Positions 1-30,994 of a stretch of DNA of 30,994 bases are shown here, piece after piece (the first letter of the stretch is position 1; each line of letters starts with the position of its first letter). The DNA lies in the IMG/VR virus record IMGVR_UViG_3300032116_000903, positions 1 to 30,994 of that record; one strand, written 5' to 3'. Made by a program: the position numbers and the translations under genes. This stretch comes from a virus. Below the pieces are notes generated by a model. It was not told where the DNA came from. It was given only the letters and a program-made list of their open reading frames with translations, and did not search any database.

Positions 1-1810
1 TAATGCCACTATTTACCGTTACTGGGCCAGCACTTAAACCATTATTTGTTGATGCAATTGTGTAGTTCTCAGCGATGGTATTTGCGTTTAACATTATACC
101 ATTTGTAGCAACTAATGCAGTAGATTGCAGCTCACCTGTACTGGGCTTGTACAGCAGCTTGGCATTGCCTGTATAAATTGTACTGGCTGTACCGCTTGTG
201 CTAGCCAAGAAAGCTGGGTATACGTTTGTTGATGTTGATGTGTCGTTGCTGATTGTTACTCCAGCAGCAACCGTAGTAAACGACAGCGTTCCAGAACCAT
301 TGGTTACTAAAGCCTGACCGTTTGTTCCATCTGTTGTTGGCAAATTAACAGCAGTAAGAAATGACGTTAGGTTGCTATCGTATGCTTGGACGCTCACGCC
401 AATTGCGGCAGACTTTAGTATCGTTGCGTCTGCTGGCTCAAAGCTAGCTGATGAGTATGTGCTGTCTTTGATGAGCTTACCTGTTGTGCCATCAAACGCA
501 GCAAATCGGTCATTGACTGCGGATGCTGGGCCGGTAACGTCACCGGAGCCAGTACCGGATGCGCCTTGCTGGGCAAGAATATCCCAGTATGTTGTGTTGG
601 TAGGCAGGTTGCCGGTTGATGCCAGCTTACAGATATAGCTTGAGCCGTTGTAGCTGACTGCGTCATCGACTACATAGGATGTGCCGCCAGCATAAGTACC
701 TAGCCAGTTCATGCCCACCGGGCCAGTTGCCCCTGTTGCCCCGGTTGCTCCGGTTGCCCCCGTGGCCCCGGTTGGGATTCCAAGGGTCAGGGTATAGGTT
801 CCAGAGTTGTAAGACGCTGTTGCGCTAGACCCGGCCGAGAGCGTCGTAGCTGTGGCCGTAAAGTTTGTGGCTAGGTTAATCGATGCATCACGGGCAGCCT
901 CGGCTGCTGTCTGAGCAGCTTCTGCATTTGTCTCAGCCGTCTCAGCGTTTGTCTCAGCCGTCTGTGCATTTGTCGCTGCGGTGCTAGCGGTAGAGGCAGA
1001 GCTTGCCGCATTGCTTGCGCTGGTGCTGGCAGATGATGCGCTGCTGGCCGCATTGGTCGCAGAGGTTGATGCGTTAGATGCCGAGGTGCTGGCGTTAGAG
1101 GCTGACGTTGAGGCGGCAGATGCGCTGGCAGCAGCTGCTGTAGCTGAAGCCCCGGCAGATGCGTTATCTACAATCAGATCCCACTTGGCAGAATCGGTGT
1201 TAGTAGAGATAGGCTGCGATCCGCTAGACGTATGCGAGGTATTGGCATAGTAGATGTTGCCGTTGCTGGTGTCTTTGACAATGTCGCGTTTATTGTAGGA
1301 AGTTGTAGCTGCCCAATTGCCACGGTTATCGCCAATTGTTTCGCCGGTTGTTGGGTTTCCATTGACATCAAAAGCAAGAACTTTATTAGCCCGTACAGTA
1401 GACCGTGGCAGGGTCATGTTGATTGAGGTTGGGTCAGTCTGCGGAGCCTTCAGGGATCGGTCTGCGGCCTCGGCATTCTGCTGGGCAAAGATGGTCAAGC
1501 TGTCGAGCTCATCGTTAATCGTATTGGCAAACAGGTCACCGCCCGTCACAAAGTCTGATGTACGCTGAATCGCCCGGTCGCCAACGATAGCTATCTGTGT
1601 AGCACCAGTTGGTGTTGCAGTCAGGGTGACGTAGCCGGTGCCGTTGCTGTTGATGGTGACCGTGTAGTCTGTGGTCAGCGTCAGCAGGGTATCGTCCTTG
1701 TACACAGAGATATCTGTGTTAGCCAGAATCTCAAATGTAAATGAGTATGGCCCGGTGCCAGAGGCGGCGAGCACTACTCGACGGGTGACGTTAGAAATAG
1801 GAACCGGCAT
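1..1810 (-). CDS. Tail fibre protein, T7 gp17-like N-terminus (3' end off the window)
   Basis: Receptor-binding fibre of the virion. The frame opens at the ATG at 1810-1808 and stays open to base 1, giving at least 603 residues with the C-terminus missing. The first ~110 residues resemble the N-terminal anchoring domain of T7-type fibres: beta-rich, with a segment like DFVTGGDLFANTINDELD and then FAQQ, near residues 85-115. An Ala/Ser/Thr/Asn-rich stretch follows (repeats of ASTSASNA and TAETNAE, about residues 215-310), likely an extended trimeric shaft. A short collagen-like run of GAT triplets lies near residues 345-360. The rest is beta-rich and repetitive. It is the last gene of the leftward structural operon, after the ejection proteins. 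The T7-like anchor is clear; the distal part shows no enzymatic domain I can name. Confidence 0.85.
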   Translation of the reverse strand, partial: MPVPISNVTRRVVLAASGTGPYSFTFEILANTDISVYKDDTLLTLTTDYTVTINSNGTGYVTLTATPTGATQIAIVGDRAIQRTSDFVTGGDLFANTINDELDSLTIFAQQNAEAADRSLKAPQTDPTSINMTLPRSTVRANKVLAFDVNGNPTTGETIGDNRGNWAATTSYNKRDIVKDTSNGNIYYANTSHTSSGSQPISTNTDSAKWDLIVDNASAGASATAAAASASAASTSASNASTSASNASTSATNAASSASSASTSASNAASSASTASTAATNAQTAETNAETAETNAEAAQTAAEAARDASINLATNFTATATTLSAGSSATASYNSGTYTLTLGIPTGATGATGATGATGATGPVGMNWLGTYAGGTSYVVDDAVSYNGSSYICKLASTGNLPTNTTYWDILAQQGASGTGSGDVTGPASAVNDRFAAFDGTTGKLIKDSTYSSASFEPADATILKSAAIGVSVQAYDSNLTSFLTAVNLPTTDGTNGQALVTNGSGTLSFTTVAAGVTISNDTSTSTNVYPAFLASTSGTASTIYTGNAKLLYKPSTGELQSTALVATNGIMLNANTIAENYTIASTNNGLSAGPVTVNSGI

Positions 1811-1848
1811 AGCTCATCCTTTCAATACGGAATCTAGTGGTTATTCCA

Positions 1849-4800
1849 TTAATCTTCTATAGGCTCGCGCTTTTGCTGCATATATTTCTGCTCTGCGCGG
1901 AACTGGTTTTTCTTCACGTTCTTTGCCAGGTCTGGATACTTGGCCTGGAACCCAGGATTTTCAAATGCGGCTTTCTTAAAATCCTCTTTAACTTGAGATA
2001 GCCGATTGATCGGAGATTGATATTTCATCTGGGCTATCTCATCGCTTGTGGTTGGTGAGAATAAGATATCTCCAACAGCCTGCTTGTATGTCTTGCCGCC
2101 AACCGTGACTTTGTTCATGGTCAGGATCAAGTCAGAGTACTCGGCATCATTGAGCTTGATATTGGATATCGTCCGCTCTGGGATAGAGATGGGTTGCTTG
2201 CCAGACCGCCTAGCCAGGTCGACTATCTTTTTGTCGATGTTGTCCAGGTCTGCCTCTTTGCGATAAAACGGCATGATCCAGTACATGGGGCCGACCTCTC
2301 CCACCTTAACTTCTTCTCCCCATATGTTCCTGGTTGGAGCCTGGCCCTCGCTAAGTAATGGTGTCTTGGCTGCCCAGGTTCGATATAGAAAATCAAAATA
2401 TCTTTCGTCTGCTGGCAAGCTTGGGTCAACCCTGACCTGGCGTTGCGTTGGATCTATTGTGGTTTCAATCTGGCGAATCAATGCACCACCCGGTGTCGGC
2501 ACAGGAACAATACCGCCGGGGAAGTTTTGAGCTATGCCGCCAAAAAACTTATTGGCCGCAGCTGATGCACGCTCGCCTGTCGGGTCGCGCTTGAGTTCCT
2601 CAATCATGCTGGTAAGGTTTGCCATGCCAGACATGAACGGCAGCTCGCCAATATATTTAAATGGCAATAGCGCAGAATAAAGTAATAAATCAGTCCAGTC
2701 AGAATCATCGTCTTTGGCGTAGACAGAGCCAACCTCGGCAAGGGTTGCGGCCATGCCCATTAACCCACCAAGCGGTTCTAGTCCAGCATACGAACGATAT
2801 ACGCCATCTCCAAAATTAACAGAAAACGGCTGCCAGCCAGGATTGGTTTGGCGCAAGAATTCCTTGCGCTTTGGATCTGTTGGGCCAGCTCCGGTAATTG
2901 TTCCGTCTAGAGCAAGGTAATAAACAAAACCCATAAATGAACTGCCCATTGACATCTTGCCTAGTGCCATCTGACGGCGTGCGCCACCAGCCGCAAGTTC
3001 TGCCCTAACATCAGACATAACCGGCGCAAACGGAGTGCGCTTAAATAGTTCCTTCTCGACGTTGACTATGGTCTTAACGAATGGAGCCAGTACGGTTCCG
3101 ACCGGGCCAAGTCGGTTACGCACCATCAGCATGGTATTGCCAATCTGGCCCATGTCACTTTGAAGCGCAGCCTCTTTGACAGAATCGTCTACTCGCTGAA
3201 GAATTTTTGGGTCAGGATTTGTGATCTGCATGACCATGCCATCTAATGCTTGGTCAACCGGAACGCCGTTATCAATAGCCATCATTGCCTGTCTGGCAGC
3301 CAACCTCCTGGTTTCCATTTGTGCGACTACTGCTTTAGAAAACTCATCACCAGCTAGCATGGCTCTAAACGGTAAGCGGATAGCTTTGCCCATAAAGTCT
3401 ACGGCCTGGGCTGTTGGCGTGTTTGGATCTGCAAACAGTCGAGCAGATAGCGCAGGCATTGGAACCTTGTCTGCGTCTTTGCCGGCATACTGCGGGGTGT
3501 CGGTTTTAAATGCCCTGATACCGGCCTTAAGAGCCTTTGGAACAGCCAAGAAAAAATTAGCAAATTCAATTGCGGCCTCTGCCGCGTAAACCCTGTCAGA
3601 GCTTTTTGAACCAAACACAATTTCAATTGGCTTATCTATAGCCCTGCCAGCGGTAACAGCAAACGTCGTATCAAATCCCCTGGTCAGGTTCATAATTATG
3701 TTGCCATACAGGTTGCGCTCAATTGTTGCTGGCGAATACATGATCGAGCTGGTATACATCTCCTTCCAGATTGACCCGAGATTCTTCCAGGCACCACCTG
3801 CCATCTGCACAAACCTGGCACGCTCTTCCATGCTTAGAGTTTCGTAAGCCTCGGCCATTTGCTTGAGGTTTAATCTGCCGCCGTTTTCGTTAAGCAGCGT
3901 ATTGATTGCAGCTGGATCGCCAATGCCGGTTGTGCCATCGACCGGCAGACGGAAAGACCGCAGCGCACGGGCTATCTCTGTCTGGGCTGCCTTCACTCTC
4001 ATCTGAATAGCAGCGTGGGTGGCAAGCTGATTGCGGAACTCTAAGAGCAGCGCATCATCTTCTTTATTCGGGCCAAGATCCTTTACCCGCTTGGCAAGGT
4101 CATCAAGCTTTGATGCCGAGCGCACCAAGAGCTCGCGAGCCGCGAGCATCTGCTCTGCGTTAAATGTCGTGCCAATCCCAGCCTTGATCATCTCCGGCAT
4201 AATGTTTAGCCGGGCAGCCATGTCTTTAACTGCCTCATCACTAAGCACGCCACGCTTGGCAACGTCGGTCTCTTTGGCGAACACCTGACTTACCGCATCA
4301 ATAGCCTTGTCGATATCCTCCGGGCCTTGGATGTAGTTGAAGTTGAAATCAACTCCGACCGCAGGAGCGTCCGCACCGGATAAAAACTTAACCGCCTGCA
4401 CAGGGGTGGCGGTTTCAATCACCAGCTGGTTTGGAGGCGTAGCGGCCTGGACTACATTCTGGGTATCGACCACAGGTGTTGTGGTCTGGATATCTCCGGT
4501 GGTGGTGACATTGATTGGGTTATCGATCTGGTTAGCCGGCGGGGTTACCGGCTGGTCTGCTTTGGGCTTTTTGCTTGGCGTAAGCAGGCCAGGCTTTTTT
4601 GCCTTCTCTAGCTCGGCTGCGCTTTTGATCACCTGCTCTTGCAGCTCGGCACCAGTTGCTACGGATTCGGGAATCTTGCGGACGGGTTTGACACCGGCTT
4701 TGATAATCTGAATTACAGAGCCGGCAATCTCTACCGGCTCGGTCTGCGGCTCTCCTGCCTGTGGTGGCTGGATCTCTGTAAAGTCCAGCTCCGGCTGGTT

Positions 4801-4860
4801 GGCCTGCTCGATAGACTTAGCAAGGGTATCAAGCCGGGTGTCAATGTCCTTGATTGCCAT
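1849..4860 (-). CDS. Large internal virion (DNA-ejection) protein, 1003 aa
   Basis: Probable internal core/ejection protein, equivalent in position to T7 gp16: a very long gene just upstream of the fibre in the structural operon. The N-terminal ~200 residues are Pro/Thr/Gln-rich and low complexity. The middle is long and helical, and a conserved-looking stretch around residue 375 (YSPATIERNLYGN) precedes a region with hydrophobic, amphipathic segments (about residues 590-740). The C-terminus is charged. The middle-to-C-terminal part recalls the 'large polyvalent protein' associated domains seen in phage ejection proteins; that is recollection, not a search. I see no lysozyme or transglycosylase motif. 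Its ATG overlaps the stop of the tiny upstream gene (TAATG). Confidence 0.7.
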   Translation of the reverse strand: MAIKDIDTRLDTLAKSIEQANQPELDFTEIQPPQAGEPQTEPVEIAGSVIQIIKAGVKPVRKIPESVATGAELQEQVIKSAAELEKAKKPGLLTPSKKPKADQPVTPPANQIDNPINVTTTGDIQTTTPVVDTQNVVQAATPPNQLVIETATPVQAVKFLSGADAPAVGVDFNFNYIQGPEDIDKAIDAVSQVFAKETDVAKRGVLSDEAVKDMAARLNIMPEMIKAGIGTTFNAEQMLAARELLVRSASKLDDLAKRVKDLGPNKEDDALLLEFRNQLATHAAIQMRVKAAQTEIARALRSFRLPVDGTTGIGDPAAINTLLNENGGRLNLKQMAEAYETLSMEERARFVQMAGGAWKNLGSIWKEMYTSSIMYSPATIERNLYGNIIMNLTRGFDTTFAVTAGRAIDKPIEIVFGSKSSDRVYAAEAAIEFANFFLAVPKALKAGIRAFKTDTPQYAGKDADKVPMPALSARLFADPNTPTAQAVDFMGKAIRLPFRAMLAGDEFSKAVVAQMETRRLAARQAMMAIDNGVPVDQALDGMVMQITNPDPKILQRVDDSVKEAALQSDMGQIGNTMLMVRNRLGPVGTVLAPFVKTIVNVEKELFKRTPFAPVMSDVRAELAAGGARRQMALGKMSMGSSFMGFVYYLALDGTITGAGPTDPKRKEFLRQTNPGWQPFSVNFGDGVYRSYAGLEPLGGLMGMAATLAEVGSVYAKDDDSDWTDLLLYSALLPFKYIGELPFMSGMANLTSMIEELKRDPTGERASAAANKFFGGIAQNFPGGIVPVPTPGGALIRQIETTIDPTQRQVRVDPSLPADERYFDFLYRTWAAKTPLLSEGQAPTRNIWGEEVKVGEVGPMYWIMPFYRKEADLDNIDKKIVDLARRSGKQPISIPERTISNIKLNDAEYSDLILTMNKVTVGGKTYKQAVGDILFSPTTSDEIAQMKYQSPINRLSQVKEDFKKAAFENPGFQAKYPDLAKNVKKNQFRAEQKYMQQKREPIED

Positions 4861-5039
4861 TATCCAATTCCTTTGTTCATTGCGGCCAGGTCGGCAACAT
4901 TGATGGCCGGGCCTTGCACGGTCGGATCTTCACCGGCTGCCCACCAGTTCGGGAACTCAATGCCGTCTTGCATGAATTCCTGTGCTCGCGGAAATTGCTG
5001 AAGAAAGTCTTCTTCGGTAAGTTTGACCTCGTTAATCAT
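4860..5039 (-). CDS. Small hypothetical protein between ejection-protein genes, 59 aa
   Basis: Starts at the ATG at 5039-5037, which overlaps the TGA of the upstream 756-aa gene (ATGA), and its TAA shares a base with the ATG of the 1003-aa gene (TAATG). Both junctions argue that it is translated by coupling. The product is acidic, with the segments LTEEDFLQQFPRAQ and FPNWWAAGEDP, and has no membrane segment or recognised domain. Its position inside the ejection-protein cluster suggests a minor virion or assembly protein, but function is unknown. Confidence 0.7.
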   Translation of the reverse strand: MINEVKLTEEDFLQQFPRAQEFMQDGIEFPNWWAAGEDPTVQGPAINVADLAAMNKGIG

Positions 5040-7306
5040 TGCGCCGCCCTTTCGGTAATCTGCTCACCAGTTTCAATAATCGATGGCCGTTCCTGGCCCT
5101 CGGTCTTGAGCATCATAGCCTCTCTCTTTTGGCGGGGGATGGTTACCTGGTCGCCAAGCTTGGGGTCGTACTGCACAAAAAATCCCTTGGAATCCTGTGC
5201 CGCCATAGATTCTTTGCGGGTCATGGCCTTGTTCTTTAGGCCAACAATCACGCCATCCATGCCAGCCGGCTGGGCATCCATCGGACGGAAGTCATAGGCA
5301 TCCCCGTCAATGACCCGGTAAGTTTTGCCGGTGGCCTCATCAAACACGCTGGCCGGCAGACCTTTCTTGCTGCTGAATGCCATTGCCACGTTTTGCCCTT
5401 CGTCCAGCCATTGGCGCATCTGAATCCAATTTGAATGTGGATTTTCAACATCCACGCTTAGGCCGTTCTGGCCGGCTTTTTGAGACAGGCCGGTCGAGCT
5501 GTAGGTGTAGTGGTGGTTGGGCGCAACCGGGCGGTACTTCATCTTGGTGTAGTCGTAGAACAGAACATCTGGGTGCGATTCGATGATCGACTTATAGACC
5601 TTCGGGTCGATGTCCGACAGTACGTTTAGACGGATTGCCAGGGCGTTGCCATTTTTGGCAGCTGCCTTTTTCAGCGAAATGATTTCATCGTTGAGCTTGA
5701 TGGCAAAAGCCTCTGGCTCGCGGAACATGGCCTGGGTCATCCTAAAGCTCCGCAGGCGGGTTCCCTTCATGGCCTCTAGGTCTGCGCCACCGCCGTAGGC
5801 AAAGTAGCCGCCAGAGGTCTTTCCGAGGCATTCCTGGGCGCAGCTGGCAGAGTTCGGGCAGGTGCTGAATTTTCCCACCTTAAATGCCGGGGAGATAGCC
5901 AGGCCGGCACTTTCGATATTGCGACCATCCGGCAGCTCGATTGGCGTGCCGCCCTCCACCCCGGTCTCGGTCTTGAGCAGCTTGCCGTTTGTCGTAAGCA
6001 GCCTCTTGGCACCGCCATCCTTTGCTGTGCCAAGGATCGGAGCTAGCCGCTGGTCGGCCATCATGGCTGCGCTCTTTAGGTTGGCAGGGTCTAGCTTATT
6101 GACCCAGGCCATAGCGTCATCAAACGCCCTGGTGAAATTTTGGGTGGACGGCTCAAACGGGAACGGCTGGGCAATCAGGTCTTTGAATGCCTGGTCGGAA
6201 TATATCTGCCCCTTGGGCGTAACGTCGGAGACGTACTGCTTGAGCTCCTTTTGCTGCTTGCCGGTCAGCTTGGTGCCAGTCTCTTTTTCAATTGCCTGGA
6301 TCATCTTGGTCGGAGACATATTGGCTGCAACACCGTCGGAAACAATTCTCTGGGCTACAGACAGTCGTTGCGGGTCGATATTGCTTAACGCCATCTCTGG
6401 AGCGTTTGCGCCTTTGATGGTGATTGCGCCAACCGGGGGCGTGCTCGTCATCTGCTGCGCTATTTCCTTAACCGCTCTAGACGTAACCTTGGCGGCCTTA
6501 ACCGCCAGAATTGGGTCGGCAAGAAAGCCGCCGGCAAACTCACCGCCAGCCGCTGCCTTCTCGCGCAATGCCCGGTCGGCAGTAGCCCCTTCAGGAATTG
6601 TTGGCGGTAGGATGCCGCTGCGCTCGATGTCTTCGGATGTCGGCAACAGGGTCTCAGAATCAAAAGCTTGGGCTGCCCGGCCAAGACGATCCATAAATGT
6701 GCCGCCCTGGCGATCCATAGCAAAGCGGCCAATGAAGTCAAAGAATTGTTCTACATCGCCACCAAACCCTAGCGTACCCTTGACACCACCGCGGGCAATA
6801 CCGGCCAGGCCATCAACGACAACCTTGCCCATCTGTGCCGGGCTCATGCTCTGTGCATCAGCTGGCAATGTCATGCCGCCCTGGGCGACGAACTCGTCAA
6901 CAATCGACGGCTGGCCCTCGACATCCTCTGGCATTGTTGGCTGTCCGACACCGCGGATGTTGATCCGCAGCGGTGGCTCATCTGACGGCAGCCGTCTTTC
7001 TGTAACGACAACACTTGGAAGCACACCGCCAACAGCTGGTGCCGTGCCGCCGCCGGGAAGAATTGCTGCAGCCGGAGCGTCAGTCATTGTGGTCGGGCCA
7101 GACGCAACCTGGATGGATGGGCCGACACCGATTAACCGGCCATCATCCCCTTTGAGAAACACGCCAGCAAAGCCATCGTCATCTGTAATCGTAACCAGGT
7201 CTGGATCACCAGCAGCTGCGCGTTGAAGATATCCGTCCCTGACACCGGGAATGGACATCATGTCATCAAAAAAATAAATGTCATCGACACGGCTAAATTT
7301 AATCAT
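5036..7306 (-). CDS. Virion-region protein with C-terminal Cys-motif phage domain, 756 aa
   Basis: Two-part protein in the ejection-protein cluster. Residues 1-~440 are low in motifs: Pro/Gly/Ala-rich linkers and a helical stretch (about 290-350) with a KETGTKLTGKQQKELKQ-type segment. From about 450 to 700 it matches, by eye, a phage protein family of unknown function. The signature is C483-x5-C489-x3-C493 (TCPNSASCAQEC), followed by IRLNVLSDID (about 558-567) and LFYDYTK (about 582-588). Relatives are usually free-standing. The Cys cluster could bind metal or an Fe-S cluster; that is inference. The start shares ATGA with the upstream gene. The function of the domain in a particle is unknown; it may be ejected into the cell. 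Confidence 0.7.
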   Translation of the reverse strand: MIKFSRVDDIYFFDDMMSIPGVRDGYLQRAAAGDPDLVTITDDDGFAGVFLKGDDGRLIGVGPSIQVASGPTTMTDAPAAAILPGGGTAPAVGGVLPSVVVTERRLPSDEPPLRINIRGVGQPTMPEDVEGQPSIVDEFVAQGGMTLPADAQSMSPAQMGKVVVDGLAGIARGGVKGTLGFGGDVEQFFDFIGRFAMDRQGGTFMDRLGRAAQAFDSETLLPTSEDIERSGILPPTIPEGATADRALREKAAAGGEFAGGFLADPILAVKAAKVTSRAVKEIAQQMTSTPPVGAITIKGANAPEMALSNIDPQRLSVAQRIVSDGVAANMSPTKMIQAIEKETGTKLTGKQQKELKQYVSDVTPKGQIYSDQAFKDLIAQPFPFEPSTQNFTRAFDDAMAWVNKLDPANLKSAAMMADQRLAPILGTAKDGGAKRLLTTNGKLLKTETGVEGGTPIELPDGRNIESAGLAISPAFKVGKFSTCPNSASCAQECLGKTSGGYFAYGGGADLEAMKGTRLRSFRMTQAMFREPEAFAIKLNDEIISLKKAAAKNGNALAIRLNVLSDIDPKVYKSIIESHPDVLFYDYTKMKYRPVAPNHHYTYSSTGLSQKAGQNGLSVDVENPHSNWIQMRQWLDEGQNVAMAFSSKKGLPASVFDEATGKTYRVIDGDAYDFRPMDAQPAGMDGVIVGLKNKAMTRKESMAAQDSKGFFVQYDPKLGDQVTIPRQKREAMMLKTEGQERPSIIETGEQITERAAQ

Positions 7307-8916
7307 CGTGCGCCTCCACCGCCTTTTTTGATGTTCTCTCTATATCTGGTGACCGCTGATCTAGCCGAAGATATATCTTCAGCTTTGGGTGGTTTTTTCC
7401 TTTTCATTGCCGCAGCAAAAGCTGCGTTAACGGCAGCGTCGTCCATTAGGTCAACTCCAGTTAACTCTGGAATAAACATGGCAGCTGTGTTTTTTGATTC
7501 GACCGCAACCTTATCAAAGATTGGAGCCATGCTTCCTTTAAGTCCGTCGTTTAGTTCGTTTGCCTTTTGACGGATCATTGCGTCATTCGGAAACATACCT
7601 TTCTCGTCTGGCGTATTTCTGAATTTAATAAGCTCAAGCTTGGCGTTGTTAACTGCACTTACAGCAGCGGCCCGACCTTCGGCAGACGGAATCTCCGGTG
7701 GCAGGTTTGCATTTTGAATACCAACCGTTAGATCAAACATACGGTTAGATTCGTTCATTGCATCATTCGGATTGGCAATCTGCAGCGCAATGCTTTTGGT
7801 TGTTGCTTTGGTTAATCTGTTTCTGTTGGACACCAGTTCATCAACACTTAGCGCACCCCTGGCTGCCTTGCTGGTTAAATCAATTAGGACGCGGATGTCA
7901 TCCGTTGCCGCGCCGGACTGGTCGCTATTGATGTATTCGCGGATTGGTCTGAGCTTATTTGGATCTAGCGGCAATTGAGATAGCTCGCCATACAGCCTAG
8001 TCTGCTCTGCCGGGTCATTGCTATTAATGATCTTGCGAATGATTGGATCGGCCTGCAGATTGGCATTTGTGTATTGGAAATCAATTCCCTTTTTAATCAT
8101 GGCCGTGCGCTGCTCGATCATGTCGAACACGGCCTTGCGCTCGTCTATCCCCATGCGCTGCCAGTACTGCGTATATCTGCCAGCCTGGTCAGTATTCAGT
8201 TTATTGATGGCCTCGGTAACCGTTCCGGTGGCAGCAAAATCTGGCGACATAAAGTACTGAGCCATGACATTGTTCCTGGCATTGTTTGCCATTTTGTCGA
8301 ACTCGCCATTTGGCCCCATGTACTTGTTGTAGCTACCTGGGTTTTGCAGAGCAACTCCAGAAATAATGTTTTTGTTTCTGTTTAAAAACTGGTTAAGCTC
8401 TTCTGGCTCCATTGTTTGCCAGGCATTTTCATATGACCTAGCAATAGATCTAATCGTCTCATCCGTTACCCTGTCGCGCTGAACCCCATATGCGTCTGTA
8501 ATTAACTTGGAGCTCTTATTAAGTAATGCTTTGCCTTGTGTCCTAATAGACTGCATAAGACCGGCAGCCTGGTCTGGATCAAGCTTAAACAAGTCTACTG
8601 CGCTACCTTCTAGCGAGCGAACTCTTTTTTGTATTGCAGAAAAATCAGATAGTCGCCCGGTCGTTACCTCGATGTCTGTGGTTTCTATTTCCTTTGCAAC
8701 CATCGATTCCAAGTCTGCTCGGAGCTGGATTGCAAGAATCTTGTCTTCCTTGCTTTGCCGTTCCTTTGCCTCGCCAAAAGCAAACTGGGCGAGCTTATCT
8801 AACGACGCGCCAATGCCTTGCTGTAGGCTGGATTGAGCCGCAAGCGTGGGCAAGTTTGTAGTTGGAATCGATGAGGACAGAGCCCCGGATTCTTGGTATC
8901 GCGGTATACGGGCCAT
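7303..8916 (-). CDS. Internal virion (ejection) protein, 537 aa
   Basis: Mostly alpha-helical, hydrophilic protein without membrane segments or enzyme motifs, in the slot between a gp14-like and larger ejection proteins. That is where T7-like phages carry gp15-type core proteins. The N-terminus (ARIPRYQESGAL) resembles starts of other podophage internal proteins, followed by long coiled-coil-prone helices (AKERQSKEDKILAIQLRADLE, about residues 50-70). It ends with a Lys/Arg/Gly-rich tail. The stop overlaps the start of the downstream 756-aa gene (ATGA), and the upstream gene ends two bases before its ATG. Function is inferred from position and composition. Confidence 0.65.
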   Translation of the reverse strand: MARIPRYQESGALSSSIPTTNLPTLAAQSSLQQGIGASLDKLAQFAFGEAKERQSKEDKILAIQLRADLESMVAKEIETTDIEVTTGRLSDFSAIQKRVRSLEGSAVDLFKLDPDQAAGLMQSIRTQGKALLNKSSKLITDAYGVQRDRVTDETIRSIARSYENAWQTMEPEELNQFLNRNKNIISGVALQNPGSYNKYMGPNGEFDKMANNARNNVMAQYFMSPDFAATGTVTEAINKLNTDQAGRYTQYWQRMGIDERKAVFDMIEQRTAMIKKGIDFQYTNANLQADPIIRKIINSNDPAEQTRLYGELSQLPLDPNKLRPIREYINSDQSGAATDDIRVLIDLTSKAARGALSVDELVSNRNRLTKATTKSIALQIANPNDAMNESNRMFDLTVGIQNANLPPEIPSAEGRAAAVSAVNNAKLELIKFRNTPDEKGMFPNDAMIRQKANELNDGLKGSMAPIFDKVAVESKNTAAMFIPELTGVDLMDDAAVNAAFAAAMKRKKPPKAEDISSARSAVTRYRENIKKGGGGAR

Positions 8917-8918
8917 GA

Positions 8919-9512
8919 TTAAATTACCGTTCTTGTTTCTACCGGAGCTGGAAACAACCAGTTATAACTCGTTCTATCAAACCCGCCACCCTTGCCAGCT
9001 GTTGCTCCAGCCAACAACAACTTTGTGCCAGCCTCAAACGCGCCAGCCTGGCGAGCAGTTTTGGCAGCGGCAATGCCAGACTGCATTGCAATGTCGCCAG
9101 CTCTGAATGACGCATCAGAATCTGCCATGTATATCTGGAACTCGCGGCCAGCTGCTGTTTCGTTTGCCGCGCGCACAACATCTGGCGAGCCGCTAAACGG
9201 ATCAATGCCACCGGCAAATGCGCGAGCAGCTAGGGCCGACTGTGTGCGCTTTAGGTTTCTTAATGTCTCGTTTGCTTTTTGTTGGTACTGGATAGCCCTG
9301 CGGTCAAACTGTGTCTGCTCAAGCCGGCCCCTGAGTTCTAGCTGTTTAGCCTGGATCTGGCCCTGCTGGTATGAACTATAAGCAGAAAGCGTCGTTGCGG
9401 CCACAGCTGCAGCCGTAAACGGATCGTTGTGAATCTTGCTTGATCCAGGCGCATTGTGCGGATCGCCCAGCGGCAGATCATTTACCAATACATCAAATCT
9501 GCTCATTTTCAT
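8919..9512 (-). CDS. Internal virion protein, gp14-like, 197 aa
   Basis: Small Ala/Gln-rich helical protein directly after tail tube B, the position of T7 gp14. A short hydrophobic Ala-rich helix (AAAVAATTLSAYSSYQQGQ) is followed by a coiled-coil-like segment (QAKQLELRGRLEQTQFDRRAIQYQQKANE) and a Gly/Ala-rich region. This pattern is common in podophage proteins that are ejected first and form a channel. I placed the start at the ATG at 9512-9510 (MKMSRFD), just after the upstream TAA and preceded by a GGGGG run. The frame is open further upstream, but that would overlap tail tube B. The next internal ATG, at 9506, is also possible. Confidence 0.65.
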   Translation of the reverse strand: MKMSRFDVLVNDLPLGDPHNAPGSSKIHNDPFTAAAVAATTLSAYSSYQQGQIQAKQLELRGRLEQTQFDRRAIQYQQKANETLRNLKRTQSALAARAFAGGIDPFSGSPDVVRAANETAAGREFQIYMADSDASFRAGDIAMQSGIAAAKTARQAGAFEAGTKLLLAGATAGKGGGFDRTSYNWLFPAPVETRTVI

Positions 9513-9513
9513 G

Positions 9514-11514
9514 TTAGCCCCCGGGGTAGGTAGATATCTTGTATTCCAGCCCAAGCAAAGTCATTTTGAGCGGGACAGTTTGCTTAACAGTAATCTTGCC
9601 TTCTGTTGTATAGCCAAGAATGCTGTCGATAGTTTTTGTGCCAGTAAACTCAGGAACTGCTTCATCTAATGTGCCTCCTGTATCAAAGTTTCTAAACGGC
9701 AATTCGTTGTCATTGATAACCAGGTGCTGGGTATCTTTAACGATAGCGTTAACCTCAATGATTCGTTTTTGGTATGCCAGCCTGGTGCCGGCTGCAATCT
9801 TGATATCTGCCGGCATGGTGACTGCTTGCACCGTGTAGTTCAGCCCCACCTGGTATGTACTTGCAGATGATCGCGGGAATGTAACGGTGCCTCCTCCTGG
9901 TACGGTCTGAGCTGCTTGCACCGCACCGTCCAGAATAACCTGTACGGATTTGGCGACCAGGTGAGACATAGAAACCGACGCTGCCGCACCTCCCGATTTG
10001 GCGCAGTCGGTCTGAAACGTATCGTCAAACACTTCGATAAAGTATTGTGTCGTACTATTAACCGTGCGTTTCACCACGGTATAAATAGTTGTAAGGTCTA
10101 CGCCGACATCAAGATATTCCCCGTCTGTAGTCCACTCCGACGGTGCAATGACGTTCTGAACGCGCAGCAGGGAAAACGCCGCAATTGAACCGCCGGTGCT
10201 GTTGACTATTAACAACACATCGTTTTCGTCTGTAGCAACCGAGCGACGCAATGCCATTCTGGTTGGAGATTTAAGCAGGTGGCCGGCAAGCAAAGATATC
10301 TTGCTGGTAACGTATGTAAGCTGCGTATCCGTAAATGCAAACTCGTTGAGCGACTTACCCTGGCGTTGCAAGAATAGCGTTCCAGATTCCAGCTGCTGTA
10401 CACGCGCACCTTCTTTGGCACCGTTTCTTGTCGTTGCCTTAACAAAAAAGTTAGTAGGCGTAATTGGATCTAAGCCCTCTTGCGGAACATAGAACTCACC
10501 GCCGGTTGTAAATACCTGCAGGTCGCGACCAGACGTAATATCAACGATTGCGTTAAATGTATTGGTATCTAGCGTGGCTTCGACCGCGTCATCATCTAAG
10601 CCCTCTGTTGGCTCAAAGTCAAAGAAAAGCCCAGCCTTTGATCCCCACACAGTCGATGGCCTGGACTTAGAACCGCCAAAGTAAAGCCGGCCCTCATGGA
10701 ATGTCACCGACCGCGGCCATCCCTTGCCAGAAGACCATACGGCCTCGTAGCCCGTCTCAAGCTCCCAATCGTTATTGGCGATTGCGCTGGTATTAAAAAA
10801 CGGAAATTCCACAATAGCCTGCACTACTGTTGCGCTTGTGTACTGCACAATCTTTGCTCTGCCCTGGGGGCTGGCATTAATATACTGCCCGACAGATGCT
10901 GCGCTAAACGGAGTTCCTGTTGAGGCTGTCAGCGTCACCTTGCCAGACACGGCAGACGGTGTAAGCGTGCCGGCTGGGTTGCTGGCCGACAGGGTAAAGG
11001 CATACTTAGGAATTGAATCAAAAGTCAGCGTGCTGGCTGTCCAGGCAGAATCGTTTGCGCCGCGCACAATCTTGACCGGGTTGATATCCTGGTGGCACAG
11101 AATCAGAGTGTCGGCAGACTGTGTCCAGGTAAGGTTAGCCAAGCGAGCTCCGGTCAGGCCGTAGCTGCTAGTGTCTAGATAATCGATTGTGCCGGCATTG
11201 ATGTCGAGCTGCTGCACCGTGTTTTTGAACACATACATTCGGTTGTGCGTAAAGCACAGCATATAGCTGTCGCTGGTGGAAAACTCAAACGGCACCAGGC
11301 GCACGCCGTTTGCTACAGAATTGGCACCAGCATTTGGAAGATCAAGAATGTACTTAGAACCGGGTCTGCGACGAATCCCACCCTGTGGCTGCACCAAGAC
11401 ATTGGTAGCCTCTTCCAGGGCGTTTGAATAAGCCTGGAGGTCAACCCTAGCCCGCAGGAGCGGATCGAGCTCGCCGGTCGAGAAGTTGGTCTGGATGGAC
11501 GTAAAACGGGCCAT
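9514..11514 (-). CDS. Tail tubular protein B (nozzle), T7 gp12-like, 666 aa
   Basis: Forms the distal nozzle of the short tail. The N-terminus (SIQTNFSTGELDPLLRARVDLQAYSNALEEATN, then a GGIRRRPGSKYI stretch near residue 45) is the recognisable start of this family in podophages. The body is beta-rich, with propeller-like segments (GWPRSVTFHEGRLYFGGS, about residues 265-285). Its ATG shares a base with the stop of tail tube A upstream (11514), and its stop lies one base before the gp14-like start, so the tube A, tube B, internal protein order of T7-like phages is preserved. Length is somewhat under the ~790 aa of T7 gp12. Confidence 0.88.
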   Translation of the reverse strand: MARFTSIQTNFSTGELDPLLRARVDLQAYSNALEEATNVLVQPQGGIRRRPGSKYILDLPNAGANSVANGVRLVPFEFSTSDSYMLCFTHNRMYVFKNTVQQLDINAGTIDYLDTSSYGLTGARLANLTWTQSADTLILCHQDINPVKIVRGANDSAWTASTLTFDSIPKYAFTLSASNPAGTLTPSAVSGKVTLTASTGTPFSAASVGQYINASPQGRAKIVQYTSATVVQAIVEFPFFNTSAIANNDWELETGYEAVWSSGKGWPRSVTFHEGRLYFGGSKSRPSTVWGSKAGLFFDFEPTEGLDDDAVEATLDTNTFNAIVDITSGRDLQVFTTGGEFYVPQEGLDPITPTNFFVKATTRNGAKEGARVQQLESGTLFLQRQGKSLNEFAFTDTQLTYVTSKISLLAGHLLKSPTRMALRRSVATDENDVLLIVNSTGGSIAAFSLLRVQNVIAPSEWTTDGEYLDVGVDLTTIYTVVKRTVNSTTQYFIEVFDDTFQTDCAKSGGAAASVSMSHLVAKSVQVILDGAVQAAQTVPGGGTVTFPRSSASTYQVGLNYTVQAVTMPADIKIAAGTRLAYQKRIIEVNAIVKDTQHLVINDNELPFRNFDTGGTLDEAVPEFTGTKTIDSILGYTTEGKITVKQTVPLKMTLLGLEYKISTYPGG

Positions 11515-12128
11515 CAGTTCCTCACATCAATAAGGCTGAAGTCCTCGATTACCGGGATCGGCTGGCCCTGGGCATCAATGGTGGTGGCGGTACGCATATA
11601 CCCACCGCGGCCATTTTCTGACGGGTCGCCAACAGCAATCCGCTGCCAGTACTGGGTCTTATCAATCTGGTCTGTAATCGGCAGCGATAGGTGCCAGGCC
11701 ATCAGGTATTTGAGCAGCTGCACAAAATACACCGGCATTTCGTACTCAAGCACGGCATACGGATAGTCCACATAGATTGTGGTTTCGTTTGAAAGCAGCT
11801 TGTCTTGGAATATCCGGTAGGTCTTAATCGGCCTGGCACCGACCGCGTTGGTAACGAACACCATGCGCGGCGGGCCGATCCGGTCTCCGGGCAGCTGATA
11901 CTCGTATTTGTACTCTGTAGTCGGGGTTGTGATGAGCTGAGATAGCTGGATCTTTTTGTAAATAAAAGACCAGGGATAATTCAGAAGAGCCTGGTTTTTA
12001 ATGTCCGGGTATAGGCGGTCACAGACGTTGGCTGCGTTGGTGCCTTCGTTAAAGGATGAGATAGCTTTCGCACCCAGCATCAGGAGAGCGTCTGAGCAAA
12101 TCGATAGAGCGGAATCACCTGCAGCCAT
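11514..12128 (-). CDS. Tail tubular protein A (adaptor), T7 gp11-like, 204 aa
   Basis: Ring-forming adaptor that joins the portal to the nozzle. Residues 1-60 hold the family pattern: ALSICSDALLMLGAKAISSF, then AANVCDRLYPDIKNQALLNYPWSFIYKK, with a helical N-terminal half and the YPW motif. Length is close to T7 gp11 (196 aa). It overlaps the stop of the glycosyltransferase gene by 14 bases and abuts tail tube B. The three-gene enzyme cassette just upstream separates it from the capsid genes, which is not the usual T7 arrangement. Confidence 0.88.
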   Translation of the reverse strand: MAAGDSALSICSDALLMLGAKAISSFNEGTNAANVCDRLYPDIKNQALLNYPWSFIYKKIQLSQLITTPTTEYKYEYQLPGDRIGPPRMVFVTNAVGARPIKTYRIFQDKLLSNETTIYVDYPYAVLEYEMPVYFVQLLKYLMAWHLSLPITDQIDKTQYWQRIAVGDPSENGRGGYMRTATTIDAQGQPIPVIEDFSLIDVRN

Positions 12129-12780
12129 TTGCGTTACTCCATATATCTCTTACCCACCCAGAAGAACCAGAACCCTTTGGCTCGCCATGAAAACAAACTA
12201 CTCGCGCATCATCAGGTTTTGGTTTTCCAAGCAGATGGAATTTGTATGAAAAGATTCTATTGGGGAATATCTGTTGCCACAAGCAATCTGGCTTTTGATT
12301 CTTAACAATAAAAGCCTGGTCGCCAAGATTTACGCTGCCTGAGTACATCGTCATATAAAAATGTGGATCGGCCTTAAATGTCAGATAAATGTGCGAATAG
12401 TCGCCGTTCCAGGCCATCATGCCGCTGGCCGGCGTGTCGCGTTTACCAAGGTCTTTGAGCATGGTGAATTTGTGCGGGTACTCGGCTAGGTCGGTAAGGT
12501 CTCCGCAGATAACGGTATCGAGATCAAAGTACAAGACCGGGCCGTCAAAGACATATGAGAAGAGCTCTATTTTTGACCACCAGCCGGGCCAGCCATGCTT
12601 TAGCGGTATCCGCTCGCACGGTACGTCTACGTCCGAAAAGCACACAAACCTGTGCTCGCCCAGGTTGGCAGCGACCATGTTCTGCAGCCGCTCTACATCC
12701 TTCGGCGTGTATATCTCTTTGCCGGCAGAGTGCTGAAATTTGCCGGACTTTAAAACGCAGGCTACGGTAATCTCAGGCAT
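12115..12780 (-). CDS. Glycosyltransferase, DXD type (GT8-like fold), 221 aa
   Basis: Likely transfers a sugar from a nucleotide-sugar donor. The N-terminus reads as a GT-A strand-helix start (ITVACVLKSG), with a CFSD segment near residue 47-50 and a DxD metal-binding motif DLD at about 86-88 within VLYFDLDTVICGDL. GWPGWWSKIELF (about 63-74) precedes it, and SGMMAW and GDQAFI segments follow at conserved-looking spacing. The acceptor is unknown; it could be host surface glycan, a virion protein or DNA. It is the last gene of a tightly overlapping trio (8 bp with the methyltransferase upstream, 14 bp with tail tube A downstream), so it is made with virion proteins late in infection. Confidence 0.75.
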   Translation of the reverse strand: MPEITVACVLKSGKFQHSAGKEIYTPKDVERLQNMVAANLGEHRFVCFSDVDVPCERIPLKHGWPGWWSKIELFSYVFDGPVLYFDLDTVICGDLTDLAEYPHKFTMLKDLGKRDTPASGMMAWNGDYSHIYLTFKADPHFYMTMYSGSVNLGDQAFIVKNQKPDCLWQQIFPNRIFSYKFHLLGKPKPDDARVVCFHGEPKGSGSSGWVRDIWSNANGCR

Positions 12781-13216
12781 ATAGTGTCATCGTCCAAGGT
12801 CTGTGTTTTTTATAGATATCTGACTTAGGAAAAGCTGACACGCATTCGTTAAACCACGGGTGCGCCATTGCTGCATCCGCGTCATGCATGACAACTATGC
12901 TGGCAAACTTAGCCAGCACAGGAAGCCTCCTGATTCTGTCTTTTGTAGCCTCTTCGCTATCGAGAAACACTACATCCCAGCTGCCAGCCGGTGGAGACCA
13001 GTTAGTCCAATCTACAATTTGCACGCCATCAAATTGCGCGGCCCAGCTGATATCGCTGGCCTGGCACAGGAACGGTATCCCTTTTGAGGCAGATATCTCC
13101 CGCAGGATTGGCGTTGAATAATTTCCGCAGCCCAGCTCAAGAATCCCTTTCCTGGCCTCTACCGCAGCCCTGATTAACGGCTCAAGGTGGGTGGCATATT
13201 TATCCAACCGGAGCAC
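12773..13216 (-). CDS. Class I SAM-dependent methyltransferase-like protein, 147 aa
   Basis: Probable small methyltransferase. Motif I is visible as GILELGCGNYST (about residues 24-35), the SAM-binding glycine loop. A likely post-motif strand is WDVVFLDSEEATKDR (about 80-94), where the D could be the motif IV acid, and IVVMHDADAA follows. The protein is short for a full fold and lacks an obvious target-recognition domain. It does not carry the (D/N)PP(Y/F) motif of adenine or N4-cytosine DNA methyltransferases, so a DNA target is unlikely. It overlaps the flanking genes by 8 and 17 bases. A sugar or small-molecule acceptor, acting with the neighbouring glycosyltransferase, is plausible but unproven. 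Confidence 0.65.
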   Translation of the reverse strand: MLRLDKYATHLEPLIRAAVEARKGILELGCGNYSTPILREISASKGIPFLCQASDISWAAQFDGVQIVDWTNWSPPAGSWDVVFLDSEEATKDRIRRLPVLAKFASIVVMHDADAAMAHPWFNECVSAFPKSDIYKKHRPWTMTLYA

Positions 13217-13808
13217 CTAAGAGATTTTGTGTTGCGCCAGACATTGACCATATATTTTCTGTCTTGCCGTCTTTTGCCAGGTTGGTAAATATCTTCATCC
13301 AATGATCAACCTGACTGTCCTTGGCAAACTGGTTGTCGTTCTGGGTTGGTTTGCTTGGATACTTTTCGTTGTAGGTCAGGGTGTTGGTTGACAGCGGTAT
13401 GCCGGCCATAATTACCTCATCGAACCCCATCCCGTGTTTCGCCCATAAGGCACCAGCCGCACCTGATGACCCAACCACCCACGTTAGGCTCTGCCATTCG
13501 TAATCCACAAAAGCCCATTTGTGGTCTGGAACCGGGAGCCTCCACAGGCCAGCTCCGTTGTTGAAAAGTCTCGGTCTCGAGTGGACATAGATTCTTCGGC
13601 CAGCCTGCTCTTTGTACATTTGTGCGTGCTCTGAGTGTTGTGTCCAAATGTGCTCCACTTCTGGAATCATTGCAGCCGCATTGTTTACACCGAGGATCGT
13701 AGCACCTGGGCGCAGGTGGCGTGCTTTTTCTAGGTCTTCAAAGACACAAGGGGCTGCGCCACAAATAATGGCGCACCCCCTGTGCAAACCTTCATATACA
13801 GCAGCCAT
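13200..13808 (-). CDS. Rossmann-like protein, first gene of sugar-modification cassette, 202 aa
   Basis: Not firmly recognised. The N-terminus GCAIICGAAPCVFEDLEKARHLRPGATILGVNNAA (about residues 10-45) has the strand-loop-helix-strand look of a nucleotide-binding fold and resembles the start of the DUF115/MAF-like and related phage proteins found next to glycosyltransferases. VVGSSGAAGALWAKHGMGFDEVIMAGIPLS (about 110-140) suggests a second nucleotide-binding unit. Similar genes often sit beside methyltransferase and glycosyltransferase genes in phages. Together with the two downstream overlapping genes it probably makes or attaches a modification. Start is the ATG at 13808; it lies 25 bases after the decoration gene. 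Confidence 0.55.
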   Translation of the reverse strand: MAAVYEGLHRGCAIICGAAPCVFEDLEKARHLRPGATILGVNNAAAMIPEVEHIWTQHSEHAQMYKEQAGRRIYVHSRPRLFNNGAGLWRLPVPDHKWAFVDYEWQSLTWVVGSSGAAGALWAKHGMGFDEVIMAGIPLSTNTLTYNEKYPSKPTQNDNQFAKDSQVDHWMKIFTNLAKDGKTENIWSMSGATQNLLGAPVG

Positions 13809-13833
13809 AGTTCGGGCCTCGCGGCCCTAGCTA

Positions 13834-14136
13834 TTAGTCGCTGTCAATCGAGCCAAGAGCAACCGCATTGGTTACGTCAATCACGCCAGCGGAGGTGATC
13901 TGGGTAACGATATGCAGGCCAAACGACGGAGTGCCGTCAGCATCTGCATATACATAAATCAGATCGCCGACGCGCATAACGTCACGCATACCCGTGTTGG
14001 TAGTGGCACCGTTGTCAAAGTAACCAGCGGTGTCAACTACTGCTGCGGTGTCATCGGTCTTGTAAGCCCAGACTTGCGGGGCATTACCGGCTTTGGAGCC
14101 GTTAACCAGGTTTAAACCAGCTGCTAAAAATGCCAT
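13834..14136 (-). CDS. Small capsid-region structural protein (decoration/head type), 100 aa
   Basis: Beta-rich, Gly/Ala/Asp-rich small protein immediately downstream of the major capsid gene, with only 11 bases between. It has the segments LNLVNGSKAGNAPQVWAYKT and MRVGDLIYVYADADGT; the first is common in small proteins that accompany podophage capsid genes. The likely role is head decoration or another structural function, inferred from position and composition. No signal peptide or membrane segment. Confidence 0.65.
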   Translation of the reverse strand: MAFLAAGLNLVNGSKAGNAPQVWAYKTDDTAAVVDTAGYFDNGATTNTGMRDVMRVGDLIYVYADADGTPSFGLHIVTQITSAGVIDVTNAVALGSIDSD

Positions 14137-14147
14137 GTCAGTTCTCC

Positions 14148-14987
14148 TTAAGCGTCAGTCGTTTGAACTTCGACGATACCTTCGGCATCGATGGCAATCG
14201 CACCGGCAGAAAATACTGCGTTGACCAGCCAGCTGGTCTTTTCTGCGATGTAGTTGATTTCCGTCCGGGGGGCAATGCCTTCTGCATAGCCGATTGCGTC
14301 GCGGTGGAATGCCCACAGCTTGCGCTCGGAAGATGCAATGGGCAGGCCGCCTTCGGAGCGGTCACCGATTGTGTGGAAAGTAAAGCCGAGGAACGTGTTG
14401 AGCTCACCCGAAACCAGGGCGCGAACCGTGTTGAAGTCTGCGCTGGTAACCGAGGTCTCACTCAGGATGGATGCCAGAGAGTTTGCGTGGATGATGATAT
14501 GGCGGTTGTCCATCGGGACGTTGCCTTTATCCAGCAATTTCTTGGCTGCACGCAGTTTGGCTACGTTCAGGCCAGTATTGGTACCACCCTCGTCTTCGGT
14601 CACGATGTTGCTGGTGCTCGATGCTGCGAGTGCGTCCAGAATGATCTGGTCTTGACGACGGCCAATAGCGTTACCAACCACCTGCACAAGCTCGTTGCGC
14701 TCGTCAAAATTGACTTTCTGCTGGTTGAAGATATCGCTGTATTCAGCTGCGTTGTAGTCGGTCAGCGTACAGGTGACTGTGCTGAAAGACACGTTCAAAG
14801 GGGTTACATCGGACTGGGGGATACGAACAGTAGCCACGCCCTTGCCGACTTTGGGGAACTTAACAGTAGAACCTTCGACACCCCGACGCTGACGAACCGC
14901 GCCAACCAGCATTGCTTTGCCCTGGTAGGCTTGCTTAACTTCAGCATCAAAGAGCGTTACAAAGGCGTTGGATAGTGAAATCGCCAT
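14148..14987 (-). CDS. Major capsid protein, T7 gp10A-like (HK97 fold), 279 aa
   Basis: Shell subunit of the head. Sequence features fit the T7-like/gp10A branch: SNAFVTLFDAEVKQAYQGKAMLVGAVRQR (about 5-33), TVKFPKVGKGVATVRIP (about 40-56), and a spine-helix region around FDERNELVQVVGNAIGRRQDQIILDAL (about 93-120). It follows the scaffold gene as expected but is separated from it by a strong terminator and a ~170-base leader, so it probably has its own promoter. Ribosome site GGAG lies 8-9 bases before the ATG. Length 279 is shorter than T7 gp10A (345) but normal for related environmental podophages. Confidence 0.9.
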   Translation of the reverse strand: MAISLSNAFVTLFDAEVKQAYQGKAMLVGAVRQRRGVEGSTVKFPKVGKGVATVRIPQSDVTPLNVSFSTVTCTLTDYNAAEYSDIFNQQKVNFDERNELVQVVGNAIGRRQDQIILDALAASSTSNIVTEDEGGTNTGLNVAKLRAAKKLLDKGNVPMDNRHIIIHANSLASILSETSVTSADFNTVRALVSGELNTFLGFTFHTIGDRSEGGLPIASSERKLWAFHRDAIGYAEGIAPRTEINYIAEKTSWLVNAVFSAGAIAIDAEGIVEVQTTDA

Positions 14988-15158
14988 TTGGAATCTCCAA
15001 GAAAGTTAAAAAAGGGTTTGTCGCCTGGGTTAGCCGGTGTTCTGGGCCTCTTGCTTGCTGGTTGCGCCAGCCACTCGTCAGCATCCGCTGCGGAGAGGGT
15101 CGAGATATCGATTGGCCTCAGTTAGATATCTAGCGGTTAAAAAAAGAAAATGCAAGCG
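14988..15158 (-). promoter_or_regulatory. Capsid gene leader with paired GATATC sites and possible promoter
   Basis: 171 bases without a gene between the terminator and the capsid ATG. On the transcribed strand it starts with a T-rich stretch, then TTGCAT, 17 bases, TAGATA, a weak sigma70-like candidate that overlaps TAGATATCTA (GATATC at 15125). A second GATATC lies at 15104, 21 bp away, about two helical turns. The remainder is GC-rich and ends with the ribosome site GGAG at 14991-14994. Because a terminator lies just upstream, a promoter here is expected; the exact boxes are my guess. Confidence 0.4.
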
Positions 15159-15188
15159 AAAAAAAGCCACCGGGGGTTACCCGGTGGC
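15159..15188 (-). terminator. Rho-independent terminator between scaffold and capsid genes
   Basis: Perfect 9-bp stem: GCCACCGGG at 15166-15174 pairs with CCCGGTGGC at 15180-15188, with a 5-base loop. Seven A residues at 15159-15165 become a U7 tract for leftward transcription. It lies 39 bases past the scaffold stop, on the strand of the late operon. Confidence 0.85.
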
Positions 15189-15227
15189 GTTCAAGCCTCC
15201 CCTGTTGGGTGGGGAGCGAGGAGATGA

Positions 15228-16016
15228 CTAGGCACCAAAAGTAGAGGCAAACATCCGCTCTACCTTTGTCCGATATGCTGGATCTGTTTGATACTTCGGG
15301 TCGGCCACCATCGCATACAGCTCGTCTTTGCTTGGTGCGCCTTCAACCGGGGCAGACTGTGTAGGAATCTTCATCCCCTCAAAAGCTTCGCGCATCTTCA
15401 TAAACACGCGCAGCCCAGCAGCTGTTCCACCCATGACTTTAAACTCTTCAAAGTCATCTTTGCTCAATACCCCCTTGCGGACTAAGCCGGCACCCCAGTC
15501 GCTCATGCCCTTGATGATGGCATCGGCATTCGGGCCAAGAGCTTTGCGCTCCTGCTCGACTGTGCGAGATATCTCTGCCGACTGGTTGGTGTTCATTGCC
15601 ACGACATCACCGACCAGCTTATCCAGGGCTGCCTGAGATATCCCATATTCTTTTGCCCAGCCAAGAACATGGCCGCGAACCGGGTCATCTTCTGGCGTGT
15701 CGCCAAATGCGCTGGTGTCGTACTTACCGTCTGCCGGTGGTTTGTGCTTGCCCTGGGCTATCTGCTTTCGCAGATCCTGCCAGGACTTAGCAATCCCTTC
15801 TAGGTCTGGAGAAGAATCGTCTTTTTTCCAGAAGTTTTCAGGCCACCAGTCTGGCCGCTCTAAAGGGCCGTCATCCTCTTCTGATGGCTGGAGATGAGAT
15901 ATCTCCGATTTGCTTTGGTCTGCCTGCTGGCCTTGGTTTTCTTCGATTACCGCCGAATCCAATAGGCCAGCATCTTGACCGCTTTCCGCGCTGGGTTGGT
16001 TCTCTTGCGTTTCCAT
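15228..16016 (-). CDS. Capsid assembly scaffolding protein, 262 aa
   Basis: Expected to guide prohead assembly and then leave the head. Highly acidic and Gln/Ser/Asp-rich in the first 75 residues, followed by RPDWWPENFWKKD (about 54-66), a WP-rich motif typical of T7-like scaffolds. A helical middle (SQAALDKLVGDVVAMNTNQSAE) and a basic C-terminal stretch (YRTKVERMFAS) follow; the latter would be the coat-binding end. It sits between portal/Bbp19-like and capsid genes, the usual place. It starts at the ATG at 16016, which shares a base with the upstream stop. Confidence 0.8.
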   Translation of the reverse strand: METQENQPSAESGQDAGLLDSAVIEENQGQQADQSKSEISHLQPSEEDDGPLERPDWWPENFWKKDDSSPDLEGIAKSWQDLRKQIAQGKHKPPADGKYDTSAFGDTPEDDPVRGHVLGWAKEYGISQAALDKLVGDVVAMNTNQSAEISRTVEQERKALGPNADAIIKGMSDWGAGLVRKGVLSKDDFEEFKVMGGTAAGLRVFMKMREAFEGMKIPTQSAPVEGAPSKDELYAMVADPKYQTDPAYRTKVERMFASTFGA

Positions 16017-16279
16017 TACAGGCTCCTAGCTTTTTTAATCCGCGCTTCCAAATCCCGCACTACGCTGTTCTGTCCTTCTCGATAGAAAGCGAATGAGGGA
16101 TCGCTACCCGGCACGGCAACGGGCTGCTCCAGTAGAGCGGAACGTAGCCACTCCATTAATTTCTGACCATCTTCTGACCCAAGCGCACGCAGACACAGAC
16201 GGTTGAGGTCATCAACCGCCTGGGTTGCATCTCGTATATCTGTGGGTATTGCCTCTAGGTCTTCCCAGCCGCCGGCCAT
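16016..16279 (-). CDS. Small Bbp19-like protein between portal and scaffold, 87 aa
   Basis: Resembles the small phage proteins typified by Bordetella phage Bbp19. A helical region EDGQKLMEWLRSALLEQP (about 36-53) is followed by FAFYREGQNSVVRDLEARIKKA (about 63-84); the YREGQ-x-VVRDLE pattern is characteristic. The family nearly always lies between portal and scaffold or capsid genes, as here, and its role is unknown. Start and stop each overlap a neighbour by one base, so translation is coupled to the portal gene. Confidence 0.65.
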   Translation of the reverse strand: MAGGWEDLEAIPTDIRDATQAVDDLNRLCLRALGSEDGQKLMEWLRSALLEQPVAVPGSDPSFAFYREGQNSVVRDLEARIKKARSL

Positions 16280-17856
16280 CAGGCCATACCCCCAACAAGC
16301 TGCGCTGCTGCATCAGGATTTTCCTGCGCCATTTGCGCTGCCTGCTCGGCCATATCCTGGGCCTCGGCCATCTTGGCCTCGCGCTCTGCTTTAGTCATGC
16401 GGATCGATTGCGGCACGGCAAGCTTTTCAGCAATTATGTCGAGCATATCGCCAATCTTCACAATCATCTGGCCCTCTGGGCCGGCACCAGCTGCTATTTG
16501 AGCGTATTGCAGGATGTTGCTGACCTCTTCCATGTTCTGCGCCATAGCAAGCGGAGCTACAGCTGACACCTTAATTTCCAGGCCGTTGACGCGCAATGGC
16601 ATTGTGATGATGCCGCGCTGATCCATCACCTCTAGGATCTTTGTTACCAAGGGAATCATGGTCTCGTTGATCAGCCGGCCAAACGCAGAGCCAAGATTTT
16701 GCGACAGCTCTTTCATCCGCTCGACCACCTCAGTAGCAGACCGTGCGCTCATGTTGTCCGGTGGCAGGCTCTCATCGAGCAGAATGCGCTTGATGTTTTG
16801 CACCAGGTCGTTGATAACAATCTGACTGACATTAAAGTCTGCGGAACGCGGCAGGGCTTTAAGCGATTCGCCCTGTGGGCCACCATTACGCGCCACGGGA
16901 ATAATTGCACCCGGCACAATCTTGATTGTGTTTGGGTTAAGCACTCCGTCATCAGCTGCTGTGTAGACACCGGCAATTGCTAAAGAGGCATTCTTTAGCA
17001 CCAACTCTTTAACTTTATTTAGCGTCTTGATGTCTGGCAGGGCGGTGATCACCGGGCCGCGGCCATAGATCTCGCCGGCCACCTTCATGTAACGGCTAAC
17101 CACCCAGGGGCTGGTCTTTAGTCGACGGTAAACAATCTCTTGCTTGGTTTCCTTTTGGATAACGTGATAGCAATAGTCGCCACGCTTCATGTCAAAAACA
17201 GTAGCCTCGATAAACTCATAGTCATCGGTAGGTTTGTTTTCTATCTTGGTCTTGAGTTGGCCCTCGATCTTTGCATCTGTCCATTGACGCTGGATTGCCT
17301 CGCCCTTAATCCGCATCCGGCGGTAGACGTTATCTACCTGGCCGTTGGCACCCTCTTCAAATGCGACCAGGTACTGCGGCACGGGAACAAAGTTAAGAGG
17401 GCTCACGTCATCGCCGGGCTGAACCATCATTACAGCTGTGCCGACAGACAAGTCCAACAGAAACTCGCCCATAGCAATGTCAAAGTTTGACTGCTTTAAT
17501 GTGGCAAAGAATTTCTCGGTATAAATGTCTAGCGCAGCCTGGGCCTCGCCCTTGCGATCATCAGGAATATCCGGGCCTGGCTCCAGCCTTGCCCACTTGC
17601 GCTGCGGCGGGAAAATGCCAGACTGAAGACGATTGGCAAAACGCTGGGTGGAGTTAATTGCCGTGGAATCAAATACACGGTTCATCTTTTTTGCGCCGCC
17701 TACCTTGCCCTCCCAGTAGCCGTCGTACAGATTGCGCTGTGGCAATGCAAATTCGTATGCGTCTTCGTACAGGTCTCGGAAGTCATCTTTCTTGCGTAAC
17801 GCCGTGTCGTGCCGCTTGAGCACATCTTCCGGCGACAGTCTCATCATCTCAGCCAT
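16279..17856 (-). CDS. Portal (head-tail connector) protein, T7 gp8-like, 525 aa
   Basis: Forms the dodecameric ring through which DNA enters and leaves the head. Recognised by the T7-type connector pattern: LYEDAYEFALPQRNLYDG (about 29-46), VFDSTAINSTQRFANRLQSGIFPPQRKWARLEPG (about 61-94), SVGTAVMMVQPGD (about 137-149), and the C-terminal AINGLEIKVSAVAPLA-type wing (about 425-440). A Gln/Ala/Met-rich C-terminal tail (MAEAQDMAEQAAQMAQENPDAA-like) is typical. Length matches T7 gp8 (536). No GATATC occurs in this gene although the word is frequent elsewhere. Confidence 0.92.
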   Translation of the reverse strand: MAEMMRLSPEDVLKRHDTALRKKDDFRDLYEDAYEFALPQRNLYDGYWEGKVGGAKKMNRVFDSTAINSTQRFANRLQSGIFPPQRKWARLEPGPDIPDDRKGEAQAALDIYTEKFFATLKQSNFDIAMGEFLLDLSVGTAVMMVQPGDDVSPLNFVPVPQYLVAFEEGANGQVDNVYRRMRIKGEAIQRQWTDAKIEGQLKTKIENKPTDDYEFIEATVFDMKRGDYCYHVIQKETKQEIVYRRLKTSPWVVSRYMKVAGEIYGRGPVITALPDIKTLNKVKELVLKNASLAIAGVYTAADDGVLNPNTIKIVPGAIIPVARNGGPQGESLKALPRSADFNVSQIVINDLVQNIKRILLDESLPPDNMSARSATEVVERMKELSQNLGSAFGRLINETMIPLVTKILEVMDQRGIITMPLRVNGLEIKVSAVAPLAMAQNMEEVSNILQYAQIAAGAGPEGQMIVKIGDMLDIIAEKLAVPQSIRMTKAEREAKMAEAQDMAEQAAQMAQENPDAAAQLVGGMA

Positions 17857-17858
17857 TT

Positions 17859-18131
17859 TTAATCCTTTTTGTGCCTTTGGGCGAAATTACGCGCTGCTTC
17901 TTTGCTACCGAAACCCCAGGCTTTGAGCGCGAGCTTGAGGCGGGTGGGTCTTCCTTTTTCGTCTGTGAGAGGCCCAGCCATGCCGCCAAATCGCGCAGCA
18001 AAGCTAACACGCCGAGGGTTCGTTCCCGATTTAACTGGCGACTTGAGATTGCTGCCTTCTTTCCTTTTGAAGTATTTGCGGCCTGCTTCATTTAGTCCAC
18101 CTTCCGGGTTTTGATGTTTCTTCTGTACCAT
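17859..18131 (-). CDS. Small basic phage protein upstream of portal, 90 aa
   Basis: Very basic protein with GGLNEAGRKYFKRKEGSNLK (about 11-30), SGTNPRRVSFAARFGGMAGP (about 36-55) and LKAWGFGSKEAARNFAQ (about 70-86). I recognise the GGLN..GR..Y and F..R..GM.GP pattern as a small phage family of unknown function, often annotated as a DUF near portal genes. Start is the ATG at 18131-18129, overlapping the upstream TAA (TAATG); an upstream GTG is less likely. Lies 2 bases from the portal gene. Possibly DNA- or RNA-binding from charge alone. Confidence 0.65.
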   Translation of the reverse strand: MVQKKHQNPEGGLNEAGRKYFKRKEGSNLKSPVKSGTNPRRVSFAARFGGMAGPLTDEKGRPTRLKLALKAWGFGSKEAARNFAQRHKKD

Positions 18132-18715
18132 TACTCGTACCACTCAATCATTAAGTGAGCCATGTGCGCTTGGCCACTTCTGTTTGTCAGCCTAAATAAA
18201 TAAGTTGTCAGAGGCGCTAAAACATATTGAAACGAAAATGCAGCAGCTCCACCAGCCTGGCCGCCAGACCCACCGGCAAGGAACTCTCCGGTCAAAGCCG
18301 TCCCGGTAGTAGTGACTGTCGGATTGACAAGTATTGCGCTTGAGCTCGTATTGGTTGATGACCTATAACGATTGATGGCTGTAAACGATGTGCCACCAGT
18401 TACCGTTGCGTTTTCAAAAATAGTGAATTCCGCATCCCCACCACAGTTAACATCAAACACTAGGTGAGGATATTTTCCAGCAGCCCAGGCAACAGCAATG
18501 TCAATAGACGCATCGTCAGCCAGTTGATTTGCATCGCCATTTAAGTAGTAAGCATAAAAGGCTCGGCCTTCGTGCAACCTGACATGGTTAACGTCAGCAA
18601 CTACAAATGGCTTTTCTGACCCGGCAACAGTTTGATTGCCGTCTTTATCAATAAATGTTGACGTAACAAATATTGACTTTGTATTGTCAGATTCTCGCTG
18701 AACAATAATTGCCAT
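18131..18715 (-). CDS. Virion-associated structural protein, probable, 194 aa
   Basis: Beta-rich protein. Its pattern VVADVNHVRLHEGRAFYAYYLN (about 38-60), followed by HLVFDVNCGGDAEFTIFENATVTGGTSFTAINRYRSS (about 83-120) and a C-terminal TTYLFRLTNRSG (about 168-180), is a recurrent uncharacterised phage family. I have seen it placed with structural genes. No enzyme motif and no membrane segment. Likely a particle component, but this rests on recollected family context. TAATG junction with the 50-aa gene upstream. Confidence 0.55.
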   Translation of the reverse strand: MAIIVQRESDNTKSIFVTSTFIDKDGNQTVAGSEKPFVVADVNHVRLHEGRAFYAYYLNGDANQLADDASIDIAVAWAAGKYPHLVFDVNCGGDAEFTIFENATVTGGTSFTAINRYRSSTNTSSSAILVNPTVTTTGTALTGEFLAGGSGGQAGGAAAFSFQYVLAPLTTYLFRLTNRSGQAHMAHLMIEWYE

Positions 18716-18867
18716 TATTTCTTGGCCTTCATTGCGGTTTTCGCTGCCTTCTTAAATGCATCGGCAGTTGGTGCGCCTGGTGCGCCAGGCTTACGCATCT
18801 TCTCGCCAGAGCCCTCGGCTATCCGCTCACGTTTTTTATGGATGTTGGCATATAGTCCGGGCTTCAT
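18715..18867 (-). CDS. Small basic hypothetical phage protein, 50 aa
   Basis: Starts at the ATG at 18867-18865 and ends at TAA 18717-18715 (TAATG with the next gene). The product begins MKPGLYANIHKKRERIAEGS, continues GEKMRKPGAPGAPTADAF and ends in a Lys/Ala-rich tail. This is a recurring tiny phage protein of unknown role, usually near portal or terminase genes. Its overlap with both neighbours supports expression. Confidence 0.65.
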   Translation of the reverse strand: MKPGLYANIHKKRERIAEGSGEKMRKPGAPGAPTADAFKKAAKTAMKAKK

Positions 18868-19022
18868 TTCTTGGCCATCCCTGCTTGAGACATTGCAATT
18901 GCCACGGCCTGCTTTTGGCTCTTAACTACTGGGCCGCCTTTTCCAGAGTGCAAGGTTCCTGATTTGTACTCGCGCATGACCTTGGCCACCTTCTTTTGCA
19001 TCTTGTCTTTTTTATTTTCCAT
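18864..19022 (-). CDS. Small basic hypothetical phage protein, 52 aa
   Basis: Starts at the ATG at 19022-19020 and ends with TGA overlapping the next ATG (ATGA). The product has KVMREYKSGTLHSGKGG (about 14-30) then PVVKSQKQAVAIAMSQAGM (about 31-49), a signature of a widespread tiny phage family (a DUF; I believe DUF6496, not checked). Very basic. Function unknown; its constant company with structural genes suggests a minor head protein or DNA binder. Confidence 0.7.
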   Translation of the reverse strand: MENKKDKMQKKVAKVMREYKSGTLHSGKGGPVVKSQKQAVAIAMSQAGMAKK

Positions 19023-19031
19023 GATCGATCC

Positions 19032-19310
19032 TTATTGCATTGGGCCTGCGCCCAGGGTGGTTGATCCTATTCCCTGCTCTGGTGTCAGACGCTGCTCAGA
19101 CAAAAGTGCGCGTGCTCCACGCCTAGCGCGGCGACGCGCTGCTACAGCCTCATCCATTGCTGTTGCGGCTGTTTTTGCTGATGGCGCTGCTGGTGCTGTT
19201 GCCGCTGGTTGTGGGGCTTCTGGAATTTGTGCTCCTCCAGTTTGAGCGACCTTTTTTACAATCCCAAGTTGTTGGCCGGCCTTTTCAACCGCCCTTGTTA
19301 CGCCACTCAT
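19032..19310 (-). CDS. Hypothetical protein with C-terminal LLS..R..PEQGI motif, 92 aa
   Basis: Ala/Pro-rich middle (about 25-50) as a flexible linker, then a basic helix (EAVAARRRARRGARALLS) ending in LTPEQGIGSTTLG. The same C-terminal motif occurs in the next gene upstream (19313-19552), so the two are paralogues or share a docking peptide. Podophages often carry such small proteins beside the portal gene. No membrane segment or enzyme motif. Function unknown. Confidence 0.55.
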   Translation of the reverse strand: MSGVTRAVEKAGQQLGIVKKVAQTGGAQIPEAPQPAATAPAAPSAKTAATAMDEAVAARRRARRGARALLSEQRLTPEQGIGSTTLGAGPMQ

Positions 19311-19312
19311 AA

Positions 19313-19552
19313 TTAAACTCCTATCTCAGACGAACCAAGTGTTTGAATTCCCTGCTCTGGTAGCAGGCGTGCGCTAGATAACAACATCCGCGAACCGCCG
19401 CGAGTGCGGGCTGTGCGTCTAGCGGATGCTTGTTCGCCAAGCTCGCGACGCTCTTCTTCGGCCTGCATCCTCAGACGCTCGTTTTCTTTTCTTTGCTCTT
19501 CGATGGCCCGCTCCTGCGGCCCTGTGTCTGGTTTTTTGAACATACCGCCCAT
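19313..19552 (-). CDS. Hypothetical protein, paralogous C-terminal motif, 79 aa
   Basis: Start placed at the ATG at 19552-19550 (MGGMFKKPD), two bases after the stop of the gp13-like gene and preceded by GAGGTG; the frame is open further upstream but would overlap that gene. A charged coiled-coil helix (ERAIEEQRKENERLRMQAEEER, positions about 14-35) leads to RTARTRGGSRMLLSSARLLPEQGIQTLG. The C-terminal motif is shared with the following 92-aa protein. The coiled coil suggests oligomerisation, and the shared tail suggests a common partner. Confidence 0.55.
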   Translation of the reverse strand: MGGMFKKPDTGPQERAIEEQRKENERLRMQAEEERRELGEQASARRTARTRGGSRMLLSSARLLPEQGIQTLGSSEIGV

Positions 19553-19554
19553 GT

Positions 19555-20052
19555 TCACCTCATCATCAAAAAGTAATCGACCTGGTCTGTGCCGTACTTT
19601 TTCATTAGGCATTCCTCTTTAAACCCAACCGCGACTGCCCATTTGTACGCACGCGTATCCGTAGATCTAACGGTTATCTGCATTCGATGCAACGACATGG
19701 ATATCTCGGAGATATCTAAAACCATCTTGGCCGCTCTGGTCAGGGTCATCGGCATGGACTTAGCAATGTCATCGGCAATGAGCCATGCCTCGGCCACCCC
19801 ATGCCATATCGAGACAAAGCCAAAGACAGCAGCCGGTCTGTTGCCAACAAAAGCCGTAACAGCTGCGCCCATTTTTTCCTGTGTATCCAAGATATCTGCC
19901 ACCTCAGACTTGGTGGCGACCACCAGCACCTCTTCGGCCTTTACATGGATTCGATCTACATGGTGTTTGGCAAACGGCATAAAGAACACGCCGGCTCGCC
20001 TGGGTTGCTGGTTAAGTGCGTCAGCGAGACGCAAAGACATCAAAGTCGGCAT
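19555..20052 (-). CDS. gp13-like GNAT-fold phage protein, 165 aa
   Basis: Resembles the T7 gp13/DUF2833 group, proteins with an acetyltransferase-like (GNAT) fold found among podophage morphogenesis genes. Features are AAVFGFVSIWHGVAEAWLIADD (about 73-94), then SMPMTLTRAAKMVLD, and the closing AYKWAVAVGFKEECLMKKYG (about 135-155), the usual GNAT end. No clear acetyl-CoA loop (Q/RxxGxG/A) is seen, so catalysis is doubtful. The chosen ATG (20052) overlaps the TerL gene by 32 bases; ATGs at 20040 or 19980 are alternatives. Contains two GATATC words 11 bp apart (19700, 19711) in its coding sequence. Confidence 0.6.
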   Translation of the reverse strand: MPTLMSLRLADALNQQPRRAGVFFMPFAKHHVDRIHVKAEEVLVVATKSEVADILDTQEKMGAAVTAFVGNRPAAVFGFVSIWHGVAEAWLIADDIAKSMPMTLTRAAKMVLDISEISMSLHRMQITVRSTDTRAYKWAVAVGFKEECLMKKYGTDQVDYFLMMR

Positions 20053-21580
20053 TGACCACCGTCTGGGCTATCTGTGTGTTTTGGGACAATCCGCTCTTGG
20101 TCATGCGCTTATGTTCGCCACCGCCAAGTAGCAGATATCCAAACGCATCGCCAACGTGCGAGTGCTCGTTCTTATTCGGGGTATCTCTGAACCGCTCCTG
20201 CCCGGAGCCGATAGATACCCGCTTAAAGTGATACCCGCCGGCCAAAGACTTACGCAAGAGCTTGCAGCTGGTGGACACAATCAACCCAGGCTTGCCGTTG
20301 ATCAGGCGCTGCATCGGTGCAGCCCCGGCTTCCCGGCGCACCTTGAAGTCGTTGCTCGGTGTTGGCTGCGCCCGCAGGCCCAGGGTTCGCAAATAATCAA
20401 ATGCCGTGACCTCGTATATCGCATCTCGCTGCATACCGGCTGGGTCGCCCCAGACCATCAGCTGCGCCTTGGGAAACCTGGCATTGAGCTCGGCCAATAG
20501 CTGCTGGCCAAACCGCTCTAGGCCCATGTCAAAGGTGACAATTTCATGCAGCACCACCCAGCGGCCATTGGCAAACCGCTGCCCGATTACCGCAGCCGGC
20601 GTAAGACCAAAGTCTAGGCCCACCTGCAGCGGCACAGACGGGTCATAGTCCACCTCGCCGCTCATCATGTTGTCATCGTACTCAGACCAGACCGGCTTGC
20701 CTTCTTGGACGTAGGTGTACTGCCCTTCGGCATAGCAACGAATCCAGTCTAGGTTTTTACCCAGGAGCATCTGCTGGTAGTAGCCGGCAGGCAGGTTAGC
20801 CACGTTCTCTGCCCGCGGGTTGATCTTCCACCACCGGCCAGCTGAGAAGACATGGTCGTTTGCCTCTGGGTTTTCTGGCAGGCTTTCTGGTGGCACTTCC
20901 ATAACCCCGCCCGGCTGCTTGAAAAACTTCCAGGCATACGGCCCGGTCATCTTTTCTTTTTCGGCCAGACGGAACCAATAGTGATCATCGTCCATCGGGT
21001 TGGTATCCATCCAGATGCCGTGCCAGGTGGCTCCACCGTCTCGCTTGGTAGGGTAGCGGCCAACCCGGTGGGTGAGGCCGTCTATGACCGCCTTGGGCAG
21101 TTCTCTGGCCTCGTTGACCCAGGCACCCGTGAGCTCCAAAGACAAAAGCTTTCGGACATCCTTGGGCTGGTCTAGAGCCAGAAAGATAACCTCGCAGTCG
21201 ATCCCGGCTGCGTCTCCCCTGGATGGGAGCCGTATGTGGTGGGTAATGGGCGGTGTCCACAGCATCGGGCCAAAGGTGTTCTCTGGGAATAGGTCTTGCC
21301 AGGTCTTAATCGTGGTGGTCTTCAGTTCCGGGTAGCTGTTACGCACAATCACAAACCGGGTATATCTGATGCCATCCACGGGGCTGGGCTTTTGCCGCAC
21401 CGCCCGCATCATTATCTCGGCAGCGCAGGCATAGGACTTGCCGGAACCCACCGGCCCCATGAGACCGCGCACAAAAGAGTTGGATTGCAGGAAATCCCAG
21501 ACCACCCGCGAGCGCGAGAAGTCTAGGTTTAGGCCAGTAGCCGGGATCTCTTTTGTGCTGGTTTCTTTAGTTCTTGGCAT
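20021..21580 (-). CDS. terL: Terminase large subunit, 519 aa
   Basis: ATP-driven packaging motor and headful or site-specific nuclease. Walker A is GPVGSGKS (about 42-49). A likely Walker B/catalytic region is ELTGAWVNEARELP, with the VNEA acid as motor glutamate (about 155-165). The nuclease part has QVGLDFGLTPAA (about 300), MVWGDPAG (about 357) and the final HSHVGDAFGYLLLGG (about 480-494), supplying the metal-binding acids. Start is the ATG at 21580 (MPRTKE); an upstream TTG is possible. A 37-aa membrane protein overlaps its first 14 bases. TerS is three genes upstream. Confidence 0.93.
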   Translation of the reverse strand: MPRTKETSTKEIPATGLNLDFSRSRVVWDFLQSNSFVRGLMGPVGSGKSYACAAEIMMRAVRQKPSPVDGIRYTRFVIVRNSYPELKTTTIKTWQDLFPENTFGPMLWTPPITHHIRLPSRGDAAGIDCEVIFLALDQPKDVRKLLSLELTGAWVNEARELPKAVIDGLTHRVGRYPTKRDGGATWHGIWMDTNPMDDDHYWFRLAEKEKMTGPYAWKFFKQPGGVMEVPPESLPENPEANDHVFSAGRWWKINPRAENVANLPAGYYQQMLLGKNLDWIRCYAEGQYTYVQEGKPVWSEYDDNMMSGEVDYDPSVPLQVGLDFGLTPAAVIGQRFANGRWVVLHEIVTFDMGLERFGQQLLAELNARFPKAQLMVWGDPAGMQRDAIYEVTAFDYLRTLGLRAQPTPSNDFKVRREAGAAPMQRLINGKPGLIVSTSCKLLRKSLAGGYHFKRVSIGSGQERFRDTPNKNEHSHVGDAFGYLLLGGGEHKRMTKSGLSQNTQIAQTVVNADFDVFASR

Positions 21581-21680
21581 TGTTTTCTTTTCGGATATCT
21601 CGGTAGATAACCACAACTATCAGGCCAATCATGGATAGCAAAAACAAGGCCGCGTCTTGAGCGAGTATGTGTTCTGGCAT
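21567..21680 (-). CDS. Small single-pass membrane protein overlapping TerL start, 37 aa
   Basis: ATG at 21680-21678 with AAGGAAA ribosome site 3-9 bases before it. The product MPEHILAQDAALFLLSMIGL continues IVVVIYRDIRKENN. It has one hydrophobic helix (about 10-26) followed by a basic tail, so an inner-membrane protein with N-out orientation is likely. It ends 14 bases inside the TerL gene in another frame, so translation of TerL, whose own ribosome site is weak, may depend on it. Function unknown. Confidence 0.6.
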   Translation of the reverse strand: MPEHILAQDAALFLLSMIGLIVVVIYRDIRKENNAKN

Positions 21681-21688
21681 GGCTTTCC

Positions 21689-21892
21689 TTACATTTTCCG
21701 TTGACAGTTAAATGCCTGGGTTCCAACGCGAAAGCTGTTGGAGAATCGGCAGTCATCGATGATTCTGCCCTCCCCATAGGTAATGCCCAGGAGCACCCCA
21801 GCAGCCAGAGCCACAAGACACCAAATGGATCTAACCAGCCAGGATTTGGCTGCGGCAGATATACGCTTAATTTCATCTGAAGCTGTAATCAT
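21689..21892 (-). CDS. Small membrane protein with C-terminal cysteine pair, 67 aa
   Basis: One hydrophobic helix at about 20-38 (SIWCLVALAAGVLLGITYG) followed by a ~29-residue tail with two Cys (DDCRFSNSFRVGTQAFNCQ). The tail would lie in the periplasm if the N-terminus is cytoplasmic, and the Cys could pair there. The start overlaps the TerS stop (ATGA). I recall similar C-R-F-x-NSFR tails in environmental podophage proteins. Lysis or superinfection roles are possible but not shown. Confidence 0.6.
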   Translation of the reverse strand: MITASDEIKRISAAAKSWLVRSIWCLVALAAGVLLGITYGEGRIIDDCRFSNSFRVGTQAFNCQRKM

Positions 21893-22332
21893 TTTTTCTC
21901 CTCATCGATATCAACAATGTCTGGTGCTTGGACGTTGATTCCAATCACAGACGGTTTGTCAGATCCATCGTCCGGGCTATCGAGCAATCCGCTGGCCTTG
22001 GCTAGCAGGCGTAAAACCCCAACCTTGTCGTAGAGCTCGACCTCAAGGGTTTGTGCTCCGTCTTTGCCGCGAGTGACCTTGATGTTCTTGATTGCCTGCA
22101 GGGCATGGTCTGGGATATCCGAGGCGGCCTTAACCTTTACCTGTCCGTCTTCGTCCCAGGTCATTATGTCGGTGATCTTGGTGTTTGCCATGCACAGCAA
22201 GGAAAACGCAATTGCCTCTCGGTTTTCCAAAATGGTGGCAGACCTCTCCATGCGCCTGGAGATCGAGCGCACCCCGCCCCAGTTCTTGAGGCTGGGTACT
22301 TGCTCGGATATACGCGACTTAGTGCGAGCCAT
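21889..22332 (-). CDS. terS: Terminase small subunit, probable, 147 aa
   Basis: DNA-recognition subunit that starts packaging. The pattern SDIPDHALQAIKNIKVTRG (about 70-88), then TLEVELYDKVGVLRLLAKASGLLD (about 94-117), matches the C-terminal half of terminase small subunits (helix, beta hairpin, K..ALE.L...GL). The N-terminal ~60 residues hold a helical region (ENREAIAFSLLCMANTKITDIMTWD) that would be the DNA-binding and ring-forming part. Acidic tail. Overlaps neighbours at both ends (ATGA type and one base). Confidence 0.75.
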   Translation of the reverse strand: MARTKSRISEQVPSLKNWGGVRSISRRMERSATILENREAIAFSLLCMANTKITDIMTWDEDGQVKVKAASDIPDHALQAIKNIKVTRGKDGAQTLEVELYDKVGVLRLLAKASGLLDSPDDGSDKPSVIGINVQAPDIVDIDEEKK

Positions 22333-22631
22333 CAGAACGGAACATCGTCATCGAGCTCGGCAAACCCGTTGGCCTTGGCCTTGTTATGGGCATCCTGGGC
22401 CGGGAAAGGTTTGTGAGCTGCAGAGTAGGGTTGGGTAACCGCGGGCTGCACCTCTTTGCCAATCTTTACCGAGTACCAGGTCTTGCCATCGGTGCTCTTG
22501 GGGGTGACATCCAGCCAATGGGTCTTACCGTCTGGCAGCATCACCCGGCCTCGGAAGTCAGCGTGCCAGTCTTCGGTCTTCTTGTCGTTGGGCCAGGCAG
22601 AGCCCTGACCAGGTTTCATTTCGTATGCCAT
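22332..22631 (-). CDS. DUF736-like small protein with SSB-type acidic tip, 99 aa
   Basis: Possible single-stranded DNA-binding or accessory protein. The start GSAWPNDKKTEDWHADFRGRV (about 10-30), then HWLDVTPKSTDGKTWYSVKIGK (about 38-59), recalls the small beta-barrel DUF736 pattern (GS.F.NDKK...HPD..G). The C-terminus ends DDDVPF, the acidic-hydrophobic tip that bacterial and phage SSBs use to recruit partners such as RecQ, ExoI or the host clamp loader. A strong ribosome site (GGAGA) precedes the ATG. No dedicated SSB is otherwise seen in the window, so this is the best candidate; binding is inferred. Confidence 0.55.
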   Translation of the reverse strand: MAYEMKPGQGSAWPNDKKTEDWHADFRGRVMLPDGKTHWLDVTPKSTDGKTWYSVKIGKEVQPAVTQPYSAAHKPFPAQDAHNKAKANGFAELDDDVPF

Positions 22632-22641
22632 GCATATCTCC

Positions 22642-22800
22642 TCAAGGTTGTTTGTGTGAATCTCGGATTGCGACTAGGTATTGGTCAAAGTCCATCATCC
22701 GCACCTTCTGGGCGGCCAGGGCTTCAGCTATCTGTGGAACAGTAAACCCTCTGCGTAGCAGCTGCAAGACAAAGTCACGCAAGATATCTTCAAGTGTCAT
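22642..22800 (-). CDS. Small HTH-like hypothetical protein, 52 aa
   Basis: Start at the ATG at 22800-22798 preceded by GGAGG; the upstream extension of the frame runs through non-coding repeats and is not used. The product is helical, with RRGFTVPQIAEALAAQKVRM (about 17-36) resembling a helix-turn-helix core (tvpqIAeaL). First gene after the 324-bp non-coding stretch, so it may regulate or simply head the packaging operon. Ends 10 bases before the SSB-like gene. Confidence 0.55.
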   Translation of the reverse strand: MTLEDILRDFVLQLLRRGFTVPQIAEALAAQKVRMMDFDQYLVAIRDSHKQP

Positions 22801-22911
22801 CGAACTCCTCCAAGTAAAGTCAAAAACCTGTGCCATGAAAAGCTGGGGAAAATTTGAGTGGTTCCCCCGCTCGCGCAGGCCCACGCCGGGGGGGAGGGTA
22901 TGCCCTCCTCG

Positions 22912-22943
22912 CGCACGCGCCACGCACGCGCATTACGCACGCG
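22912..22943. repeat. CGCACGCG repeat cluster (three copies)
   Basis: Three exact copies of CGCACGCG at 22912-22919, 22923-22930 and 22936-22943, starting 11 and 13 bp apart (about one helical turn each), with a partial copy just after. The cluster lies in the non-coding stretch upstream of the packaging genes. The near-helical spacing suggests protein binding on one DNA face. Confidence 0.65.
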
Positions 22944-23047
22944 TACACGCGCAGCCGTAATGGAGCCAGGCCGCCTGCCGGGGTGTCCAAACGCATACCA
23001 ACCTTTGCCTTTGGACAAGACCGATTTAAAGCCTCTGTAAGCCTTTG

Positions 23048-23096
23048 GGCGGGTTGACCTAAGCAAGGGTAGCCACCCAATGGTTTGAGGCCCGCC
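23048..23096. other. Nested hairpin in non-coding stretch
   Basis: Outer arms GGCGGG (23048-23053) and CCCGCC (23091-23096) enclose an inner hairpin GGGT (23067-23070) / ACCC (23075-23078). There is no U-run beyond it on either strand, so it is not a classic terminator. It could fold as an RNA element 29 bases after the initiator stop. Confidence 0.4.
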
Positions 23097-23124
23097 ATGA
23101 GCCTGTAATCGCGTCTGAGAGGCA

Positions 23125-24054
23125 TCAGAATCCTGTGACCTCTCCTGCCAGCTGCTCGCAGACCTCGGACAATCGCAGGTGGATGGGCATGGTTTGGCAG
23201 GCATCGATGAACCTGGCCTCGCTAACACCGACCTCGCACATGATCGCAGCGCACCTCATGTCAACCTCATCGATTGTTGACCTAACATTAGAAAACCTAT
23301 GTTTACTTATCTTTTCATAAATACTTAAAACCTTATCTAAACCTATGTTTTTCTGTGTTTGGACAACACCTGTGTTGTCTATGATGTTGTCTATGAGAGC
23401 CTCTACATGGACAACCTGTGTGTTGTCTATGTGAGGTCTTTTTGGTGTCGGTTTTGCCCTCGGTTTTCTTGCCATGATGTCCCCTATCCTCTCCGGTCTG
23501 TTGTGGTGAAATCCGTCCCTGTTCGCTAACCCTCCCAGCATCTCTCTGAGCCGCTTTCGGTTAGCTGCCATCTGCTCCTCGGTGAACTCTTCCTCCTGCG
23601 GCTTTATCGCCTGCGCTATCTCCAGCTTTGCCATCGATGGTGGCCTGGTGTCTTCCTGCCCGCTGGTGACAGCTATCGCATCTGCTGCCTTGATCTCCGG
23701 GTCATAGATCACCCTGGTCGTGTTGGCTCGCTCGCCCCTGAATCCCTTTGACATGACCTCAATGTGGCCACGGTCTCGCAGCTGCTTCATGGCTCTGGCT
23801 ACCTGCTGCTTGGATACCTGCAGGTGTTCAGCTATACGCTGCTGGCCAACCCAGGTTATCCCAGCCCGGTTAGCGTATGAGCAAAGCAGCACCAGCACCT
23901 TGACCGAGAACCCGTGGAGCTCGGTATCGATCGCAGCCCGCATCGGCACCACGGCAAACTTACGCTGGTCAGGCGGTGCCTGCTTCTCAATTATCTTGGG
24001 CCGCTTGGGCAGCTTGAACTCGATCACTTGCGCTGTGTTTGTTTGTGTTCCCAT
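23125..24054 (-). CDS. Replication initiator-like protein with winged helix, 309 aa
   Basis: Probable origin-binding initiator. A winged-helix domain spans about residues 38-110: FSVKVLVLLCSYANRAGITWVGQQRIAEHLQVSKQQVARAMKQLRDRGHIEVM, with the recognition helix at VSKQQVARAMKQL. A linker with a repeated IDNT-x-VV motif (about 208-232) is encoded by DNA repeats that look like iterons. The C-terminal part (about 240-305) is helical. No ATPase or nuclease motif, so it would recruit the host helicase, as lambda O does. The gene starts inside the upstream gene (31-bp overlap). An ordinary transcriptional regulator is the alternative. Confidence 0.6.
   Translation of the reverse strand: MGTQTNTAQVIEFKLPKRPKIIEKQAPPDQRKFAVVPMRAAIDTELHGFSVKVLVLLCSYANRAGITWVGQQRIAEHLQVSKQQVARAMKQLRDRGHIEVMSKGFRGERANTTRVIYDPEIKAADAIAVTSGQEDTRPPSMAKLEIAQAIKPQEEEFTEEQMAANRKRLREMLGGLANRDGFHHNRPERIGDIMARKPRAKPTPKRPHIDNTQVVHVEALIDNIIDNTGVVQTQKNIGLDKVLSIYEKISKHRFSNVRSTIDEVDMRCAAIMCEVGVSEARFIDACQTMPIHLRLSEVCEQLAGEVTGF
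23281..23360. other. AT-rich tract next to iterons (possible unwinding element)
   Basis: About 80 bp inside the initiator gene that is clearly richer in A and T than its surroundings, with two exact copies of AAACCTATGTTT at 23293-23304 and 23339-23350 (46 bp apart). It lies on the 3' side of the iteron cluster relative to the gene, the same order as in the lambda O gene. A DNA-unwinding role is inference. Confidence 0.5.
23361..23431. repeat. Iteron-like repeats inside the initiator gene
   Basis: Three exact direct copies of GTTGTCTATG at 23374-23383, 23386-23395 and 23422-23431, plus GGACAAC in inverse orientation at 23361 and 23409. These form palindromes: GACAACAC (23362-23369) faces GTGTTGTC (23372-23379) across 2 bp, and CATGGACAAC (23406-23415) faces GTTGTCTATG (23422-23431). 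Candidate binding sites for the protein encoded by the same gene. Confidence 0.65.
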
Positions 24055-24320
24055 ATCCTCATCATCTCTTGCCGTAACGCCAGTCTGGCGGCGAGCCCTC
24101 TTTTCTCTTCCACAGCATCGAGGTAAGCCATCCTGGTCTTTTTGGTGCGATATCTCTTGAGAACCCAGGCAGCCTCGTAATACATCCGATGCTCTTCAGA
24201 ATAATTCCCAACCCGGCGACCGTCAGGCAGATTAACCAGCCGAGCACCAGCGTGGATACCGCCGCAACCCCGACAACGTAACGCTTCATCGCTTTCGCTG
24301 CTCGAATCCAAAGCATCCAT
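24024..24320 (-). CDS. Small phage protein with Cys pair and LPDGR motif, 98 aa
   Basis: Start chosen at the ATG at 24320-24318 with GGGGAG 5-10 bases upstream. Residues about 16-22 hold a CRGCGG pair, followed by NLPDGRRVGNYSEEHRMYYEAAWVL (about 32-56) and YLDAVEEKRGLAARLALRQEMMRIWE (about 68-93). The LPDGR..g.wSE..R..cEa..VL pattern recurs in uncharacterised phage proteins next to replication genes. A single Cys pair could be half of a zinc site. It overlaps the initiator start by 31 bases. Confidence 0.65.
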   Translation of the reverse strand: MDALDSSSESDEALRCRGCGGIHAGARLVNLPDGRRVGNYSEEHRMYYEAAWVLKRYRTKKTRMAYLDAVEEKRGLAARLALRQEMMRIWEHKQTQRK

Positions 24321-24474
24321 TGATCTCCCCGCTGGTGGGCTTGTCAAAGTACCGACACCAGCCAAAGTAGCTGGGCTTTATGTGCCTGCAGTCCGCGCAG
24401 CTCTTGCCTTCATGTTCGCTAGGCATTGGGCGCACTTCCACCGCCGTCTCATCCCGCCCTCTAGACTGATCCAT
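24286..24474 (-). CDS. Small Cys-rich (zinc-ribbon-like) protein, 62 aa
   Basis: Start at the ATG at 24474, right after a GGAGG-G-rich ribosome site; it overlaps the 66-aa gene by 97 bases in another frame. Its C-terminal half contains SCADCRHIKP, GWCRYF and GCFGFE, four Cys in a C-x2-C...C...C spacing (about residues 27-56) suited to one zinc. Probable nucleic-acid or protein binder; no function known. A later ATG at 24426 is possible. Confidence 0.55.
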   Translation of the reverse strand: MDQSRGRDETAVEVRPMPSEHEGKSCADCRHIKPSYFGWCRYFDKPTSGEINGCFGFEQRKR

Positions 24475-24578
24475 TTTCCCCCCTCCACCTGCCGGCGAAA
24501 CCGGCAATGCGTACACCACCTGGTGCCAAGTAAATCCTCCTCACGCTGGGTCGCGTGGCGGTACATCTCGTTTGGCAT
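24378..24578 (-). CDS. Small zinc-finger-like protein, 66 aa
   Basis: ATG at 24578 preceded by GGGAGGA. Two Cys pairs, WCTHCRF (about 21-27) and WKCAQCLA (about 47-54), separated by a Gly/Arg-rich hairpin (EGGKWISLEGGMRRR), form a C-x2-C...C-x2-C zinc ribbon. Similar tiny ribbons are frequent in phage early operons. It overlaps the nuclease gene upstream by 38 bases. DNA or RNA binding is inferred. Confidence 0.6.
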   Translation of the reverse strand: MPNEMYRHATQREEDLLGTRWCTHCRFRRQVEGGKWISLEGGMRRRWKCAQCLANMKARAARTAGT

Positions 24579-24927
24579 TTAAATCCTCCCTCAAAACCCC
24601 CATAAACCAGTCTAGCGGCACCACAACCCGCCAGGGCTGTCCACTACGCCTAAACACCACCACAGGCACAGGCAGCCCAAAATCCCCCTCAGAATCGATG
24701 TTCGCAGCTGTGGTGACTGATGCCTCCACTTGCCGGCACCAATCCTCGATTGCCAGCCGCTCCTGCCGTTTGACCTCAATGCAGAACCTGCCGACCTGGA
24801 TATCGTGGCCGCCGTCCCTGGCCTGGCCCAGCTTGCGCTTGACCTCAAAGCCCAGCTCATCAGACAGGATGCCTGCGAGCTCGCGCTCCCCGGCTGCGCC
24901 CTTGCGCCTGGCTCCGCGCCCGTTCAT
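24541..24927 (-). CDS. Hjc-like Holliday-junction resolvase / PD-(D/E)XK nuclease, 128 aa
   Basis: Likely cuts branched DNA before packaging. The motif set fits archaeal-Hjc/phage-type nucleases: GAAGERELAGIL (about 10-21, E of GERE as first acid), then KLGQARDGGHDIQVGRFCIEVKRQ (about 32-55) giving D (HDI), E and K (IEVK) of the PD-(D/E)XK site. LPVPVVVFRRSGQPWRVVVPL (about 85-105) is a C-terminal strand pair common in phage members. The start overlaps the regulator stop (ATGA). It belongs to the early leftward operon with the initiator, and complements the YqaJ/RecT pair on the other strand. Confidence 0.72.
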   Translation of the reverse strand: MNGRGARRKGAAGERELAGILSDELGFEVKRKLGQARDGGHDIQVGRFCIEVKRQERLAIEDWCRQVEASVTTAANIDSEGDFGLPVPVVVFRRSGQPWRVVVPLDWFMGVLREDLNAKRDVPPRDPA

Positions 24928-25127
24928 TGGTTCTCGACCGCGGGTAGGTTGGCGATCAGGGCATCCAGCCGGCCTGCCACCTCTGCGTGCTCGGCCAGGT
25001 GGGTCTCGATCAAATCGTGCAGGATAGCTGTGCGATCCTTGCCCAGCTTCTTGCTGGCCGCAGCCAATAGGTGCCTAGCCTGTGGCCGCAGGCGAAAGTA
25101 AAAGCCGGTGTAGTCCGCGCTTGGCAT
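24924..25127 (-). CDS. Ribbon-helix-helix regulator, probable, 67 aa
   Basis: First gene leftward of the divergent control region. ATG at 25127-25125 with a GAGGAGG ribosome site. It fits the Arc/MetJ-type fold: a strand (GFYFRLRPQ, about 8-16) followed by two helices (ARHLLAAASKKLG, then RTAILHDLIETHLAEHAE, about 32-49). Such dimers bind short palindromes through the paired strands; MetJ, for example, uses AGACGTCT. The three GATATC sites in the adjacent gap resemble that kind of operator, which suggests autoregulation and perhaps control of the rightward operon. The contact is inferred, not shown. Confidence 0.6.
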   Translation of the reverse strand: MPSADYTGFYFRLRPQARHLLAAASKKLGKDRTAILHDLIETHLAEHAEVAGRLDALIANLPAVENQ

Positions 25128-25277
25128 GGCAGTTCCTCCTCGTTGAAATATCCCCAAGGATATACCTGTGGATATCTTTCTTGCAATCGGTGCTTGACAG
25201 GCAGATATCTCTTGTGGCCAAATCCGTTTTGGGCGCAGATATCTGTGTCCATCAACTACCAAGAACGGAGATTGAAA
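25128..25277. promoter_or_regulatory. Divergent control region with three spaced GATATC palindromes
   Basis: 150 bp between the regulator and the rightward operon. GATATC at 25171, 25204 and 25238 (33 and 34 bp apart). The last is the centre of an imperfect 22-bp palindrome at 25230-25251 whose arms match at 9 of 11 positions. A possible leftward promoter is TTGCAA, 16 bases, TATATC (about 25185 down to 25158). Rightward, TTGACA at 25194 lacks a good -10 at normal spacing, while TTGCAA at 25181 is followed 17 bases later by GATATC. Box assignments are weak; a control role is clear from the divergent layout. Confidence 0.6.
25230..25251. promoter_or_regulatory. Operator candidate, 22-bp imperfect palindrome
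   Basis: Arms at 25230-25240 and 25241-25251 meet at the centre of GATATC; 9 of 11 base pairs match, including a perfect 10-bp core CAGATATCTG. Its position 27 bases before the first rightward gene fits an operator for that operon. Confidence 0.5.
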
Positions 25278-25520
25278 ATGCAAGTAATTATCACAAGCGT
25301 AGAACATACTGAGTGCGGCAAATATTTTTTGGTTGACTGCGGCAAAACCTCTGCCCACATCTACATCAGCAAGCTTGGCTACATCAATGTGTGCTGCAAA
25401 AACGCATCGCACAAGGTTTGGAATAAATCTGGCCGGTATTTCCGAACATTCCAAGAAGCTCTTGACGGTTACAAATCGTCTGAGATGAAAGCAATCATCT
25501 CTGCTGTTGAGGGGGCTTAA
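25278..25520 (+). CDS. Hypothetical early protein, first rightward gene, 80 aa
   Basis: ATG at 25278 with GGAG nine bases upstream; longer frames upstream run through the control region. The product has a beta-strand start (MQVIITSVEHTECGKYFLVDC), four Cys (C13, C21, C39, C40) and FRTFQEALDGYKSSEMKAIISAV at the C-terminal end. No domain recognised. As the first gene of the operon it may be an early host-take-over or regulatory protein, but that is only position. Two bases separate it from the recombinase gene. Confidence 0.6.
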   Translation: MQVIITSVEHTECGKYFLVDCGKTSAHIYISKLGYINVCCKNASHKVWNKSGRYFRTFQEALDGYKSSEMKAIISAVEGA

Positions 25521-25522
25521 TC

Positions 25523-26161
25523 ATGGCCAACTACGTTGCGTATTACCGCGTCTCTACCGACCGCCAGGGCCAGTCTGGCCTTGGCCTTGAGGCACAGCAA
25601 GCAGCTGTTGCTAGCTACCGCGAGAACATCGTTGCTGAGTTCACAGAAGTTGAATCCGGCAAGATCGATTCCCGCCCGCAGCTTGCAGCTGCTCTTGAGC
25701 TCTGCCGTAAGCTCGATGCATCGATCCTGATCGCCAAGATTGACCGCCTATCGCGTGATGCAGCTTTCCTGCTCACGCTGCGTAAAGCCGGTGTCGATAT
25801 CGTGGCCGCAGATATGCCGCACGCCGGCACCCTGGAGTTTGGCATCCGCGCTGTGGTCGCACAGCATGAGCGCGAAGAGATATCCAAACGTACCAAAGCT
25901 GCGCTGCAGGCCGCCAGAGCCCGCGGCGTGCGCCTTGGCTCACCCAACCCGTCAGCTGGTGCAGCGGTCACCTCTGCAGCTGCTGATGAGTACGCATCCA
26001 AGGTGGCACCGATTGTTCGCTCAATCGTAGCCAAGATGGGTGCGGCATCCCTGCGTGCAATCGCCCGCGAGCTCCAGGCGCATGGCGTGCAGACATCCCG
26101 CGGTGGCAGCACCTGGTCGCCGTCAGCTGTAGCCAATCTAATGCAGCGCATTGCTGCTTAA
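25523..26161 (+). CDS. Serine recombinase (resolvase/invertase family), 212 aa
   Basis: Cuts and rejoins DNA through a serine nucleophile. The N-terminal catalytic domain shows YYRVSTDRQ (S11, with R9 close by), AKIDRLSRD (71-79) with conserved Arg, and EREEISKRTKAALQAAR (about 116-132), the helix leading to the DNA-binding part. The C-terminal ~60 residues (ASLRAIARELQAHGVQTSRGGSTWSPSAVANLMQR) form an HTH-like domain. The size fits small resolvases or invertases, not the large phage integrases (~500 aa). Possible jobs are resolution of genome dimers, inversion of a segment, or integration; no site pair is visible. Confidence 0.88.
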   Translation: MANYVAYYRVSTDRQGQSGLGLEAQQAAVASYRENIVAEFTEVESGKIDSRPQLAAALELCRKLDASILIAKIDRLSRDAAFLLTLRKAGVDIVAADMPHAGTLEFGIRAVVAQHEREEISKRTKAALQAARARGVRLGSPNPSAGAAVTSAAADEYASKVAPIVRSIVAKMGAASLRAIARELQAHGVQTSRGGSTWSPSAVANLMQRIAA

Positions 26162-26176
26162 TCGAGGAGAAAAACC

Positions 26177-26341
26177 ATGAAACGCAAATCAAACCTGTAC
26201 ATCGACCCGCGCACCAACCACGCCCGCTCCTGGCGGGATTCCCTGCCGGTGCAGCCGGCCCAGCAAGACGATCCGCTCTGGCTCAAGATTGTGGCCGTGC
26301 TGACGTTCCTGGTGCTGCTCATCGCCATGGCAATCGTCTGA
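26177..26341 (+). CDS. Small single-pass membrane protein, 54 aa
   Basis: ATG at 26177 after a GAGGAGA ribosome site. A basic, polar N-terminal half (KRKSNLYIDPRTNHARSWRD) is followed by one strongly hydrophobic helix at the C-terminus (LKIVAVLTFLVLLIAMAIV, about 36-54) with no residues after it, so it is tail-anchored with the N-terminus in the cytoplasm. Early expression next to recombination genes makes a host-interaction role possible; function unknown. Confidence 0.65.
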   Translation: MKRKSNLYIDPRTNHARSWRDSLPVQPAQQDDPLWLKIVAVLTFLVLLIAMAIV

Positions 26342-26351
26342 GGGTCACGCT

Positions 26352-26555
26352 ATGAGCCAGACAGAGTGGATTCTTGAGGAGTTAAAGCGTGGGCGCAGCG
26401 TTAGCCCAATCGATGCACTTGCCGGGTGTCAATGTTTTCGCCTGGCAGCCCGCGTCCAAGAGCTGCGCGAGCGCGGCAACAACATCGTCACCGTGATGGT
26501 GGAACGAAACGGCAAGAAGTACGCCACCTACCGATTAATCAGGAGCAAAGCATGA
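26352..26555 (+). CDS. Small winged-HTH protein (HTH_39-like), 67 aa
   Basis: Compact DNA-binding protein whose whole length fits the small phage HTH family: EWILEELKRGRSVSPIDALAGCQCFRLAARVQELRERGNNIVTVMVERNGKKYATYRL. The helix-turn-helix is about 15-40 (SPIDALAG...RLAARVQELR) and the beta wing about 43-62. Members usually accompany recombination genes in early operons. The stop shares ATGA with the exonuclease gene, so the two are translationally coupled. Confidence 0.7.
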   Translation: MSQTEWILEELKRGRSVSPIDALAGCQCFRLAARVQELRERGNNIVTVMVERNGKKYATYRLIRSKA

Positions 26556-27514
26556 AAAGTTACGGAAAAGTCACCCCCGACGATATGGCTAGCGGATCAA
26601 TGTTGCCGGCCATTCTCGGCATCAGCGAGTACCAAAGCCAGAACGACGCGCTGCAGACCTGCATCCGCGCCATCGATGGATTACCGCGAGAGGATATCTC
26701 TAACGAATCCATGAGCTGGGGCAATGAGTTTGAGGGCCGGATTCTGGTGCGAGCAGCTGAACGCCTGGGCCTGGATAACCTTAACCTTGACCATGAAGCA
26801 GCCTATTTTCATTCGATGGTGCCGCTGGCGGTGTCTTTGGACGGCACGGCAGATGGCAAGGGCATCGTGATTGAAAACGATCCAGACCAGGGCATCTACG
26901 TCATGGGCGCAGGGTCGATCAAGCTTGATGGCGTTGGAATCCTTGAGGCAAAGCTCACGGCAGCCGAGGCAGAGGATGCGCCACCGCTACACCGCGGGCC
27001 GGTGCAGCTGCAGGCACAGATGGATTGCTACGGTGCCAGCTGGGGCGCGGTCTGCACGCTCTACAAGGGAACCAGGCTGCGGATTTTTCTGTTTGAGCGG
27101 CACCAGGGAACCCTGAATCTGATTGCCGATGCTGTCAAAGACTTCCAGCGCAGGCTGGATCTGTACCGCGAGACCAAGACCATTGACTGGTACCCGCCCA
27201 AGGATTCGGCAGACGCTAGTCGGATGTTTCCGGTTGGCACAGACGATGAGCCGGTACACCTGGGGGAGGAGGAGGATTTCTGGGCGCATGAGATTCTGGC
27301 CTGCAAGGCAGAGATTAAGAACCTAGAAGACCGGATGGATACCGCCGAGAAAAAGCTCAAAGAAATTTTGGGCAGCAATACCTGCGGTATTACCGGCAGC
27401 CATGAAATCTATTGGCCCATGCGCCACTACGCGGCCCAGCCGGAGAAGACCATGCCGGCCAAAGAGGCTCGCGTGGTGCGCCAGTCCACACTCAAGATCA
27501 AGGCACGCAAATGA
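26552..27514 (+). CDS. YqaJ-like recombination exonuclease (PD-(D/E)XK), 320 aa
   Basis: 5'-3' exonuclease partner of RecT, of the lambda-exo/YqaJ type. ASGSMLPAILGISEYQSQNDAL (about 13-34) is the family entry motif; WGNEFEGRIL (about 56-65) follows. The catalytic set is SLDGTAD with D97, LEAKLT with E132 and K134 (about 131-136), and VQLQAQMDCYG (about 151-161). A C-terminal coiled coil (ACKAEIKNLEDRMDTAEKKLKEILGS) may mediate multimer contacts. Start is the ATG at 26552 with AGGAG upstream; the longer frame overlaps the HTH gene and is not used. Acts with the RecT gene two genes downstream. Confidence 0.8.
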   Translation: MKSYGKVTPDDMASGSMLPAILGISEYQSQNDALQTCIRAIDGLPREDISNESMSWGNEFEGRILVRAAERLGLDNLNLDHEAAYFHSMVPLAVSLDGTADGKGIVIENDPDQGIYVMGAGSIKLDGVGILEAKLTAAEAEDAPPLHRGPVQLQAQMDCYGASWGAVCTLYKGTRLRIFLFERHQGTLNLIADAVKDFQRRLDLYRETKTIDWYPPKDSADASRMFPVGTDDEPVHLGEEEDFWAHEILACKAEIKNLEDRMDTAEKKLKEILGSNTCGITGSHEIYWPMRHYAAQPEKTMPAKEARVVRQSTLKIKARK

Positions 27515-27744
27515 ACAAAATTTTAGCAAAACACTACGATGTATTCTGGAATCCAGCACCTTGCGATAACTGCTGGCACCGACAAAAGTGCAAGGAGGAA
27601 TTGTTGGCGTGTGATGTTTTTTACGCATATGTATTGCGTAATCAACATTGGAAAAAAGAACGCAATCCTAATCGAAAGTGGTGGGACAAAATTTTCGTTC
27701 ACGATAAAGATGACGAACACGATGAACTGGAGGGCAAAATATGA
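27511..27744 (+). CDS. Small Cys-rich zinc-binding-like protein, 77 aa
   Basis: ATG at 27511 overlaps the exonuclease TGA (ATGA). The segment CDNCWHRQKCKEELLACDVFYAYV (about 18-41) has four Cys in a C-x2-C-x6-C-x6-C pattern and a following F..YV, a motif I have seen in small phage and mobile-element proteins. The rest is basic then acidic (KKERNPNRKWWDKI...DDEHDELEG). Sequence here is more A/T-rich than its neighbours, which may mark a recent gain. Function unknown. Confidence 0.6.
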   Translation: MNKILAKHYDVFWNPAPCDNCWHRQKCKEELLACDVFYAYVLRNQHWKKERNPNRKWWDKIFVHDKDDEHDELEGKI

Positions 27745-27953
27745 ACTCGTTAGACCAAAAGCTTATGAACGCACGCCTGCAGGCAGCTCTGAAGCTGCAG
27801 GCTCTGTGCTTTGACGCTGCCAACAGAACACCCGGCAGCTTTATGAACCGAGACCGTGCAATGGATGTAGTCGATGCGCTGGTCACGGTCATGCTTGAGG
27901 CAATTGACCTTTACACAACCGAGGAGAAAGAAAATGCAAGTAGTGCAAAGTAA
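27741..27953 (+). CDS. Small helical hypothetical protein, 70 aa
   Basis: ATG overlaps the preceding TGA (ATGA), and its last 20 bases overlap the RecT start. All-helical: LDQKLMNARLQAALKLQALCFDAAN (about 4-28), then NRDRAMDVVDALVTVMLEAIDLYT (about 36-59). No motif recognised. Coupling to RecT suggests an accessory of the recombination pair or simply a filler gene of the operon. Confidence 0.55.
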   Translation: MNSLDQKLMNARLQAALKLQALCFDAANRTPGSFMNRDRAMDVVDALVTVMLEAIDLYTTEEKENASSAK

Positions 27954-28887
27954 TCAGGGCTTTGCCCCTGTCACGCTCGATGAGGCCATGAGGTTTTCGG
28001 ATATGTTGGCCAAGTCCCAGATGGTTCCCAAGGCATACCAGGGCAAGCCAGAGGATGTCCTGGTAGCAGTTCAATGGGGCCGTGAGCTGGGCCTGGCCCC
28101 GCTGCAGGCACTCCAGAACATTGCCTGCATCAATGGCAAGCCGTCGGTCTACGGCGACGCTGCAATGGCCCTGGTGCAGGCGAGCTCAGTCTGCGAGAAC
28201 ATCGAAGAGTTCTTTGAAAACGAAGACACATCTGCAATGGTGGCTGTCTGCATTGCCCGGCGCAAAGGGCGCACGCCAGTCACCGTTAAGTTTTCGATTG
28301 ATGATGCCAAGCGGGCAGGGCTCTGGGGCAAGACCGGCCCGTGGCAGCAGTACCCAAAGCGCATGATGCAGATGCGAGCCCGAGGCTTTGCCCTGAGAGA
28401 TGCCTTCCCAGACGTTTTAAAGGGGCTGATAACCGCTGAAGAGGCCCAGGACTACCCAACCCAAGGGGAGAAAGACATAACCCCGCCACGGCCCTCTAAT
28501 CCGCTCGACGCCCTGGCACCGCCGGCACCTACTGCAGCCATACAAGCACCCACCGAAGTGGCTGTGGACATGGTGGCGGGTGATGTTGAGGTGTTGCCGA
28601 CCGAGGATAGCGCACCGGCTTCTGCCTGGATTCTGTCCGTTCCTGGGAGACCAGACCAGCCGGTCTCCGACGTTGACAGCTGGGCCGCCAGCTACCTGGA
28701 AATGGCCGAGAAAGTTGCCAGGGCTGGCAAAGCATCAGCTCAAAAGCGTTTGGAATCCATCGCCGCTTTGAAAGAATCAAATGCGGAGATGATTAAAAAG
28801 CTGACCACCGAGAAAAGAATGTCGATGGCGCAGTCAATGGCAAAGTTTATCGGGCCGCTGAAAGAGGCAGCCCAATCTGAGAAGTAA
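27934..28887 (+). CDS. RecT-family single-strand annealing protein, 317 aa
   Basis: Coats and anneals single-stranded DNA in the recombination step. LAKSQMVPKAYQGKPEDVLVAVQWGRELGLAPLQALQNIACINGKPSVYGDAAMALV (about 25-81) is the RecT core; KFSIDDAKRAGLWGKTGPWQQYPKRMMQMRARGFALRDAFPDVLKGL (about 119-165) is its C-terminal half. From about 185 a Pro/Ala-rich linker leads to a helical tail (about 245-317). ATG at 27934 with GAGGAG upstream. The exonuclease partner lies three genes upstream; together they form a self-contained Red-like pathway. Confidence 0.87.
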   Translation: MQVVQSNQGFAPVTLDEAMRFSDMLAKSQMVPKAYQGKPEDVLVAVQWGRELGLAPLQALQNIACINGKPSVYGDAAMALVQASSVCENIEEFFENEDTSAMVAVCIARRKGRTPVTVKFSIDDAKRAGLWGKTGPWQQYPKRMMQMRARGFALRDAFPDVLKGLITAEEAQDYPTQGEKDITPPRPSNPLDALAPPAPTAAIQAPTEVAVDMVAGDVEVLPTEDSAPASAWILSVPGRPDQPVSDVDSWAASYLEMAEKVARAGKASAQKRLESIAALKESNAEMIKKLTTEKRMSMAQSMAKFIGPLKEAAQSEK

Positions 28888-28888
28888 G

Positions 28889-29353
28889 TCATGCCACCAG
28901 GCCGGGAAGATAGACCGTCTTCCCGTCCTTTTTCACCGCGGTCAACGTCTGCTTTTTCAGGTTCGCCGGGTCATAGCTGACATGAACCCAGCCGCTGTCT
29001 GGAATCCCCTGCGTATAAAACTCTAGGATCACCTGGGTGAAATCCAGGTTGGCCGCAATCCACTCGGCCAGCTCCGCATTCGGCACGCCAGGGATCTCGA
29101 TGTCGGCTGCCTGGCCCTTGCAATGATCCGAGGTCTTGCTGCCGCCAACAGCTGCATTGACATTCGGGTGCCTGAACCCGGAGTTAACCTTCACGCCTTT
29201 GCCATAGTGCTCGCGCACCGGCTGCAGCACCTTCTCGCACAGCACCTTTAGGTTTGCAATCTCCGCATCGCCTGGCGTGTTGTCCATGTTCTGGCGCAGG
29301 GCTGTTTCGCTTTTGACCATCTCGGACAGGGAGAAGTTATTTGTCAGCTGCAT
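28889..29353 (-). CDS. Endolysin, M15-type zinc peptidase, 154 aa
   Basis: Cleaves peptide cross-links of peptidoglycan for lysis. Zinc-site motifs are TSDHCKGQAADIEI (H77 and D84, the SxHxxGxAxD signature) and GWVHVSYDP (H124, with the WVH pattern). SGFRHPNVNAAVGGS (about 58-72) precedes the first motif as in D-Ala-D-Ala carboxypeptidase-like M15_3 enzymes. No signal peptide, so a holin is needed for release. It overlaps the holin gene by 17 bases, and its final codons contain the terminator of the convergent RecT operon (1 base between the two stops). Confidence 0.88.
   Translation of the reverse strand: MQLTNNFSLSEMVKSETALRQNMDNTPGDAEIANLKVLCEKVLQPVREHYGKGVKVNSGFRHPNVNAAVGGSKTSDHCKGQAADIEIPGVPNAELAEWIAANLDFTQVILEFYTQGIPDSGWVHVSYDPANLKKQTLTAVKKDGKTVYLPGLVA
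28903..28933 (+). terminator. Rho-independent terminator of the recombination operon, inside endolysin gene
   Basis: Stem CGGGAAGA (28903-28910) / TCTTCCCG (28918-28925), 8 perfect pairs, 7-base loop, then TCCTTTTT as the U-rich end for rightward transcription. Fifteen bases past the RecT stop. It lies within the last codons of the endolysin on the other strand. There is no T-run on the opposite side, so it works for rightward RNA only. Confidence 0.75.
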
Positions 29354-29750
29354 TCTTTTTTCCTTTCGCGTCTATGATTTTCTCCAGCGTGCGGCCACCG
29401 AAGTAAAACGACATGATCAACATTCCCCATTGGCCCAGCAGTTCAACGTAATTGTTGTTGACCTCAATGTCAGCTGCAGACAGCGCAGCAAATGCGGTAT
29501 AGACCACCAGGATAAAAATCAGGGTCATGGGCCGGATGTTCTTGGATAGCCAGCTGTCCGACTTCATGTCGGCCTCTTGCCGCTTGGTGAGCTCCTGGGC
29601 CTCGATGTTGTCAGCATTGAGCTCGGCTAGCCGGCCCTCTGCCTGGATCTTGGCGAGCTCTGCCATCGCCTTATTCTTGGCCTCCGGGTCTGGCAGAACT
29701 TTGTCGAGCACCTTTTCGCCGATGCTCATAATGGCAGCTAACGGAATCAT
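29337..29750 (-). CDS. Holin, GTA/3TM-type, probable, 137 aa
   Basis: N-terminal amphipathic region and a coiled-coil stretch (KNKAMAELAKIQAEGRLAELNADNIEAQEL, about 25-55) lead to two hydrophobic helices, about 73-92 (PMTLIFILVVYTAFAALSA) and about 102-120 (LLGQWGMLIMSFYFGGRTL), with a basic C-terminus. This layout matches the GTA-type/3TM holin family. It lies just before the endolysin and overlaps both neighbours, so a pore role is well supported by context. The family name is recollected rather than searched. Confidence 0.75.
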   Translation of the reverse strand: MIPLAAIMSIGEKVLDKVLPDPEAKNKAMAELAKIQAEGRLAELNADNIEAQELTKRQEADMKSDSWLSKNIRPMTLIFILVVYTAFAALSAADIEVNNNYVELLGQWGMLIMSFYFGGRTLEKIIDAKGKKNAADK

Positions 29751-30025
29751 GTTTCCCCCTTGTCTTTTTCTGCAATTTCTTCAGCCACTTGCTTGGCTAC
29801 CTTGCGCCCGGCAATCCCGCCCAGGGTGCCGATTGACATATAGGCCACGGCCTTTAGGATCTCCAGAAAGATTGCATCAATGGGTGCGAGCTCCATTGAT
29901 TGCTCTTCAAATGTCACCGCCCACAGAATGCCCAAGGCAATCGCGGTCAGCATCACCATGATGCAGATCACTATGAATGCCCAGACGCGCACCTCGATGT
30001 CTTCAGCTGTCATTCGATTGCTCAT
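29747..30025 (-). CDS. Two-helix membrane protein (possible second holin), 92 aa
   Basis: ATG at 30025-30023 overlaps the upstream TAA (TAATG); longer GTG or ATG starts upstream would run into the preceding gene. Hydrophobic helices are about 14-37 (VWAFIVICIMVMLTAIALGILWAV) and about 51-70, which is glycine-rich at the end. The tail is charged. Two helices with a charged tail resemble class II holins or antiholins. It precedes the holin by ATGA overlap, so it is part of the lysis set. Confidence 0.65.
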   Translation of the reverse strand: MSNRMTAEDIEVRVWAFIVICIMVMLTAIALGILWAVTFEEQSMELAPIDAIFLEILKAVAYMSIGTLGGIAGRKVAKQVAEEIAEKDKGET

Positions 30026-30483
30026 TACCATACCCCCCCTGCCTTTAGAAAACCATAGATCAATGCGGACACCAAAAGAATTCCACCCCACTCTCGCCTG
30101 GCCTGCATCCTCTTGCGATAGAACTCATCATTGAGCTCTCGGTGGTCTTTCCGCAGCTGGGTGATTAATGATTTCACCTCGCTCACAGCTGCCCTGCCAA
30201 ACTCTTTTTCGACATCAACATACATCTGCTGTTCCGCGTCCCGAATCTGGCGAATGATTCGGTACTCTTCCACGGCCTCCATAAACATCATGTCGCCGCG
30301 GCGTTGGACTTGCTGTTGTTTCCTCTTGAATGCGACGCGAGCTTTCGCCTCTGCATCCAGAAAAGTATTAACCTCTTTGGCGGTCTCTTGGATTTCATAT
30401 CCAACTTTGACCGCCTCTTTAATGCCGCCTAAAGCAGCACGCGCTACTTCTGCTGGGTTGCCAGGATCAGGTAGGTTTGTCAC
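30025..30483 (-). CDS. Coiled-coil protein with C-terminal membrane anchor, 152 aa
   Basis: Long charged helices (about 40-125: EAKARVAFKRKQQQVQRR, then DVEKEFGRAAVSEVKSLITQLRKDHRELNDEFYRKRMQ) followed by one C-terminal hydrophobic segment (about 133-150, WGGILLVSALIYGFLKAGG). The anchor is at the C-terminus, unlike an i-spanin with an N-terminal anchor, so it is not a standard Rz. Position in the lysis cassette suggests help in membrane disruption, or a membrane-linked structural role. Function unknown. Confidence 0.6.
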   Translation of the reverse strand: MTNLPDPGNPAEVARAALGGIKEAVKVGYEIQETAKEVNTFLDAEAKARVAFKRKQQQVQRRGDMMFMEAVEEYRIIRQIRDAEQQMYVDVEKEFGRAAVSEVKSLITQLRKDHRELNDEFYRKRMQARREWGGILLVSALIYGFLKAGGVW

Positions 30484-30549
30484 GGTTTAGCCTATAGCCT
30501 TTCCGTTGTAGCCACAGGCCAAGTCTGACCAAATACACGCCAAAAAATT

Positions 30550-30756
30550 TCACAGCTTTGCTACTAACCCAAAAAGCAAATTGATTGCCCAACCCATTGC
30601 CCCGATCACGGCGACACAAGACCCAATGAGCCCGACTTCGATGCGCTTTAGTCTGGCATTGGTAGCGCGGAACTGTAGCTCAATGCTACGGTAACGCTCT
30701 GCACAGACAGCCTCATGGGTGTCGAGGCGGCCCTCAACTTCACCGATTGTCGCCAT
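30550..30756 (-). CDS. Small membrane protein with N-terminal coiled coil (XhlA-like), 68 aa
   Basis: Start chosen at the second of two adjacent ATGs (30756) because a GAGGTG ribosome site lies six bases before it; the first (30759) gives one more residue. A charged helix (GRLDTHEAVCAERYRSIELQFRATNARLKRIE, about 8-40) is followed by one hydrophobic helix (about 41-66) at the end. This is the XhlA/hemolysin-like layout that often accompanies holins and endolysins. A 66-base gap separates it from the next gene. Confidence 0.6.
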   Translation of the reverse strand: MATIGEVEGRLDTHEAVCAERYRSIELQFRATNARLKRIEVGLIGSCVAVIGAMGWAINLLFGLVAKL

Positions 30757-30764
30757 CATTCACC

Positions 30765-30974
30765 TCAAGGTAGCGTAGCGACAAAAGCCTGTGCTGCTTC
30801 TGCCGCCATCACATTACCGTCAGCGTCTTGTAACTCTGCGCCTTCTAATACTTCTTTCTTGAAGGCGGCGTAGTCGGTGTTGGCTGGGTCGAATGGGATG
30901 AAGGCGTTGTCAAAAAAACGTTGAATTGTCGTTATTTCTGCGCCTTCAAACATTGGTTTTACTTGTTTATACAT
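30765..30974 (-). CDS. Small protein downstream of tail fibre type, 69 aa
   Basis: ATG at 30974-30972 with GGAG upstream and an in-frame TAA just before it. Its middle, DNAFIPFDPANTDYAAFKKEVLEGAELQD, has the IPFDPANTDYxA pattern seen in small phage proteins that follow tail-fibre genes and in fibre-associated proteins. If the window ends join, the gene sits exactly there. No membrane segment. Function unknown; assembly or fibre-linked role is possible. Confidence 0.6.
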   Translation of the reverse strand: MYKQVKPMFEGAEITTIQRFFDNAFIPFDPANTDYAAFKKEVLEGAELQDADGNVMAAEAAQAFVATLP

Positions 30975-30994
30975 TTATAACTCCGATGAACAAG

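Follow-up and report, generated by a model that had tools for sequence, protein, structure and literature searches.

The slot gene and its ejection cassette

The window analysed here is a stretch of viral DNA of 30,994 nucleotides (IMG/VR record IMGVR_UViG_3300032116_000903, positions 1 to 30,994). The gene of interest, which we call the slot gene, occupies 5036–7306 on the minus strand; the first-pass annotation had given exactly these coordinates, without a strand. The features of the gene and of the cassette around it are listed below, with the sources in brackets.

5036..7306, minus strand: cargo-slot gene, 756 aa from ATG, consisting of N-module, linker and GP88 domain (ORF list, Pfam, PHROG, locus comparison)
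6407..7306, minus strand: N-module, residues 1–300, common to relatives with other or no cargo (function putative)
6170..6406, minus strand: linker, residues 301–379, common to GP88-bearing relatives (locus comparison)
5060..6169, minus strand: long-form GP88 domain, residues 380–749 (Pfam, PHROG, AlphaFold2 model)
5828..5860, minus strand: Cys motif C483-x5-C489-x3-C493 (sequence, alignment)
5606..5632, minus strand: RLNVLSDID, residues 559–567, end of predicted strand 2 (AlphaFold2, A3 alignment)
5543..5560, minus strand: FYDYTK, residues 583–588, predicted strand 3 (AlphaFold2, A3 alignment)
9514..11514, minus strand: tail tubular protein B, the query used to fetch loci with the same cassette (PHROG)
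8919..9554, minus strand: internal virion protein, phrog_418, E = 1.5e-7 (PHROG)
7303..8916, minus strand: 537-aa cassette protein, upstream of the slot (ORF list, cassette comparison)
1849..4860, minus strand: large internal virion protein, phrog_6651, E = 1.6e-23, downstream of the slot (PHROG)
2..1810, minus strand: tail fibre gene, the end of the cassette, running off the window (PHROG)

The Pfam GP88 model (PF17338) matches residues 440–702 of the slot protein with E = 6.2e-19 and 69.2 bits, above its curated cut-off of 24.4 bits, and phrog_1617 ('unknown function') matches residues 462–700 (E = 9.4e-33). This is the phage family that had been described from the letters alone as usually free-standing and of unknown role, and it is indeed fused to other sequence here; the motifs by which it had been recognized, CPNSASCAQEC, RLNVLSDID and FYDYTK, start at residues 483, 559 and 583, respectively. 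The protein has three cysteines in total, C483, C489 and C493, and all three are invariant across the A3 alignment (89 members), as are R559, N561, S564 and D565 of RLNVLSDID and every residue of FYDYTK; no fourth Cys or His is invariant in A3. The spacing CX5-7CX3C is found in 125 of 127 GP88 family sequences and takes the form CX5CX3C in the window.

The block between tail tubular protein B and the fibre contains internal virion proteins and is a podovirus ejection cassette. The podovirus clade keeps the order tubA-tubB-IVP-537-slot-IVP-fibre, and in the window the stop of the 537-aa gene overlaps the start of the slot gene (7303–7306). The earlier placement of the gene between ejection-protein genes is borne out by 8919–9554 and 1849–4860, both of which are 'internal virion protein' in PHROG. 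A 'virion-like' N-terminus of ~440 residues had also been proposed. Its position, its collinear relatives and a weak match to gp25 of Methylophilales phage MEP301 speak for this description, but the N-terminal ~380 residues are without a match in Pfam or PHROG families and tblastn with the N-terminal 380 aa against cultured phages at E ≤ 1 gave no match either. The N-module is best conserved at residues ~130 to ~300.

MEP301 is the closest cultured relative and is collinear with the window (tubB 65%, portal 79% and TerL 81% identical). Its slot gene, gp25, encodes 161 aa without GP88. An N-module profile run against 19 proteins ranks gp25 first, weakly (E = 0.01), and position is a better argument than this match for taking gp25 as the slot counterpart. 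MEP301 has no RNA polymerase gene (PMC8024684).

Away from the slot, tail tubular A and the capsid gene are separated by three minus-strand genes (12115–13808); as judged by eye, 12115–12780 is glycosyltransferase-like, 12773–13216 is methyltransferase-like and 13200–13808 has no assignment. MEP301 lacks them at the corresponding place, so the interval may be a second variable spot. Also assigned by eye are a serine recombinase (25523–26161, plus strand), a YqaJ-type nuclease (26426–27514, plus strand) and an acetyltransferase-like gene next to the terminase (19555–20052, minus strand), a set that MEP301 shares.

Slot fillings in relatives of the window

The slot was surveyed at 80 loci fetched by tail tubular protein B, taking at each the gene flanked by the 537-aa gene and the large internal virion protein. 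Fifteen loci encode a slot protein with GP88, and 17 that are complete to the fibre encode one without it, of 154–799 aa; the 80 loci are those nearest to the window and the counts are not population frequencies. The N-terminal part is common: window residues ~163–296 match many slot proteins at about 28–35%, and that of L305 at 58%. In the relatives the flanking genes and the first ~160–215 slot residues are kept and the remainder is exchanged. Slot proteins of 154–196 aa, found in several phages, are the N-module alone, and alternative cargo is found at the following loci.

L305:7636-9450: DUF7178 (PF23802), E = 8.6e-8
L314:9302-11281: DUF7178 (PF23802) in another form, E = 4.8e-26
L312:4869-7040: phrog_7348-type module (matching positions 1622-2115 of phrog_7348), E = 4e-24, with the motif FVEEVQSDWHQ
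L281:13159-15558: cargo without a convincing family match
L316:9193-11061: a second type without a convincing family match

Near-isogenic pairs locate the seam. L305 and L283, which carry DUF7178 and GP88 cargo, respectively, have 87–92% DNA identity upstream of it; the similarity ends at L305 position 8277, which is slot codon 214, and returns with 89% identity at 9433, just before the L305 stop at 9450. L346 shows the same kind of break when compared with L321 (97.5% downstream) and with L314. The pairs break at codon ~160–215 and rejoin at the stop codon, and the seam precedes the linker (residues 301–379). In the slot proteins themselves, L305/L021, L314/L312 and L330/L316 have N-termini that are 92–98% identical and unrelated C-termini, while L323/L314 is the reverse case, being 96% identical over residues 168–666 with N-termini that differ. 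GP88 was found nowhere else in the available sequence of 20 contigs with other fillings, most of which are fragments. Faulty assembly was rejected as a source of the swaps, since most of the types are present on several separate contigs and the break points are repeatedly codon ~160–215 and the stop codon.

The fusion in the window is one filling of an exchanged C-terminal slot and not a lone oddity. That the slot gene is modular, with an exchangeable C-terminal half, is the claim in which we have very high confidence: one gene of the cassette behaves as an interchangeable payload bay, and payloads can be found by the rule of reading the sequence after the N-module. The natural contig pairs that differ mainly in cargo make the role of the cargo testable.

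The GP88 family, its predicted fold and its resemblance to DUF5131

Relatives were drawn from IMG/VR as 48 loci by a whole-protein query, 80 of 200 by a domain profile and 80 of at least 594 by a mixed profile. They fall into two size classes, free-standing proteins, mostly of 225–300 aa, and the long form, in which GP88 is the C-terminal end of proteins of ~400–1565 aa. Free-standing copies lie in other, mostly non-structural, genome regions; in cultured phages they are found mostly in Mycobacterium and Pelagibacter phages, and in three Autographiviridae they lie upstream of the RNA polymerase gene. The copy in Pelagibacter phage HTVC024P, gp03, is free-standing and lies near the genome start, and the cassette of this phage is without GP88. 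GP88 is also present on bacterial and archaeal contigs (49 loci) and absent from the 14 well-known genomes examined. The literature yielded no paper on PF17338, DUF5131 or 'Gene product 88'. An encapsulin-type match of free-standing members (E = 0.001–0.025), a Latrotoxin_C match (4e-4, 1 of 89 members) and similar single weak matches involve one member each and were rejected as chance.

The GP88-bearing contigs L210–L258 include Rhodopirellula, Spirosoma, Bacteroides oleiciplenus, Rhizobium, archaea and others. One relative on a Planctomycetota contig (L239:7992-8720; CPWHTEAYAAACL) keeps the first and third Cys and lacks the second, a natural variant that could be used to probe the putative metal site.

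In a tree of 89 GP88 domains, all of the long forms make up one clade (support 1.0), within which the podovirus set is itself one clade (support 0.999). The long form is known from two virus groups, the podovirus clade and a group with an SU10-type portal gene. In 48 of 56 loci of the second group a portal of this type (PF23899 or phrog_1216) is found close to the GP88 gene, and in 31 of 56 ART-PolyVal-type proteins are; some contigs were retrieved twice, so that these loci overlap in part. L090 joins ART-PolyVal, a ParB C-terminal domain and GP88 in a single chain, and phrog_7348, seen above as slot cargo, also matches GP88-linked polyvalent proteins of this group. Structural-region GP88 is thus a single clade, occurring in the podovirus cassette and, in the second group, next to portal and ART-PolyVal genes. 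Phage polyvalent proteins are believed to enter the particle and to be injected (Iyer et al., 2017; PMC5512222); the main text of that paper does not name GP88, radical SAM or Gp37, and we did not find in it a podovirus cassette with C-terminal exchange at a fixed seam. The jumbo phage Tunturi_5 of Tunturiibacter (L123:7281-13229) encodes an N-terminally extended GP88 protein of 468 aa, adjoining a 1494-aa ART-PolyVal/GNAT/NUDIX protein, which is possibly a separate recruitment of GP88 to an injected set.

These neighbourhoods bear on whether GP88 leaves the producing cell. The domain might act only there, or late, the fusion serving to express it with the late genes and the protein staying undelivered, as the mostly intracellular, non-structural nature of free-standing GP88 would suggest. 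However, the slot and its flanking genes are fixed in the ejection cassette, several phages keep the N-module alone as a separate protein and members of the same GP88 clade have portal and polyvalent genes as neighbours in the second group; we consider action confined to the producing cell improbable.

The first-pass annotation had raised a metal or Fe–S site at the Cys, an idea that merits following up, and had suggested fold prediction and a fold search for the Cys-containing domain. Residues 380–749 gave an AlphaFold2 model with pLDDT 91.4 and pTM 0.89, in which the Cys loop is the weakest part (pLDDT 66–91), and a free-standing member gave pLDDT 96.1 and pTM 0.91. The predicted order in the TIM-like barrel is strand 1, the Cys loop, two helices, strand 2 ending in R-L-N-x-x-S-D, a helix and strand 3 with FYDYTK, followed by strand 4 with T-x-S, a helix, strand 5 and strand 6. 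The models place the invariant residues, including the three Cys, at or just after the C-terminal strand ends in a radical-SAM-like order, but the search gave no significant PDB match: Foldseek with the long and compact models found nothing at E ≤ 0.001 in the PDB, the best TM-score being 0.34. Ranks 4–7 for the compact model are QueE, PFL-activating enzyme (twice) and TYW1 (E 0.21–0.23, TM 0.24–0.34), and HydE recurs for the long model with a poor superposition. Ordinary TIM barrels, glycosidases and transaldolases among them, make up most of the matches. In a viral structure library, the confident matches include every GP88-labelled protein and the remaining ones are unnamed.

Some ~20 positions are invariant, sited at the predicted strand ends, where barrel active sites lie. 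This argues against GP88 being an ordinary structural part of the particle, inert or a scaffold, with no activity of its own, an idea that draws on the lack of an assigned function for GP88 in any source examined. The occurrence of the domain as a free-standing protein in phages, bacteria and archaea also counts against such a role, and its replacement by other domains at the same seam points to cargo under selection; we find a purely structural role very improbable.

Sequence comparison links GP88 to DUF5131 (PF07505). The Pfam GP88 model matches three of 13 DUF5131 proteins (best E = 1e-5), three of the 13 are also matched by Pfam Radical_SAM (best 2.2e-4) and in the other direction the DUF5131 model matches GP88 proteins at 0.0019 and 2e-4, the latter site being the GP88 gene of L209. 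The DUF5131 matches fall short of the family cut-off, with two of the 89 GP88 members matched (best E = 0.0019) and the window protein unmatched. Our own DUF5131 profile scores 12.7, 11.8 and 9.5 bits on GP88 proteins against 4.0, 1.8 and -0.3 on reversed sequences; our own GP88 profile reaches 5.4 bits at best on DUF5131, and the 1e-5 match therefore rests on the Pfam model. When the GP88 profile is aligned to L270, the Cys cluster, S-D and T-K are in register. In hhalign, GP88 against DUF5131 scores 23.4, compared with 11–13 when reversed and a maximum of 20.3 over 60 block shuffles, at a low probability (2.8–7.7), which we take as support, not proof. Some DUF5131 members have the canonical CX3CX2C (L208, CNHGCDYC). 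PDB sequence searches with the window protein and with the GP88 and DUF5131 profiles returned nothing, and NCBIfam gave no radical-SAM match and no other convincing one.

From these weak two-way matches, the order of the motifs and the predicted fold, GP88 resembles DUF5131 and, via DUF5131, radical SAM, and it probably works like a radical-SAM enzyme. The motif of the window protein (CX5CX3C) is not the radical-SAM CX3CX2C. Some radical SAM members have noncanonical Cys spacings. Given the noncanonical CX5-7CX3C and the lack of a significant PDB match, we do not file GP88 as a radical-SAM member. The slot protein might instead be packaged and ejected with its three Cys binding zinc or a structural cluster, GP88 being a binding protein or an enzyme of other chemistry on a TIM-like barrel. 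The prevalence of ordinary TIM barrels among the Foldseek matches, the missing canonical motif and the relative that lacks the middle Cys fit such a protein. Three invariant Cys with no invariant fourth Cys or His to complete a zinc site suit an open-site cluster better than structural zinc, and the two-way link to DUF5131, with its CX3CX2C-bearing members that match Radical_SAM, also tells against it; zinc or another chemistry seems to us unlikely, although a serious contender.

Proposed delivery and comparison with known systems

Our overall reading, which we judge to be evenly poised between right and wrong, is that the slot gene encodes a modular ejection-cassette protein delivering exchangeable cargo, here a radical-SAM-like GP88. 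The N-module would be a small particle component that brings the protein into the virion and, along with the DNA, into the host, and the C-terminal half would be the exchangeable cargo, GP88 in the window phage. The three Cys in the loop after strand 1 would bind an open-site [4Fe-4S] cluster, and the pocket for cofactor and substrate would be lined by N-x-x-S-D, T-K, T-x-S and D-x-R-x-x-D at the following strand ends. Because it would arrive at entry, GP88 could modify a host component before the first phage gene is expressed; free-standing copies may do the same job as early genes of other phages. A cluster is unlikely to withstand the unfolding needed to pass a podovirus tail and would need rebuilding in the host; if present, it would be kept or rebuilt there after tail passage.

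Packaging, ejection, the Fe–S cluster, catalysis and a role in takeover or counter-defence are what we infer from the loci and models. Delivery of the slot protein to the host is likely, since internal virion proteins flank it in an order kept in the clade and since the same GP88 clade lies near portal and ART-PolyVal genes in the second virus group, ART-PolyVal proteins being thought to be injected (PMC5512222). For the chemistry, we lean slightly towards a radical-SAM-like one, and a nucleic acid or nucleotide as the substrate is a guess that is rather unlikely to be right. More speculatively, the cassette gene could be a one-gene effector launcher, in which host-directed domains are spliced to a fixed ejection module at one seam by recombination, as in polymorphic toxins, with one cartridge of radical-SAM type; we put this forward tentatively and would not expect every part of it to hold. 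T7-like phage ejection proteins are usually viewed as a channel through the cell envelope, and to our knowledge no radical-SAM enzyme has been reported as virion-delivered. If the payload bay is real, small phages with no RNA polymerase of their own could act on the host before transcription. New here are the cargo slot, the single structural-region GP88 clade and the resemblance of GP88 to DUF5131 and radical SAM. The last of these links the orphan families Gp37/Gp68 and GP88 and offers a first structural guess for GP88, a domain of hundreds of phages.

Compared with the radical SAM superfamily (PF04055; QueE, PFL-AE, TYW1, HydE), GP88 is predicted to form a barrel in which a three-Cys loop follows strand 1, but there is no direct sequence match, the fold match is not significant and the motif is not canonical. 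DUF5131 (phage Gp37/Gp68) shares with GP88 the Cys cluster, a strand ending in S-x-D or N-S-M-S-D, a strand ending in T-K and later strands, whereas its Cys spacing is CX3CX2C or CX6CX2C against CX5-7CX3C in GP88. Free-standing GP88, such as gp03 of HTVC024P, has the same Cys motif, RLN..SD, FYDYTK and D.R..D; the window form is extended by extra N-terminal helices and inserts, is fused behind the N-module and is sited in the ejection cassette. MEP301 gp25 holds the same position in a collinear cassette as the window slot protein, but is of N-module size only, has no cargo and matches weakly in sequence. The polyvalent proteins (Iyer et al., 2017; PMC5512222) are multi-domain, lie in virion gene blocks and are thought to be injected, and long forms of GP88 adjoin ART-PolyVal proteins, with a fusion of the two in L090; the window protein, encoded in the ejection cassette, has one recognized family, GP88, behind an N-module.
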